From a virus, in IMG/VR virus record IMGVR_UViG_3300046519_000122, positions 1-50,343 of that record: a stretch of 50,343 bases of DNA; one strand, written 5' to 3'. Shown here one piece after another: positions 1-50,343 of the stretch (the first letter of the stretch is position 1; each line of letters starts with the position of its first letter). The notes below the pieces were generated by a model that saw only the letters and a list, made by a program, of their open reading frames with translations, was not told the DNA's origin and ran no database searches. The translations under genes and the position numbers were made by a program.

Positions 1-127
1 GGAGCGGCCGACGGATTGAGTTATGAAAGCCAGTTGCTGGAGAAGAAGTCGCCGCCGCCCGAAATGAGCATGTCGGCTACGGCGTCGAAGATCGTGTCGA
101 TCTGGTCGTCGTGGTCGTGGGTGTCGT
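1..127. repeat. Terminal direct repeat, left copy (circle closure)
   Basis: These bases are identical to 50217-50343. The copy covers the 3' end of the terminase large subunit gene and the spacer before the tailspike gene. An exact 127-base end overlap equals a common assembler k-mer length, so it most simply shows that the contig is circular or circularly permuted. The alternative, a short true terminal redundancy, cannot be excluded from sequence alone. Confidence 0.95.
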
Positions 128-1634
128 CAGCAGTGAAAGCGGATGCTTCGGTGAGGAACGTCGGCACCCAATCCGCGGGGGCAATGGCAACGCCTCGGTG
201 ATCCTTCACCTGGTCAATTTTGTTCCCGTGCTCGTCATAGATGGCGGGAACGAAGACCCGACCAGACTTGAACCACGGCACGGCATCCATACAGCGCACG
301 ACTTTGTTGCTGGCGGGGCCGCGCGGCTGTGGCTGGATCTGGATCGAGCCCTTTTTGCTGATCGTCTGAATCAGGCCGGTACCGCTCGATTTGTCCTCGA
401 CCCGCATATAGCGAAGGGTTGCCGGGCGGAAGTTGTCCCAAGGCTGCCAGCGCTGCCAGACCTTGAGCGCTTCGGCCTCCAGATCGCCGGCATCCCATTT
501 GCCGCGAACGATCTCGATGATGTAAAGGTTGCCGTCTATGCCCAGGCCGCAGTGACTGAACACCGAGAAGTCGTGCTGCTCGTCGGTCTTCTGGGCTGTG
601 TCGACATACACCCCGCGCCAAACCAGAAACGGCAACTGCTCGTAGGTCGGGAACCAGTCGGCATCAATCATGCCACCAGTCAGGGCGATAGGTGACTGCT
701 GGTACTGGCTGACCAGGGTGTAGGCATCCCGGTCCCACAGCGCCATCAGGTCGAAGACCGATTCCTTGGCTGGCCAATACGACCAGTATTCAACGCCGCC
801 CCGGACGACTGAGGGCCCGCTGAATACATCGCGCTCGGCGTGCTCCCGGATCTCGCGCGGTAGGCTTTCGATATATTCGCGCGTCACCAAGGCTGGAACC
901 TTGATGTGCGAGAAATCGAGGCCCATGCCGCCGGCGAGCAGGAAGCCCGACACGTCATCGGTGTGCAGGCGCTGCTGCGTGCAGATCACCGGGGTATCAG
1001 GTGACGCCCGCCTGCTACGTAGCGTGTTTACCACGATCCGCTGAGCTTTGGCCCGCATGGTCGCGCTGAATGCGCTGTCGGCCTTTTCTGGATCATCGAG
1101 GTTGATGAATCCGCTGAAGCCTTCCGAGATGTACCCGCCCCGGACGCCAGTGATCTGGCCGCCGGTTGAGCGACTGAAGATCTGGTGCTTGTTGCGCCCG
1201 TTGTCATCGGTGACGATCCAGTTCGCGACGTCAGCTTTCCCCAGAGAGCAGGGCCAGAGCTCCTGATATTCCGAACTGGTGATGATCGACTTGATGCGGT
1301 TGGAGTTTTCTTCGACCAGCGATTTCGAGTAGGAAACGCTCAGATTGCGCGTCCGGTCGAACTTCGTCATCACGTATGCAGGCAGGTGAATCGACCAGTA
1401 TTCGGTCTTGGTGCCACCTGGTGGCATGTTGAACACGACGTTCTTAAGCTTCCCCTGCAGGACCTGCTGGGCGGTGTAATCCATGTAGCGGTGATGCCAG
1501 TTGCACAGAAACTTCATCCCCTGATTGATCTGGAAAAAGACGCGCATGAATGCGAGCGGGGAATGCTCGCTGATCATTTTGGATGCTTCTTTTTCCTCCC
1601 GACTCATTGTTTCCCAGTCGAGAAGCGCGGTCAT
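21..1634 (-). CDS. terL: Terminase large subunit (ATPase/nuclease)
   Basis: Motor and nuclease that pumps phage DNA into the prohead through the portal and cuts it. The 537-aa product has a Walker A-like loop PPGGTKTE at residues 71-78 and a Walker B-type NLDDPEK around 179-184, giving an N-terminal packaging ATPase. A C-terminal RNase H-like nuclease follows, with Asp345 in YVDTAQKTDEQHD and an acidic DHDDQID near the end. The length is typical of the family. Its start overlaps the small subunit gene by 4 bp (ATGA). Unusually, the terminase pair lies at the far end of the tail genes rather than beside the portal; after the circle closes, the tailspike is the next gene downstream. Confidence 0.95.
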   Translation of the reverse strand: MTALLDWETMSREEKEASKMISEHSPLAFMRVFFQINQGMKFLCNWHHRYMDYTAQQVLQGKLKNVVFNMPPGGTKTEYWSIHLPAYVMTKFDRTRNLSVSYSKSLVEENSNRIKSIITSSEYQELWPCSLGKADVANWIVTDDNGRNKHQIFSRSTGGQITGVRGGYISEGFSGFINLDDPEKADSAFSATMRAKAQRIVVNTLRSRRASPDTPVICTQQRLHTDDVSGFLLAGGMGLDFSHIKVPALVTREYIESLPREIREHAERDVFSGPSVVRGGVEYWSYWPAKESVFDLMALWDRDAYTLVSQYQQSPIALTGGMIDADWFPTYEQLPFLVWRGVYVDTAQKTDEQHDFSVFSHCGLGIDGNLYIIEIVRGKWDAGDLEAEALKVWQRWQPWDNFRPATLRYMRVEDKSSGTGLIQTISKKGSIQIQPQPRGPASNKVVRCMDAVPWFKSGRVFVPAIYDEHGNKIDQVKDHRGVAIAPADWVPTFLTEASAFTADDTHDHDDQIDTIFDAVADMLISGGGDFFSSNWLS

Positions 1635-2080
1635 AGGCGATCGAGAACAGATTCGAGAGTTTTCTTGTCCACCGTAACCTGAGACTTGGTTTCGATCGCG
1701 CCGCCATTCTTGCCGGTCAGCTCAACGATTTTCTTATCCAGGCCCAGCAGCTTGGCCTTACCCATCGTCGCCCCTACGGCGGCGGCAGCTTGTGGCGTCT
1801 CCGCCGATAAAGCTGCCTTGCGGGCTTCTTCCAGTTCAAGCAGGAGAGTGTCAACGGTGATCTGGTGACGATCCATCACGCGCTCGCGCAACTCTGCCAG
1901 CCGCTCCTGTACCTGAGGCAACTGAAGGACGTTGTACCCTTCGCGACCAATCGTGGCCGTGGCCATATTGGCGGTGCTGTAGGCGATGCGGTATGACTCG
2001 GCGGCATTCGCGGTTTCAACGTAGGCAAGGCAGAATTTCTCCATCTTGTCGCTGAATTTACGTTTGCGCTTCATTTCCAT
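1631..2080 (-). CDS. terS: Terminase small subunit
   Basis: DNA-recognition subunit that selects phage DNA for packaging and works with TerL. The 149-aa protein begins with a basic stretch, then the Terminase_2/XtmA-type helix-turn-helix signature (KFCLAYVETANAAESYRIAY) and the LPQVQERLAEL block. A longer oligomerisation helix and a TGKNGG segment follow. The start is supported by an AGGTG ribosome site 5 bases upstream, and the ATG sits one base after the previous stop. The family assignment is firm; whether packaging is cos or headful cannot be read from the sequence. Confidence 0.88.
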   Translation of the reverse strand: MEMKRKRKFSDKMEKFCLAYVETANAAESYRIAYSTANMATATIGREGYNVLQLPQVQERLAELRERVMDRHQITVDTLLLELEEARKAALSAETPQAAAAVGATMGKAKLLGLDKKIVELTGKNGGAIETKSQVTVDKKTLESVLDRL

Positions 2081-2081
2081 G

Positions 2082-2279
2082 TCACACCTGCGGGCTTACC
2101 AGCTTCCACTTGTACCCGACCCACTTGGGGATCTTGTTCGCTGTGAAAATTGGAGGTTTGGTTTCAGTTGTCCCGGCTGGCAGCAGCCAATTTCCGGGGA
2201 CCATCGGGTCAGCATCGGCCAGCGTCTCGCCCATGTACCAACCCTGCTCGTCGTACTGGTAAACGGTTTTCTGGGTCAT
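2082..2279 (-). CDS. Small tail-fibre-associated protein
   Basis: A 65-aa protein following the tail fibre gene, in the position of a tail-fibre assembly protein. I chose the ATG at 2279 because it forms an ATGA overlap with the fibre stop, the coupling used through this operon; an upstream ATG at 2294 is also open. It has the pattern YQYDEQGWYMGE...ADADPM.PG.WLLPAG, like short proteins that accompany tail fibres in Pseudomonas phages and pyocins, and ends in a tryptophan-rich segment. No enzymatic motif is visible. A role in fibre folding or attachment is inferred from position. Confidence 0.6.
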   Translation of the reverse strand: MTQKTVYQYDEQGWYMGETLADADPMVPGNWLLPAGTTETKPPIFTANKIPKWVGYKWKLVSPQV

Positions 2280-3148
2280 AAGTAGCGGATCCATCTGACC
2301 TGCGTCAGGTTGACAGGGCGTGCTTCCGTACCGCCATTGGAGCCGATGCTCACGGTGTGGGTATGGGCGCCGGCCGAGTTGGTCGCAATGGTCTGCTTGC
2401 CGTCCGTGATCTGGTCGCCGAGCACCGCGTTGTCTGCCGGGGTTGGCGCAACCTTCTCGCGAGCGAACTCGGTGGTGTGGGTGTGAGCGCCAGCAGAACT
2501 GGTAGATGCGCTGTGTGTGTGCGCCAGGTTCTGACTGGCCTGGGGTGTGTTGTTGAGCGCTCGTCCGGTATCGACCCCGCGCCCGTCATCAAGCATGCGT
2601 GGGAACATGCCGCGCCAATCGGGAAGCCTGAACTGGGTGCTCAGCTCGCCGCCGGTGTTGTAGTCGGTGGCGATCTTGGAGAATAGCTTCGGGTATGCCG
2701 ATCGGAGCAATAACGCGCCGTTGCATTTCAGCCAGCCCGAGTCAGGCGAGCCGTTATGGGCGACGTCCTTATACTCACCAACAGTGAAACTGGAATACAG
2801 GCTTGCGCCGATCAGACGCCAGTACGCAGTGCTGCTGGGAGGTGAATTACCGACATTGCCGTCTGCGATCGACTCGTAATAGAGAGCGTCTTCTGCAAGG
2901 CAAGGTGCCCCGATGGAGTAAACCGCCTCGTTATGCCAGGTCATCACGCCATGGCGCTCGATGTCCTGCAGCGCTGAATCGACCCGGTTGTGCCAATAAT
3001 TCTCCTGTCCGGCAGGAGGTGCGTCCTTGTCCTGGCCGCCTTCCCAGCCGGTGCCGATCCTGAGGTCACCGGGGTTCTGAAAGACCGTCGAAGCATTCTG
3101 AGTCTCAACGTCTTCTGCCCAGCGCTTGTTAAAGGCTTGTCTTGCCAT
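2276..3148 (-). CDS. Tail fibre with collar domain
   Basis: Receptor-contacting tail fibre of 290 aa. The middle carries a phage tail collar domain (GWLKCNGALL...YPKLFSKI...FRLPDWRGMFPRMLD, roughly residues 137-195). The C-terminal third has three HTH-type clusters (HTHS, HTHTT, HTHTVS), the metal-binding needle pattern of T4 gp37-like fibre tips, followed by EARPVN and a short end. The N-terminus (ARQAFNKRWAED) resembles short fibre baseplate-attachment segments. The genome also has a separate 797-aa tailspike, so the virion probably carries two kinds of receptor-binding protein. Confidence 0.85.
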   Translation of the reverse strand: MARQAFNKRWAEDVETQNASTVFQNPGDLRIGTGWEGGQDKDAPPAGQENYWHNRVDSALQDIERHGVMTWHNEAVYSIGAPCLAEDALYYESIADGNVGNSPPSSTAYWRLIGASLYSSFTVGEYKDVAHNGSPDSGWLKCNGALLLRSAYPKLFSKIATDYNTGGELSTQFRLPDWRGMFPRMLDDGRGVDTGRALNNTPQASQNLAHTHSASTSSAGAHTHTTEFAREKVAPTPADNAVLGDQITDGKQTIATNSAGAHTHTVSIGSNGGTEARPVNLTQVRWIRYL

Positions 3149-3807
3149 CAGGACACATCTCCGGGCAGTGTGAAGTTTGAAAAGTTGTAGATGCGGTCAG
3201 AGGCCTGCTCAATCGCGGCGATGTTTGTCGGCAAGATGAATATCTGGCCGATCCGAGTGCCTTGCGGGCGAGGAATGATGTCGAAGTTGTCGAGCAGGTA
3301 CTGCGTGGTGTTGTCCAGTTCCGAGGCAATGCCAATGTCGAACGACTTATCGCCATTGCTCGACAGCGCAGTGACCTTCACGCCGATGACGATTTCCAAA
3401 AGCTGAATGATGCTGTCGCTTGTGCCATCGCTGACATTCCGTGCGATCTTGGCCTTGATCAGTTTCCGGTACAGGTCGTTGTTGAGCGGCGCGTCGACCG
3501 CGGCACCATCACCGATGTAAGGGGCGACGTTGTAGTTGGTGTAGCTGTCGTTCCCTGCGTAGCCGAAGACGTCATATGCTGCCCCGCGAAGGATCGGCCG
3601 AGGGATTCCCACGATACGACCGATCACGTCCAGCTGTTCGCCGGTTACCGTGTCAACGTCATAACTGCCGTAGATCTGATCGATAGCGGGTTCCAGGCTA
3701 TCGTTGGCGACCTGAGGCAGATGCGTCAGCCACTTCAGCATGAGTGGCTTGCCGCGATACTGGTTGATGATCCGCTTCTTCGCCCGCTCGACGTGATCCA
3801 TGTTCAT
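3148..3807 (-). CDS. Baseplate protein, DUF2612-like
   Basis: A 219-aa baseplate wedge component, placed between the baseplate J protein and the fibre. It shows the DUF2612 pattern: an N-terminal helical region (KWLTHLPQVANDSLEPAIDQIY), a GEQLDVIGRIVGIPR motif near residue 57, and a second block with LYRKLIKAKIARN followed by IIQLLEIVIGVKV. In the P2 system the protein at this position links gpJ to the fibre, and a similar role is inferred here. Its ATG overlaps the baseplate J stop (ATGA). Confidence 0.75.
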   Translation of the reverse strand: MNMDHVERAKKRIINQYRGKPLMLKWLTHLPQVANDSLEPAIDQIYGSYDVDTVTGEQLDVIGRIVGIPRPILRGAAYDVFGYAGNDSYTNYNVAPYIGDGAAVDAPLNNDLYRKLIKAKIARNVSDGTSDSIIQLLEIVIGVKVTALSSNGDKSFDIGIASELDNTTQYLLDNFDIIPRPQGTRIGQIFILPTNIAAIEQASDRIYNFSNFTLPGDVS

Positions 3808-5063
3808 AGCGTCACCGTAACGTCGATGTTGTCAGGATCGAAGGTGGCCATCTGCGCGATACCCGGCTGGATAGGCGTCAGGCCTTGGCTTCCGGCGCTG
3901 GTCCCGATCGTCAGGCTGATGATGTAGCTGTCGCCGTATTGCCCGAGTATCTTGTTGACGGGTGTGTACAGTCGGCCTACCGGAACAAGCTCGCCTATGT
4001 CGTAGCCACCCTGGTTGAAGCCTGCGACTGACTCGCCCGAGAAAAGCGTCTTGGTCGAGTCCTCGATGATGGCCTTTTTCAGCCGATCCTCGATGTCGCT
4101 GGGGAGATTGCCGACCTTTTTGATATCCAAGGCCACATAGACGGGCAGCCCAACAGCACGCTGGAAGGTCATTGTCTCAACGTTTCCAGTGGCCGCCGAG
4201 GTGACCTCGACCTTCACGCCAGTGGCGCCAGGCGGGTCTACCCATGTGTCGGTCTTGGTGCTGTAGCGCGGGTACATGGGCGTGCCCGGGTTGTATTTCG
4301 CATACATCGCTTTGCCGATGTCTGCATCCGATCCGCCGTTCACAATTACCGCGATGGCCGTGTACGGAATCCCGTCCGGATCCGTCGGCGAATCACTGTT
4401 GTTCTCCAGAATCTTGACGTCGGTAACCTCTGACACGTTGGCGATGCTGGCCAGCATGTTGTCTTTCATGTTACTGCCAGCCAGCGCTACCGAGTTGTTT
4501 CGGCGCGCTCTGAACTCAACGTCGGACTCTGCCGCCTCACCAGGTGTGGCCTCGCCGTTGGTAACAGACGACCACCCTGGGTAAGGAGTGCCAATGATGC
4601 TCAGCTCGCCGGCCCCAGCCAGAACGCGGCCAGAGGTCGAACAGGTCGCGAATCCCGTGGCGGTCTGACTGATGCCGATAACGATGGCTGAGGTTGTCAG
4701 CCACAGCGTGTTGTCGATCTTGCTGCGGATCTGCGAAAGAGCTGGCAAGACCGTCCCGGCAGGGCCTGTGATGGTGATAGGCGCGACCGAGTAGGTAGCG
4801 GCGCGAATCTGCACGCCTGAGATTTTCCCGATGTCGCGCAGCGCCTCGCCCGTCGCGCTGTCCGGATCCTTGCTGCGGTAGGCCGCGACCACACCCTCGT
4901 CCAGGTTCGCCATGAGCTCGGCCTCAATGCCGACCAGCTCCCCATCTGGCGAGTCAGGATCAAGGTTCCAATCCGGATCGATGGCCAGCAGCTTTTGTTT
5001 GAGGGCCGCCAGGTAATCGTTGAGCGATTCGCCAGTGATGCCTTGATCTGTGATTTCAGCCAT
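3804..5063 (-). CDS. Baseplate J-like protein (gp6/gpJ family)
   Basis: Main baseplate wedge protein, 419 aa, within the usual range. The N-terminus has the family opening (DPDWNLDPDSPDGELVGIEA) and the DSATGEALRDIGKISGV segment. The central part contains the GEATPGEAAESDVEFRARRN block that precedes the conserved LAGSNMKDNML repeat, and an ILENNSDSPTDPDGIP element. The C-terminus is the insertion-rich beta domain. It overlaps both neighbours by 1-4 bp, which indicates translational coupling within the baseplate cluster. Confidence 0.92.
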   Translation of the reverse strand: MAEITDQGITGESLNDYLAALKQKLLAIDPDWNLDPDSPDGELVGIEAELMANLDEGVVAAYRSKDPDSATGEALRDIGKISGVQIRAATYSVAPITITGPAGTVLPALSQIRSKIDNTLWLTTSAIVIGISQTATGFATCSTSGRVLAGAGELSIIGTPYPGWSSVTNGEATPGEAAESDVEFRARRNNSVALAGSNMKDNMLASIANVSEVTDVKILENNSDSPTDPDGIPYTAIAVIVNGGSDADIGKAMYAKYNPGTPMYPRYSTKTDTWVDPPGATGVKVEVTSAATGNVETMTFQRAVGLPVYVALDIKKVGNLPSDIEDRLKKAIIEDSTKTLFSGESVAGFNQGGYDIGELVPVGRLYTPVNKILGQYGDSYIISLTIGTSAGSQGLTPIQPGIAQMATFDPDNIDVTVTL

Positions 5064-5428
5064 TAAACGATCGCCTGCACGTAGTTGATGTCTGCGCTGT
5101 CGCCATTCGAGCTGACGATGGTCGCGCTCACTGTGAGTTCGCGGGTTGCAGGGTCCGAGGTAACACTGAAGGCAGTCATGCCGGCGCAGCCCGGGGCAAG
5201 GAGAATCCGGCGACGGATGACCGCTTCGCGTGACGCGAGCCGTGATCCCTTGCCCAAGACGCTGCCGAACCAGTCGGTACCGTCCGAGGTATCAAGAAAC
5301 CACTCTCCAAGGAAGAATTTGAGCCGCGTGCGCACGTTCTGGGCAACCTCTTCGGCGGTGTAACCGGTCAGCAGCTTGTTTTGACCCAATGCCAGATCGC
5401 CGTCTGCGTCTAGTTTTCTGACTGTCAT
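5063..5428 (-). CDS. Baseplate wedge protein, gp25/DUF2634-like
   Basis: A 121-aa protein with the signature VAQNVRTRLKFFLGEWFLDTSDGTDW (residues 28-54), found in gp25/W-type baseplate wedge proteins that initiate sheath polymerisation. The rest is a small alpha/beta fold with an SREAVIRRRI segment. It is located between spike and baseplate J, the standard order in contractile tails. The stop overlaps the next start (TAATG). Despite the historic name lysozyme-like, no catalytic residues are evident. Confidence 0.85.
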   Translation of the reverse strand: MTVRKLDADGDLALGQNKLLTGYTAEEVAQNVRTRLKFFLGEWFLDTSDGTDWFGSVLGKGSRLASREAVIRRRILLAPGCAGMTAFSVTSDPATRELTVSATIVSSNGDSADINYVQAIV

Positions 5429-6099
5429 GGATTCACTGGCCCTGATGTTCCGTTTCCGGACTGCACGCCGATGTGGGTGTGCTCGAAACCGATGCTCACG
5501 TCATGGTTGGTGATCGTGGCTTCGGTGGTGACCGCCTGTTCGAAGTTCACTGGCTTCTCGAAGTTGGTCATGCACTTCACGTTGAGCGAAACCCCGTCCA
5601 CCTCAAGCGTCTTGTCGTCGTGGATCCAGAAGTAGGCCGTTCCATCCAGGCTGCGCAGGCGAATACCTTCGTTTGAAAAATCGGTGATGGCGCCCGGAAT
5701 GGATCGCACACCCGGAAAGAAGTACGCGTCATTGATCGAGAAGCGGCGCGGCTCGGACTTGACGGCCACACCCCCCTGGTCAACCCAGGAGTCGATGCAC
5801 TCTTGCGAAAAGAACAATGTTCCCTCAGTGCCAGCCGCTACTCGACATTCAAGTGTGCCGCCCGCAGCGCCCCAGAACTGAACAGGGACGTGAATGATGG
5901 GTCGCCGCTCCGATTGCACGCCCTGGCGATCTTCCAGCATCAGCCCGATCTGTACCTCGGCCTTTTGGGTCGCTGGGTCGAAGCTCAGCACGTGGCCCGG
6001 AACGCTCGTGCGCATGTTGTCCTTGAGGTATTCGCCGAAAACCTCCTTGAGCATCGTGGAGAACTTCGACTGCGTGCGCGAGGCTAAAGGATCGCTCAT
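5425..6099 (-). CDS. Baseplate spike, Gp138/Mu gp45-like
   Basis: Central spike that pierces the outer membrane, 224 aa. Residues about 30-130 form an OB-fold (Gp138 N-terminal type: VPGHVLSFDPATQKAEVQIGL and GAAGG). A beta-repeat region follows with FWIHDDKTLEVDG and NFEKPVNFEQAVTTEATI. The C-terminus has FEHTHIGVQSGNGTSGP, a short HxH motif as in the iron-binding tips of P2 gpV and phi92 gp138. Overlaps of 4 bp on both sides place it in the baseplate operon between hub and wedge. Confidence 0.85.
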   Translation of the reverse strand: MSDPLASRTQSKFSTMLKEVFGEYLKDNMRTSVPGHVLSFDPATQKAEVQIGLMLEDRQGVQSERRPIIHVPVQFWGAAGGTLECRVAAGTEGTLFFSQECIDSWVDQGGVAVKSEPRRFSINDAYFFPGVRSIPGAITDFSNEGIRLRSLDGTAYFWIHDDKTLEVDGVSLNVKCMTNFEKPVNFEQAVTTEATITNHDVSIGFEHTHIGVQSGNGTSGPVNP

Positions 6100-7028
6100 C
6101 GGGTTGCTCCTGTAGAAAGGCCAGCTTGTGCCGCTGTATCAAGGCGCAGGCAGCTGATCTGCGCTTCCCATTGATCACCGTGGGAATCGCCTGCAAACAC
6201 CAAAGAGAAAATCTTGTAGTAACCCTCACCTATGGTCCGAGGAATGTTGGCGTAGAAAGCGCCCGCATACTCGAAGCGAGGTGCAATGGACTCCAACTTG
6301 ATCGAATCGCCAAGCTTGAGTTTGGGGTCGAGGATGTAGCGAATGCCGACCTCGGAATAACTCACAGAGGGCGAGCCAATCATTCCGGTCGTGGAGCTGA
6401 TAACGGCTTTCACGGGCATAGCAAAGCCGCGCTTGATGATCTTGATGGCGTCGTTCTCAACCATCCAATCGAATTCGAACGCTTCGGCAAGCTCGTTCAT
6501 GCGAGCGGTAGGGCTGCCCTGTAGGACAGTTCCGCGCGAACGACGTTTAAGACTCGAGAAGTCCCCATAAAAGCGAATCTCGACCCCGAATGGCTCGGCG
6601 CACGCCTCTATTATCTGAACTGGGTCTGTTTCGGCAGATAGCGTCAGGTTTATTTGCTTTTCATCACGATTTTGGGCGGCAGACATGCAAAAGAAGCGAA
6701 TGCCCTTCGTTGCTCCATCATCCTCTAGCACCCGCTGCACGTTCGTGATTTGCCCGAGAAAGATATTCCCGAACATCGTCTCGTAACCAGCTTCCAAAGA
6801 GATGAACTCGTAGGGCTTTGCTACACCATCTCCAAGCATCTGAGTAGTCGTCCCAGCAGAGACGTTGTAGATCGTGATATCTGCGATGCTGAAAGCATTT
6901 CCAGCGAAGTGCGTGACTTGAAACGTCAGACGCAGGCCATCACCCGAAGGAAGCATCTCGAACGTTCTAGTGCCGCTCTTGCGTCCTACCTTGAGTCGAT
7001 ACCTACGAAGATAGATTTCATCAGCCAT
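6096..7028 (-). CDS. Baseplate hub protein (gpD/gp27-like)
   Basis: A 310-aa hub protein that joins the tail tube to the spike. I placed the start at 7028 (MADEIYLRRYRLKVG), which overlaps the previous gene by 8 bp; a longer in-frame opening upstream only re-reads that gene. Features fit the gpD/XkdQ group: an opening beta domain, LGQITNVQRV, QIIEACAEPFGVEIRFYG, and MNELAEAFEFDWMVENDAIKI, the conserved step where short-patch hub proteins sample their second tube-like domain. Family membership is inferred from pattern and position between plug and spike. Confidence 0.75.
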   Translation of the reverse strand: MADEIYLRRYRLKVGRKSGTRTFEMLPSGDGLRLTFQVTHFAGNAFSIADITIYNVSAGTTTQMLGDGVAKPYEFISLEAGYETMFGNIFLGQITNVQRVLEDDGATKGIRFFCMSAAQNRDEKQINLTLSAETDPVQIIEACAEPFGVEIRFYGDFSSLKRRSRGTVLQGSPTARMNELAEAFEFDWMVENDAIKIIKRGFAMPVKAVISSTTGMIGSPSVSYSEVGIRYILDPKLKLGDSIKLESIAPRFEYAGAFYANIPRTIGEGYYKIFSLVFAGDSHGDQWEAQISCLRLDTAAQAGLSTGATR

Positions 7029-7323
7029 CAGACCATACCAGCGTGTTGGTGATGCCAAGGTTGGCGGGGGTTGGCTGCTCACCCTCCAGAACCAGCGAGC
7101 CGTAATCCACATCTGGCGGCGGGTAAAGACCGGCGAGCAGATCAACGTTGGGCAGCAGGTATCGGCCGGCCGTCAGCGTCACGCCCTGCGCCGTCAGGAT
7201 GTTCACTCGGAAAACGCTCAGCCTGACCATCCACTGAATCTCGATGGTGAGCGTGTTGTTGCCCAGCGCTGCACTGAAGGTCTGGGCAGGTAACGCCTGC
7301 ACCTCGACTCGATACCGACTCAT
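7021..7323 (-). CDS. Baseplate plug-like protein (Pam3 gp18/DUF6983-like)
   Basis: A 100-aa beta-rich protein between the Dit-like protein and the hub. The pattern AALGNNTLTIEIQWMVRLSVFRVNIL...GVTLTAGRYLLPNVDLLAGL matches the small plug proteins described in simplified contractile baseplates such as cyanophage Pam3 gp18, which close the tube end. There is no signal peptide or enzymatic motif. It overlaps the preceding gene by 4 bp and the hub by 8 bp. The plug role is an inference from family resemblance. Confidence 0.65.
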   Translation of the reverse strand: MSRYRVEVQALPAQTFSAALGNNTLTIEIQWMVRLSVFRVNILTAQGVTLTAGRYLLPNVDLLAGLYPPPDVDYGSLVLEGEQPTPANLGITNTLVWSDG

Positions 7324-7952
7324 GCAATCACCTCGACAGACGCCGAGCCGGTCGAAACCATCGGGGCACCTTGCGTTGTCACCGTGTCGTTTTGCGCCAA
7401 CTGGTCGGCAGAGGTCACGCCTTGACCGACCTGGGAACTGATACGGCGGATCTCTTGCAACTCCGCGATGAATATCAGGCCGTCTTCATCCTCGGGGCGG
7501 GTGCGCTGATCGAGACGAATGATGACCATCTCGGGCATGGTCTCGTATTCGGTCACTAGCTCGATGGGGGCGCGCGACTTGAGCAAGGCGGACAGCGCGC
7601 GCCAGGTGGTTGAAGCCCTGGTGTCGTCGCTGCCCGCCAGCAGATAGGCCGAAACGGCGCTGACGGCAGCCCCAGCGACACCGCCAACGGCAGAGGCGAC
7701 CGCTCCGGCCCCCATCATGCCGATGTCATCGAGACCAATCCCCAGCGGGGTGTTGGAAACGGCGCCGGTGAGCAGATAGCGATCAGGTAGCAGAATGGCG
7801 TGCTCATTGGTATTCGCGCCAAACTCCACCGGAAACCTTGTGAGTTGGATAGCCTTGCTCGTTACCCCTTCAAGCTTTGCGTCGAACTCGATCAGGCCCA
7901 GAGCAGGCAGCGTTTTTGAAAAAATGCTCATCACTCCTGAAATGATGCTCAT
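7320..7952 (-). CDS. Dit-like baseplate/tail protein
   Basis: A 210-aa protein directly after the tape measure. Residues about 20-70 (IEFDAKLEGVTSKAIQLTRFP, NEHAILLPDRYLLTGAVSNTPL) match the Dit-like N-terminal domain found at the tail tip of many myophages. Residues about 80-107 are a glycine/alanine-rich segment (GAGAVASAVGGVAGAAVSAV) that could be a flexible insertion or a membrane-contacting helix. The C-terminal half has EYETMPEMVIIRLDQ and IFIAELQEIRRIS, as in Dit-like proteins. It overlaps the tape measure gene by 4 bp. Confidence 0.7.
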   Translation of the reverse strand: MSIISGVMSIFSKTLPALGLIEFDAKLEGVTSKAIQLTRFPVEFGANTNEHAILLPDRYLLTGAVSNTPLGIGLDDIGMMGAGAVASAVGGVAGAAVSAVSAYLLAGSDDTRASTTWRALSALLKSRAPIELVTEYETMPEMVIIRLDQRTRPEDEDGLIFIAELQEIRRISSQVGQGVTSADQLAQNDTVTTQGAPMVSTGSASVEVIA

Positions 7953-9778
7953 CGCTCTGGCCCCTTGAAGTCTCTCGAAGTCTGGTCGATCAGCCCGCTC
8001 ATTTGCTCGTTAAGAACCTGCTTGACCTTCTCGGTGTCGGCGCCGTGGATGTGGTACTGACGCTGATCGGTGTAGGAAGGTGCGGGCGGGTTATTCGCCG
8101 ATGCATCACTAGATGCGGGATTCTGGATCACAGAGCTTGCGCTGTACTCGCGCGGCGCCTCGCGCTGAATTGGCTTCCATTCCTCGGGCGTATCGTATAC
8201 TGGCTGATGTGCCGCTTTTCGATGAGCGTCCAGGAAGGTCTTAGTCTGATCGAGCAGGCTTTCTTGCTGGTTGTTATAGCCCCGGCTGAGTCGGAAGAGC
8301 TCTTCGGCGCTGACCTCGGGAGCGATGGAGCGTGGTGCAGATCGGCCATAGGACTCGGCAAGATCGCCGCGTTCTTTGGCCTCCTTGTCTGTATCTGCTG
8401 GCCTAACCACATACCGGGAAAATGCATCGGCAGCTTCGCGAGGGGTCTGAGCAGTTTCGACATTTTTGAAGTGATTCCTTTCATTGCCTTTTCTTATCTC
8501 GTGAACCAAAAAATCCAGCTGTTCGGTGGACGTTGAGGTTTTGATGTCCTTGCCTAAGTACTTTGCAAACTCCGACTGCCTATCAGGGTGCCACTGGAGC
8601 AAGCCGTAAGCCTGGCCGCCATCACCAACAGCTTTTGGGTTGAAGTTGCTCTCCTTTTGGATGTTAGCGGCGATGCCGGTTGCGATGGTTTCTGAAATTC
8701 CCTTTGAGCGCAGATAGTCGATCACTGGACCAGCCGCTTGGGCGCCGCCCTGCTTCATGCGATTCTTCGTAAGCTCTTCAGCCTCTCCCTCGTTCAGCTT
8801 GCTGGAGTAAACTGCAGCAGCTAACGGCACGCCTACCCGAGTAAGCAGAGATAGCCCAGTTGCGGCGGCGCCTGGCGCGGCTGACGGCCCCGGCATTGCC
8901 GCGGGCGGAACCTTTCCCATACCAAGAAGCGCCCTTAGCGCAGCAAGCCCTTTGAGCGCACTTGCGCCACCCATCAAGGCCATGGCGGCTGCTACCAGCT
9001 GAATGTTCTCAGCCACTCCTCCGAAGAACTCTTTAAGTCCAGAATCAACCAAGTCTTTGTTGTCTCGATAGAAATGGACGAAGTCCTCCGCCATATCAGC
9101 TAGTGCAGGAGTTAGCTCACCAGCAATGGTGTTGCCCATATCATCAAATACTTGGTTTAGCTCGCTATTAGCCTTTGTTAGCCGGGCAGCATCCTCCACC
9201 TGCTTGCCAGTCATGATGCCAAGCTTGCCGCGCGCATCCATGAGCTTTTCCACCTCTTCGCGCCCACTCATCAACACTCGCTTCTCATCATCACTGAAGC
9301 CAAGTGCATGCGCTGCTAGGCGCTGTTGAAGCGGGGGTAGCTTTTCCAGCTCACCAGCGATGCCTGATAACGCCTCCTCAACGCTCTTGGCTTGGAGAAT
9401 GCCTTCCGGGTTAAAGCCGAATTTAGCTGCCTCTCCAGCCCACTCGATCTTCCCAGTGAGCTTGGAATTCATAAGCTCTTGGACCTTTTGAAACGTCCCC
9501 AGGGCCTCGTCAGCACTCCCTCCCATGGCAGTGAAGGCCTGTCCAAGGGCCTGAACATGCAGCGTATTGTGTCCAGTGAGCTTTTGGAAATTGTCGAGCT
9601 GAGTGCCGAGGTTCTTGAAGTCACCCACAACCTTATCGATAGCAAGTTTTCCGGCCAGCACCGCCCCGAGTTGCAGAGCAGATTTGGTCAGCCCACCAAA
9701 GGCCGCGTCAGCTTTTTGAAAGGACTTTTCGTCGACCTTGATGCCCAGTGCAATCATGAATTGCTCTAGTATCTTCAC
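7949..9778 (-). CDS. Tape measure protein with lysozyme domain
   Basis: Sets tail length, is ejected ahead of DNA, and appears able to cut peptidoglycan during entry. The 609-aa protein has helical tape-measure regions (residues 1-250) and an Ala/Gly/Pro hydrophobic section at about 256-325 that may insert in the membrane. A Phage_lysozyme2-type domain spans about 352-435. In it, Glu376 (ANIQKESNFNP) is the likely catalytic acid, and GGQAYGLLQWHPDR is the conserved follow-up. The C-terminal 150 residues are polar and probably bind the hub. It is short for a tape measure, so a short tail is expected. Confidence 0.88.
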   Translation of the reverse strand: MKILEQFMIALGIKVDEKSFQKADAAFGGLTKSALQLGAVLAGKLAIDKVVGDFKNLGTQLDNFQKLTGHNTLHVQALGQAFTAMGGSADEALGTFQKVQELMNSKLTGKIEWAGEAAKFGFNPEGILQAKSVEEALSGIAGELEKLPPLQQRLAAHALGFSDDEKRVLMSGREEVEKLMDARGKLGIMTGKQVEDAARLTKANSELNQVFDDMGNTIAGELTPALADMAEDFVHFYRDNKDLVDSGLKEFFGGVAENIQLVAAAMALMGGASALKGLAALRALLGMGKVPPAAMPGPSAAPGAAATGLSLLTRVGVPLAAAVYSSKLNEGEAEELTKNRMKQGGAQAAGPVIDYLRSKGISETIATGIAANIQKESNFNPKAVGDGGQAYGLLQWHPDRQSEFAKYLGKDIKTSTSTEQLDFLVHEIRKGNERNHFKNVETAQTPREAADAFSRYVVRPADTDKEAKERGDLAESYGRSAPRSIAPEVSAEELFRLSRGYNNQQESLLDQTKTFLDAHRKAAHQPVYDTPEEWKPIQREAPREYSASSVIQNPASSDASANNPPAPSYTDQRQYHIHGADTEKVKQVLNEQMSGLIDQTSRDFKGPER

Positions 9779-9872
9779 TTCAATTACCTTTGCTGTTGGC
9801 CTTTATAAGGCAGCACGTTCACGCGACGTGGAGATTTACCGGCGAGGGGTATGACCAATTGGAAAAGAGAAC

Positions 9873-10589
9873 ATGAAAAATGCAGCTTTCAAGGCAGCGA
9901 TTTTGGCCGCGCTTGTTTTTTTCCCTGTCGTGGTCTTTTCGGTAGAAATAAACCCACCGAGGCCTGATGAACTTATTAGGAAGGCTGATGCCGAGAATGG
10001 AAAATGCCGTGGAGGTCCTGGCGATGATCCATACACTCCAGTGGCATGCTACGAGCGTGATAAAACAATCTCCCAGATCCGTGAGCTTGGCTGGTGTTGG
10101 GGGCCGAGAGGCGCATATGGATATCAAAAGAAATGGATAGTTTGCAGCAGTGATCGGGGCTCAGATGAATCCAAAACTACCCATGCATCGAGACTCGATC
10201 CCGACTGGCGCCCTCTCGGAGCGACAATGTTTTTTCTGAGGCCTGCTGCCTCGAATACTCCAGCTATGACGGCCTCGCTGAAGGAAGGGAAGGTCTATGT
10301 CAACTTTGTGGATCCGCGCTCGGCACTATGCGGAACCACCGAGACTAGCGGCCCTAATGACGCCGGACCTTACAAGGTCAACGATAAGTATTTGAAGTTC
10401 CAATCACTCTGCCTAAATGGGACGCGAGTATTTGGTCCGTCGAGCACTAAGGGCAAAGAGTTTCTCCTTAACGCTGTCGAATCAGGAAGCATCAAGGTCG
10501 AGTTGGACTCCGCTCCTCCGCTGATATTCATGCGAACCGACTTCGAGTCCGTAAAGCGAGAGCTGATGAAGACTGAGTCAGCTCTTTGA
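9873..10589 (+). CDS. Exported six-cysteine protein, plus-strand cargo gene
   Basis: I do not recognise a function. The 238-aa product has a signal peptide (MKNAAFKAAILAALVFFPVVVFS, then cleavage) and about six cysteines in the mature part (NGKC, VAC, GWC, IVC, SALC, QSLC), suggesting periplasmic disulfides. The first half has the GGPGDDP..ACYERD...GWCWG pattern of small exported Pseudomonas proteins; the second half looks beta-rich. It is the only rightward gene within 28 kb of leftward structural genes and sits between the tape measure and the tail chaperones. A GGAAAAGAGA ribosome site precedes the start. This is the typical position of a moron expressed in lysogens. Confidence 0.75.
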   Translation: MKNAAFKAAILAALVFFPVVVFSVEINPPRPDELIRKADAENGKCRGGPGDDPYTPVACYERDKTISQIRELGWCWGPRGAYGYQKKWIVCSSDRGSDESKTTHASRLDPDWRPLGATMFFLRPAASNTPAMTASLKEGKVYVNFVDPRSALCGTTETSGPNDAGPYKVNDKYLKFQSLCLNGTRVFGPSSTKGKEFLLNAVESGSIKVELDSAPPLIFMRTDFESVKRELMKTESAL

Positions 10590-11203
10590 ATTAGCGAGAG
10601 CCTGCACGTACAGCATTTCATCCATGACCAGGTTGGCGCGCCTGACCCAGCCCAGCGTGTGCGTGCCGTCCTGCAAGTCGCGGTAGGTGCACAGCGGCGG
10701 GCAGAGTCCGGGAATCCCTACACAGGGTCGCCAGAGTTCCCAGTCGATGGCTGGGTTGAGGCGTTCTCCTGACTCGGATCCACCGCCTCGACTGAATCGG
10801 TAGATTTCTGGAAGAGGGTCAGGAGTCCGGTAAAATCCTCGAACGCATTCCCCAGTGCCAAAACGACCAGGGTGAAGTAGGTCTTCAGCCGTCCCGAGAA
10901 GTCGTGCAGGGTCAGTGGATTCGTTTCGCCTTCCTTGAAGAGCTTCGCCAACATGCTGTCGCAGATGAAGTTGAAGTCGTCTTCTGGAACGCGAGCGAGC
11001 ATGGTGCCGACGATGCCTCCGGCGATGGCGATCGAGGAAGCGCCGCCGACCTCGGCCAGCGCCAGTCCGCGAATCATAGGCTCAACGCCGTACTTGCCCA
11101 GTCGGAACAGCACAGCGCGCTGTTTTTCGGCGCTGGGCATGGCGAAGCGATAGCTCACACCTTCGAACTCGATAGTCCGAATCAAGGATTCGGCGGCATT
11201 CAT
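10578..11203 (-). CDS. Tail assembly chaperone, long form by -1 frameshift (predicted)
   Basis: After the short chaperone stop at 10718, the -1 frame stays open to a TGA at 10578. It encodes a protein-like extension, including WELWRPCVG, GLCPPLCTYRDLQDGTHTLGW and NLVMDEMLYVQALA. That is the RPVV.GLCSY..L.DGT..L.D...MN..LDV pattern of the second tail chaperone (lambda T-like, DUF6889-like) in related phages. The extension lacks a start codon with a ribosome site. The -1 frame is free of stops through the last part of the short gene, so slippage could occur anywhere there. A G-GGG-AAT run near 10852 is the best but non-canonical candidate. Confidence 0.72.
10718..11203 (-). CDS. Tail assembly chaperone, short form (G-like)
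   Basis: A 161-aa chaperone for tape measure and tube assembly, encoded between tube and tape measure as in nearly all long-tailed phages. The N-terminus reads SLIRTIEFEGVSYRFAMPSAEKQRAVLFRLGKY; the middle has GIVGTMLARVPEDDFNFICDSMLAKL; and HDFSGRLKTYFTLVVLALGNAFEDF precedes a low-complexity tail (STQPSTGNSGDP) read only when no frameshift occurs. That polar tail next to an open -1 frame is what a frameshifting G gene looks like. It overlaps the tube gene by 4 bp. Confidence 0.85.
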   Translation of the reverse strand: MNAAESLIRTIEFEGVSYRFAMPSAEKQRAVLFRLGKYGVEPMIRGLALAEVGGASSIAIAGGIVGTMLARVPEDDFNFICDSMLAKLFKEGETNPLTLHDFSGRLKTYFTLVVLALGNAFEDFTGLLTLFQKSTDSVEAVDPSQENASTQPSTGNSGDPV

Positions 11204-11604
11204 ACGATCACGCCCTTGTTGAATTCCATGACGAAGGTGGCGTCGTTCATGCCCGGGCCACCGCGCGCCATGGACTTGCCACGAGTGATGACGCCCTCAG
11301 CGAAGACAGCGCCTTCCAGCCCGGCAATCGATGCATAGGAGCCGGAGACCTCGGCCTTCGCCGTGATCTGAGCCTGCAGTGCCAATGCCTGAGGGCTGCC
11401 GGGCATGAGATTCACCGTGAGCCGCAGGCCGGGGTTCTTCCGGTGGAATCGCACCGCGTTGCCGCCAAGGCCGCGACTGAGGTTCGCCTGATCATCGATC
11501 GGCTCGACGGTGAACGGCGGGTCAGTACGGCCCCAGTCGTCCAGCACGCCTACGCCAGTGATGACCACAATCGTGTTTTCTACTGAGAGATCGCTCAAGG
11601 CCAT
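11200..11604 (-). CDS. Tail tube protein, DUF3277-like
   Basis: A 134-aa inner tail tube subunit. The pattern DLSVENTIVVITGVGVLDDWG, a GLGGNAVRFHRKNPGLRLTVNLMPGSPQ block and ATFVMEFNKGVIV at the end match the DUF3277 tube family, which travels with DUF3383-type sheaths. It is encoded directly downstream of the sheath, the standard sheath-tube order, and its stop overlaps the chaperone start. Confidence 0.85.
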   Translation of the reverse strand: MALSDLSVENTIVVITGVGVLDDWGRTDPPFTVEPIDDQANLSRGLGGNAVRFHRKNPGLRLTVNLMPGSPQALALQAQITAKAEVSGSYASIAGLEGAVFAEGVITRGKSMARGGPGMNDATFVMEFNKGVIV

Positions 11605-11617
11605 GCTCTATTGCTCC

Positions 11618-12748
11618 TTAATCAACTTGAACCGTGACATCGACGGTATGGATGGCACCGGCCCGGAACAGGCGCATGGTGATGGGGGCGGCGGCGCGGG
11701 CAGACCGCTCGGCATCGCTGATGTCGAGGATGTCAGTCGCTACCGTCAAAATCTCGTAGCCACGACTCAGAACCTCTTCGCCAGTCTCGTCGCTGGTGTA
11801 GGTGCGCGCCCCGAGGTAGCCGTTGTCGATGAACTTCTCACCGATCTGGGCGGCCGCATCAATCAGGATCTGCTGGCCTTCAGGTGTCTGCTTCACCTTG
11901 GTCGGAACCTTGGCAAGCGCGTTGTACAGGCCGACCGTGAGGAAGTTGACGAAAGCGTCCAGGTTGAACACGTCATCGATGTATTCGCCGAAGGTCGAGG
12001 TCGTTTTCGAGTTGATGATGCGGCCGTTGTCGACCTCGCCACCGGTCTCAACCTTGGTGTAGAACACAGCGCCCTTCTGCTTCATGGCCGCGTATGCAGT
12101 CTTGGCCAGGTCTTCGGCGTCGATGCCCGGCAGCTTCTTGAATTCACCGGTGATGGTGGTGTTCGCCGCGTTGAAGTTCACGCGACTGAACACTGCAGCG
12201 GCCTCGAATCCGGCGTACGGGGCCGTCGCGTGGCTCAGCACGAGCATGCGGCGCGAACCCTGTGTCACTGCTTTACTGACGATGTCCGTCGACAGCGATG
12301 GATCACGCACCGCAGCCTGGCTGGAGGTGTAGGCGTAGAACTTGCCAGCAGCATCGCCGGCGCTCGCCAAGGCCAGCACATCGGCATCGTTCGCGCGAAT
12401 GGCTGTTTCGAACTCGTACCAGTAGAACCAGATGCCCTTGTTGATCGCGTCGTTAATCGACTCGACAGGCGTGTCGTCCTCGAGGCGCAGGTAGATGCGC
12501 AGCGACTTCGGCTTAGGAATGGCAGAGAACCAAGCCAGCGCCGCCTTGTATGGGTCGGACGCTATGTCGAAATCCTTGGCTACTGCGGACGGGCTACCGT
12601 AGTCGCGGTAGCTGCCCTCTACAAAGGTCGCATCGCTGGACGAGTCGAAATCAGCGAAGACCATGCCCGCGCCGAAGTTGGCAGTGCCGAGCCCGGCTGA
12701 ACTGATCAGCGTGGTGATGTTGATGATGTCTTCAGCCGGATAAGCCAT
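11618..12748 (-). CDS. Contractile tail sheath protein, DUF3383-like
   Basis: A 376-aa sheath subunit that polymerises around the tube and contracts on infection. It opens with EDIINITTLISSAGLGTANFG, typical of the DUF3383 sheath family. The middle carries the ASQAAVRDPSLSTDIVSKA and LSHATAPYAGFEAAAVFSR segments and KLPGIDAEDLAKTAYAAMKQKG. The C-terminal IHTVDVTVQVD strand is probably used for interweaving with the next subunit. This gene makes the phage a myovirus. Its start overlaps the upstream neck gene by 17 bp. Confidence 0.9.
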   Translation of the reverse strand: MAYPAEDIINITTLISSAGLGTANFGAGMVFADFDSSSDATFVEGSYRDYGSPSAVAKDFDIASDPYKAALAWFSAIPKPKSLRIYLRLEDDTPVESINDAINKGIWFYWYEFETAIRANDADVLALASAGDAAGKFYAYTSSQAAVRDPSLSTDIVSKAVTQGSRRMLVLSHATAPYAGFEAAAVFSRVNFNAANTTITGEFKKLPGIDAEDLAKTAYAAMKQKGAVFYTKVETGGEVDNGRIINSKTTSTFGEYIDDVFNLDAFVNFLTVGLYNALAKVPTKVKQTPEGQQILIDAAAQIGEKFIDNGYLGARTYTSDETGEEVLSRGYEILTVATDILDISDAERSARAAAPITMRLFRAGAIHTVDVTVQVD

Positions 12749-13289
12749 TTACTTCCCCTTGCGCGATCGCGCCAGATTGTTCGGTTTGCACGTTGAAACC
12801 GACGCGATAGATCCGCTGCACGCGGTCTTCTGCGATGGATTCGCCGTAGAGGTAGAGGGTGAGCTGGGCTCGTTCTTCCATGGCCGCCTGATACAGGCCG
12901 GTCAGGTTGTTCACCGCTGACACGCGCGACCATCCGAGCTTGTCGCGGCGCATGATGTTCTTGATGGGCTCACGCTTGTTTGCCTCGTTGATCGAGGCTG
13001 CGTACGCCATGGCGCCCGTGCGGTAGAAGTTCAGGCTGAAGCCCAGCGTGAACTGGGTAGCGACCCGAACGATGACGTCCTCGTATTGAGGGTCGTCCGG
13101 TGCTGGGACGTTGCTCTGAGTGACGTTGGCTTGCCCGAACTGCGCAGGGTCTTGCAGGCGAACCGCGCAATACGGCCCGGCAGGTGAAGGTCCGCCCGGG
13201 TCGCCGATGATGACGTGATCAGCAGGAAGGCCGGTCGCAGCAACCACGATGCGGCAGACCGTCTTGCACAACGCTTTGGTATCAAGCAT
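12732..13289 (-). CDS. Neck/tail terminator protein (gp12-like family)
   Basis: A 185-aa protein immediately before the sheath, the position of the tail terminator. Segments ADHVIIGDPGGPSPAGPYCAVRLQD, QYEDVIVRVATQFTLGFSLNFYRTGAMAYA and NNLTGLYQAAMEERAQLTLYLYGE match the phage neck terminator gp12-like (LIC_12616) family, with a C-terminal beta strand that contacts the sheath. It should cap the tube and connect it to the head. The assignment is by family pattern and synteny. Confidence 0.75.
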   Translation of the reverse strand: MLDTKALCKTVCRIVVAATGLPADHVIIGDPGGPSPAGPYCAVRLQDPAQFGQANVTQSNVPAPDDPQYEDVIVRVATQFTLGFSLNFYRTGAMAYAASINEANKREPIKNIMRRDKLGWSRVSAVNNLTGLYQAAMEERAQLTLYLYGESIAEDRVQRIYRVGFNVQTEQSGAIAQGEVNGLSG

Positions 13290-13701
13290 TGGCCTGGCCC
13301 TCCAGCTTGGCGATTTCTTCCGGGTCCAGCTTGGCGATCACAGCGCGGCAGAAGTTGTGCCAGGGGCGGTAATCGGTCGCAATTGACTTCCACCAGGTGG
13401 CTGGCTTGTCCGGCGTCTCGGCGAACACCAGGATGTCGGCGAGCTTTCCAACGGTTGAGGGCTCGATGCCCTTGCCGTCGTTACGGTGGATGACGCGCAC
13501 ATCGTTGATCCGCTCGGCGCCGATCTGCAGGAATTCGATTTCCTTGTCACTCACCGGCTGCACGTTCGCGTCGAAGGTGTCGAAGTAGATCAGAGTCAGC
13601 TTCTGCTCGAAATCCACCACCGCACTGGCGTAGCGATTGAGCTGCACGCCTTTGTGGGTGACGAAGGGCCCGCTGACGTGGCCGCGCATGTTCAGGCCCA
13701 T
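13282..13701 (-). CDS. Head-tail junction protein, unassigned
   Basis: A 139-aa protein inside the neck cluster, overlapping both neighbours. I do not recognise a named family. Visible elements are GPFVTHKGVQLNRYASAVVDFEQKLTLIYFDTFD, probably a beta barrel, IGAERINDVRVIHRNDGKGI, and a charged helical end (LDPEEIAKLEGQA). Position between the gp10-like protein and the terminator suggests a head-completion or collar role. There is no enzymatic motif, signal peptide or membrane segment. Confidence 0.6.
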   Translation of the reverse strand: MGLNMRGHVSGPFVTHKGVQLNRYASAVVDFEQKLTLIYFDTFDANVQPVSDKEIEFLQIGAERINDVRVIHRNDGKGIEPSTVGKLADILVFAETPDKPATWWKSIATDYRPWHNFCRAVIAKLDPEEIAKLEGQANA

Positions 13702-14198
13702 CAGATACCCTCTTCGATAGGGTCGGCCCCGTCGTCGATGACGTAGCGGATGGATTGGCGAAGCGCGCCGGTGTCGATAAGCGGGTTGTCTGATCCCTTT
13801 GCCGCGATGGTGGAGGCGGCGTTGGCAGGAACCCGCAGATCGGTGATCTCTTTCTTGATGTGGCCCTCGGCGAGCTGGCCCATCTGCTCAAGCAGAATGC
13901 GCATATCCATCTCGCCGGCCATGACCTTGGGCAGCATGAGTTCAGCAAGGCGGCGGTACTGTGGGGCGCCTTTGTCGATCGCGGGCCCGAGGAATGGACG
14001 CTCCGGGATCAAGCCGTCTTCAGAGCCGAAGTTGTTGACCGCGGCCACGGTGGCGATGGTCAGGCCGTCTTCGTAGTCGCCGGCACCCTTGGGCACGCCG
14101 GCCAGCACGCGGGTATTCCCGTTGAGCCTGTCCGCAAGCTCCTTGAGGGCCTGCTCAACCTGCTGCTTACCGATGAGACTTACGGTAGGCGCGATCAT
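13701..14198 (-). CDS. Neck protein, HK97 gp10-like
   Basis: A 165-aa neck protein. The central segment (AAVNNFGSEDGLIPERPFLGPAID) is the hallmark of HK97 gp10-like head-tail joining proteins. It is followed by a helix with LAELMLPKVM and GHIKKEITDLRVPANAASTIAAKG, and ends with PLIDTGALRQSIRYVID. It overlaps the adaptor gene upstream by 4 bp and abuts the next gene, consistent with a coupled neck operon. Confidence 0.82.
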   Translation of the reverse strand: MIAPTVSLIGKQQVEQALKELADRLNGNTRVLAGVPKGAGDYEDGLTIATVAAVNNFGSEDGLIPERPFLGPAIDKGAPQYRRLAELMLPKVMAGEMDMRILLEQMGQLAEGHIKKEITDLRVPANAASTIAAKGSDNPLIDTGALRQSIRYVIDDGADPIEEGI

Positions 14199-14629
14199 AC
14201 GCAGATCGCTCCCATGCCAGCCCGCGAGCGCAGGTGGAGGTATTCAACACCGTAGGGGGTCAGCGCCAGAGCGGCCTCCCATGTCGTCAAGGCAGCGTTC
14301 GCCGCCGGAATGGCAAAGGACACAGACTCGTCGCGCACGCTCTTGCTGGACACTGCGTAGGGTGTTGAAGCGCTACCGTCCGCAGAGGTTGCATCGGAGG
14401 TTGCTGCTCTCCACGTCAGGTAGTGAGCCGTGAGGGCGAACCATCCGCGCTGCAAGAACGAATACGGCTGGTACAGGCCCCAGCGGCAGGCGCCGAGCTC
14501 ACTTTTGGCGATGTTCAGCGCCTTGGTGATCTTGGCGTCCGACCATTTGACCGGGTCTGCGAATTCTTCGTAGAACTCACGGAAGTCCGCGACGATCTGC
14601 GGCGTCACATCAACATTGATTTCTGCCAC
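14195..14629 (-). CDS. Head-tail adaptor, DUF4054-like
   Basis: A 144-aa adaptor that docks on the portal. I chose a GTG start at 14629 because AGAGGT lies 7 bases upstream; an ATG at 14662 would run back through a terminator hairpin. The sequence PQIVADFREFYEEFADPVKWSDAKITKALNIAKSEL, then GWFALTAHYLTWR, and the C-terminal YLHLRSRAGMG match DUF4054 adaptor proteins of myophages. Confidence 0.78.
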   Translation of the reverse strand: MAEINVDVTPQIVADFREFYEEFADPVKWSDAKITKALNIAKSELGACRWGLYQPYSFLQRGWFALTAHYLTWRAATSDATSADGSASTPYAVSSKSVRDESVSFAIPAANAALTTWEAALALTPYGVEYLHLRSRAGMGAICV

Positions 14630-14643
14630 GTCGCGCACCTCTG

Positions 14644-14674
14644 AAATGAATAAGCCCCACACTTGGCGGGGCTT
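14644..14674 (-). terminator. Terminator-like hairpin between capsid and neck genes
   Basis: On the minus strand, AAGCCCC and GGGGCTT form a 7-bp stem around a 9-base loop, followed by ATTCATTT. The T run is weak, so it may attenuate capsid-to-tail readthrough instead of stopping it. It lies between the coiled-coil protein gene and the neck genes. Confidence 0.55.
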
Positions 14675-14692
14675 CTGTGTAGCGGGTCAGCC

Positions 14693-15073
14693 TTACTTCT
14701 TGGCGAGCGCCGCCTTCAGGTCCGTCTCCAGCTTCTGGGAACGAGCCTGCTCTTCGGTCAGCTTGTCCTGCGCAGTCTTGAGCTGGCCCGGCAGGTCCTT
14801 CAGGTCCGTCTCCAGCTTCTGGCGGCTGGACTGCTCGTTGAACAAGTCCTCCTTCAGCTTGGCGTTCTCGGCGCGCAGTTCGTCGAGCTGAACATTGCTC
14901 TCAGGCGCGACTTCCGGAGCGCCGGTAACCAGCACGCCGTGCTCTTCCCAGAACGAGCCTTTCGCCAGTTCGTACTGGGCATCGGTGGTTTGCTCACCGA
15001 CGCCCACCGAGCTGCCGTCCGAAAGGACCACCGGATTGGCGCTGGTATTGGTGTAAACCTTCTTCGAAGTCAT
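14693..15073 (-). CDS. Coiled-coil head-associated protein
   Basis: A 126-aa protein of unknown function directly after the major capsid gene. Residues 1-60 are a small beta-like domain (VYTNTSANPVVLSDGSSVGVGEQ). Residues about 62-126 are a continuous charged coiled coil ending in lysines. Inside it QKLETDLK occurs twice, 28 residues apart (four heptads), encoded by an exact 24-bp DNA repeat. Position suggests a head fibre or head decoration, but this is inference. Length change by repeat slippage is plausible. Confidence 0.65.
   Translation of the reverse strand: MTSKKVYTNTSANPVVLSDGSSVGVGEQTTDAQYELAKGSFWEEHGVLVTGAPEVAPESNVQLDELRAENAKLKEDLFNEQSSRQKLETDLKDLPGQLKTAQDKLTEEQARSQKLETDLKAALAKK
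14715..14822. repeat. Exact 24-bp direct repeat, 84 bp apart, inside a coiled-coil gene
   Basis: Bases 14715-14738 and 14799-14822 are identical. The 84-bp period equals four heptads of the encoded coiled coil, so a duplication there would lengthen the rod without breaking its register. Confidence 0.9.
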
Positions 15074-15082
15074 GTGACCTCC

Positions 15083-16060
15083 TTAGATGCCGTCGACGTA
15101 GGCGTGGGACATCGGAACGCGCAGCTCTGTACCAGCAGTGCGCACCACACCGGCCGCCTCGAAGCGCAGACCGCCGTGAGACGGGATAGGCGCGTTCAGG
15201 GTGAATGGCATTGGCAGGTGGAACTTCGCGAACTGGGCGTTCTTGGTGTACGCCATCATGCGGTCAGTGCCACCGACGCCAGCGCCTGCAAGCTGGAGGA
15301 TTGGCTCGATGGTGATTCTCAGCACGCGCTCGAGATAGCTGATCAGCGTTTCCGACGTGTTCGGGATTCGGAAAGTGCTCAGCTGACCGTATTGCTTAAG
15401 TGGCATCTCAATGTGGGTTGGGCGGAAAATGCTGTTGGTTTGCACCGAGTAAACCTGAAGAACCAGGTTGTTCAGCAGGGTGAGCATTTCGCTTGCAGCA
15501 GTGTCCGGCGCCTGGGCGAGGATCTGAGCAATGGTCTTGTTCGCGCCGCCCAGCAGAGTGCCGGTAGCGAGGACAGGAACGCCCGGATACTTGATCAGGC
15601 CTCCGGTTGCCAGCGATGGCCAGCGCGCATCACCAACCATCGCAACGCGGTCAAGCCATTGCTCGGTCAGGGTGCGGGTGGCAATCGGCTTCTCGGCCAG
15701 GTAGTTGATCGCACCACCGAAGCCCTGCGCGTTCGCCATTTCCATGGCCTTGCCGACTTCGATCTGGGTGTAGGTGTAGCCCAAGCCAGCCTGAACCACG
15801 TCAACGCCGCCGATCTTCGATGCGATCTCAGCCAGCGGGAAGTCGTGCGACAGGTCGCCGATTGGAGCAGGCTCACCCTTGTAGTCGAGGACCTTGAAGC
15901 CGATCGACTCGATGTAGTCCGGAGCCGAGGTGTCGACGTTCAGCAGCGTCGGATACCGGATTTCAGGGTACGGCTGACGCAGCACTTCCTGTTCGATATA
16001 CGTCAGGTTGCCGATCAGAAAGCCCAGTTGCGCCTGGGCCTGTGCGTCCATTGTTCTCAT
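15083..16060 (-). CDS. Major capsid protein, DUF2184-like
   Basis: A 325-aa capsid subunit with an HK97-type fold expected. It carries the DUF2184 pattern: AQLGFLIGNLTYIEQEVLRQPYPEIRYPTLL at the start, GIDV-type central blocks (FPLAEIASKIGGVDVVQAGLGYTYTQIEVGKAMEMA), the E-loop-to-spine QWLDRVAMVGDARW, and a C-terminal HLPMPFTLNAPIPSHGGLRFEAAGVVRTAGTELRVP. The location after the protease and decoration genes is standard. The length agrees with other DUF2184 capsid proteins. Confidence 0.9.
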   Translation of the reverse strand: MRTMDAQAQAQLGFLIGNLTYIEQEVLRQPYPEIRYPTLLNVDTSAPDYIESIGFKVLDYKGEPAPIGDLSHDFPLAEIASKIGGVDVVQAGLGYTYTQIEVGKAMEMANAQGFGGAINYLAEKPIATRTLTEQWLDRVAMVGDARWPSLATGGLIKYPGVPVLATGTLLGGANKTIAQILAQAPDTAASEMLTLLNNLVLQVYSVQTNSIFRPTHIEMPLKQYGQLSTFRIPNTSETLISYLERVLRITIEPILQLAGAGVGGTDRMMAYTKNAQFAKFHLPMPFTLNAPIPSHGGLRFEAAGVVRTAGTELRVPMSHAYVDGI

Positions 16061-16071
16061 GTGAGCGCTCC

Positions 16072-16581
16072 TTAAGCGGCAATGGTGGTTGGGTTGATGG
16101 CCTTGACTTGCATCAGCGCCAACTCACCGGCCGCAGCAGCGGTCAGGAAGGTGCAGCCCGGAAGCAGGTGATTGCCGGCGGTGCTGGCGTTGGTCAGTTC
16201 GCCAGTGGTTGGCTTGGCGTAGACCTGAGCGCCGACGGTGGCGCCATCAACTGTCTTGACCCAGACACGGCCGTGACTGACGCGGCTGGTTTCTTCACCG
16301 ACGCGGTAGCTGCCTGGAAGGTTCGCGCTGCCTTGGCCTTGGCCGGTCACGTAACTGGTGCTGACGCCTACGGTCTTGGCCACGGAGATGCCGAGGAAGA
16401 AGCCCACGCCTGCGCCAGGCAGGGCATCACGCTTGGAGGCTGAGCCAGAGACCACGGCGCGAGCGAAAGGGATGACAACGTCTGCCACACCGGTGGTGAC
16501 GTCGGCCATGGACAGGTCATTGATCTGACCTTCATAGGCCTTGCCAGCGTACTGGCCAAAGGTATCAATTGCGGTGGCCAT
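16072..16581 (-). CDS. Capsid decoration/cement protein (Gp24-like)
   Basis: A 169-aa small structural protein between the protease and the major capsid gene. Segments such as YAGKAYEGQINDLSMADVTTG, RDALPGAGVGFFLGISVAKT, GRVWVKTVDGATVGAQVYA and LPGCTFLTAAAAGELALMQV match the structural cement Gp24-like family, which trimerises on the capsid surface. Its start overlaps the preceding stop (TAATG). Confidence 0.75.
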   Translation of the reverse strand: MATAIDTFGQYAGKAYEGQINDLSMADVTTGVADVVIPFARAVVSGSASKRDALPGAGVGFFLGISVAKTVGVSTSYVTGQGQGSANLPGSYRVGEETSRVSHGRVWVKTVDGATVGAQVYAKPTTGELTNASTAGNHLLPGCTFLTAAAAGELALMQVKAINPTTIAA

Positions 16582-17126
16582 TACTTTTCACCTCGCAGGA
16601 ACTTGGAGTAGGTGTCGGAGCCGTCAGTGGTCAGCTTTGGAGCCTTGGCGGCGTCCTTGGCGAACTGGGTCAGGCTGTCGTTGGTTTTGGTGCCGTCGTC
16701 GTCATCGTCATCCTTCTCGTCCGCTTCATCAGCGGCAGCATCGAATGCGGCGACAACGTATGCCTCGGACTTGGTCGCCCAGTCGCGGGTCGGCTTCAGC
16801 TGCGCCATGGCGGCGCGCTTGATTTCCAGCGGGGAAACCAGACCTTTGGCGTCGAAGGACTTCACGACTTTCGAGGCCAGGGCGATGGTGTCGAGGGTGG
16901 CTTTGACACGGAGGCCGATGGCAGAGTCAGAGGTGGCCTTTTTGGCTTCCTCCAGCTCTTCTTCGGCTGCGTCCTTGGTGGCCTCAGCCGTATCTGCGCG
17001 ATCGCTCGCTTCGTCGAGTGCCTTCATGAGCCGTGCAATGCCGTCCTCGACGATCACTGCATGCTCTTCATCCAGCACGACAGAGAGGGTTTTTTTGGAG
17101 TCCAGAAAGAGCTTCCGGGTCGCCAT
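16581..17126 (-). CDS. Possible free scaffold protein from internal start
   Basis: An in-frame ATG at 17126 (Met186 of the protease-scaffold, MATRKLFLD) has AAAGGT about 9 bases upstream. It would give a 181-aa protein containing only the coiled-coil, acidic and C-terminal parts. Lambda Nu3 is made in this way from the C gene. The start sits exactly at the protease-scaffold boundary, which supports it, but expression is an inference. Confidence 0.5.
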   Translation of the reverse strand: MATRKLFLDSKKTLSVVLDEEHAVIVEDGIARLMKALDEASDRADTAEATKDAAEEELEEAKKATSDSAIGLRVKATLDTIALASKVVKSFDAKGLVSPLEIKRAAMAQLKPTRDWATKSEAYVVAAFDAAADEADEKDDDDDDGTKTNDSLTQFAKDAAKAPKLTTDGSDTYSKFLRGEK

Positions 17127-17681
17127 AGTGGGGATACCTTTCGGTTTGTGATCAAAAATACGGGCGACCTTTCCGGCCCGTGCTGCTTGTACAACCGCGT
17201 TGTGGTTGATCTGGATGTCGCGCTGCTCGTACTCATACGGTGTGCCGTCAGGTGCGATGCCGGGCGCTTCGACGTACTCGGCCAGGTAGCCGGGGGAAAG
17301 CTCGGCCTTGCCGGACTGGATGTCGTCGATGGCCGACTGATCCTTGATGATCATGTCGACGATGAGGTTGTCGCCGTCCCGCTCGACGCCGCGTACGTGA
17401 CCGACCGAGACATCCTTGAAGGTTTTCGAATCGACCAGGTCTTCGGGGTGATCGTTGGTGACGTCCTTGTCGAGGTACGTCGCCATGGATTCGGGGTCGA
17501 ACACTTCTTCAGGGGAGCGGTACACGTTGACGATCCGCTCGGGGCCGTCCAGGTCCAGCTCGCTGGAGAGGTACTGATAAACCCCGGTGCGCGCCGCAAT
17601 GCCCTTCACGCACAGGAAACCTTCAGGCGTGAGGGTGCGAGACGTAGGCGCGAACGTCTCGTCGATTGTCATTCTTTTCAT
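16581..17681 (-). CDS. Prohead protease-scaffold fusion, DUF2213-like
   Basis: A 366-aa protein joining a maturation protease to a scaffold. Residues 1-175 have the DUF2213 protease signatures: VTNDHPEDLV, AELSPGYLAEYVEAPG and RDIQINHNAVV, which supply His and Ser candidates. Residues about 186-260 form a coiled coil (DEASDRADTAEATKDAAEEELEEAKKA), followed by a long acidic run DEKDDDDDDG and a conserved tail. This is the layout of lambda C/Nu3-type fusions that cleave themselves and the capsid. An internal start at 17126 may give free scaffold. Confidence 0.82.
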   Translation of the reverse strand: MKRMTIDETFAPTSRTLTPEGFLCVKGIAARTGVYQYLSSELDLDGPERIVNVYRSPEEVFDPESMATYLDKDVTNDHPEDLVDSKTFKDVSVGHVRGVERDGDNLIVDMIIKDQSAIDDIQSGKAELSPGYLAEYVEAPGIAPDGTPYEYEQRDIQINHNAVVQAARAGKVARIFDHKPKGIPTMATRKLFLDSKKTLSVVLDEEHAVIVEDGIARLMKALDEASDRADTAEATKDAAEEELEEAKKATSDSAIGLRVKATLDTIALASKVVKSFDAKGLVSPLEIKRAAMAQLKPTRDWATKSEAYVVAAFDAAADEADEKDDDDDDGTKTNDSLTQFAKDAAKAPKLTTDGSDTYSKFLRGEK

Positions 17682-17684
17682 GGG

Positions 17685-18656
17685 TTACCCGTTCTTGTCG
17701 GGGAAGTAGTTCACGCCGGGGATCATGGAGATGGCGACACAGCGGCAGAGAGGGTGATGCTTGCCCGGCTTCAACCCGGTTTGTCCGGCCCACGTTGCAC
17801 CGACACCGACCTTGTAGACGCCCTCGCCAAAGCCGATATCTTGGCGGGCTATGCCGTAGCAGCTGATCTTGGCGTTCGGGTATTTCCCCGCAGGGTTGCC
17901 AGACACACGCACGTCGCCGGCGTCTTCTGACTTGTAGTACTCGATCCCCGCTGCAGCCTGTCGCTTCTCGGTCAGGTCGGCGTTGATCTGTGACATCTGG
18001 TCGCGCGCTATCAGCTTGGCGCGGCGGGCGGTGATGCCTGTCTGCTCCTGAATCTGCCTGGCTATGACTGATGGGGCAGCGCCGCTCTTCATACCGCCCA
18101 GCACGATCGTTTCCACTTTCTGGAAATATTCGGTCTTGACGGACTTGATCAGGTTGACGTTTTCAGCGATTGAGGCTTCCAGGTAATCCTGCATGCCCTT
18201 GGGGCGAGTGATCAGCTCGAAGTCGATACCGACAGCACGGTTGATCGAGTTGCGGAAGTCCTCAGCGTTATCGGCCTCGGCGCGACTGATCGTGCTCGCG
18301 GCCACCCGCTGAACCTGCGCATCAAACAGAGGCGTGACGAATCGCTGTGACACGCCGCGAATCGCCTTCAGGATCTCTTCCGTCCAGCTTCCATCGAGCG
18401 TCATGCGGCTGTCCGCGATGTAGTCGGGCTTCAACCGTTTCAGCTCAGGCTCGACGGCGGCAACCAGCTCACCCGCCATCAACCGGACCATCGCTCGAAG
18501 CTGCCCACGATAGAACTGCTCCGCATCCTTGCTCGGCAGGACCGGTTTAGGGGCTCGGGGTTTCCTTTGCCGTTTTCCCATCAGCGTCTTGTTCAGCGCC
18601 GTCAGTTTTGCCAAAGGAGAAACCCGGGAGGCCGTCGCCGTCGTCACCAATGCCAT
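17685..18656 (-). CDS. Mu gpF-like minor head protein
   Basis: A 323-aa minor head (head morphogenesis) protein that follows the portal in most phages of this type. The C-terminal half carries the Mu F-like pattern: ITARRAKLIARDQMSQINADLTEKRQ, GIEYYKSEDAGDVRV, and GKHHPLCRCVAISM with the HPxCRC signature. The N-terminal half is helical. Starts at 18656 and 18581 (MGKRQRKPRAPKP) are both possible: the former overlaps the portal gene by 110 bp, the latter by 35 bp, and neither has a strong ribosome site. The shorter 298-aa form may be the real one. Confidence 0.85.
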   Translation of the reverse strand: MALVTTATASRVSPLAKLTALNKTLMGKRQRKPRAPKPVLPSKDAEQFYRGQLRAMVRLMAGELVAAVEPELKRLKPDYIADSRMTLDGSWTEEILKAIRGVSQRFVTPLFDAQVQRVAASTISRAEADNAEDFRNSINRAVGIDFELITRPKGMQDYLEASIAENVNLIKSVKTEYFQKVETIVLGGMKSGAAPSVIARQIQEQTGITARRAKLIARDQMSQINADLTEKRQAAAGIEYYKSEDAGDVRVSGNPAGKYPNAKISCYGIARQDIGFGEGVYKVGVGATWAGQTGLKPGKHHPLCRCVAISMIPGVNYFPDKNG

Positions 18657-19953
18657 CAGCCTGATCCTTCTCTAACTTCTCTTGCGCGGCGATCTGCTCG
18701 TCGGTGATGGCGTAGGTGCCTTTGGCCTGAGCTTTGCGCATCGCATGGCTTGGTTTGATTACGCCGTTCTCGATGTACAAAGCATCTGCCTGGGCTTCCG
18801 CCAGATCCTCCTGAGCCTGCTCGACACCAGAGGTCTGAGCCAGCGGATTCCATTCGAACTCGATGTCGTCCGGGTAGGTTCCCAGCGCGGAGCGGATCAG
18901 CACCTGGTCCATAAGCTCAAGGTCCAGCCGCATCTGGCCGTCCTGCTTGCCCTTGATCGTGCCGTGGTAGGTCTTCAGGTCACCTTCGCCATTGGCGCTC
19001 AGGCCGGAAGCTGACTGCCCCCAGAGTTCAGTCACCGGCATTTCAGCGGCGCCCGCCGTCCACACCATGAACTGCTCCATGATCTGGCTCAGCCCCGAGA
19101 ACGCGATGCTTTTGCGCTCGTACGTTTCGCTCTGCTTGTCCAGCAGTGCAAGATTGACGATGGACTTCATCATCCCGAAGAGGCGGTAACGCTCGGTGAC
19201 CTGGTCCTTTTGAGGGCTTGCCAGCGCCGACTTCAATCCGTCAACACTCACCGTGTCGACATTGGCCTCAAGCACTAGCGAGGCAATGCCACCCTTGGTA
19301 GCTACCACATCGCGCAGGTCTGACATGCAACGACGCAGACGACTGTCACCCCAGCCCTGTTCGAACTGACGCATCCGGCGCGGCAGGCGAGCACCCGTGC
19401 GACGGATGATGTGGCTGTGATGAATCTTCTGCTGCCCGTTCACCATCATGTAGAACTCTGGAAGCATCCAGTTGGGCGCAAGCGGGTTGGTGAAGTTGAA
19501 CTCGGTCGGCTGAATGTCCCAGCGGTCGAACACCACCAGGTTCTTCAGCCCGCCCTTTTTGATCTTGTCGAGGTTGAGCGGCTGACTCAAGTCCTGTCCG
19601 GTCACCATCAGGATGGCAGCACCACCGTACAGGTCAGCCCAGCAGCACGTATCAAGGTAGGCCTGCTGCACTCCCAAGCGGCGCTCTTCGTTCGCGATCT
19701 CTTTGGCCTGCTTGCCGCTGAATGCCCGCCACTCTCTCAGGGCGTCCTCGTTGGGCTTGTCCACGATACGGCGTGCGAGCCAGTTCGATTGATACGCCGC
19801 TTCCAGCTCATACGGTGTGACGAACTCGAAGCCGAATTGACTGTGAGAGCGCTTGTCCCGGTTGGTGCCGATGTTGGCGACCATGTTCGATAGACTGTCG
19901 GTTGTGATGACTTGACCAGCAGTTACGGGGATTCGCGGTTTTTGTGTGGTCAT
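18547..19953 (-). CDS. Portal protein, DUF1073-like
   Basis: A 468-aa portal subunit forming the dodecameric DNA gate. It has the DUF1073 pattern: SQFGFEFVTPYELEAAYQSNWLARRIVDKPNEDALREWR, GGAAILMV, WDIQPTEFNF, IHHSHIIRRTGARLP, and GLSANGEGDLKTYHGTIKGKQ near residue 335, with an acidic tail. The same Pfam family includes portal proteins fused to an Acb1 anti-CBASS phosphoesterase. I looked for paired HxT/HxS 2H motifs after the portal core and found none, so this one seems to be portal only. Confidence 0.92.
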   Translation of the reverse strand: MTTQKPRIPVTAGQVITTDSLSNMVANIGTNRDKRSHSQFGFEFVTPYELEAAYQSNWLARRIVDKPNEDALREWRAFSGKQAKEIANEERRLGVQQAYLDTCCWADLYGGAAILMVTGQDLSQPLNLDKIKKGGLKNLVVFDRWDIQPTEFNFTNPLAPNWMLPEFYMMVNGQQKIHHSHIIRRTGARLPRRMRQFEQGWGDSRLRRCMSDLRDVVATKGGIASLVLEANVDTVSVDGLKSALASPQKDQVTERYRLFGMMKSIVNLALLDKQSETYERKSIAFSGLSQIMEQFMVWTAGAAEMPVTELWGQSASGLSANGEGDLKTYHGTIKGKQDGQMRLDLELMDQVLIRSALGTYPDDIEFEWNPLAQTSGVEQAQEDLAEAQADALYIENGVIKPSHAMRKAQAKGTYAITDEQIAAQEKLEKDQADGIGDDGDGLPGFSFGKTDGAEQDADGKTAKETPSP

Positions 19954-20117
19954 CGACTGTCTACCGCCTTGATGCTGATTCCCTTAAGCGCAGTGCTTGC
20001 CACCTTGTCGTAGTCGGGCTCCAGACCGGTGATCTGACTGAACAGGACGACTGCGTTGATGTATGGCATCACCCACCAGGATTGCTTGATGGTGAGCATC
20101 ACTGCTGAAGCTGCCAT
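19950..20117 (-). CDS. Small protein coupled to portal
   Basis: A 55-aa protein with the ATGA overlap onto the portal start. I chose the ATG at 20117 because GAGGTG stands 5 bases upstream. The sequence MAASAVMLTIKQSWWVMPYINAVVLF followed by TGLEPDYDKV resembles short proteins often found next to portal or terminase in Pseudomonas and Burkholderia phages; their function is unknown. One moderately hydrophobic stretch is present. Confidence 0.7.
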   Translation of the reverse strand: MAASAVMLTIKQSWWVMPYINAVVLFSQITGLEPDYDKVASTALKGISIKAVDSR

Positions 20118-20166
20118 GTGATCACCTCGCGCCACGAAATGGACGCATCTGAGTTTGTGGCGTGAG

Positions 20167-20388
20167 TTATTCGTTAACCGGCGGTTCGCGCAGCTTCGAT
20201 TGCTGGATCACCCTGGACACCGCGACAGCAATGCTGAGCCCCATGTTCACGACAGCGAACACCAGTGGATCAACCGCCCCCTGAAATACTGACCACCCCG
20301 CTGCTGCCGCATTGAGCACGGCACCGGCTACCGCCAATTGCACACTGGTCATTCGCCAGGCCTTACGCCATTCAGGGATGAGGGCCAT
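20167..20388 (-). CDS. Putative holin (two membrane segments)
   Basis: A 73-aa membrane protein. From the ATG at 20388 it reads MALIPEWRKAWRMTS, a basic amphipathic start, then two membrane segments (VQLAVAGAVLNAAAAGWSVF and PLVFAVVNMGLSIAVAVSRVI) with a charged C-terminus, the topology of DUF7940-type small phage holins. The 20388 start overlaps the lipoprotein gene by 17 bp; a longer start at 20448 is less likely. It stands with a membrane/coiled-coil protein and a lipoprotein gene, together a lysis-type cassette at the head of the late operon. Confidence 0.65.
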   Translation of the reverse strand: MALIPEWRKAWRMTSVQLAVAGAVLNAAAAGWSVFQGAVDPLVFAVVNMGLSIAVAVSRVIQQSKLREPPVNE

Positions 20389-20620
20389 GTTCTGCGTCCG
20401 AGGGTATGAGTTTTTCGAGGCTTTCGGCGTAGCGCTTCCAGTCGTCACGGCTCTTCGTCACGCGGCGAAGTGCGGCCTTTGGTGGTTCGGGCTCAGGACA
20501 TGCGGACGGAGCAGACGTGAACCGGAAAACCGTTGTCTTGTGCTCAGCTGGTTGCCGGGTTCCTGCGTCTTGCTGTGCGCAGCCGGCAAGCAACAGCACT
20601 ACAACCAGTGCGCACCTCAC
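20372..20620 (-). CDS. Small lipoprotein, candidate o-spanin
   Basis: An 82-aa predicted outer-membrane lipoprotein. The lipobox LLAGC places the lipidated Cys at residue 14. The mature part has a proline-rich stretch (PSACPEPEPP) and an amphipathic helix (RDDWKRYAESLEKL). It overlaps the upstream membrane/coiled-coil gene by 4 bp and the holin gene downstream. This combination fits an outer-membrane spanin (Rz1/LysC type), but a canonical embedded Rz/Rz1 pair exists at 44.5 kb, so the phage may carry two o-spanins. Confidence 0.65.
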   Translation of the reverse strand: MRCALVVVLLLAGCAQQDAGTRQPAEHKTTVFRFTSAPSACPEPEPPKAALRRVTKSRDDWKRYAESLEKLIPSDAEHGPHP

Positions 20621-20925
20621 TTTGGCCGTCCGAACGACTTGACCATCTCAGTGAGCGAGTCCAGACGGAAGTCTTGGCGCTGGTCTGAGCTACGCAGGGT
20701 GTCGATGAACTTGTCACCGGCATCGCGCGAACGTTCGAGGGAATCTACCCGTTGAGTCAGCAGCGCCTGGCTGGTCTGGTATGCGTTCAGCGAGGCCTGA
20801 AGCGTAGAGAGCGAGCCCACCACATACACGAACGCGCCAATCGCAGCAGCAGACAGGATTGTCTGAAGGACAGGCACGACGATTTTGAACACCGTGCTGT
20901 CAGCGATGCGGGATACGTCAGTCAT
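20617..20925 (-). CDS. Inner-membrane coiled-coil protein (holin- or i-spanin-like)
   Basis: A 102-aa protein from the ATG at 20925 (MTDVSRIADSTVFKIV). It has one strong membrane helix (VPVLQTILSAAAIGAFVYVV, about residues 16-37) followed by a heptad-rich coiled coil to the C-terminus (LNAYQTSQALLTQRVDSLERS, TLRSSDQRQDFRLDSLTEMV). This is the topology of an i-spanin, or of hemolysin XhlA-like accessory holins. It lies just after a terminator and is the first gene of the late operon. Its 4-bp overlap with the lipoprotein gene favours a spanin-type partnership. Confidence 0.6.
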   Translation of the reverse strand: MTDVSRIADSTVFKIVVPVLQTILSAAAIGAFVYVVGSLSTLQASLNAYQTSQALLTQRVDSLERSRDAGDKFIDTLRSSDQRQDFRLDSLTEMVKSFGRPK

Positions 20926-20935
20926 GGGCAATCCA

Positions 20936-20961
20936 GAATAAAAGGCCCGAAGCATCCGGGC
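20936..20961 (-). terminator. Terminator upstream of the late operon (proximal)
   Basis: Minus strand: GCCCG, loop GATGCTT, CGGGC, then CTTTTATT. The hairpin ends about 10 bases before the start codon of the first late gene, so late transcription must read through it or start right after it. Confidence 0.7.
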
Positions 20962-21025
20962 AAAGGAGCGCTGGGGAGCAGCACGATGGAAATTTGAGGG
21001 CCTGAATAGGCCTATCAGAAACGAC

Positions 21026-21050
21026 AAAGCCCAGCACGATGGCTGGGCTT
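21026..21050 (-). terminator. Terminator at the early/late junction
   Basis: Minus strand: a 9-bp stem AAGCCCAGC / GCTGGGCTT around a 6-base loop, followed by TGTCGTTTC. It stands about 75 bases after the last early gene. With the second hairpin at 20936-20961 it makes a tandem stop, as expected where an antiterminator controls the late genes. Confidence 0.75.
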
Positions 21051-21126
21051 CTGAAGTGTGTTTGCGCTGGGGGTGATTTGCGCACTGTGGGAAAATTACC
21101 CCAAAACCCCCACCATGGCAAATAGT

Positions 21127-21804
21127 TTATGCGGCATGTTCCGAATTCTCTGCATGAATGACCTGCCAAACCGGCTGTTGAGCCTCAATGTCCACCTCGT
21201 GGATGGCTTGGCGCAGGAAGTCCCAGATCTCCAGCCAGTCACGATTCCAGTGCTTCGGCTCGATGGTGATCCCGTACAGCTTCTGCATGCCCTCCGCTAC
21301 CCGTGCCGGCCCCCACGCCGGCCCACCATGAACCTCCGCCTTGTACGACTGCAGGGCCACCGTGATCATGCAGTGGACCTTCGCGGACTTGGCGTCGGTC
21401 AGCGCTGAGAAATCCACTTCGCTCCAGATCAGCTTCTCGGCGTTGAGCATGTGCACGGCCGTCATGCATGGGTGGTACAGGTAGTGCCCGAACTGCTGCA
21501 CCTGGAACGGCAAGGTGTCGATGGCGCGGAGTACCTTGCCGATGGTTGCCAGGTGAGCTGCGCGCGCGGTTGAACGGCCGATTGGTGTCCGGCGGGTCTC
21601 CGAGATGCTGATTCGCTGGCGAACGACCTGAATGCGCTCCTCCTTGTCGTCACCCAACGCAGCGAACACAGCCTCCCGGCGCTTTACCCGCTCAGTCCTG
21701 ACCTTGGTTGCGGTTTCTGCCTTTTCAGCCGCTATCGCGCTAATGGAGGCATTTGATTCGTGCTGTGCGTCCGACCATGCCTGACGCGCTCCGATAAGTC
21801 TCAT
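21127..21804 (-). CDS. Unknown protein in lambda Q position
   Basis: I do not recognise a family with confidence. The 225-aa protein begins with an Ala/Arg-rich helical part (AAEKAETATKVRTERVKRREAVFAAL), then an RTPIGRSTARAAHLATIGKVLRAIDTLPFQVQQFGHYLYHP block, a hydrophobic-aromatic core, and PKHWNRDWLEIWDFLRQAIHEV. It is the last gene of the early operon, directly after NinG and before two tandem terminators and the late genes. Lambda Q, the late antiterminator, holds exactly this position. A late-gene regulator is therefore a reasonable guess from context only. It overlaps ninG by 4 bp. Confidence 0.6.
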   Translation of the reverse strand: MRLIGARQAWSDAQHESNASISAIAAEKAETATKVRTERVKRREAVFAALGDDKEERIQVVRQRISISETRRTPIGRSTARAAHLATIGKVLRAIDTLPFQVQQFGHYLYHPCMTAVHMLNAEKLIWSEVDFSALTDAKSAKVHCMITVALQSYKAEVHGGPAWGPARVAEGMQKLYGITIEPKHWNRDWLEIWDFLRQAIHEVDIEAQQPVWQVIHAENSEHAA

Positions 21805-22421
21805 GCTGCTTCCCCCTTCTTCATCTCTCTAATTTTTGCTCGACACTCGGCCTTGATGGCTTTCAGATCGTCGATGGTGTACTTGCGCGCCTCATGAGGC
21901 CCTTCGAGCCAGGCCAGCTTTTCGGCACCGATCCGGACCACAAGCCGGATGCGGTACTCGACGGCGTTACCCGAAAGGTTCCGGTTGCATCGCACGCACT
22001 GGCGGTGGACATTGAGCGGCTCGAATCGCAGCTCGGGACAGGCGCCGACCGATCGGTAGTGGCCAGCATCCCAACGACTGCCGGTGATCAGCCCGTCATC
22101 GGTGGCGACCGAATCGCAGCTGATGCACGGGAGATCCGCGTCACGGAGGCGGATGAAGGCGTTGAAGTCTGTCTGAGCCTCGCGCATGTGCTCTGCCCTG
22201 CTCTTCAGCTTCTCCTTGCGCGCACGCACTTCCTTACGCTCGATCTGAGCCAGCGCCTTGCGCGCCTTGTCCTGATTCGCCGGAGCGATGGCCAGGCCAC
22301 ACACCCATCCGCAAACTTTCTGACCTAGCTTGGCTGGCACGAACTTGGTGGCGCATTCCGGATTGGCGCAGGTCTTCTGCTTGCGTGCCGGCGGCGACTT
22401 CTTCACTGCCTGTCCGATCAC
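21801..22421 (-). CDS. ninG: NinG/Rap-like recombination protein
   Basis: A 206-aa NinG (lambda Rap) family protein, a Holliday-junction and D-loop nuclease that promotes phage recombination. It has an N-terminal zinc motif (CANPEC...CGWVC) and a basic coiled segment (RKEKLKSRAEHMREAQTDFNAFIRLRDADLPC). An HNH-like region follows, with CISCDS, DAGHYRSVGACPELRFEPLNVHRQCVRCNRNLSG. It starts with GTG at 22421, overlapping the stop of a tiny upstream gene (GTGA). It is part of a nin-type cluster with NinB. Confidence 0.9.
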   Translation of the reverse strand: MIGQAVKKSPPARKQKTCANPECATKFVPAKLGQKVCGWVCGLAIAPANQDKARKALAQIERKEVRARKEKLKSRAEHMREAQTDFNAFIRLRDADLPCISCDSVATDDGLITGSRWDAGHYRSVGACPELRFEPLNVHRQCVRCNRNLSGNAVEYRIRLVVRIGAEKLAWLEGPHEARKYTIDDLKAIKAECRAKIREMKKGEAA

Positions 22422-22516
22422 AGCCCACCCCCGAACTGGCAGGCCGCTGGCTGGGCGTGATACCCGGCTTCCAGAATGGTGATGAAGTGACTGATGAGGG
22501 CCTTAATGGTCTTCAT
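22418..22516 (-). CDS. 32-aa peptide gene with strong ribosome site
   Basis: A short open frame encoding MKTIKALISHFITILEAGYH and a polar, Gly-rich end. AGGAGG lies 4 bases before its ATG, the start overlaps the stop of the homing endonuclease gene (ATGA), and its TGA overlaps the GTG start of ninG (GTGA). It thus bridges the two genes in the translational chain. Whether the peptide acts itself or only carries ribosomes into ninG is open. Confidence 0.6.
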   Translation of the reverse strand: MKTIKALISHFITILEAGYHAQPAACQFGGGL

Positions 22517-23103
22517 GCGACCTCCTGAGAGGCATCTTCAGCCATTACCCAAGTGCGCCCGCGGTGATACTTGGATTTCCCAGCGCAACACCTGCTGATA
22601 CAACTGCTCTCAAATCCCTCGCGCACCGCATCCATTGCGGACTCGTAACGGGTCTCAAACCCAGTCAAAAGGTCCGTAGAGATCACCGCTTTGCTTGTAG
22701 GGTGCTCTCCACTGAACTTTCCTTGACAGTTAGCCAGCCGCGAAAGCTCGTCGTAAGCGTGCTTTACGTTCTCGGAGCATGTCGACCACTCCAAGTTCTC
22801 AACCCTGTTGTCAGCACGCTGCCCATTTTTATGGTTTACCTGCGGTTTCGCTTCGGGGTTAGGGATGAAAGCATCTGCTACTAACCGGTGAACCAGAGCG
22901 CGCTTTCGATTACCAAGAGTTATCTGTGCGTAGCCGGTTCGCTTGCAGATGTAAACGGCCATTTCCCGAGGCTTGAAACTCCTGCTGTACTCGGTTCCTG
23001 ACCACTGAGTCTGCTTGATAGTCCTGGTGACAGCCCGGACGCGTCCTTCGGAGCTGATCTCATACCCAGAGATTGAGCCGATAGGCTTCCAATATTCGGC
23101 CAT
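22513..23103 (-). CDS. NUMOD4-HNH homing endonuclease
   Basis: A 196-aa free-standing homing endonuclease. An N-terminal NUMOD4 motif (EYWKPIGSISGYEISSEGRVRA) is followed by an HNH_3 core (ALVHRLVADAFIPNPEAKPQVNHKNGQRADNRVENLEWSTCSENVKHAY) with the His-Asn-His pattern. A C-terminal NUMOD-like DNA-binding part (SMDAVREGFESSCISRCCAGKSKYHRGRTW) ends the protein. I chose the start at 23103, which forms TAATG with the ninB stop. It splits ninB from ninG, so it looks like a mobile insertion that kept the operon's coupling intact. Confidence 0.88.
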   Translation of the reverse strand: MAEYWKPIGSISGYEISSEGRVRAVTRTIKQTQWSGTEYSRSFKPREMAVYICKRTGYAQITLGNRKRALVHRLVADAFIPNPEAKPQVNHKNGQRADNRVENLEWSTCSENVKHAYDELSRLANCQGKFSGEHPTSKAVISTDLLTGFETRYESAMDAVREGFESSCISRCCAGKSKYHRGRTWVMAEDASQEVA

Positions 23104-23519
23104 TAATACCGCCCTCCCCAGACATCTTTTGTTGACCACTTGACCCCTTGCTGAGAGCCAAAGGCCTCAACCCAAGTTATGAGGCTGGCGCACTGCTTAA
23201 CGCTTAGCTTTGAGGTGTGCTCGAAGATCATGTCGATACCGTGCCCATCCAGCGAAGGGACCAGCATCGGAGAATGACCGTCCTCTCTCAGCCAGGCTGC
23301 TGTGCACAGCCGCTTCCACACGACGATTGAAAGCCGCTGCCCGTGCCATTCGACTTGTTCGGCGATCTGGCTCAGCAGCTTGTGCAGCAGCTTGTTCTGC
23401 TCGCCGTTGCGGTCCGGCTCCTTGATCACGATCAACTTCGGTTTGGTGAAGTCAGTGGCATGCAGGATGCCCATGAGGCGGCTGGTGTCTTCGCGGCTGC
23501 GCATTAGGACTTCAGTCAT
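23103..23519 (-). CDS. ninB: NinB-like recombination protein
   Basis: A 138-aa NinB (Orf) protein, a recombination mediator that binds ssDNA and SSB. Signature segments are KPKLIVIKEPDRNGEQNKLLHKLLSQIAEQVEWHG, the WKRLCTAAWLRE block, FEHTSKLSVKQCASLITWVEAFGSQQGVKW near the end. The start at 23519 has AAGGAGG 6-7 bases upstream and overlaps the preceding gene by 8 bp. Confidence 0.9.
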   Translation of the reverse strand: MTEVLMRSREDTSRLMGILHATDFTKPKLIVIKEPDRNGEQNKLLHKLLSQIAEQVEWHGQRLSIVVWKRLCTAAWLREDGHSPMLVPSLDGHGIDMIFEHTSKLSVKQCASLITWVEAFGSQQGVKWSTKDVWGGRY

Positions 23520-24153
23520 GGCTGACCTCCTTGCTAATGGCTTCACGAGCCGAAGCAAGGGCCTCATCCAGATAGGCCTCGGACCACTTGTAACCCCGCG
23601 CATCTATCTCCGTAGAACATGTGCAGGCAGCTCCGACGAAGTAGCGAAGAATCTCAGCCTTGTGACGCAGCGCCTCGTTCTCGGCCTTGAGCTGGTCGCG
23701 CTCGCCCTCAACCTGCAATAGATCATTAGTGAGTTGCTGGTTGATGCTGCGCTCGGCGTCAATCTCATCGGCAGACTGAGAACGATCAACACTGCGCAAG
23801 CTTTCCAGTTCGCGACTGTAGTAACCGGCAAGCTTGTCCTTACAGAGCGCGTAATTGCGCAGCGCAAAGAACTGGCGTTTCAGGCCGTCATAATCTGAGG
23901 AAGGCATCGCATTGAGCGATCCCGGCTGCGCCGCCATGGCCCTGAATAATTCGATCTCTTCAATCAGCTCCAGCACTGCGGCAGGGTTGGCGGCTGCGAT
24001 GAATGCGGCACGCGCCTCTGTGAGGTCAGCAGCAATCTGGTCGATTCCAGATTTCACTTCCCAGCCGCGACCGCCTTGATTCGCATGAGCCGTCTCCCAC
24101 GATTTGCGCGGCAACGCCTCAGCCAGCGCCTTCAGCTTCTGGATGTCGGTCAT
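23512..24153 (-). CDS. Ead/Ea22-like protein
   Basis: A 213-aa early protein of the Ead/Ea22 type. Residues 1-75 have ALAEALPRKSWE, ADLTEARAAFIAAANPAAVLELIEEIE, the usual Ea22 opening. The middle is coiled coil (INQQLTNDLLQVEGERDQLKAENEALRHKAE), and the end has a CTCST pair with a short helix. These proteins are common in lambdoid and Pseudomonas phages and dispensable in laboratory growth. It overlaps neighbours by 4 and 8 bp. Confidence 0.7.
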   Translation of the reverse strand: MTDIQKLKALAEALPRKSWETAHANQGGRGWEVKSGIDQIAADLTEARAAFIAAANPAAVLELIEEIELFRAMAAQPGSLNAMPSSDYDGLKRQFFALRNYALCKDKLAGYYSRELESLRSVDRSQSADEIDAERSINQQLTNDLLQVEGERDQLKAENEALRHKAEILRYFVGAACTCSTEIDARGYKWSEAYLDEALASAREAISKEVSHD

Positions 24154-24452
24154 GGCTTCACCTTCACGCCTGCGGCTTCGATGAACTTCAAGCAGGCGTG
24201 ACGCATACCTACTGCTGAGTGATAAGCGTCCATATGGCTGTCGTCGATGGCTTCTTCTGGATCGTCTGGAACCAGTGGTTTCGGCGGCAGCTCAATTACC
24301 AGTGCTGCGCGTGAGGCCTCCCATACCGCCAGCATGGTTTCTTTGAATGCCTGCATGTGCCGGGCAGCATGAACCTCGCCAGCTGCGATGAAGCTGGCAA
24401 CCTCCTTCTTGTGCCAAGCCTCGAACTCTTCGCGCATTTTCTCGATGCTCAT
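24150..24452 (-). CDS. Ea22-like accessory protein
   Basis: A 100-aa protein from the ATG at 24452 (MSIEKMREEFEAWHKKE), with GGGAG about 10 bases upstream. The pattern MREEFEAWHKKEVA...AARHMQAFKETMLAVWEASRAALVIELP is found in many Ea22-like early proteins. The C-terminus is acidic then helical. No enzymatic motif was seen. Its start overlaps the stop of a tiny membrane-protein gene (ATGA). Confidence 0.68.
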   Translation of the reverse strand: MSIEKMREEFEAWHKKEVASFIAAGEVHAARHMQAFKETMLAVWEASRAALVIELPPKPLVPDDPEEAIDDSHMDAYHSAVGMRHACLKFIEAAGVKVKP

Positions 24453-24565
24453 TTGAACAACGCTCCCTGCTGAGCAGGCGCAGTGACCCGCTGGACTTTG
24501 TGGTGCACGCCGTATCCGGCTACCACGACGATGATGGTCAGGACGATCCAGATTCGGTTGGTCAT
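24449..24565 (-). CDS. 38-aa single-pass membrane peptide
   Basis: A short frame encoding MTNRIWIVLTIIVVVAGYGV and a basic/polar tail (HHKVQRVTAPAQQGALFK). One membrane helix is predicted with the N-terminus probably inside. Both ends are ATGA overlaps with real genes (24562-24750 upstream and 24150-24452 downstream), which is strong support for translation. Function is unknown. Confidence 0.65.
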   Translation of the reverse strand: MTNRIWIVLTIIVVVAGYGVHHKVQRVTAPAQQGALFK

Positions 24566-24750
24566 ACGCACCCCCTGACAAGGCGGACGTTGGTAGGCCC
24601 TTGCGCTGCCCGACGCTGGCTGCCGTCATGGCGCACAAGACGGTTATCCGCACCCTTGGTCATGAGCGTCATGTCGTGGTAGTTCCGGGAAACCTGGAAG
24701 CCCTCGGACTTGAGGGCATCGATTGTTTTCTGCTGGTTGGGGGTCATCAC
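24562..24750 (-). CDS. Small early protein
   Basis: A 62-aa protein of unknown function with ATGA overlaps at both ends. It opens with MMTPNQQKTIDALKSEGFQVSRNYHDMTLM, like a small alpha/beta or DNA-binding fold; the rest is Arg-rich (NRLVRHDGSQRRAAQGPTN). Its position directly after the helicase loader gene suggests a role in or around replication, but this is only context. Confidence 0.6.
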   Translation of the reverse strand: MMTPNQQKTIDALKSEGFQVSRNYHDMTLMTKGADNRLVRHDGSQRRAAQGPTNVRLVRGCV

Positions 24751-25565
24751 GAAGCCCTCCGAGGAATGCGCGCCGAGGCGCCTTCGAACACCAGGCCAAT
24801 GCCCCGCCCTTCGCGCAGGCGATCCACGCTGCGATCACCCAACACGGTGCCCAGCTCCTTGGCGTCGATGTTGGATATGACGATCGTCGGCAGCTGCTCC
24901 TCGTACCGGCCATTGATCACGGCAAACAGGGTTGCCAGCTCGAACTCGGTCGGCTTGGTGGCGCCAACCTCGTCGATGATCAGTAGCGAGGGTTCGACCA
25001 GGCTGGCGAATGCTTCCGCCTCGGTGTAGGTCGCCTTCTCGCCGTAGCTGCCCTTGATGTACTGCAGCAGCCCACCGACGGTGCGATACACGGCTGTCGC
25101 CTTGTGGTTCACGATCACGAAGCCAGCGATGGCCGTGGCCAGATGCGTCTTACCGGTGCCGGGAGTGCCGGTCATCACGATGCAACGGCCGTCTGCCATG
25201 TGCTGCGGGAAGTTGTCGGCATACTCGATGCACTTCGCGAGATTGGCTTTCTGGTCAGCGGTCTCGGCGCGGTAGTCCTGGAAGTTCTTGCCCATGAACC
25301 GGCGAGGAATCAGCGAGGCCCCCAGCTTGCGCTCCAAGCGCTCTTCGGCGATTCGGGCGTACATCAGGCGCTGTTCTTCCTGATCACGTCGCAGCTGAGC
25401 GTCGGCGGCGCAGCCGGGGCAACCGGAGGCGACATCAGAGTTCTTCCGGATGATCGCGGCATAGGCGCCGTGGGTTGGGCATTCAGCGGCCTGCTTGGCA
25501 ACCACGCTGAAACGACGCTCGATGTCGTTCACGGTCAGGTCAACCTTTGGGGATTCAGAAGTCAT
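24747..25565 (-). CDS. DnaC-like helicase loader
   Basis: A 272-aa AAA+ ATPase that loads the host DnaB helicase onto the phage origin. An N-terminal zinc-type motif (CPTHG...CPGC) leads into a helical linker. Walker A is GTPGTGKTHLA at about residues 133-143, Walker B is LLIIDEVGA near 195-203, and VISNID and DRLREG mark sensor/arginine-finger areas. I chose the ATG at 25565. It overlaps the preceding gene by 11 bp and pairs with the initiator as O/P do in lambda. Confidence 0.9.
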   Translation of the reverse strand: MTSESPKVDLTVNDIERRFSVVAKQAAECPTHGAYAAIIRKNSDVASGCPGCAADAQLRRDQEEQRLMYARIAEERLERKLGASLIPRRFMGKNFQDYRAETADQKANLAKCIEYADNFPQHMADGRCIVMTGTPGTGKTHLATAIAGFVIVNHKATAVYRTVGGLLQYIKGSYGEKATYTEAEAFASLVEPSLLIIDEVGATKPTEFELATLFAVINGRYEEQLPTIVISNIDAKELGTVLGDRSVDRLREGRGIGLVFEGASARIPRRAS

Positions 25566-26334
25566 AGGTGCCATCCCCGCGAGCTGTCAGCCCGGCCTTG
25601 TAATCGCGTTGGTCGAAGCCGGTGTGGCGGCTGGTCGGCAGGTGATGGACGTTGCTCGGCGTCTGAACCTCGTCCTCCCAGCGCTTGCCGTTGAGCCAGG
25701 TTGCCGGGTGCGGAATGAACTGGCCGTTGTCCTTGGTCCAACCCGGCGAGACGCACTGCTTGGCGAGACCTTGGGCGATCAGGGTGAACAGGTCGTCAGT
25801 GACCTTGAGTTTCTTCCACGCCTTTTCGGCGGCTGCTTTTCCTTTCTTGTTCGGGTAGAGCTTCCAGAACTTCGGGAACAGGTCGGCCGCCGGCGCTGGC
25901 GCCGAAGTCTTTTGATCTTCTAATGGTTTATGGTTAGTGGTTAATGGTTCTTGGTTAGGTGCCGGTTCGTGCACGAGTGGTGCACGGTTCGTGCTGTTTG
26001 AAGCACGCTTCGTGCGCTTGTCTGCTTCGCGCTTTTCGGCAATTTCTTTGTTTTTCAATGCGGTAGCGTGGTATGCCGCTACTTCGTCCCGAATGCGGGC
26101 CTGCACGTAAAAACCATCAACCACCTCGAAGAATTTGCGCAAAACAAACTCAACAGCTGCGATTTCCTCGTTGTTTTTGGCCCAGCACCAGTCGATCGCC
26201 TCATCCATGGTGGGGAAGCGTTCACGGTCGTAGCACGCATCGAGCAAGAGCGTGTACGCCCCGTGCTCAAGCATGGAAAGGCGCCCCGCCTTCTTGTGGT
26301 AATCACCGATGTTTCGCTTGAAGTAATGCATCAT
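25555..26334 (-). CDS. Replication initiator, DUF1376/YdaU-like
   Basis: A 259-aa initiator in the lambda O position. Residues 1-90 are a DUF1376 winged-helix domain (MHYFKRNIGDYHKKAGRLSMLEHGAYTLLLDACYDRE). Residues about 95-150 are a low-complexity polar linker. Residues about 150-225 carry the FWKLYPNKKGKAAAEKAWKKL...WTKDNGQFIPHPATWLNGKRWED domain found in primosomal proteins. The DNA for the linker holds tandem TGGTTNN heptads and GGTTCGTGC repeats, so the origin probably lies inside the gene, as in lambda O. Confidence 0.85.
   Translation of the reverse strand: MMHYFKRNIGDYHKKAGRLSMLEHGAYTLLLDACYDRERFPTMDEAIDWCWAKNNEEIAAVEFVLRKFFEVVDGFYVQARIRDEVAAYHATALKNKEIAEKREADKRTKRASNSTNRAPLVHEPAPNQEPLTTNHKPLEDQKTSAPAPAADLFPKFWKLYPNKKGKAAAEKAWKKLKVTDDLFTLIAQGLAKQCVSPGWTKDNGQFIPHPATWLNGKRWEDEVQTPSNVHHLPTSRHTGFDQRDYKAGLTARGDGTYDF
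25924..26015. repeat. Iteron-like repeats, putative replication origin
   Basis: Five tandem heptamers of the form TGGTTNN run without gaps from 25924 to 25958. Directly after come three copies of G(G/C)TTCGTGC at 25964-25972, 25986-25994 and 26007-26015, spaced 22 and 21 bp (two helical turns). Between them GTGCACGAG/GTGCACGGT palindromic pieces repeat. The array lies inside the initiator gene, with AT-rich stretches on both sides. This is the expected anatomy of a lambda-type origin; function is inferred. Confidence 0.7.
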
Positions 26335-26609
26335 GCGACCTCCCTTTGATGCTTGAGGGCCGCATTGACGAGGCGCTTTTTCGCGTTGTTCACTGCACTG
26401 CGAGCGACATCCTTTGCCTTGAACTGGTCGAAGCAGAACACTTCCAGTTGCTCGTACATAGGGTTGTCGCGAGTCACCCTGGCGTGATCGTTGTAGGTCT
26501 TGTCGAACAAGGCCATGCGATCCAGCAGGGCATACTTAGCAGTGCGCAGTGCGCTCAAAGCTTTCGTGTACTCAACGGCGCGCAGGCCAACGGTCTCTAG
26601 TTGGCTCAT
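26331..26609 (-). CDS. Small helical early protein
   Basis: A 92-aa, mostly helical protein of unknown function, between the antirepressor and initiator genes with 4-bp overlaps on both sides. It reads VEYTKALSALRTAKYALLDRMALFDKTYNDHARVTRDNPMYEQLEV followed by a Lys/Arg-rich end (VNNAKKRLVNAALKHQREV), which could bind nucleic acid. I saw no recognisable motif. Confidence 0.6.
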   Translation of the reverse strand: MSQLETVGLRAVEYTKALSALRTAKYALLDRMALFDKTYNDHARVTRDNPMYEQLEVFCFDQFKAKDVARSAVNNAKKRLVNAALKHQREVA

Positions 26610-27400
26610 GATTCGATCCTCAGAGTTTCAGCCATCAAGGCGCGCTGATGGCGAAGCATGAACACCTGATGAAGCTTCGCTTTGCGCTGCTCGAATTCCA
26701 TGCCGACGTCTATGAGCGATGCATTGAGGCGTTGCATGTGCTCGACAGCTTTAATCTGGCATGGCGAAAGGGTGTCGCGGATGGGGTAATTCGCAGCCAG
26801 GCCATGCTCCGCGCGGTACTGCTTGGAAGACCCGCCAAGAACTACTCGGTTGATCAGGTCGAATTCATTGCTGAAATGAAACGGCTTCAACTCTTTACCA
26901 GCGGACAGGCGCGTGTATTTCACAGCGTCCGTCATGGCAAATGATTCGAGGCGGGCCCGCTCACGAGATTGGCGACCTTCCGCGGCTTCGATCTGTCCAG
27001 TCACCACCGCATCGAAGGTGCGAATCACGTGCAGGTGAAATGCCGGGCTTATCCACATTGCGTAGCTGTAAATCAGCTCACGGCTAACGTAGGTACCGCC
27101 ATAACGCCCAGGCTTTGCTGCTATTGGGCTAAAACCCGGATTTTCCGTAATTAAAAACCCTTCAATTTCGGAAGTAGCCTGCAAGCTCAACCATTCATTA
27201 GGTCGAATGTCTTTGGCAACGCCGTCAGCTTTCGCGGCCTTCTCAAGGTCATTAAGAAAATAACGCCCCTCCTCGTCCTGCCGGATTTTCACTCCAGAGA
27301 TAACGATAGGTGCAGAAACCTGCGCCACGTTTTCCGAAACAACGAAACGTGGCGCGGAATGGATTGATGCTGTGTTGACATTATTCTGTTGAGTGCGCAT
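26606..27400 (-). CDS. KilA-N domain antirepressor-like protein
   Basis: A 264-aa protein with a KilA-N DNA-binding domain at about residues 45-135: GRYFLNDLEKAA, RPNEWLSLQATSEIEGFL, then GGTYVSRELIYSYAMWISPAFHLHVIRTFDAVV. The C-terminal half (residues 160-264) is a different helical domain with LKPFHFSNEFDLINRVVLGGSSKQYR. Proteins of this build act as phage antirepressors or early regulators. It sits behind the tR1-like terminator, so it is likely made only after early antitermination. Its role in induction is inferred. Confidence 0.82.
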   Translation of the reverse strand: MRTQQNNVNTASIHSAPRFVVSENVAQVSAPIVISGVKIRQDEEGRYFLNDLEKAAKADGVAKDIRPNEWLSLQATSEIEGFLITENPGFSPIAAKPGRYGGTYVSRELIYSYAMWISPAFHLHVIRTFDAVVTGQIEAAEGRQSRERARLESFAMTDAVKYTRLSAGKELKPFHFSNEFDLINRVVLGGSSKQYRAEHGLAANYPIRDTLSPCQIKAVEHMQRLNASLIDVGMEFEQRKAKLHQVFMLRHQRALMAETLRIES

Positions 27401-27439
27401 TATTCGCTCCAGAACGTTGTTGCAAGCGCTGTAAAAAGA

Positions 27440-27464
27440 ACCGACCTAGTCCGTCGGTTTTTTT
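27440..27464. terminator. Bidirectional terminator, tR1-like
   Basis: ACCGAC and GTCGGT form a 6-bp stem around CTAGTCC, followed by TTTTTT on the plus strand and by TCTTTTT on the minus strand. In the leftward operon it lies between the cro cluster and the antirepressor, as lambda tR1 lies after cro. Confidence 0.8.
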
Positions 27465-27527
27465 GTGCCTGCGATTTGGTGGTTGAATCATTCACTAGCA
27501 GTTCCTCATGAGTCCCTCAGGGGCTAA

Positions 27528-27710
27528 TCAGCCCTTACGGAAGGCTCTGACGTTGCTTCTGGATGGGTCAGGACGGAGCTGAGAAAGCGCTTTATTGATC
27601 AAAAATGCGCCCATCTCTTCAGGCGTCATTCCTTTCAACTTCGCAACAAGCTCAAGCTCGGCCCTGCCCCTCATATCGAGCTGAATCTCCAGCTCTTTCT
27701 TTTCAGGCAC
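27528..27710 (-). CDS. Small protein, ribbon-helix-helix-like
   Basis: A 60-aa protein: MPEKKELEIQLDMRGRAELELVAKLKGMTPEEMGAFLINKALSQL, then an Arg-rich tail. The beta-strand followed by two helices is compatible with an Arc/MetJ fold, but no family is certain. It follows cro in the leftward operon and ends just before the terminator, so it would be among the first proteins made. It may be an auxiliary repressor. Confidence 0.6.
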   Translation of the reverse strand: MPEKKELEIQLDMRGRAELELVAKLKGMTPEEMGAFLINKALSQLRPDPSRSNVRAFRKG

Positions 27711-27728
27711 AGTCCCTCCTCGGCTACT

Positions 27729-27917
27729 TCAAGCCACGTCAGTCTTCGCGTTAAGCTCTTCCATCATCTGGTTCAAAGCACGCTCGAGCAGGTCACGCGC
27801 CAGTACTGCCTTTTGGGTTCTGTGGAACCTGGCCATTGCTGTAAGTAAATCGTCTGCTACCTCGTCGAGGCGCACCTTCGTAGCCTTATCGCGCAGGTGG
27901 TTAGGGTCGGTGTACAT
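27729..27917 (-). CDS. Small early protein, possible ribbon-helix-helix
   Basis: A 62-aa protein from the ATG at 27917, with AAGGAG 6 bases upstream. It reads LRDKATKVRLDEVADDLLTAMARFHRTQKAVLARDLLERAL, a strand-helix-helix pattern like Arc-type repressors or antitoxins. Together with the next gene and cro it makes a cluster of three small likely DNA-binding proteins under the leftward early promoter. Confidence 0.62.
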   Translation of the reverse strand: MYTDPNHLRDKATKVRLDEVADDLLTAMARFHRTQKAVLARDLLERALNQMMEELNAKTDVA

Positions 27918-27945
27918 GTGCTGCTCCTTGTGGCTGATGAAATGG

Positions 27946-28185
27946 TTAAGCGGCGGATTTTTTAGGGTGGGCCTCGGACAGAAGCCAGGACGGCTCAAAC
28001 GGCTTTCCGTTGGCAGATGCCAGCGCAGCTATTCGTTCGGCGTACCGTGTTTCACCGGTGTATTCAGTGCGCGGCAGGCACTCGGCAGTCAGCCATTTGT
28101 AAACAGCTCGCGGCGTCTTGCCGCATGCCATGGCAACCACCGGAACGCCGCCGGCGTCATCAATCGATTTCTTAAGCGGGCTCAT
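27946..28185 (-). CDS. cro: Cro-like repressor (YdaS-type HTH)
   Basis: A 79-aa helix-turn-helix protein, the first gene leftward from the cI-cro promoter region. The segment IDDAGGVPVVAMACGKTPRAVYKWL is a YdaS/Cro-type HTH with recognition helix TPRAVYKWL. GGAGG lies 4 bases before the ATG. It would bind the three operators at 28205-28276 and repress cI, as lambda Cro does. The Cro role comes from divergence to cI, size and fold; target order at the operators is unknown. Confidence 0.82.
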   Translation of the reverse strand: MSPLKKSIDDAGGVPVVAMACGKTPRAVYKWLTAECLPRTEYTGETRYAERIAALASANGKPFEPSWLLSEAHPKKSAA

Positions 28186-28204
28186 GTGGCCTCCGGGCTA
28201 AATA

Positions 28205-28276
28205 TGAACTTGCAGTACATATTATGTCGGAACTGAAAGTACATGCAAGGGCATGCGATATTGAACCTATGGTTCA
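28205..28276. promoter_or_regulatory. Triple operator between cro and cI
   Basis: Three similar palindromes: TGAAC-TTGCA-GTACA (28205-28219), GGAAC-TGAAA-GTACA (28229-28243) and TGAAC-CTATG-GTTCA (28262-28276). Half-sites follow TGWAC with a 5-base centre. Centres are 24 and 33 bp apart. The middle site lies between the -35 and -10 of the leftward promoter; the third covers the cI start codon. This is the layout of lambda OR1-OR3. Confidence 0.85.
28221..28248 (-). promoter_or_regulatory. Leftward early promoter for cro (PR-like)
   Basis: On the minus strand TTGCAT (28243-28248) and CATAAT (28221-28226) are separated by 16 bp, a good sigma70 match. Operator 2 lies within it and operator 1 just downstream, so bound repressor would block it. 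Confidence 0.75.
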
Positions 28277-29111
28277 AATAGAAGATATCCGCGCCGCGTT
28301 CGTCTCCCGCCTCAAAAAATCACTTGCCGAGAAAGGCATTGATCAGTGGGGCGCGGGCGCACGCCTAGCGGAAATGACGAAAGTCACGCCGAAAGCAGCC
28401 AGCAAATGGCTCAATGGTGAGTCGATGCCTGGCGCAGCAAAAATGCAGGCCATTGCAGAGAATCTCGGCGTGCGCATTGAATGGCTGCAGCACGGGTCAG
28501 GGGAAGGCCCCGGCTTTCCCGCGCCAGTCGAGTCGTCGACGGCTGCTGACAAGGTTCGTGAGATGCTGGCCGGCAAGAGTCTCGGTAACGAAAAGCTGCA
28601 AAAGCTTCTCTCGGTCGCCGAAGGTGATGAAGTCGAAGCTGCGGGCGGTGTCCTGGTGTATGACGCTTACCGGCCAGGCAAAGTGGGTGATGAGGTGTGG
28701 ATCGCACACTACGACATCCGCGGCGCGATGGGTGGTGGGGAGGTAAACCACGACTACCCCGAAATGCTGCAGGACGTGCGTGTTAGCCCTTCCCAGCTCC
28801 GGGCAATGGGCGTCGAGTTCAAAGAGCATTACCACCTGAAGATGATCACCGGTTGGGGCCAGTCGATGGCGCCGACGATCAAGCATGGCGACCCTCTTCT
28901 GGTTGACATCAGCATCAAGGAATTCATCGGAGACGGAATTTACTTCTTCTCTTACCAGGGCTTCCAGTACATCAAGCGCCTGCAGATGAAGGGCAAAGAC
29001 AAATTCAAAATGCTTTCCGACAACAGGAAGCATAAGGCCGAGGATATCTGGCTGGAGGAGACATACATTCAGGCCCGAGTACTGCTGGTATGGAATGCCA
29101 ATCTGGTCTAA
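28269..29111 (+). CDS. cI: CI-like repressor (HTH + S24 domain)
   Basis: A 280-aa repressor that keeps lysogeny. The N-terminal HTH has GARLAEMTKVTPKAASKWLNGESMPG; the C-terminal LexA/S24-type domain has Ser199 (GWGQSMAPTIKHGDPLL) and Lys236 (YIKRLQMK). An Ala-Gly pair exists at about 125-126, but it is some 74 residues before the serine, twice the distance in LexA or lambda CI, so self-cleavage is doubtful. I chose the ATG at 28269: it has no ribosome site, and a GATATT -10-like box ends 7 bases before it, so the mRNA may be leaderless as in lambda PRM. A start at 28224 is open too. Confidence 0.85.
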   Translation: MVQIEDIRAAFVSRLKKSLAEKGIDQWGAGARLAEMTKVTPKAASKWLNGESMPGAAKMQAIAENLGVRIEWLQHGSGEGPGFPAPVESSTAADKVREMLAGKSLGNEKLQKLLSVAEGDEVEAAGGVLVYDAYRPGKVGDEVWIAHYDIRGAMGGGEVNHDYPEMLQDVRVSPSQLRAMGVEFKEHYHLKMITGWGQSMAPTIKHGDPLLVDISIKEFIGDGIYFFSYQGFQYIKRLQMKGKDKFKMLSDNRKHKAEDIWLEETYIQARVLLVWNANLV

Positions 29112-29154
29112 TGCGGGATATCATCCGGACCCAGCTTCTTAAAAGGGAATTGTC

Positions 29155-29538
29155 GTGTCGTTCATCAAAAAGCTTGGTGCCTTTTTCGTTCTACTCATTG
29201 GGTGCGGTTACGCAGCAACTGCATGGCAGGCGCACGCTGAGTTCGAAAAGACCGGTGATAAACTGGTCCGCCAGCTCGGATCGAAGATAATCGCCAGCCT
29301 CGCCCAAGTCAGTCCTACTTGCAGGGCGACCGCTCGAATCGATTCGGTGGACATGAAGAGCGACTGGCTTCTGGCCCATAAGGGTTCCGCGACGCTGTAC
29401 ATTTCCGGCCAAAACAGCAGCGCAGTTTCGATCGAGTACGGCGTGGAAACATCCGGCGAAAAGGTTTACGTGCAGCCTAAAAACCCCTCATCCGCTCAGC
29501 AATCAGTGATGCAGTTCGGATTGAACGGCTGCAGCTAG
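29155..29538 (+). CDS. Membrane-anchored protein behind cI (lysogenic gene)
   Basis: A 127-aa protein with an N-terminal membrane segment or signal anchor (KKLGAFFVLLIGCGYAATAW), then a periplasmic domain. The first half includes KLVRQLGSKIIASLAQVSPTC and the second a beta-rich part, with two or three cysteines. GTG start at 29155 with AAGGGAA 5-7 bases upstream. It lies between cI and a strong terminator in the same direction, so it should be expressed from the lysogenic promoter. Function not recognised; superinfection exclusion or host modification are the usual roles in this position. Confidence 0.7.
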   Translation: MSFIKKLGAFFVLLIGCGYAATAWQAHAEFEKTGDKLVRQLGSKIIASLAQVSPTCRATARIDSVDMKSDWLLAHKGSATLYISGQNSSAVSIEYGVETSGEKVYVQPKNPSSAQQSVMQFGLNGCS

Positions 29539-29554
29539 CAGCCTGAGCAGGAAT

Positions 29555-29580
29555 AGCCCGCCGCATGAGCGGGCTTTTTT
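29555..29580 (+). terminator. Strong terminator after the cI operon
   Basis: A 7-bp stem AGCCCGC / GCGGGCT around CGCATGA, followed by TTTTT. It ends the rightward cI-lysogenic transcript, and the converging DUF1654 gene ends 9 bases later. Confidence 0.9.
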
Positions 29581-29588
29581 CTGTCTAC

Positions 29589-29906
29589 TCAGAAAGGTGC
29601 GGCCTCTTCGACCTCGAATGGATCCGCCACCGCAACCTGGCGCTCATTTTCCTCGGATGCCTCCCACCTAAGCATTACCGACTCGTCCTCATTGTCGAGG
29701 GTCATATTGATCCCGTCAGCCTCTGAAAGCGCACCCAATATCTCCCGCCACTCTCTTTCGCCGTCCGTGTCCAGCCGATGAATCCTGACCTCCCGCCGCT
29801 CTTGGGCGATCGGGTGATTGATCATCGACGACACGCGCATGGTAAGCCGCTCCATTGGGCTGACTGTCGCTGGCCCTGAGCTCTTCTTGTTGCCCTGCTG
29901 CGCCAT
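29589..29906 (-). CDS. DUF1654 protein under LexA control
   Basis: A 105-aa protein of the DUF1654 family, found in Pseudomonas species and their prophages. Core: PMERLTMRVSSMINHPIAQERREVRIHRLDTDGEREW, then LGALSEADGINMTLDNEDESVMLRWEA. The start at 29906 has AAGGAGG about 6-8 bases upstream; the longer upstream frame is non-coding. A LexA box (29928-29943) lies about 22 bases before the ATG, so SOS damage should switch it on. Biochemical function is unknown. Confidence 0.85.
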   Translation of the reverse strand: MAQQGNKKSSGPATVSPMERLTMRVSSMINHPIAQERREVRIHRLDTDGEREWREILGALSEADGINMTLDNEDESVMLRWEASEENERQVAVADPFEVEEAAPF

Positions 29907-29927
29907 AAAACACCTCCTTAACAAAAA

Positions 29928-29943
29928 CTGTATATCCATCCAG
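29928..29943. promoter_or_regulatory. LexA (SOS) box upstream of DUF1654
   Basis: CTGTATATCCATCCAG fits CTG-N10-CAG with A/T flanks matching the Pseudomonas consensus. It overlaps the expected promoter of the leftward DUF1654 gene. Confidence 0.8.
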
Positions 29944-30036
29944 TAATCGGAGGCGAGCATAGCGGACCTTCGGTTCATCGTAAATCCCATTTCGACCGGC
30001 AGTTTCTGAACTGAGAAATGAACCGAGATAAAAAAA

Positions 30037-30080
30037 TGTACTTTTGGTACTTGACGCAATGTGAACCTGTAGTTCATATT
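30037..30080 (+). promoter_or_regulatory. Rightward early promoter with two CI-type operators (PL-like)
   Basis: TTGACG (30051-30056) with CATATT (30075-30080), spacing 18, forms a sigma70-type promoter facing right. Operator-like sites TGTAC-TTTTG-GTACT (30037-30051) and TGAAC-CTGTA-GTTCA (30062-30076) overlap it, centres 25 bp apart. They share the TGWAC-N5-GTWCA pattern of the cI-cro region, so one repressor probably controls both early operons. Confidence 0.75.
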
Positions 30081-30132
30081 TCACCCATCGCAGCGACAAA
30101 CCAACGGTGCGACAGGGCCTCAAGAGACCCGC

Positions 30133-30144
30133 CGCTCTTTAACA
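30133..30144 (+). promoter_or_regulatory. boxA antitermination element
   Basis: CGCTCTTTAACA matches the boxA core of ribosomal and lambda nut sites. It lies about 45 bases after the predicted start of the rightward early transcript. A boxA here would let NusB/NusG-type complexes modify polymerase for the long early operon. Confidence 0.75.
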
Positions 30145-30149
30145 ACCAG

Positions 30150-30400
30150 CGCCATGAACGACTACCCGGCCAAACCGGTTAGGTCACTCCCGGCACCATC
30201 GGTGGGAGGTCAGTAAACCGAAGGAAACAAACCGCTGCGCTTGTGAGGCGACCGGCGCCAGATGAAAGCCATTGAGGGGCTCAGTCTGGCGAGGTGATGA
30301 CCGAACTGTGCGAATGACCCTGACGGGCGCAGTGAGTGACAAGGAAGATTTCACTGGCTGGCCTTGGCAACAGGGCCAGACGGGAAATCAACCGAGGGCA
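30150..30400 (+). ncRNA. Structured leader of the rightward early operon
   Basis: No convincing long gene lies between the promoter and 30406. The RNA would fold into several hairpins: CTCC...GGAG with an inner CACC/GGTG (about 30186-30210), CGCCAGA/TCTGGCG, and CTGGCC/GGCCAG (about 30358-30381). Two tiny frames (MKAIEGLSLAR and MTELCE) are joined by TGATGA with GAGGTG upstream. Together with boxA this looks like an antitermination or translational-control leader. Confidence 0.5.
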
Positions 30401-30405
30401 GAGAT

Positions 30406-30684
30406 ATGCGTCACCGACAGTACCACCTCACCCACGACTGCCCGCAGTGCGGTGCGAAAGACGCTCCTGATGAATGGGGCGGAGCACGCATGTCTAGCAC
30501 TGCGTGGGGTCACGATTTCTCCTGTTGTAGCGACGAGTGCGGGATCGCACTGGCAAAAACGGTCATCCCCGACCGAGAAACGAAGGCTGGGCGGAAGCGG
30601 CTGAAGGCTCTATGGGAGAAGTTGGCTGCACAGGCAGAACATCGGCTATCTGGCGAGCCTTACCCTGGCTATCCGTGGCGATAA
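30406..30684 (+). CDS. Small zinc-ribbon-like protein
   Basis: A 92-aa protein (from the ATG at 30406) with two cysteine pairs: CPQCGAKDAP and CCSDECG, a likely zinc ribbon. The second half is basic and helical (RETKAGRKRLKALWEKLAAQAEHRL) and ends in PYPGYPWR. First gene of the rightward early operon. Proteins of this type often bind nucleic acid or host polymerase; here the function is unknown. Confidence 0.65.
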   Translation: MRHRQYHLTHDCPQCGAKDAPDEWGGARMSSTAWGHDFSCCSDECGIALAKTVIPDRETKAGRKRLKALWEKLAAQAEHRLSGEPYPGYPWR

Positions 30685-30748
30685 GACCTGATCGATTTAC
30701 TGATGCCGCTTCTATGAGGCGGTATTGGAAATCAACGGAGGGACTGAA

Positions 30749-31291
30749 ATGCTCAATATCAACGAAGACGCACTAAAAACCGCAATCGTGGGCCAGGTTG
30801 CAGATCAGCTCCTCCGCGAGGATGACGATCTCTCTGGAATGGTCGCCACTGAGGTTAAAAAACGCATCGACAAGATCTTTGACGAGCGCGTGACCTCGCA
30901 GATCCAGAAGGCGATCGACGAAACCATCAATGGTTCGTTCGAGCGCGAATACCGCCGCGTCAATCAGTGGGGCGATCAGGAAGGCCCGGCAACCACTCTG
31001 CGCAAAGAACTAGAGAAGACGGTCACCGCCTACTGGAACGGCAAAGTGAATCCTGGTGACGGAAAGCCGGCCACAAGCGATTACAACGCGGTCACGCGAG
31101 CCCAGTGGCTGATGACCAAGATCTGCGCCGAAGACTTCAGCAAGCAAATGCAGCAAAGCGTGGCGAACGTAACCGGCGCCCTGAAAGACGGCCTGCGCAA
31201 TCAGCTTGCCAATCAAATGGACGCCATGCTGAACGACCTTTTCAAAATCAAAAGCCTGCAAGACCAGGGCAAGGTCGAAAAGCCCTACTGA
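30749..31291 (+). CDS. Hypothetical early protein
   Basis: A 180-aa soluble, mostly helical protein without a recognised family. It starts MLNINEDALKTAIVGQVADQLLREDDDL at 30749, with GGAGG 8 bases upstream. It contains VATEVKKRIDKIFDERVTSQIQKAIDETI, a central TAYWNGKVNPGDGKPA turn, and helices with TKICAEDFSKQMQQSVANVTGAL. Acidic/basic alternation suggests an oligomer. A long untranslated region follows. Confidence 0.65.
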   Translation: MLNINEDALKTAIVGQVADQLLREDDDLSGMVATEVKKRIDKIFDERVTSQIQKAIDETINGSFEREYRRVNQWGDQEGPATTLRKELEKTVTAYWNGKVNPGDGKPATSDYNAVTRAQWLMTKICAEDFSKQMQQSVANVTGALKDGLRNQLANQMDAMLNDLFKIKSLQDQGKVEKPY

Positions 31292-31300
31292 ACCAGCCTC

Positions 31301-31960
31301 CTGCGCATTCACAGAGTGCGCAGTGGGATGCGGATGAGTCCACACCGCGAAAGCGGCCCCCTGCATCAATGCGCAGAGCCGATCTGCGAAGCCAGTGCTC
31401 TAACACTGGCCGGCATATCCGAAACCAGCCTTGCCGGGTATCGGCAGCAAGGAATGGCATCCCTGTTCCACCAGGGCCTTCGAACCACCTGCTTGCGGTG
31501 GGCCAAAAAGCAAGCCCGATCACCTCGAAAGAGGCTGTATCGGAGTGTGATCTGCCTGCACCTAAAGACATATGCCTCTCACGGGGAGCCAGGTGATTTA
31601 GCAGGTTTTGACCGGTAATCCGGACAGGCTACCCCGGACGGCAGATTGCACCCCGATGCAGATGAAGAAGCAAGCGCAGGCTGATGCGTGGGTTTGAAAA
31701 CTAACAGTTCCCGAGAGTGATCGCTGACCGGCTAAGTACTATTTTATGCCCGCGCGGTACCGGCTCGTAATAACTGGCATTGCGGTAGGCGAAAGCCGTT
31801 GACCGCGGCATGACTCTCAACCCGGAGATCAGCACCGGGCTCTGCATTACCCCTACCCCTCCCGAACACACCCACATGCAACTACTCCGCTGCCACTTGG
31901 CCGTTCGCGTTCTTGTGGTTGCAGCCGAGTGTGTTTGGTTAATCAGCAAGGAGATTGAGC
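31301..31960 (+). other. 660-bp region with hairpins and no clear gene
   Basis: I see no gene with good coding character. Perfect hairpins are present: CTGCGCA/TGCGCAG (31301-31323), GCCAGTG/CACTGGC with loop CTCTAA (31391-31410), and CCACC/GGTGG near 31486-31503. A small frame from 31876 (MQLLRCHLAVRVLVVAAECV) overlaps the next gene but lacks a ribosome site. The region may be a structured RNA or a decayed gene. Confidence 0.5.
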
Positions 31961-32001
31961 ATGAGCAGGAACGACGGCGGCAACGCCTTCCCGGTCGCTG
32001 A
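31876..32001 (+). CDS. Possible small overlapping protein
   Basis: A 41-aa frame, MQLLRCHLAVRVLVVAAECV followed by a charged helix (KEIEHEQERRRQR). Hydrophobic segment plus charged helix looks protein-like, but there is no ribosome site and it overlaps the 31961 gene. Low confidence. Confidence 0.25.
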   Translation: MQLLRCHLAVRVLVVAAECVWLISKEIEHEQERRRQRLPGR

Positions 32002-32206
32002 TTACGACCATGAAACCCTATCCCCGACAACTGTTGATGAGTGTAAGCGCCAGTTGCTGGGAATGAGCCTGCGCGACTACTTCGCGGCCAAGGCGATGCA
32101 GGCAATTGTCACGGGCAACAACGCTGACGAGTGCTCTCTAGGACTGGGCGCAGCAAAAGATGCATACGCCGTCGCCGACGCGATGCTGGTTGCACGATCC
32201 AAATAA
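31961..32206 (+). CDS. Small conserved phage protein
   Basis: An 81-aa protein starting at 31961 with AAGGAG 7 bases upstream. It has the pattern GGNAFPV...LGMSLRDYFAAKAMQAIVTG and a C-terminal AYAVADAMLVARSK, seen in many proteobacterial phages as a short protein of unknown function (the GMTLRDYFAAKA family). No catalytic or binding motif is apparent. Confidence 0.75.
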   Translation: MSRNDGGNAFPVADYDHETLSPTTVDECKRQLLGMSLRDYFAAKAMQAIVTGNNADECSLGLGAAKDAYAVADAMLVARSK

Positions 32207-32302
32207 CCTCACCCCATCGACCGCATCGACAGGTGCCCGCGTGCTTCACGGCACGGGCTTGGTCACCTGCGCTGGCATTAATCAGGTCCAGAGGTTCCTT
32301 GT

Positions 32303-32896
32303 ATGAACCGTCCGCTTGTTTTTGGTGTTGGCGTAAACGACGCAGATTATGTGGTATCCCAGACTCGAACCGAGAACGGGAAGATCACCTACAAGTGCAT
32401 GTGCCCTGTTTACGCTAGATGGGTAGCAATTCTCAGGCGTTGCTACCACGCGCCGAGCAGACCAAACAGCCCTGCATACGAAGGCTGCACTGTTTCCGAA
32501 GAATGGCACCTGTTCAGCACTTTTAAGAATTGGATGGAACGCCAGGAATGGCAGGACAAGGAAGTAGATAAAGATCTTTTAGTTAAGGGCAATAGGGTTT
32601 ACGGGCCAAATACATGCTGCCTTGTAAGTCACTCAATAAACTGCCTCGTCAGGGAAGCCAATAAGAAAAGATCTGGCCTCCCGCCTGGCGTGGATTACAG
32701 CCCGCGGCATAAGAAGTATCGATCCAGAGCCCACTGCGCAATTACCGGCAAAAGACATCATCTTGGGTTGTTCGAGACGCCATCCGAGGCGCACTCCGCC
32801 TGGCTCAAATTCAAGAGAGAACAGGCTGAGATTCTTGCAAAAGAACAGATTGACCAGCGCGTAGCTAGCGCTTTGCGGTCGCTCTATGCGGCCTAG
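32303..32896 (+). CDS. AP2-domain homing-endonuclease-like protein
   Basis: A 197-aa protein like phage AP2/HNH DNA-binding proteins. The front half has YARWVAILRRCYHAP, YEGCTVSEEWHLFSTFKNWMERQEW and VDKDLLVKGNRVYGPNTCCLV; the back half has an AP2-like DNA-binding fold (GVDYSPRHKKYRSRAHCAITGKRHHLGLFETPSEAHSAWL). A clean His-Asn-His triad is not obvious, so nuclease activity is uncertain. A hairpin-rich 96-base gap (GCCCG...CGGGC) precedes it. It is the second homing-type gene in the genome. Confidence 0.75.
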   Translation: MNRPLVFGVGVNDADYVVSQTRTENGKITYKCMCPVYARWVAILRRCYHAPSRPNSPAYEGCTVSEEWHLFSTFKNWMERQEWQDKEVDKDLLVKGNRVYGPNTCCLVSHSINCLVREANKKRSGLPPGVDYSPRHKKYRSRAHCAITGKRHHLGLFETPSEAHSAWLKFKREQAEILAKEQIDQRVASALRSLYAA

Positions 32897-32949
32897 TGAA
32901 TAAATCCTTTTTATCCCGCCGAATTTCTCAGCTCGCCACGGAGGCGACC

Positions 32950-33180
32950 ATGTACGAATTCCAACGCAGACGTTTCGAAAATCTTCTCGCCCGAGCGCAG
33001 AAACCAGAGTTCTCCCTGGTGGCGCGCGAACTCATTGCCCGGGCCTTCGGCTGGATTGAGGGCTTGCTTGAGGGGAATGTCATCAGCCCCACCGATTACT
33101 CGGATCTGTTCCGCGAAATAGCCCATGTCGAAGCCTTGGTCTACGCCCATACACATGGCCGACTGAGCGTCGCATCATGA
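32950..33180 (+). CDS. Small early protein
   Basis: A 76-aa protein. I chose the ATG at 32950 because GGAGG lies 5 bases upstream; a GTG at 32896 is also open. It reads MYEFQRRRFENLLARAQKPEFSLVARELIARAFGWIEGLLEGN, helical and basic at the start, hydrophobic after. Unknown function. Its stop overlaps the next gene (ATGA). Confidence 0.62.
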   Translation: MYEFQRRRFENLLARAQKPEFSLVARELIARAFGWIEGLLEGNVISPTDYSDLFREIAHVEALVYAHTHGRLSVAS

Positions 33181-33404
33181 GCACGAGTTACGCGGACAGC
33201 GCCCAGGCGCGTTTGCTTGATGACCGAATGGACGGAAGTTCTCTGGGTGGCGCAGAAGACAACTGGTTCAACTACGGTCCTGATCCACTCCAAGAACGCC
33301 GCAAGGCTGCCGAAGCAAAGCGACTTGCTGAGCTGCCAGGCCGCCTGCGCATCGCCATGGGGCAGATGGAGGACGTTCTCGCCAAGCAAGGAGGTTCGGT
33401 ATGA
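33177..33404 (+). CDS. Small early protein
   Basis: A 75-aa protein of unknown function with ATGA overlaps at both ends. The N-terminal half is polar (DSAQARLLDDRMDGSSLGGAEDNWFNYGPDPLQ); the C-terminal half is a charged helix (ERRKAAEAKRLAELPGRLRIAMGQME). No motif recognised. Confidence 0.6.
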   Translation: MSTSYADSAQARLLDDRMDGSSLGGAEDNWFNYGPDPLQERRKAAEAKRLAELPGRLRIAMGQMEDVLAKQGGSV

Positions 33405-33535
33405 CGATCATCGCGCGCAACCGTGCGGCACTTGTTCAAGCCCTGGTGAATCAGGGCTTTTTTATGGTCGCCGCATTACCGAGGCAGATACGCATCGAGA
33501 ATCGGCGGGGAATGTTGATTGCGAGGGTGTCATGA
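33401..33535 (+). CDS. 44-aa basic peptide
   Basis: A short frame, MTIIARNRAALVQALVNQGF then FMVAALPRQIRIENRRGML, coupled at both ends by ATGA. GGAGG lies 7 bases before its ATG. The pattern (helix, hydrophobic strand, Arg-rich strand) may be a small DNA- or protein-binding fold. The coupling makes translation likely; function is unknown. Confidence 0.6.
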   Translation: MTIIARNRAALVQALVNQGFFMVAALPRQIRIENRRGMLIARVS

Positions 33536-33648
33536 CCGCCACTCAGCGCCGTCGCCGTCTGGTCTTCTGGCGCGGATCTTTCCCAGTACTCGCCGCCTTC
33601 ACCATTCTGATGCTGTGTCTGGCACTCGCAGACCGCATCACATCCTGA
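33532..33648 (+). CDS. 38-aa single-pass membrane peptide
   Basis: MTATQRRRRLVFWRGSFP, then a membrane helix (VLAAFTILMLCLALADRI). The Arg cluster before the helix indicates N-in topology. The start overlaps the preceding stop (ATGA). One of two such coupled membrane peptides in the genome (the other is at 24449-24565). Confidence 0.6.
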   Translation: MTATQRRRRLVFWRGSFPVLAAFTILMLCLALADRITS

Positions 33649-33657
33649 GACATACCC

Positions 33658-33798
33658 ATGATTTCACCACGCATGGCTGCCCACCTGGACTGGGCAACGG
33701 TCGGTTCGTTCACGCCTGAGCAATTCACTGGCGACGACCGAAAAGAGTACGAAGACGAAGCCCGCAAGATTGAGCGGGAATTTGACAGTCACCACTGA
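33658..33798 (+). CDS. 46-aa acidic small protein
   Basis: MISPRMAAHLDWATVGSFTP followed by a charged helix (DDRKEYEDEARKIEREFDSHH). It lies just before the Sak4-like ATPase gene, 10 bases apart, with no strong ribosome site. Acidic composition is compatible with a DNA-mimic or protein-binding role, but nothing is known. Confidence 0.5.
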   Translation: MISPRMAAHLDWATVGSFTPEQFTGDDRKEYEDEARKIEREFDSHH

Positions 33799-33808
33799 GG
33801 CCAACGAC

Positions 33809-34447
33809 ATGGCAACTGTAACGCTAATCCTGGGCAAATCAGGCAGTGGCAAAAGCTCTTCACTGCGCAGCCTGAGCCCTTGCCTTTCTGCGCTCATCCA
33901 AGTGATCCCCAAGCCTCTGCCATTTCGCGAGGCGAAGGCGTGGAAGCCCTACGTCACCGACAACTGGCAGCACGTCATCGCCCGCGCCCAAGCGGCAGAC
34001 AAGGCCGGACGCAAGGTCATCGTAATCGACGACTTCCAGTACATCCTCGCCAACGAGTTCATGCGTCGTAGTGAGGAAAAGGGGTTCGATAAATTCACCG
34101 AAATCGGCCGGCACACCTGGAACATTTTCGAGGCCCTTCTTCGGCTGCCCGAAGACGTTCGCGTCTACATCCTCAGCCATACCGAGGAAACCGATTCTGG
34201 CCAGGTGAAGATGAAGACGATCGGCAAGATGCTGGACGAGAAAATCACCCTCGAAGGCATGGTTACCATTGTGCTTCGGGCTGTGGTTCAGGACGGCCAG
34301 CACCTCTTCAGCACCCGCAACAACGGCTCAGACACAACCAAGGCCCCAATGGGCATGTTCGACGATCCCTTCGTCGACAACGACCTGGCTGCAGTTGATG
34401 CCGCGATCTGCTCCTACTACGAAATCCCCACCCTCAAGGCTGCATAA
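33809..34447 (+). CDS. Sak4-like RecA-fold ATPase
   Basis: A 212-aa RecA/RAD51-type ATP-binding protein. Walker A is GKSGSGKS (residues 9-16) and Walker B is KVIVIDDFQYIL with Asp74-Asp75. Later parts have LLRLPEDVRVYILSHTEE and a DEKITLEGMVTIVL strand. Small single-domain RecA-like proteins next to a phage SSB are Sak4 single-strand-annealing recombinases, described in Pseudomonas phages. The start at 33809 has GAGG 8 bases upstream. The SSB-like gene follows after 11 bases. Confidence 0.8.
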   Translation: MATVTLILGKSGSGKSSSLRSLSPCLSALIQVIPKPLPFREAKAWKPYVTDNWQHVIARAQAADKAGRKVIVIDDFQYILANEFMRRSEEKGFDKFTEIGRHTWNIFEALLRLPEDVRVYILSHTEETDSGQVKMKTIGKMLDEKITLEGMVTIVLRAVVQDGQHLFSTRNNGSDTTKAPMGMFDDPFVDNDLAAVDAAICSYYEIPTLKAA

Positions 34448-34458
34448 GGAACCCACGA

Positions 34459-35112
34459 ATGTTCAATCTCGATCGCAACGCCGCGTGCGCTGCTGACAAC
34501 AAATCGGCCTTCATCGACGAGGCTGGCAAATACATCGGGGCCTTCACCCGCGCAGAGCTTGTGAATGGTCAGACCGGGTCGGTAGGTCTTGGGCTGACGT
34601 TCAAGACCGAAGGAGGTAGCGAAGCGCAGTTCTATATCAACACCAGCTACCTGAAAGATGGACAACAGCAGGCCAACAACGGCGGCGTGCAGACTGTCAG
34701 CGCGATTTTGGCTTGCTTCAAGCTGAACAGTTCGGGTGATCCGGCGCAGGTCACCGTGGAGAAGTGGAACAACGAATCCAAACAGCGCGAAAAGGTGCAG
34801 GTTTCCGGATTTCCTTCGCTGATGAACAAACCTATCGGCCTACTGATTCAGATGGAGATCGAGAAGAACAGCGAAAAAGGACTGCCGCGCCCGACCATCT
34901 ACGCTCCGTTCTCCGCCGAAAGCGAGAAGACGGCCAGCGAGATCCTGGCGAAGGTCACAACGCCAGCGAAGCTCGAAAAGATGGTTCAGGCAGTTATGGC
35001 AAAACCCCTGATCGATCGTCGGCCTAAAGGCGGTCAGACTTCGGGCTATGGCGGCCAGGCGCATGACCAATCAACACCGCCTGACGACTGGGACGACATC
35101 CCATTCGATTAA
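34459..35112 (+). CDS. Phage ssDNA-binding protein (SSB-like)
   Basis: A 217-aa protein of the DUF669-type SSB group, with a predicted OB-fold (SVGLGLTFKTEGGSEAQFYINT...GVQTVSAILACFKL, VSGFPSLMNKPIGLLIQME) and a disordered Gly/Gln-rich tail. It ends in DDWDDIPFD, very close to the DDDIPF tip by which bacterial SSB recruits partners. Pairing with the Sak4-like gene implies a phage recombination/replication module. Followed by a strong terminator. Confidence 0.85.
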   Translation: MFNLDRNAACAADNKSAFIDEAGKYIGAFTRAELVNGQTGSVGLGLTFKTEGGSEAQFYINTSYLKDGQQQANNGGVQTVSAILACFKLNSSGDPAQVTVEKWNNESKQREKVQVSGFPSLMNKPIGLLIQMEIEKNSEKGLPRPTIYAPFSAESEKTASEILAKVTTPAKLEKMVQAVMAKPLIDRRPKGGQTSGYGGQAHDQSTPPDDWDDIPFD

Positions 35113-35132
35113 TCAATCCGCGATTTCGGCAT

Positions 35133-35160
35133 GGCCCCAGTAACTGGGGCCTCTTTATTT
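35133..35160 (+). terminator. Terminator after the ssb gene
   Basis: An 8-bp stem GGCCCCAG / CTGGGGCC with loop TAA, then TCTTTATTT. It lies inside the rightward early operon, so downstream expression would depend on readthrough, consistent with the boxA at 30133. Confidence 0.85.
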
Positions 35161-35172
35161 CGGGAGCCTGAA

Positions 35173-35754
35173 ATGATCAGTCTTGAAATCAGCATGGTCC
35201 AGTACAACAGCCTCCAATCCGCAATCCTCAACGCACAGGTAGATGAGTTCCTGCGTCATGGCGGGGTGATCGAAAGCGCACCGCCCTTGGAATGCAAGCC
35301 ACGTCCGGTCGCCAAACACATCGAAGCGCCTCAGAAGGTCACCAGGCCGAAGGAAGAGAAGAAGCTTGGCCGCCCGCCGCGCAGTCATCCTCAGGAACTG
35401 ATCGATCGTATCGTCGTGATGGCTGAAACAATGACCTGCGTTCAGGTGGCGGAGGAGGTTCGACTGTCCACCAACCAGCTTCACTGCATCGCGTACCGGC
35501 ACGGATTCAGATTTCTCGCTGGCATGCACGGCAAGCCGAGGGATCTGCAGCCGAAAACACCCTCAAAGTTGGTTGACGAATCTCAGGATCTGATCTGTGC
35601 GGAAAGAATCAGGGCCTATAGAGACCTTGGCATCTGCCGTCATCAGACGATCAAGCGGATGGGTATCGGCACCGGCAAGTTCTACCGTCTGATCGCCAAG
35701 TACGAAATCGACTTTCCCAAGAATGGCGGCAACACCTGGGTGATGCCAGCATGA
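35173..35754 (+). CDS. HTH protein, possible regulator
   Basis: A 193-aa protein starting at 35173 with GGGAG upstream. Residues about 60-80 are a basic linker with an AT-hook-like KKLGRPPRS. A helix-turn-helix-like region follows (LIDRIVVMAETMTCVQVAEEVRLSTNQLHCIAYRHGF), and a second HTH-like element comes near the end (RAYRDLGICRHQTIKRMGIGTGKFYRLIAKY). Two DNA-binding modules suggest a transcription factor or a DNA-structuring protein. No named family recognised. Confidence 0.65.
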   Translation: MISLEISMVQYNSLQSAILNAQVDEFLRHGGVIESAPPLECKPRPVAKHIEAPQKVTRPKEEKKLGRPPRSHPQELIDRIVVMAETMTCVQVAEEVRLSTNQLHCIAYRHGFRFLAGMHGKPRDLQPKTPSKLVDESQDLICAERIRAYRDLGICRHQTIKRMGIGTGKFYRLIAKYEIDFPKNGGNTWVMPA

Positions 35755-36209
35755 GCAAGCGCAAGCCCTGCAACAGGCGAGTTCAAATCGATCGTGCCCG
35801 CCGCGCCCTGGTGCGGACCAATCACGCCGCCGTGGTTGATGTTGAACCGCCAGACCGGCAGGTGATGCTCAACTGGAAGAACTGCAAGCAGATCCGCAGC
35901 CTGCCAGTTGTCGATGCCCTGTGCGACATCGCACACCGTTGGACTGTGCATATCGCGGTTTTCTGCCAAGAGCCCAGCGGCGCCCAGTACAGCAAAGCCA
36001 CCGAGTTCACCACTGAAGGTGTGCACCGGCTGGAGCAGCTCGAACAGATGATGATCGAGAGGCACGCCGAGATATGTGCGTCAGCCAACCAGAAACATGT
36101 GATCGGATCAGGGTGGATAGCCATACCGGACGACGTGAGCTTGTCGGAGGCTGAGGCCAACGCCGTATTCACAGCGATGGGCGTCTGGCAGCAGGCACGC
36201 GCAGCATGA
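35751..36209 (+). CDS. Hypothetical early protein
   Basis: A 152-aa protein coupled to the HTH gene by an ATGA overlap. N-terminal basic part (MSKRKPCNRRVQIDRARRALVRTNHA), then a soluble domain with SLPVVDALCDIAHRWTVHIAVF, FTTEGVHRLEQLEQMMIERHAEICASANQ and a helical end. I see no catalytic motif. Possibly nucleic-acid binding, from composition only. Confidence 0.6.
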   Translation: MSKRKPCNRRVQIDRARRALVRTNHAAVVDVEPPDRQVMLNWKNCKQIRSLPVVDALCDIAHRWTVHIAVFCQEPSGAQYSKATEFTTEGVHRLEQLEQMMIERHAEICASANQKHVIGSGWIAIPDDVSLSEAEANAVFTAMGVWQQARAA

Positions 36210-36225
36210 AACGAATGAAGCCGAA

Positions 36226-36249
36226 CTTCGCCGCCAGAACGCGGCGAAG
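36226..36249. promoter_or_regulatory. Strong intergenic hairpin
   Basis: A perfect 9-bp stem CTTCGCCGC / GCGGCGAAG with loop CAGAAC, not followed by a T run. It lies in the 78-base gap before the winged-helix gene. It may stabilise or process the mRNA. Confidence 0.7.
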
Positions 36250-36287
36250 GGCCGAACACATACACCTACTTCCAAGCGGTATTCAAC

Positions 36288-36704
36288 ATGACTCCAATCT
36301 GGCGATATCTCACCCGCCCCGAAGGCATGACAGCGAAGATGCTGGCCGAATCATCCGGGATGACCATTCAGGCAGTTCGCGCTGACCTGGTTGAGCTTGA
36401 AACCCAAGGCAAGGTTGCTCGTGAGCGTGGTGCAATAGGCGCCTCGCATGTCTGGTGGCGTGCCGAACGTCGCCCGCTGGATGGGCTGGACGTGCTGCTG
36501 ATCATGGCGCTGGCCGCAGAAATTCACGACTCGCCGGTCAAGCTCAAGGAGGTGCTGGCCGAGGTGGGCAGTCGTGCCAAACACGCTGGACTGAAGAAGA
36601 TCCTGTACATGTGCGCCACCTCGAAGGCCCCGCATCAGATAGTCAGGCTGTCGGTACAGGAGTATGAGGCCGAGGCGTTTGTGGCAGCACAGAGGGCAGC
36701 GTGA
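36288..36704 (+). CDS. Winged-helix DNA-binding protein
   Basis: A 138-aa protein with an N-terminal DeoR/ArsR-like winged helix (MTPIWRYLTRPEGMTAKMLAESSGMTIQAVRADLVELETQGKVARERG), recognition helix at SGMTIQAVRADL. The C-terminal half is helical (DVLLIMALAAEIHDSPVKLKEVLAEVGSRA). It is likely a regulator in the rightward operon; targets are unknown, though the GTAACC palindromes at 40409-40454 are one possibility. Confidence 0.72.
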   Translation: MTPIWRYLTRPEGMTAKMLAESSGMTIQAVRADLVELETQGKVARERGAIGASHVWWRAERRPLDGLDVLLIMALAAEIHDSPVKLKEVLAEVGSRAKHAGLKKILYMCATSKAPHQIVRLSVQEYEAEAFVAAQRAA

Positions 36705-37030
36705 TGGCGGCCAGCCAGGCAGACCGCAGCGCAAAGGCTGCAAACAAGCGGAAAGCGAAAGGTTCGGAAGAACTTCGGATGCATGCCATGGAAGGTACGC
36801 GGACAGCGCTCGCTGAGCTGATGGAGTGGCACGGCATAGAGGAACAAGGCGAGGCAATGACACTGATGATTCATCACCTGCATGGCCTTGGCCCGAAAGG
36901 CTCTGCGCCCTTCCTTGCTGCGCCGCGCCACGTTTTCGTGGTCAAACAAAATGTGGCGCGACTATTTGATCAGAAAAGCATGCTAATGATTCGAAATGAC
37001 CCCGGAGACGAGGTGATCATTCCACAATAA
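36704..37030 (+). CDS. Small RHH-like protein
   Basis: A 108-aa protein whose ATG overlaps the preceding stop (TGATG). After a Lys/Ala-rich start (AASQADRSAKAANKRKAKG), it reads MEGTRTALAELMEWHGIEEQGEAMTLMIHHLHGLGP, a pattern like small ribbon-helix-helix regulators found near phage winged-helix genes. The C-terminus is a short beta part (PRHVFVVKQNVARLFDQ). Its 3' end overlaps a minus-strand gene by 14 bp. Confidence 0.62.
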   Translation: MAASQADRSAKAANKRKAKGSEELRMHAMEGTRTALAELMEWHGIEEQGEAMTLMIHHLHGLGPKGSAPFLAAPRHVFVVKQNVARLFDQKSMLMIRNDPGDEVIIPQ

Positions 37031-37226
37031 TTCTGCGTGTCTGAGGCGGATAGACTGACATCGTATCCCGGATATTGTGCGTTGCTACAACCTCGCCTGC
37101 CGGGTTGAGTTCGTTGAACGTGTACAGGTCTGCGTCCTGTCCTTTTCGCTGCTCGCGGCTTGAGGCAATTTCAACCAGTGTGTTTTCCGCTGGTATGCCC
37201 AAGACCTTTTTATATTCCTCAGTCAT
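37017..37226 (-). CDS. Small minus-strand protein
   Basis: A 69-aa soluble protein: MTEEYKKVLGIPAENTLVEIASSREQRKGQDADLYTFNELN, then beta-like VVATHNIRDTMSV. AAGGAG lies 6 bases before its ATG. With the next gene it forms a two-gene leftward island in the middle of the rightward operon, converging with the RHH-like gene. Function unknown. Confidence 0.65.
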   Translation of the reverse strand: MTEEYKKVLGIPAENTLVEIASSREQRKGQDADLYTFNELNPAGEVVATHNIRDTMSVYPPQTRRIIVE

Positions 37227-37281
37227 TTCTCACTCCTTAAGCCGGCCCCATGCCGGTCACCACGTATAGCCCACCACCAAC

Positions 37282-37488
37282 CTATTCGCCACCGAACTCG
37301 AGCCCATCAGCTGCAACCTCGATCTCTCGGATAGCAGCCACAACAGATGGCGAGACGCTCTTAGGCAGAAACGTCAGCGACCCAATTGCCTGCTCGCAAA
37401 GCTCATCGACATCAACGTGAAGCTCGCGCGCTGCGTTCAGTACAGCTTCAAGCGCGATAGATAGGGCCAATTCCCGGTTCTCGCTCAT
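37282..37488 (-). CDS. Small minus-strand protein
   Basis: A 68-aa helical, acidic protein from the ATG at 37488 (MSENRELALSIALEAVLNAARELHVDVDELCEQAIG), with AGAAGG just upstream. It ends in ADGLEFGGE. It is the first gene of the leftward island; a promoter would have to lie between it and the divergent methyltransferase gene, a 62-base gap. Function unknown. Confidence 0.62.
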   Translation of the reverse strand: MSENRELALSIALEAVLNAARELHVDVDELCEQAIGSLTFLPKSVSPSVVAAIREIEVAADGLEFGGE

Positions 37489-37550
37489 GACCTTCTCCCT
37501 TCCTGTGGAGAGGTAAGCGTAGGCCATTCCCAACCGCATGGAATCGAACC

Positions 37551-38687
37551 ATGAGCCAGCAGCACCAGATTCTGGTCGGCGACTGCATCGAGATGATGCG
37601 GACGCTGCCGGAAAAGTCAGTTCACACCTGCGTTACAAGCCCGCCCTACTTCGGTCTGCGTGATTACGGCGTCGAGGGCCAGATCGGTCTGGAGGAAACT
37701 CCGGCTGAGTTCATCGTCCGGCTGGTCGACGTCTTCCGCGAAGTGCGGCGAGTACTCCGCGACGATGGCACCGCCTGGGTGAACATGGGCGACAGCTACG
37801 CCGGCAGCTGGGGCGCGCATGGGCGGGACGATATGGGCGTTGGTGTCTCGACGATCAGCCAACGGCAGGTAATGGCGAGTCAGCGCAAGGCCAAGGCGAC
37901 CACGCACGCCGAGTACAAGCCTAAGGACCTGATGGGCATACCGTGGCGCCTGGCCTTCGCTTTGCAGGACGATGGCTGGTATCTACGTCAGGACATCATC
38001 TGGCACAAGCCGAACCCAATGCCGGAGTCGACACGGGATCGCTGCACAAAGGCTCATGAGTATCTGTTTCTGCTCAGTAAGTCGCGCCGGTACCACTGCG
38101 ATATGCAGGCGATTCGCGAGCCGGCCGCTTATGGGCCGACGCCATCAGGCGTGGGATTCGGCCACGGATTTGACGCGGTACCGAAGCCGCGAGTTACTGT
38201 CCCCGCCGGCTGGGACACCTCGACCGGCGAAGGCGGACACGGAACATTCCACAAAGACGGGTCAGCCAGGAGCAATCGTGACAGCTTTCAGCGCGAAGGC
38301 TCTAAGCGCGAGCAGGCGATACCAGGCCAGAGCAAAGGCACGCACCGCCCAGATCGGGAGCCGAGCAGCTGGGATCTTTTGACCCGCAACAAGCGCAGTG
38401 TCTGGACCGTTGCAACCCACAGCTTCAAGGGCGCCCACTTCGCCACATTCCCGCCCGACTTGATCAGGCCTTGCATTCTGGCAGGCGCACCACGCGGCGG
38501 GACAGTGCTCGACCCATTTGGCGGTGCCGGTACCACGTCGCTGGTATCAATGCAGGAAGGCCGCCGGTCGATCCTGTGTGAGCTGAATCCTGAATACGCG
38601 GCAATGGCCAGAGCGCGAATCGACGCTGCCTGGCTTGATGGCGCGGCGCAGATGGATGTGTTCCACGACGCCACGCCCGCGGCCTGA
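37551..38687 (+). CDS. N4/N6 (amino) DNA methyltransferase
   Basis: A 378-aa beta-class amino-methyltransferase. The catalytic TSPPY motif lies at residues 29-33; the cofactor motif GTVLDPFGGAGTTSLV is near 320-334, followed by GRRSILCELNPEYAAMARARID. The middle (about 180-290) is a specificity domain. No restriction endonuclease accompanies it, so it probably protects phage DNA against host restriction or modifies regulation. It is encoded directly upstream of the C5 methyltransferase, giving a two-enzyme methylation module. Confidence 0.9.
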   Translation: MSQQHQILVGDCIEMMRTLPEKSVHTCVTSPPYFGLRDYGVEGQIGLEETPAEFIVRLVDVFREVRRVLRDDGTAWVNMGDSYAGSWGAHGRDDMGVGVSTISQRQVMASQRKAKATTHAEYKPKDLMGIPWRLAFALQDDGWYLRQDIIWHKPNPMPESTRDRCTKAHEYLFLLSKSRRYHCDMQAIREPAAYGPTPSGVGFGHGFDAVPKPRVTVPAGWDTSTGEGGHGTFHKDGSARSNRDSFQREGSKREQAIPGQSKGTHRPDREPSSWDLLTRNKRSVWTVATHSFKGAHFATFPPDLIRPCILAGAPRGGTVLDPFGGAGTTSLVSMQEGRRSILCELNPEYAAMARARIDAAWLDGAAQMDVFHDATPAA

Positions 38688-38732
38688 AACATCCCCTTCC
38701 CAACTTTTAATCACGCCACTGGCGAGGATCCT

Positions 38733-40397
38733 ATGCAGATCGAATACGGCTCCGTTTGTTCGGGGATCGAGGCGGCTTCGGCTGCCTGGCACCCGCTGGG
38801 CATGAACCCGGTCTGGTTCGCCGAGATTGAGCCCTTCCCCTCCGCCGTCCTGGCACACCATTACCCGAAGGTGAAGAACCACGGCGACATGACCAAGCTC
38901 GCCGCCCTGGTGCTTGCCGGGAAGATCAAGGCGCCGCCAGTGCTTGTCGGCGGTACACCCTGCCAAGCCTTCAGCGTGGCCGGCATGCGCCAGGGCCTGC
39001 TGGACCCGCGCGGCGGCCTCACCATCAAATATGTGGAGCTCGCAGATGCAGTTGACCATGTTCGAACAGCCCGAGGCGATGACGAGTGCGTCGTCGTCTG
39101 GGAAAACGTCCCCGGAGTCCTTTCCGATAAGCAAAACGCCTTCGGATGCTTTCTTGGTGCGCTTGCTGGGGAAGACTGCGAGCTGCAGCCTTCAGGGAAG
39201 CGTTGGACAGACGCTGGTTGTGTGTATGGACCCAAAAGAACAGTCGCGTGGCGGATCCTGGACGCCCAATATTTCGGCCTGGCCCAACGACGGCGCCGTG
39301 TGTTCGTTGTCGCAAGTGCTCGAAGAGGGTTCGATCCCCTTGAGGTACTTTTTGAGCGCGAAGGCGTGCGCCGGGATACTGCGCCGCGCCGAGGCGAGGG
39401 GCAAGACGTTACCGGAACAGCTCCTTTCGGCCCTGCGCTCCAGTGCGGATGCGGACACATCTTCCCTGAAGAGCTTGGTCACTACGGCTGCATGAACTGC
39501 GAGGGTGATGAAGGCCCAGCGGTGACAATGTTCGGCGGCATCCCGGCGTTCGGTGGCCACAGCCTGGGAAGCTCGATCGAGCGATCGGCCACGCTCACGG
39601 CGAAAGACACTCGCATGGACATCGAAAGCGAGACGTTCTTCGTTCAACCAAATCGGGATGTCGCTGGCACGCTGCGCAGCACTGACGGCGGAGCGGACGT
39701 TGATCACGGGATGGTAAACCATCTGGTGGCCGGCACGCTTCAATCCAGCGGCAAAGCCGCAGGCAGCGCAACCCAACAAGATGCCGAAGCAGGCCTTCTG
39801 GTTGTGCACGGCACGCAGGACCCCGATGTCATACAAGACAAGGCTCACCCGCTCGGGCGCAATCACGGTCAAGAAAACGCCATCCTCGCCTTCAGCTGCA
39901 AGGATCATGGCGCCGACGCCGGATCGCTCTCGCTCACCCTGCGGGCAATGAACCATAGCGGAAGCCATGCCAACGCCGGCGGCCAGGTCGCTGTGTGCAT
40001 TACTGGGGAGGTGACTCACACGCTTAAGGCTGAGGGATTTGATGGAAGTGAGGACGGCACTGGGCGCGGCCAGCCAATTGTCGCGGCATTCGCTGAGAAC
40101 TCTCGCGCTGAACTTCGATATGAAAACGGCGATGGCAGGATTGCCGGCGCGCTCAGCACCGGCGGCGGCAAGGCCGGGCAAGGAATTCCGTCCGCCCAGA
40201 TTGGCGCATCAGTTCGGCGCCTCACTCCGGTTGAGTGCGAGCGGCTGCAAGGCTTCCCCGACGACTACACCCTGATCCCCTGGCGCGGCAAGCCCGCCAC
40301 AGAGTGCCCGGACGGTCCGCGCTACAAAGCGATCGGCAACAGCAAGGCCGTCCCCGTCGTGCGCTGGCTCGGCCAACGCCTGCTGAAACAAGTCTGA
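38733..40397 (+). CDS. C5-cytosine DNA methyltransferase, long variable region
   Basis: A 554-aa C5 methyltransferase. Motif I is GSVCSGIEAASAAW, motif IV is GTPCQAFSVAG with catalytic Cys77, motif VI ENVPG, motif VIII YFGLAQRRRRVFVV, and motif X AIGNSKAVPVVRWLG. The region between VIII and X (about residues 215-490) is long. It contains repeated TLxxxxxG-type units (ATLTAKD, GTLRSTDGG, GTLQSSG, TLRAMN, HTLKAEG), as in multispecific phage methyltransferases with several target-recognition segments. It also has a zinc-like CGCGH...CMNCEG. Confidence 0.92.
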   Translation: MQIEYGSVCSGIEAASAAWHPLGMNPVWFAEIEPFPSAVLAHHYPKVKNHGDMTKLAALVLAGKIKAPPVLVGGTPCQAFSVAGMRQGLLDPRGGLTIKYVELADAVDHVRTARGDDECVVVWENVPGVLSDKQNAFGCFLGALAGEDCELQPSGKRWTDAGCVYGPKRTVAWRILDAQYFGLAQRRRRVFVVASARRGFDPLEVLFEREGVRRDTAPRRGEGQDVTGTAPFGPALQCGCGHIFPEELGHYGCMNCEGDEGPAVTMFGGIPAFGGHSLGSSIERSATLTAKDTRMDIESETFFVQPNRDVAGTLRSTDGGADVDHGMVNHLVAGTLQSSGKAAGSATQQDAEAGLLVVHGTQDPDVIQDKAHPLGRNHGQENAILAFSCKDHGADAGSLSLTLRAMNHSGSHANAGGQVAVCITGEVTHTLKAEGFDGSEDGTGRGQPIVAAFAENSRAELRYENGDGRIAGALSTGGGKAGQGIPSAQIGASVRRLTPVECERLQGFPDDYTLIPWRGKPATECPDGPRYKAIGNSKAVPVVRWLGQRLLKQV

Positions 40398-40408
40398 CCA
40401 ACCCCAAA

Positions 40409-40454
40409 GTAACCTCCAGAGGTTACATCTCGAAAAGTAACCTGAATGGGTTAC
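40409..40454. promoter_or_regulatory. Pair of GTAACC palindromes
   Basis: Two perfect inverted repeats stand in tandem: GTAACCT-CCAG-AGGTTAC (40409-40426) and GTAACC-TGAATG-GGTTAC (40437-40454). Each is 18 bases, and their starts are 28 bp apart. They fill the gap after the C5 methyltransferase gene and end 12 bases before the next start. They look like operators for an unknown regulator and have no T runs. Confidence 0.75.
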
Positions 40455-40466
40455 AGGGATATCGCC

Positions 40467-40655
40467 ATGCCTGAACCAGTTCGAATGGTCAAAGCCACCG
40501 TTTTCGTTGGCACTGATGGCAGTCATCGCATCAGCCTTCACCGATTGCCTCAAACCCACTTGTCACCAAGCGCCGCGCTGGCAATGGCGCGGGAAATTCA
40601 TCAATACGCCATCGACGCCATGCGGGCTGATGGTGAGCGGGAGGAAGGGAAATGA
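40467..40655 (+). CDS. Small protein behind the palindrome pair
   Basis: A 62-aa protein starting at 40467 (MPEPVRMVKATVFVG), AGGG about 10 bases upstream, coupled to the next gene by ATGA. It has a beta-hairpin-like front and a helical back (SPSAALAMAREIHQYAIDAMRADGERE). Unknown function; first gene after the operator-like palindromes, so it may be specifically regulated. Confidence 0.6.
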   Translation: MPEPVRMVKATVFVGTDGSHRISLHRLPQTHLSPSAALAMAREIHQYAIDAMRADGEREEGK

Positions 40656-41068
40656 GCAATCTAAAAATGGATCGGGACGAACTCGAATCGGTGCTGCACT
40701 GGCGCGGCAAGCATACGCAGGCAGTGAAGGAACGAGACGCTTTGCAGCAGCGCTTGAACGTGGCAGATCAGCGCGTCGATGATCTTGAATCGGACATCGC
40801 CGCAGCGCGAGAACTCCTGAAGCACGGTAGCTCGCCAACCCCTGCGCATTGCGAATCGGTTTTGGATTTCCTCGCCGGACAATCAGCGCCAGAGCCCGCA
40901 CCAAACGAAGAGGACTGGCACATGAACCCATGCCAGCAGGGCCATCGCGATGTAGGCGCGTCCGGCGGTAAGGCCTACTGCTACACCTGCGACGAGACGA
41001 TCACCGCGGCCACAACGCAGGAAGCCTTCGAGCAGTGGAACGCAACGCACCCGGCCACCCCGCAGTAA
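40652..41068 (+). CDS. Coiled-coil and zinc-ribbon early protein (Lar-like C-terminus)
   Basis: A 138-aa protein. Residues about 15-60 are a coiled coil (HTQAVKERDALQQRLNVADQRVDDLESDIAAARELL). The C-terminal part has CQQGHRDVGASGGKAYCYTCDETITAATTQEAFEQWN, a zinc-ribbon pattern with the final WN typical of Lar/restriction-alleviation-type proteins. Next to two methyltransferases, an antirestriction role would make sense, but the family link is tentative. Confidence 0.55.
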   Translation: MSNLKMDRDELESVLHWRGKHTQAVKERDALQQRLNVADQRVDDLESDIAAARELLKHGSSPTPAHCESVLDFLAGQSAPEPAPNEEDWHMNPCQQGHRDVGASGGKAYCYTCDETITAATTQEAFEQWNATHPATPQ

Positions 41069-41134
41069 CCCCGCCGCCCGTTCGGCCCCACCCTATCCCT
41101 ATTGCCTGCTGCGTATGCGGCGAGGAGCGCTGTT

Positions 41135-41866
41135 GTGCCTGTGAAACCTAAGGTTCAGCGATACGAAATAAACACAGCCGGAACTGACTGGGTTGTCGGC
41201 GACATTCATGGTCATTTCAGCAAGCTACAGGCCGCTCTGAACGGCGTCGGATTTAACCCGGCTACCGATCGGCTTTTCAGCGTCGGTGACTTGGTTGACC
41301 GAGGGCCTGAGTCGATTGACTCGTTTCTCTGGATCAACAAACCGTGGTTCCACCCGGTTCAGGGGAATCATGAAGAAATGGCGATCAGCTACGCCAGAGT
41401 CTCCCGCGCGGATAGCGGGATGTACCTGAGCAATGGCGGCGCCTGGTTCCTTGCCTTGAACTGGGATGAGCAGCAGAACTATGCCGCCATGTTTGCCGAT
41501 CTGCCTGTCGCCATCGAGGTTGAAACGGCGGATGGGGTCATCGGAATTGTTCATGCAGACTGCCCATATGAAAGCTGGACGGAATTCACTTGGGCGCTTG
41601 ATAACGCCGGACCTGCTGAAGTGGACCATCTGCAAGCTGTCGCTCAGTGGTCGCGGAAGCGGATAACCGATGAGGATCAGTCGATCGTCACAGGGGTGAA
41701 GGCGGTAATCGTCGGCCACACGCCAATCAAGCAACCAGCAAGGCTGGGCAACGTTATCCACATCGACACTGCGGCATGGATGGGCGGCCACTTCACGCTG
41801 CTCAAGCTTTCTACGCTCGAATGCTTTCCGCCTGCCAATCCAAAGCTCAGCCACGACTGGGATTGA
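41135..41866 (+). CDS. Lambda-type Ser/Thr protein phosphatase (NinI-like)
   Basis: A 243-aa metallophosphatase of the lambda PP family. Metal-binding motifs: GDIHGH (Asp23, His25), GDLVDRGPE (Asp52, Asp55, Arg56) and GNHEE (Asn78, His79), then HADCP and a later GHTPIKQP with HIDTAAWMGG. It removes phosphate from Ser/Thr/Tyr of host or phage proteins. Start: GTG at 41135 with GAGGAG 7 bases upstream. In lambda, ninI lies in the nin region; here it has moved to the rightward operon. Confidence 0.9.
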   Translation: MPVKPKVQRYEINTAGTDWVVGDIHGHFSKLQAALNGVGFNPATDRLFSVGDLVDRGPESIDSFLWINKPWFHPVQGNHEEMAISYARVSRADSGMYLSNGGAWFLALNWDEQQNYAAMFADLPVAIEVETADGVIGIVHADCPYESWTEFTWALDNAGPAEVDHLQAVAQWSRKRITDEDQSIVTGVKAVIVGHTPIKQPARLGNVIHIDTAAWMGGHFTLLKLSTLECFPPANPKLSHDWD

Positions 41867-41925
41867 TCTAACCCCTTCCCCATCTATCCACATGCCTGCC
41901 GGTGTACGGCGGGCGAGGAATCATC

Positions 41926-42354
41926 GTGTCCGAAATGATCGAAGTAAAGACGAGCGCACTGACAGGTTCAGCGCTCGATTGGGCTGTCGCTCGGGTGGAT
42001 AAGGTCAAGACGATCATGATGCCCGTACGGCAATCGGATCAGAAGAAACCTTTTGCCTTGTTCGGATCTCTGGCATTGCCGCTTGCTAGTGAAGAAGGCT
42101 ATGCGCCGTCCAGTTGCTGGCATTGCGGCGGTCCGTTGATCGATAAGCATCTGATCGAGTTCACGGTCGAACACCCCAATCTGATATTCGCGGCTTTGAT
42201 GGATGAAAACGGGATGCCGGTTATTGCGACGGAGGTTTACGGAGCATTTGGTGAAACCTATCTGATAGCGGCCAGCAGAGCCTTGGTGCTAACCAAAATT
42301 GGCGACGCCGTGAAAGTTCCAGCCGAGCTTGTTCAACCACTCAACCCCGCATAG
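41926..42354 (+). CDS. NinX-like protein (DUF2591)
   Basis: A 142-aa protein of the P22 NinX/DUF2591 group: MIEVKTSALTGSALDWAVARVDK at the start, later CWHCGGPLIDKHLIEFTVEHPN and VIATEVYGAFGETYLIAASRALVL. GTG start at 41926, with AGGA 7 bases upstream. A hairpin GCCTGCCG/CGGCGGGC lies just before the ribosome site. Function in P22 is unknown. It follows the phosphatase gene, so two nin-type genes stand together. Confidence 0.8.
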   Translation: MSEMIEVKTSALTGSALDWAVARVDKVKTIMMPVRQSDQKKPFALFGSLALPLASEEGYAPSSCWHCGGPLIDKHLIEFTVEHPNLIFAALMDENGMPVIATEVYGAFGETYLIAASRALVLTKIGDAVKVPAELVQPLNPA

Positions 42355-42376
42355 ACCCCGGACGGAGGTAGCCACC

Positions 42377-42589
42377 ATGGCTGCAGCACAGAATATTGAT
42401 CGACTCCTGCGCCTCGACGAGGTGCTTCACACCACCGGCCTGGGTCGGAATACTGTTTATCGCAGAATCAGGGAGGGCACATTCCCGAAACAAGTTAGAA
42501 TAGGCCCCAACTCGGTCGCCTGGCGCCAGTCCGACATCTCTCAATGGATGACTGATCTGACCCCCAGCAACGACCAATCAGTACATTGA
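42377..42589 (+). CDS. xis: AlpA-like excisionase
   Basis: A 70-aa AlpA/MerR-type winged-helix protein: LLRLDEVLHTTGLGRNTVYRRIREGTFPKQVRIGPNSVAWRQSDISQWM, with recognition helix RNTVYRRI. The start at 42377 has GGAGG 8 bases upstream. Directly before the P4-type integrase, an AlpA protein usually acts as the excisionase or its regulator. AGTACATTGA-type repeats begin within its last codons and continue to the integrase start; they are candidates for its binding sites. Confidence 0.8.
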   Translation: MAAAQNIDRLLRLDEVLHTTGLGRNTVYRRIREGTFPKQVRIGPNSVAWRQSDISQWMTDLTPSNDQSVH

Positions 42590-42837
42590 TTAGTACACTG
42601 AACACGGGGCTTTTTCTGGAGGCCCCTGTTTACCAGCCATACAGGTCTTAAATTGGAAATTTTCAAGGTTTCCACTCTGATCTCCCCTCCCAAACCGGCA
42701 CATGTCAGAAACACAGCCTCAGCCCGCAAAGGCGCTGAATTGGCGTACCGCCGAGTACCATCCCAAACCTTCCCAAGACACGACAGTTAGTACATCATCC
42801 AGTACATTGACCGATAACCCCACAGGGAATGTACTGG
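42579..42837. repeat. AGTACATTGA-type repeats upstream of int
   Basis: Five related sites: CAGTACATTGA (42579-42589), TAGTACACTGA (42591-42601), TAGTACATCA (42788-42797), CAGTACATTGA (42800-42810) and, inverted, CCAGTACATTC (42827-42837). They lie in two clusters about 190 bp apart, on both sides of a terminator-like hairpin. They fit integrase arm-type or excisionase sites, and the phage attachment core may lie between the clusters. Confidence 0.65.
42601..42632 (+). terminator. Terminator-like hairpin between xis and int
   Basis: AACA-c-GGGGC pairs with GCCCC-TGTT around an 11-base loop, then TTACC. It probably ends the rightward operon before int. Confidence 0.55.
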
Positions 42838-44024
42838 TGGCCCTCACTGATACCGCACTTAGACAGGCAAAACCCAAGGACAAACCCTATACGCTCGCCG
42901 ACTCGCTTGGATTGACGATGTACATCGCACCAGGCGGCGTGAAGAGCTGGCACTTCCGTTTCACCTGGCTGGGCAAACAGGTCCGCATATCGTTGGGCAC
43001 ATACCCAGAGATTGGATTAAAAGAGGCACGAGCGCGGCGTGATGAAGCCCGCGAAGAGGTAGCGCAGGGAGTTGACCCGCGCGAATCGAGAAAGGAGAAA
43101 AGGGTTCAGGCCCTTGAGGAGAGCGGCTACACATTCCGCCGCGTGTATGAGGAGTGGTTCGCCTTCCGCAAAGGAAAGCTGACGCCGGGAACCTTGCGGG
43201 TGATCTGCAACGCCATGGAACTGGACTGGCTGCCGGTATTCGGTAGTCGGCAGATCAGCTCGATAACCCGTTCGGACATCGTGAGTATCGTCCGCCGGAT
43301 AGAGAAGCGAGGATCCGTCGCGACCGCAGTGAAGACACGGCAGTTGATGGGGCAGGTTTTCCGGTACGCGATCGCTACCGGAGTTATTACAGTCAACCCC
43401 ACGGCAGAAATGCACGCAGTCACGGAGAAAATCGGACAGCACCAGCCCCACCCGTTTCTGCCCATCAGCGAGTTGCCGAAGACGCTGGCAACGATCAACG
43501 CCGCGAATGTTGGCCAGCAGATCAAGTCGGCCTTCATGCTCATGCTTTATTCAGCAGCACGCCCAGGGGAGGTCCGGCACGCCGAATGGTCGGAAATCGA
43601 TCTGGACTCAGCCACCTGGACCATACCGGCAAGCAAAATGAAGATGCGCCGCAACCATGCCGTGCCCCTCCCGACGCAGGCGGTTGAGCTACTGAAGACC
43701 ATGCTTCCCCTAACCGGGCATCTGCAGTACGTGTTTGTGAACCGGACCGACAACAAGCGGCCGATCGGCACCAATTATGCGAACGGGGTGATCGAGCAGT
43801 GCGGGTTGACCGGCATACAGTCGCCGCACGGGTTCAGGCATCTGTTCTCAACCGAGATGAACCACAAGGGTTACAACCGGGATTGGATCGAGCGACAACT
43901 GGCGCACGCGGACACCAGCATCATCCGCGATGTCTACAACCATGCCACGTACCTTGAGCAGCGCCGGGACATGATGCAGGAATGGGCGGACATCATCACG
44001 AAGGCCGTAAAGGGGAAGGTGTGA
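42837..44024 (+). CDS. int: P4-type tyrosine integrase
   Basis: A 395-aa integrase that inserts and excises the phage at its attachment site. I chose the GTG at 42837 (VALTDTALRQAKPKDKPYTLADS), because P4-type integrases begin with just this sequence and AGGGA lies 8 bases upstream. An ATG at 42702 would add 45 residues over the repeat region and lacks a ribosome site. The N-terminal domain has LTMYIAPGGVKSWHFRF and SLGTYPEIGLKEAR. Catalytic residues are Arg242 (SAARPGEVR), His331/Arg334 (HGFRH) and a Tyr at about 367 (VYNHATYLEQRR). Confidence 0.9.
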   Translation: MALTDTALRQAKPKDKPYTLADSLGLTMYIAPGGVKSWHFRFTWLGKQVRISLGTYPEIGLKEARARRDEAREEVAQGVDPRESRKEKRVQALEESGYTFRRVYEEWFAFRKGKLTPGTLRVICNAMELDWLPVFGSRQISSITRSDIVSIVRRIEKRGSVATAVKTRQLMGQVFRYAIATGVITVNPTAEMHAVTEKIGQHQPHPFLPISELPKTLATINAANVGQQIKSAFMLMLYSAARPGEVRHAEWSEIDLDSATWTIPASKMKMRRNHAVPLPTQAVELLKTMLPLTGHLQYVFVNRTDNKRPIGTNYANGVIEQCGLTGIQSPHGFRHLFSTEMNHKGYNRDWIERQLAHADTSIIRDVYNHATYLEQRRDMMQEWADIITKAVKGKV

Positions 44025-44058
44025 GCTTGCGTAATGCAGACCACCTTCACCGTCATGC

Positions 44059-44409
44059 TCAATTCTTGTCGTGGTCCCGGATACTGTAGGTGACCACGCC
44101 CCATACCTCGAATTCATCGTTCTCAAGGATGTAGCGCGCCGGGTATTTGGAGTTCGCCGACGTGAGCACCGGCATTCCGTCGACGAACGACAGGTATTTC
44201 ACCAGCGGATCGCGGTTGACCAGGGCAATCACGACTCTGCCGGCGGCAGGCTCCATGCCTTTATCCACAATCAGGATGTCGCCGGAAAAGATTCCGGCAC
44301 CCTGCATGCTGTCCCCTTCCACCTTTATTAGGTAGGTGCCAGGCGCGCGGATGTTGAGTAGCTGGTCGAGAGAGATTTTCTGTTGATCGAAAAGCATGGC
44401 AAAGCTCAT
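44059..44409 (-). CDS. UmuD'-like S24 protein
   Basis: A 116-aa S24-family protein. Ser34 (EGDSMQGAGIFSGDILIVDKG) and Lys71 (PLVKYLSF) form the LexA/UmuD Ser-Lys pair. The N-terminus is about 25 residues shorter than in UmuD and has no Ala-Gly or Cys-Gly cleavage site, so it corresponds to already-processed UmuD'. No umuC gene follows. A LexA box lies only three bases before the ATG and no ribosome site is visible; a second ATG at 44397 is possible. Roles: a partner for host UmuC-like polymerases, or a repressor/LexA interference factor. Confidence 0.82.
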   Translation of the reverse strand: MSFAMLFDQQKISLDQLLNIRAPGTYLIKVEGDSMQGAGIFSGDILIVDKGMEPAAGRVVIALVNRDPLVKYLSFVDGMPVLTSANSKYPARYILENDEFEVWGVVTYSIRDHDKN

Positions 44410-44411
44410 AA

Positions 44412-44427
44412 CTGTATATGCGTACAG
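44412..44427. promoter_or_regulatory. LexA (SOS) box upstream of the UmuD'-like gene
   Basis: CTGTATATGCGTACAG is a near-perfect LexA site (CTG-N10-CAG, dyad-symmetric), set right before the leftward gene. Confidence 0.9.
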
Positions 44428-44465
44428 TTAACGAGAATTCCCACTTGCCGGTCAAGACGCTTCGA

Positions 44466-44990
44466 TCAATGGCATACGTCCCTGATGTAGGCCTGCGCCG
44501 CCCTTAGGGCTGCTTGATCTGAGATGATTCCGGCGCGGATGTCGTAAACAGCTGATCCAACAGAAGCAGCGAGTTCGACGGTTCCTGCATCACCCACGCT
44601 GGCGGCGCTGGCGGTACCGGGCACGTTCCCACCACCGGCACTACAACTTCCCGCGATGCGCAGCCGGCGAGTGCCGTCAGCAACAGCACGGCGCAGAGAT
44701 TCGTTTTCGGCATTGGCCTTTTCCTTCTGTTCTGTGGCGGTTTTGTCCAGGGCGGCGAGTTTCTCCTCGGCATCCTGCTGCTTGGCGAGCGCCTTGCGTG
44801 CCTGATCTGCTCCGGTGTTGGCGATCAGCGCGATATCGGCCTGGCGGTTGGCTTCATTGGTGGCGATGACCTTGCCGTAGGCGTTGGCCTGCCAGAACCA
44901 GGCTGCGGAGAATGATCCGACGCACAGCGCCATGACCAGCACCACTACTCCCCACGCCCACACGGGCACCAGCTTCAGGGCGGCGATCAT
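44466..44990 (-). CDS. Rz: i-spanin (Rz)
   Basis: A 174-aa inner-membrane spanin that joins with Rz1 to fuse the membranes at lysis. A membrane helix is at residues about 8-32 (VPVWAWGVVVLVMALCVGSFSAAWFW), followed by a long periplasmic coiled coil (QARKALAKQQDAEEKLAALDKTATEQKEKANAE) and an alanine/glycine-rich end with RLRIAGSCSAGG. I chose the start at 44990, which overlaps the endolysin stop by 4 bp. The Rz1 gene is embedded in another frame. Confidence 0.88.
   Translation of the reverse strand: MIAALKLVPVWAWGVVVLVMALCVGSFSAAWFWQANAYGKVIATNEANRQADIALIANTGADQARKALAKQQDAEEKLAALDKTATEQKEKANAENESLRRAVADGTRRLRIAGSCSAGGGNVPGTASAASVGDAGTVELAASVGSAVYDIRAGIISDQAALRAAQAYIRDVCH
44504..44713 (-). CDS. 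Rz1: o-spanin (Rz1), nested in Rz
   Basis: A 69-aa outer-membrane lipoprotein read in a different frame wholly inside Rz. From the ATG at 44713 it has a signal with lipobox TALAGC, then a proline-rich part (CPVPPAPPAW) typical of Rz1. AAGGA and AAAGG lie upstream of the ATG. Nested Rz1 genes are a classic arrangement. Confidence 0.85.
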   Translation of the reverse strand: MPKTNLCAVLLLTALAGCASREVVVPVVGTCPVPPAPPAWVMQEPSNSLLLLDQLFTTSAPESSQIKQP

Positions 44991-45427
44991 GCTTTGCTCA
45001 GGAACAATGCTTGTTCGGCGGCGCGGCGCTTGGTCAGCCCGGGCATTTCCTTTCCAGCGGCCTTGTTCCAGCGCGGGAACTGATCGGCGGCGCGGGCATA
45101 GTCGCCAGCGTTCAACAGCTTGAGCAGGGTTGATGACGCCAGATTGGCCGATCCAAGGTTGTAGACGAAGCTCATCAGCGCGTCCCACTGGTTCTGGCTC
45201 AGCGGTACCTTTACCAGCGCGGCAAGTTCAGGCTCGAATCGCCCAACGTCGGTCTTAAGATACTCCTCCGCTTGGGTGGCCGTGATCTTCATGCCGGGCT
45301 TTACGCCGCGCGTTGTGCCGTATCCTATCGTCCATGGTTCGCCGCCGGTGGCTGGATCCGGATACGCTGTCAAGCGCAGCCCTTCGGACGACTTGATCAG
45401 GTCGATGCCTCTCTGTGATGTATGCAT
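44987..45427 (-). CDS. Endolysin, T4-type lysozyme (GH24)
   Basis: A 146-aa muramidase that cuts the glycan strands at lysis. The catalytic set is Glu15 (KSSEGLRLTAYPD), Asp24 and Thr33 (PWTIGYGTT). The DALMSFVYNLG and GLTKRRAAEQALF blocks are typical of GH24. There is no signal or SAR segment, so it needs a holin to cross the inner membrane; the best holin candidate is far away at 20.2-20.4 kb, in the same late transcript by way of the circle junction. Confidence 0.92.
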   Translation of the reverse strand: MHTSQRGIDLIKSSEGLRLTAYPDPATGGEPWTIGYGTTRGVKPGMKITATQAEEYLKTDVGRFEPELAALVKVPLSQNQWDALMSFVYNLGSANLASSTLLKLLNAGDYARAADQFPRWNKAAGKEMPGLTKRRAAEQALFLSKA

Positions 45428-45444
45428 TCACTTTTCTCCAGGCG

Positions 45445-45469
45445 TAAAAAAGCCCGCACTGGGCGGGCT
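45445..45469 (-). terminator. Terminator upstream of the endolysin gene
   Basis: Minus strand: AGCCCGC, loop CCAGT, GCGGGCT, then TTTTTT. It stands between the small gene at 45.6 kb and the endolysin, so lysis gene expression needs readthrough or a promoter in the short gap. Confidence 0.85.
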
Positions 45470-45518
45470 AGTCGTGTGTAGCGAGCTTCACAGGGTGGAG
45501 AAACGATTCCTCCTACTG

Positions 45519-45701
45519 CTATTCTGCTTTGGCTTCTTGAATCACTTCGTCAGCAGACTTGCTGTCAAGATTGGAGCGCAGAAACATCTCCACAACGCCG
45601 AGTTTTTCTAGATTTTGATCATTCCCTTCAAAGCCATCCACATCGTGACGGACGTCAGGGGAAGAATGTTCGGCGTTATGCCCAAGGCCTGTATTGCTCA
45701 T
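45519..45701 (-). CDS. Small acidic protein
   Basis: A 60-aa protein from the ATG at 45701 with AGGGA 8 bases upstream. N-terminal polar part (MSNTGLGHNAEHSSPDVRHD), then an acidic helix-rich end (NLEKLGVVEMFLRSNLDSKSADEVIQEAKAE). No motif recognised. It lies between the glycosidase-like gene and the terminator before the endolysin. Confidence 0.6.
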   Translation of the reverse strand: MSNTGLGHNAEHSSPDVRHDVDGFEGNDQNLEKLGVVEMFLRSNLDSKSADEVIQEAKAE

Positions 45702-45823
45702 GTGTTGGATCCCTGATGGTTGCGCAAAGTAGCTGTAATACCCGATCCAACAGAATTTTTCCACCCTACATCATCGATGTACCGCTACCGGATCGCCCCA
45801 GTTCTCTACGTTAAGAGTTCGCG

Positions 45824-46678
45824 TCACGAATTTTTCTTGCCGAAATCGGATACTGCCTTTAGCCAGCCAGTGGATGGATCCAGGACAGGCGCATTGCCGG
45901 ACGCATCGCGAGTCTGACTGCTCGTCCACACTATGCAACCATCAGCTCCTAAGGACTTTAGCGCCTCGAGCCGGCTCATCATCTCGTCATAGCTCAGCCA
46001 TCTGGTGGCTCCATTCTCGCTGACTTCCGGGGTTATGTAAGGAAGGACCTTTTTCGTAGATGAGTACTTCCTTGCAGCTGAAATGTTATAGCGAGCACTT
46101 TTCTCCCATGCGGCAAAATCTCCCTTGCTGTAGTTGTACAAGGAAGGGCTAAAGTAATCGACGGCTTCGGCCAAGACTGCATACTTGGAGTTCAGATCGT
46201 CGTAGCTCTTTTGCTTATCCTCCCGCCATCCATAAGTATTTTGCGGGACGGTCGCATAGAATCCGACCATCGCATCTGGGTTGGTAGCCCTAAATTCCTT
46301 CAGCGTTTGCAGGAGCAAGCCAGGAGTTCCGGGCGCAGAACGATCCCACCCCTCTAGGTCCAGCGATACCGGAACATTCCTTTTCCGGTCGGCAGAGTTG
46401 GCCAGATCACGTATTTTGTCTGCGTTGATCGTCGCCAGCTTCCTGCTCTTCTCACCATCTGGATAATCGAGCACTCGTCGCTCGTACACGACGTCAATAG
46501 GCCGAATACCCAGTGCCGAGAACCAGTCCTTGCTTGCACGACCGCTGATCACCTGTCCTCCATCGACTCGTGAGCCGTAGGGGATAAAGCCATAAATGTC
46601 GAAGGCGACCGCTTGGCTTGCCCCACAAATAGCGGAAGTTGCAACGGCGATGTTAAGAAGCATTTTTTTGAATGGCAT
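45824..46678 (-). CDS. Exported glycosidase-like protein (hyaluronidase-like barrel)
   Basis: A 284-aa secreted protein. Signal peptide MPFKKMLLNIAVATSAICGA with cleavage after AVA (residue 25). The mature part reads as a TIM-barrel glycosidase: FDIYGFIPYG at the start, then VPVSLDLEGWD with acidic pair Asp107/Glu109, like the DxE of GH56 hyaluronidases. Strands MVGFYATVP and AVDYFSPSLYNY follow, and GADGCIVWTSS near the end. AAGGA supports the start at 46678. It is divergent from the rhamnosyltransferase gene. The substrate is unknown; a surface glycan is a sensible guess. Confidence 0.72.
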   Translation of the reverse strand: MPFKKMLLNIAVATSAICGASQAVAFDIYGFIPYGSRVDGGQVISGRASKDWFSALGIRPIDVVYERRVLDYPDGEKSRKLATINADKIRDLANSADRKRNVPVSLDLEGWDRSAPGTPGLLLQTLKEFRATNPDAMVGFYATVPQNTYGWREDKQKSYDDLNSKYAVLAEAVDYFSPSLYNYSKGDFAAWEKSARYNISAARKYSSTKKVLPYITPEVSENGATRWLSYDEMMSRLEALKSLGADGCIVWTSSQTRDASGNAPVLDPSTGWLKAVSDFGKKNS

Positions 46679-46766
46679 TGTCGCTTTCCTTGACCATGAT
46701 GACATCTGGCATCTATGACCATCCTCGGCGCGTAAGCGTTCACGCACTGAGGGAAATCCCTTACGG

Positions 46767-46797
46767 TTGACGCGCCCTGCGACTTGCGAGGTATCAT
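46767..46797 (+). promoter_or_regulatory. Possible promoter for the rhamnosyltransferase gene
   Basis: TTGACG (46767-46772) and TATCAT (46792-46797) with 19-bp spacing, upstream of the 46841 start. Spacing is long, so this is tentative. Confidence 0.4.
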
Positions 46798-46840
46798 GGC
46801 TCATGAAGGGAAAACCAGAATGATATCATTAAGGATTTTT

Positions 46841-47731
46841 ATGAGTGAATCACAACCACTACAAGCACCTTTGTACCCCATGGTAGGGGTAATGTTTTTC
46901 AGTATTTTGACCAAGCGCAGCACAGGATCATGGATTTCTAGCCGTGAGAACGACTGGGAAGATCACGTAAAGAATATTTTGTCGATCGACAGACTGAGAT
47001 TTAGATTAAAGCTGCTTACCGAAGTAACTATACCTCAGCTAGCACAGCAAACATTAAAGCCTGACAGATCTTGGTTCAGGTTTATTATAATCACATCAAA
47101 GTTGCTTCCAGATGAGATTAAAGATGCTCTTTACGAAGCTGCAAAATCACACCCATGGCTTTCCATTCAGGAGCGCGGGCCTGATGACTGGCTTGCTGCA
47201 GAGCCAGCAGTGGGCTTGGAGCTCAAGGACATGCCTTGTGCTTACGACACAGAAACATTTCCCTTTTTCTCGTTCAGGTTAGACGATGATGATTTTCTTG
47301 CGCTGAGCTACCTTGAGAAGACCCAACAATACATAAGACATGAAAATGTAAACAAGTTGGTTACTTATGATAAAGGCGAGAAAATCCTTTGGGATATAGA
47401 AAACGCAAGGATTTGTAATATCGCATCAAATGAGAAGGCTTTTCTAGCCCTTGGTTTGGGCGCAGTGTGCGAAGCAGATACCAAAACGAAGAACGTTGTA
47501 TCTGACGTTAAGTCTGTTTATGTAGGCAAGAACCACTTTGAGCTTGGAGAAGATTATCAGCACATCATTGATCACTCTGAATCAATGTATGTATGGTCTC
47601 ACCATCCTAGCCAAGACACATTTGGAAGATTTAAATCATCATCATTCGAAGGTAACTGGACTAGCCCGCCGGATGATATTAGTGAACGCCTGCAATCATT
47701 CCCAAACCTACTTAAGTTCGTAGGAAAATAG
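46841..47731 (+). CDS. Putative rhamnosyltransferase, low-GC cargo
   Basis: A 296-aa protein of the Rhamno_transf glycosyltransferase type: VGVMFFSILTKRSTGSW, RLRFRLKLLTEVTIPQLAQQ, WFRFIIITSKLLPDEI, and FFSFRLDDDDFLALSYL with the DDDD run as candidate nucleotide-sugar/metal site. The start at 46841 has AAGGA 5 bases upstream. The gene is clearly richer in A/T than its neighbours, faces against the late genes and is closed by a strong hairpin, all signs of recent transfer. It may alter host O antigen in lysogens. Confidence 0.8.
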   Translation: MSESQPLQAPLYPMVGVMFFSILTKRSTGSWISSRENDWEDHVKNILSIDRLRFRLKLLTEVTIPQLAQQTLKPDRSWFRFIIITSKLLPDEIKDALYEAAKSHPWLSIQERGPDDWLAAEPAVGLELKDMPCAYDTETFPFFSFRLDDDDFLALSYLEKTQQYIRHENVNKLVTYDKGEKILWDIENARICNIASNEKAFLALGLGAVCEADTKTKNVVSDVKSVYVGKNHFELGEDYQHIIDHSESMYVWSHHPSQDTFGRFKSSSFEGNWTSPPDDISERLQSFPNLLKFVGK

Positions 47732-47742
47732 CAGTACATTAA

Positions 47743-47777
47743 TTGTTAACGCTGGGTTTATGGCCCAGCATTAACAA
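47743..47777. terminator. Large bidirectional hairpin
   Basis: TTGTTAA-c-GCTGGG pairs with CCCAGC-a-TTAACAA around a 7-base loop. It separates the converging rhamnosyltransferase and tailspike genes and can act on both. Confidence 0.8.
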
Positions 47778-47786
47778 TCTCAAGCA

Positions 47787-50180
47787 TCACTTTGTCGCCC
47801 ACTTACCAACTTCAACCCTGCTCCCTGATGCTGACGCGGCGACCAATCCTGCCGCAAGCGTAACGACATTGCCTGCAATAGCGCTTACCGAGGTCCAGTG
47901 AGTGTCACGGTTGTCCATATTGATGCCTATTACCATTCCGACGGCCACGCCAGTGGCATCGCTGACCGTAATGGAGGTCGCCGCTGAAGCCGCTGCAGCT
48001 GTGGTTGATGTCTTGAGTCGGAATGTGCATATGTACACCGCCGTGCCGTCTGATTTGTACACCGTGTATCCCACCGGAGCCCACCCGGCGGTTGGTAAAG
48101 CGGTAACCGCGATGTTGCTTTGGGTTGGCCGCATGGACAAGCCCTGATACAGCGAATTGTGAGGATAGGCGGCGAAAATCTGGATCCTTCGCGCCAGGGC
48201 ATTTGCCGTCTGCGCCGAGGACACGCGAGCCGCAACTCTGACGTAAACCGCGCCGGCATCCAGTGCTGACTGAAGAATAGTTGCGTACGAAAAAGCCTGC
48301 CCAGCACTGGTTGTTAATGCATTTCCAGAAACGGTGGTGATTGAGTTTCCGGTAATCCAACCAGCTGCAGCATTGATCGGCATCTCATTCTTGTCATAGA
48401 ACTCCAGCACCGGTCGATAGAGCACCACATCACCAGCATCACCGCCTGCATAAAGGAAATAGAAGAATAAGTTTGCCTCAATGGGGAGCATGTCGGAGTA
48501 ACACATCGGCTGGTTACCGCCAGTGCCCCCCACTCGTTGCAAATGCGCCTGGCGCGAGTTCAGTTCTCCTACTCGAAACCCCACGATAGGATCGGTAATC
48601 ATTGCCTGGGCAACACAAGTAGTGTTGTGACGTGCCCCAAAATCGTCACTCACGACATTAGCCACGCCTAAATCTGTGATGGTCCCGGAGGCTAACGCGC
48701 TCCATGTGTCATCGTTGCCGCCGTCCCACGTGTTTTCGATCCAGTTATTCGCCGTTTCTACGCCGAAAATTACTGTGGTGGGACCTGCCTCAAGCCGTAG
48801 CCCTCGAAATTGGTTTTTGTTGCCCGTCTGGATGTTAATAGTGGTCTCGTTCTCGAACGTACCACCCCATATCTTGTTGTGGTTGTGGCGGTAGGATCCA
48901 CCGCTATAAAACTCGAATGACCGCTCCAACCAGAAGGTATTTTCGTTAATCCATTGGTCTTTACTGCCAATTCCGCCACCAGAAGGACCGGCGGCATTAG
49001 CTGGGTCAGTATCCCATGACAACTTGTCAATCTGGCCGAGGTGAAAATGGCAGTAGCCAATACTTCCGTTATTCGCGGAGCTCGTAGATGCCCAGAGCTG
49101 AAGGTGCGTGCAACGGCCGATTTGTACGAACATCCCTTTGGAGCCGAGCATTTGGATAGCAGGCACGGTTCGTGTTCCATCGGTCCTAACACACTGACCG
49201 ATAGACACGGTTGGCGCCCAGCTGATAGCCGAGCTGCCCCCGATGATCAAACCTACCTGATCCGCAGTGTAGAGAAGGAATGTTGCTTCGGCGGCGTCGA
49301 GAGGTACGTTCCTGAAATTAACTGGTAGGTAAAGTCGATACGTCCCGGATACCTTCAGGCCTTTGCCCTGCAGCAGCGCGGCAGCGGCTGCGGCATTCAT
49401 TGCGGCCGACTGATCCGAGCTTGCGCCAGGCACGGCTCCGTAATCCCGAGCGTCAATCCAGTAGTCGATTTTGGCCTGAGCCCGGGCGATGCTCTCGGTC
49501 AGTGCGGAGGGTAGCCAGGCGGGATCGAGCTTTCCTGAGGTGTCAGCGCGCGGAATCCCGCTCGGAGACGGCGCGACAGTTATGCTCTCCTCCAGCAGAG
49601 CGATGGCTTCAAGGCTGTCGTTGGCGCTCCAGCCTTCGGATTTGTAGAGATATTCGGTCTGTTGCTCGGTGTTGAAGTAGCGATCACCTTCCTGCAGCGG
49701 CAGACCGTCATCGCGAGTTACTGGGGATTCTGCTGCTGGCTGAAGAAAGCCAGCCGTACGGGAGGTAGCGATATCAGCAGCATCCTCTGCTGCCTGTGCG
49801 GCCTCGTTTGATGCGGTCAGGGCCTGCTCAATTGCCTGAGACGACATGGCGGTCTTGCCGGTGTTGACGGCGGCGCCTGCCTGATTCTTCCAGACGGTGT
49901 AGATCGTGTCGGCGTCGGAGGACTGCACAAGGAAGATGCCACCGTCAGCGGTTGCGGCCAAGCCTGCGGCCGCGGTCTGATAGATGGTGGTTGCGATGCT
50001 GATTTTTTCGGCGGCATCTGACTGAATTTCAAGGATGACCTGTTTCAGGTTCTGGATGTTCCCTGAGTCGGTAGGGATCGTTCCTGCTGCTACAGCATCG
50101 TTGGCAAACCGGAACAGGATGTTGCTACCGACTTCTGCTCTTACGGTGGCGATCTCGAGCCGCTGAGTCTGGTCAGCCAT
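47787..50180 (-). CDS. Tailspike / large tail fibre
   Basis: A 797-aa receptor-binding protein. Residues 1-225 are the virion-attachment part with an alanine-rich coiled segment (IEQALTASNEAAQAAEDAADIATS). At about 240, WIDARDYGAVPGASSDQSAAMNAA marks the start of a pectate-lyase-type beta-helix, going on to about 510 with many Asn/Gly turns. The C-terminus is beta-rich. Such spikes cut or bind O antigen; active acidic residues cannot be assigned here. AAGGA supports the start at 50180. The terminase gene ends 56 bases upstream across the circle junction. Confidence 0.85.
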   Translation of the reverse strand: MADQTQRLEIATVRAEVGSNILFRFANDAVAAGTIPTDSGNIQNLKQVILEIQSDAAEKISIATTIYQTAAAGLAATADGGIFLVQSSDADTIYTVWKNQAGAAVNTGKTAMSSQAIEQALTASNEAAQAAEDAADIATSRTAGFLQPAAESPVTRDDGLPLQEGDRYFNTEQQTEYLYKSEGWSANDSLEAIALLEESITVAPSPSGIPRADTSGKLDPAWLPSALTESIARAQAKIDYWIDARDYGAVPGASSDQSAAMNAAAAAALLQGKGLKVSGTYRLYLPVNFRNVPLDAAEATFLLYTADQVGLIIGGSSAISWAPTVSIGQCVRTDGTRTVPAIQMLGSKGMFVQIGRCTHLQLWASTSSANNGSIGYCHFHLGQIDKLSWDTDPANAAGPSGGGIGSKDQWINENTFWLERSFEFYSGGSYRHNHNKIWGGTFENETTINIQTGNKNQFRGLRLEAGPTTVIFGVETANNWIENTWDGGNDDTWSALASGTITDLGVANVVSDDFGARHNTTCVAQAMITDPIVGFRVGELNSRQAHLQRVGGTGGNQPMCYSDMLPIEANLFFYFLYAGGDAGDVVLYRPVLEFYDKNEMPINAAAGWITGNSITTVSGNALTTSAGQAFSYATILQSALDAGAVYVRVAARVSSAQTANALARRIQIFAAYPHNSLYQGLSMRPTQSNIAVTALPTAGWAPVGYTVYKSDGTAVYICTFRLKTSTTAAAASAATSITVSDATGVAVGMVIGINMDNRDTHWTSVSAIAGNVVTLAAGLVAASASGSRVEVGKWATK

Positions 50181-50216
50181 GTGATTTCCTTGGGACGAAT
50201 TTAATGAGCGCGACCA

Positions 50217-50343
50217 GGAGCGGCCGACGGATTGAGTTATGAAAGCCAGTTGCTGGAGAAGAAGTCGCCGCCGCCCGAAATGAGCATGTCGGCTACGGCG
50301 TCGAAGATCGTGTCGATCTGGTCGTCGTGGTCGTGGGTGTCGT
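50217..50343. repeat. Terminal direct repeat, right copy
   Basis: Identical to bases 1-127. It contains the 3' end of terL and confirms the circular map; the unique genome is 50,216 bp. Confidence 0.95.

Follow-up and report, generated by a model that had tools for sequence, protein, structure and literature searches.

A cassette composed of a PF11316 glycosyltransferase gene and a gene for an exported GH56-like (hyaluronidase-like) TIM barrel, located beside the spike gene of a temperate myovirus, is probably a lysogenic-conversion moron for a cell-surface polysaccharide. The cassette was analysed within the window, by which we mean the whole stretch of DNA under study, an IMG/VR record of 50,343 bases. 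The first 127 bases of this record (positions 1-127) are identical to its last 127 bases (positions 50217-50343), and this direct terminal repeat makes the record a circularly permuted map that closes on itself at 50,216 bases. The phage is a temperate myovirus, as its sheath, baseplate, repressor and integrase families show.

Read along the minus strand, the gene order is terminase large subunit, spike, cassette, lysozyme, Rz, S24 peptidase and integrase. The nearest gene past the slot that holds the cassette is that of the lysozyme (endolysin; 44987-45427, minus strand), recognised by family match, as was the Rz spanin ORF (44466-45188, minus strand), in which a candidate Rz1 is nested at 44504-44773. 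The integrase gene is at 42702-44024 on the plus strand, and the order spike, cassette, lysis genes and integrase is like that of phage D3. The sequence-only reading had placed the cassette between the lysis genes and the spike gene (47787-50180), and this position was correct. The S24 peptidase between Rz and the integrase (PF00717, UmuD-like; 44059-44409) is a stand-alone protein that is present in many relatives. Elsewhere in the window, two adjoining DNA methyltransferase genes (phrog_67 and phrog_116) were seen in the early region at 37551-40397, and a 238-aa gene at 9873-10589 lies on the opposite strand close to the tape measure gene, inside the tail module. The latter stretch has a low GC content and is also unmatched in a nearly identical relative, which makes it another candidate moron.

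The transferase and the exported barrel

The transferase gene (46841-47731, plus strand, 296 aa, with the ribosome-binding site TAAGGA just upstream) matched the PF11316 Rhamno_transf profile with 64.8 bits (E=1e-17), above the curated cut-off of 23. Its GC content is 42.5% versus 57.4% for the window, of which it is the lowest-GC stretch, only 0.4% of the stretches of that size being equally low. The sequence-only reading had described this gene as a low-GC rhamnosyltransferase; its composition and its family membership were confirmed, but "rhamnosyl" is a guess, since only one rhamnosyltransferase has been proven in PF11316, whose other sequences are uncharacterised (PMC9145935). Neither a signal peptide nor a transmembrane stretch was seen in the protein, which is predicted to be cytoplasmic, and an acidic DDDD motif encoded at 47282-47293 is a candidate DxD. 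Relatives of the transferase were found neither in viral contigs nor in 399 Pseudomonas-genus genomes, the latter search having been run without a positive control. No match for either the transferase or the barrel was obtained in 50,697 GenBank phage records, and NCBIfam has no name for either protein.

The barrel gene (45824-46678, minus strand, 284 aa, ribosome-binding site AAGGA) was characterised by profile and by predicted structure. By inspection, it begins with a Sec signal peptide, MPFKKMLLNIAVATSAICGASQAVA (46604-46678, minus strand), with predicted cleavage before F, and residues 1-22 are disordered in the model. The protein scored 20.8 bits (E=2e-4) against PF01630 Glyco_hydro_56, under the Pfam cut-off of 23.2, and we therefore call it GH56-like and do not file it as a GH56 member. 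Comparison of its AlphaFold2 model (pLDDT 82) with solved structures showed that the best six chains were all GH56 hyaluronidases, with Z scores of 19.4, 19.3, 19.3, 18.9, 16.8 and 15.5 and alignments spanning 243-250 residues, while the next unrelated family was GH164 (Z 14.2). A Foldseek search with the same model also gave GH56 hyaluronidases as best matches, and a profile built from nine barrel homologues matched bee hyaluronidase with E=8e-8. The barrel thus resembles the GH56 hyaluronidases (bee venom, Ves v 2, HYAL1 and PH-20) in its fold (Z 15.5-19.4) and in its D-x-E-x-W motif, whereas it differs from them in being a bacterial exported single-domain protein, with about 14-23% identity and a score below the Pfam cut-off.

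Residues D107, E109 and W111 of this motif were invariant in 9/9 barrel homologues. The predicted catalytic pair D107-x-E109 (in DLEGW; codons at 46352-46360, minus strand), assigned from invariance and secondary structure, is located at the end of strand 103-107 in the model. The D-x-E region could not be aligned to solved GH56 chains by sequence alone. The exported DxE barrel proposed earlier is therefore upheld by the signal peptide and by the TIM-barrel model, for which GH56 was best, and the catalytic pair survived the structure prediction that had been suggested as a check. GH56 enzymes use the N-acetyl group of the substrate itself in catalysis, so a HexNAc-containing polymer is, by analogy, the likely target of the barrel.

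Non-phage homologues of the barrel, 42-45% identical, were found in five Sphingobacteriaceae SusC/SusD loci. The locus that was scanned in detail (L020) holds a heparinase II/III-like protein, GH88, GH20, glucosamine-6-phosphate isomerase and a sulfatase beside the barrel homologue; in the locus of Mucilaginibacter arboris (L008), a sulfatase was confirmed and the other genes of this type were recognised by eye only. Genes of these kinds would suit the breakdown of a glycosaminoglycan-like polymer, which speaks for a HexNAc-uronate substrate of the barrel. Weak barrel relatives also occur as parts of larger proteins of about 820 aa in Sphingobacteriaceae (L015-L017), and the two of them that were viewed with their surroundings (L024 and L025) adjoin SusC/SusD-like genes. 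The barrel was absent from 398 of the 399 Pseudomonas-genus genomes searched, the exception being a prophage-bearing P. parafulva genome, and it was not found in plasmids. The dN/dS ratio between two phage copies of the barrel is about 0.12-0.16, that is, purifying selection acts on a barrel relative, which argues against mere passengers.

A cargo slot whose content is exchanged with the receptor half of the spike

The transferase and barrel genes diverge from an intergenic region (46679-46840) that holds the ribosome-binding sites of both and in which both promoters are presumed to lie; a scan of this region gave no more promoter-like matches than expected by chance. The tail spike or tail fibre gene (47787-50180, minus strand, 797 aa) matched phrog_18162 (1.6e-39; PHROGs: tail fibre). 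The spike is conserved from its first residue to about residue 302 (49273-50180); what follows (47787-49272) is the swapped receptor-binding half. The structure model of the spike had a pLDDT of 38, and the label "tailspike" is thus not confirmed by fold. The spike also showed weak similarity to Pasteurella phages and to Vectrevirus, and beta-rich spikes match broadly.

The convergent spike and transferase genes are separated by a hairpin (47742-47778) with 15-nt arms that are 93% complementary, or 16 bp with G-U pairs, whereas random sequence of this length gave a stem of 5.8 bp on average and of at most 11 bp in 300 trials. No clear U-tract was found on either side and the terminator scan did not list this hairpin, so we infer its terminator action; it is probably the transcription end for both genes. 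The large bidirectional hairpin noted by the sequence-only reading was accordingly retained as a stem of 15-16 bp, far above the random 5.8 bp, but not as a called terminator. At the 14 loci in which the first cargo gene is convergent with the spike, the hairpin stem was 6-16 bp (median about 10), and random sequence reaches 10 bp in 1%.

We then compared 34 viral loci having the N-terminal part of the spike in common (about 35 loci were examined). From the spike stop to the lysis gene, the related loci differ completely, except that the same terminator and ribosome-binding site precede the lysis gene. In the window, this constant downstream anchor, AGCCCGCCCAGTGCGGGCTTTTTTACGCCTGGAGAAAAGTGA (45428-45469, minus strand), comprises a terminator-like hairpin (45451-45469) and the ribosome-binding site of the lysis gene. 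The anchor consensus, GCCCGCCcAGYGCGGGCTTTTTTTCGCCTGGAGAAAA, was matched in 29/35 loci, once in the window and in 0/20 shuffles, although the lysis genes that follow it belong to several kinds. Spike stop and anchor are 19 bases apart when the slot is empty and up to 5.8 kb apart when it is filled; in the window, 2,330 bases separate them.

Counted by hand, glycan-active genes recognised by Pfam occur in about 13 of the 22 distinct types of occupied slot. These are PF11316, PF20102 with PF05704, PF05704 alone, GT61, GT92, GT2, WbsX with RgpF, LicD with a cytidylyltransferase, hexapeptide (acetyl)transferases, a heparinase-like lyase and GH16, where PF20102, a family of unknown function, is taken as transferase-like. 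The median GC content of the cargo is about 10 points under that of its own locus. Judged from this comparison, the gap between spike and anchor is a dedicated cargo slot, which is either empty or occupied by glycan-active genes of diverse types.

Several other genes were observed in or near the slot. A TIR-domain protein (PF13676; L041, 13186-14055) adjoins a hexapeptide transferase in one slot and is possibly a defence gene. A second cargo site past the lysis gene was seen in phages with an empty first slot, where it holds a glycosyltransferase-like pair (L027, 13363-15836) or an acyltransferase 3 (L055, 9708-10772). A 148-176-aa protein with no known family and an ABC transporter (PF00664/PF00005 in L004) lie beyond the barrel in L004 (8946-11435) and L036 (11115-13659), and they occur without the barrel in L054 (10349-12760); no partner export genes were seen beside the 148-176-aa protein in these three loci.

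Comparison of the window with record IMGVR_UViG_3300046691_000106 (loci L026, L061, L097 and L098) showed 99.2% DNA identity over 33076-45469 and 95% over 49273-50343, while 45470-49272 had no full-length DNA match and is replaced by a different block. The junctions are sharp, within about 50 nt, and fall at about codon 302 of the spike and at the slot anchor. The 3.8-kb exchange block (45470-49272), absent from this relative, consists of the receptor half of the spike and the whole cassette, including a 60-aa ORF (45519-45701, minus strand) that has no family match. The other blocks of the window unmatched in the relative are mainly in the early region and the tape measure gene. The receptor half of the relative's spike is the nearest to that of the window (57% identical), yet its cargo is different: the gene that faces the spike carries an SGGVDS motif and matches no known family, and divergent from it lie a gene for a secreted GH16 protein (1.2e-23) and a hexapeptide transferase gene. 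The arrangement of a facing non-exported protein and a divergent secreted glycosidase thus recurs with a different fold.

Comparison of loci L004-L007 with L033 and L036 showed that a receptor half (about 91% identical), the PF20102 gene, the barrel, the small protein and the PF05704 gene recur together in a different spike and phage backbone. The cassette and the receptor half of the spike can therefore move between phages as a single block. The barrel is, however, common to phages with unrelated receptor halves (the window versus L033, L036 and L004), so the pairing of spike and cassette is not strict. A strict co-variation of spike and cargo was rejected: receptor halves at least 88% identical share their cargo, as does one pair at 62%, but pairs at 53-57% do not, and related cargo is also found beside unrelated spikes.

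Comparison with known conversion systems and other explanations

The gene order of D3 is tail fibre, iap, O-antigen acetylase, wzy-beta, endolysin, small genes, attP and integrase; that of P22 is spike, terminator, gtrCBA, attP and int, and that of Sf6 is spike, terminator, oac and integrase. Conversion by D3 alters the receptor so that phage binding is lost, and the gtr operon of P22 acts likewise (reviewed in PMC11436027). As in the window, the conversion genes of D3 are on both strands between the tail fibre and the endolysin, with the integrase beyond, and the D3 endolysin is 55-65% identical to the lysis genes of several relatives of the window. D3 has no conversion gene in common with the window, however, and uses acetylation and a polymerase switch, whereas the window would use sugar transfer plus exported hydrolysis. 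D3 is a siphovirus, whereas the window is a myovirus (tail sheath, baseplate).

In P22 (gtrABC) and Sf6 (oac), as in the window, a conversion gene adjoins and converges on the spike gene, with int beyond. Those phages have a terminator between spike and conversion gene and a promoter specific to the latter; the window has a hairpin at this place and a presumed promoter. The Gtr proteins of P22 are membrane-bound and use a flipped lipid-linked sugar, whereas the window encodes a predicted soluble cytoplasmic transferase and a glycosidase. The slot of the window holds only the transferase, the barrel and the 60-aa ORF, with no GtrA flippase or GtrB bactoprenol transferase, and a gtrABC serotype-conversion operon was rejected as its identity.

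Like the conversion cassettes of D3, P22 and Sf6, that of the window lies beside the spike and near lysis and integrase genes, and it encodes a polysaccharide-synthesis or modification enzyme (PF11316, 1e-17; GH56-like fold). Of the features of an insulated unit, convergent orientation and a hairpin are present, with no U-tract and no promoter above chance. The O-antigen conversion unit of the sequence-only reading stood in so far as this is an autonomous-looking surface-glycan cassette in the same place as the D3, P22 and Sf6 genes, with other glycan-active genes in the slot of its relatives; its target may be O antigen or another surface polysaccharide. The PL16 phage hyaluronidases of Streptococcus prophages are lyases used to pass the capsule during infection (PMC11669647). 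Like them, the barrel is a prophage-encoded enzyme predicted to act on a surface polymer, but it is an exported GH56-like hydrolase and not obviously part of the virion.

The barrel is on the same strand as the lysis genes and the spike, and in order with them, and the window encodes a member of a Q-like antiterminator family (21130-21804), so read-through of hairpins is possible. The barrel could then be a lytic-phase product of the late operon that clears capsule or matrix at burst so that progeny escape the debris, with only the transferase, or neither protein, acting in lysogens. We consider this unlikely: the barrel has its own ribosome-binding site and diverges from the opposite gene with a common upstream region, and a hairpin flanks the cassette on each side (47742-47778 and 45451-45469). 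The acetylase of the D3 conversion locus is also in the late orientation, so orientation does not decide between a lytic and a lysogenic role.

The foreign GC content of the cassette and cargo, the near-absence of the barrel from Pseudomonas-genus genomes (missing from 398/399) and its cousins in catabolic loci of Sphingobacteriaceae would also fit neutral or nutritional cargo, brought by illegitimate recombination to a tolerant spot by the spike and having no link to the receptor, with a barrel that might help the host to use glycosaminoglycan-like polymers from the environment, much as its cousins in Sphingobacteriaceae apparently do. This is improbable when many unrelated glycan-synthesis families recur in the slot, barrel relatives are under purifying selection and no uptake or uronate-catabolism genes lie beside the barrel. 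It is very improbable that the transferase acts on pili, flagella or some other host molecule, or on a phage protein, and not on a polysaccharide, since polysaccharides are the common denominator of the slot relatives (acetyltransferases, LicD, WbsX/RgpF, GH16 and lyases).

Proposed action and meaning

Lysogenic conversion of a surface polysaccharide is thus the explanation that we favour. Expression of the cytoplasmic PF11316 transferase in the prophage would start at a promoter of its own that reads counter to late transcription, and this enzyme would attach a sugar, which we guess to be rhamnose, to a surface glycan that is still being assembled. The GH56-like enzyme would act after export, in the periplasm or farther out, and cleave a polymer that contains N-acetylhexosamine. 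Together they may alter or shorten the polysaccharide recognised by the neighbouring spike or by the spikes of rival phages, and the altered polysaccharide would block superinfection and re-adsorption to sister cells. The analysis shows what the genes are by family or by fold, how they are arranged, the cargo slot, the exchange of the block and purifying selection on a barrel relative, whereas the expression of the cassette in lysogens, its substrates, the surface change and the exclusion are inferred.

This explanation is supported by the PF11316 match, the GH56 fold, the invariant D-x-E-x-W motif and the dN/dS ratio of about 0.12-0.16, and also by the Sphingobacteriaceae loci, the slot cargo of the relatives and its GC content, the block exchange and the position and orientation common to D3, P22 and Sf6. 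It is weakened by the late-gene direction of the barrel, which could make it a lytic-phase gene, by the lack of a strict one-to-one pairing of spike and cassette and by the presence of a recognised glycan gene in only about 13/22 slot types.

A more specific scheme, which we regard as possible and rather doubtful, is a write-and-erase conversion in which the cytoplasmic transferase adds a new sugar while the secreted endo-glycosidase removes the old polymer, and in which the pair and the receptor half of the spike are passed on as a single exchangeable module. If this scheme is true, a phage that changes its receptor would at the same time acquire a way of destroying that receptor on the cells that it lysogenises, and in sister phages the same task would fall to secreted glycosidases of unrelated folds (GH56-like and GH16).

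Phage serotype conversion has classically involved few gene sets (gtr, oac and wzy). In this whole family of environmental Pseudomonas prophages, surface-glycan genes of many kinds seem to share one standard slot, with a constant anchor of terminator and ribosome-binding site on one side and a variable receptor-binding domain on the other. Exported glycosidases would be added to the tools of conversion, and the window would represent a known plan with new enzymes. The pairs of spike and cassette in these phages provide a ready catalogue in which the matching of receptor and receptor modifier may be tested directly.
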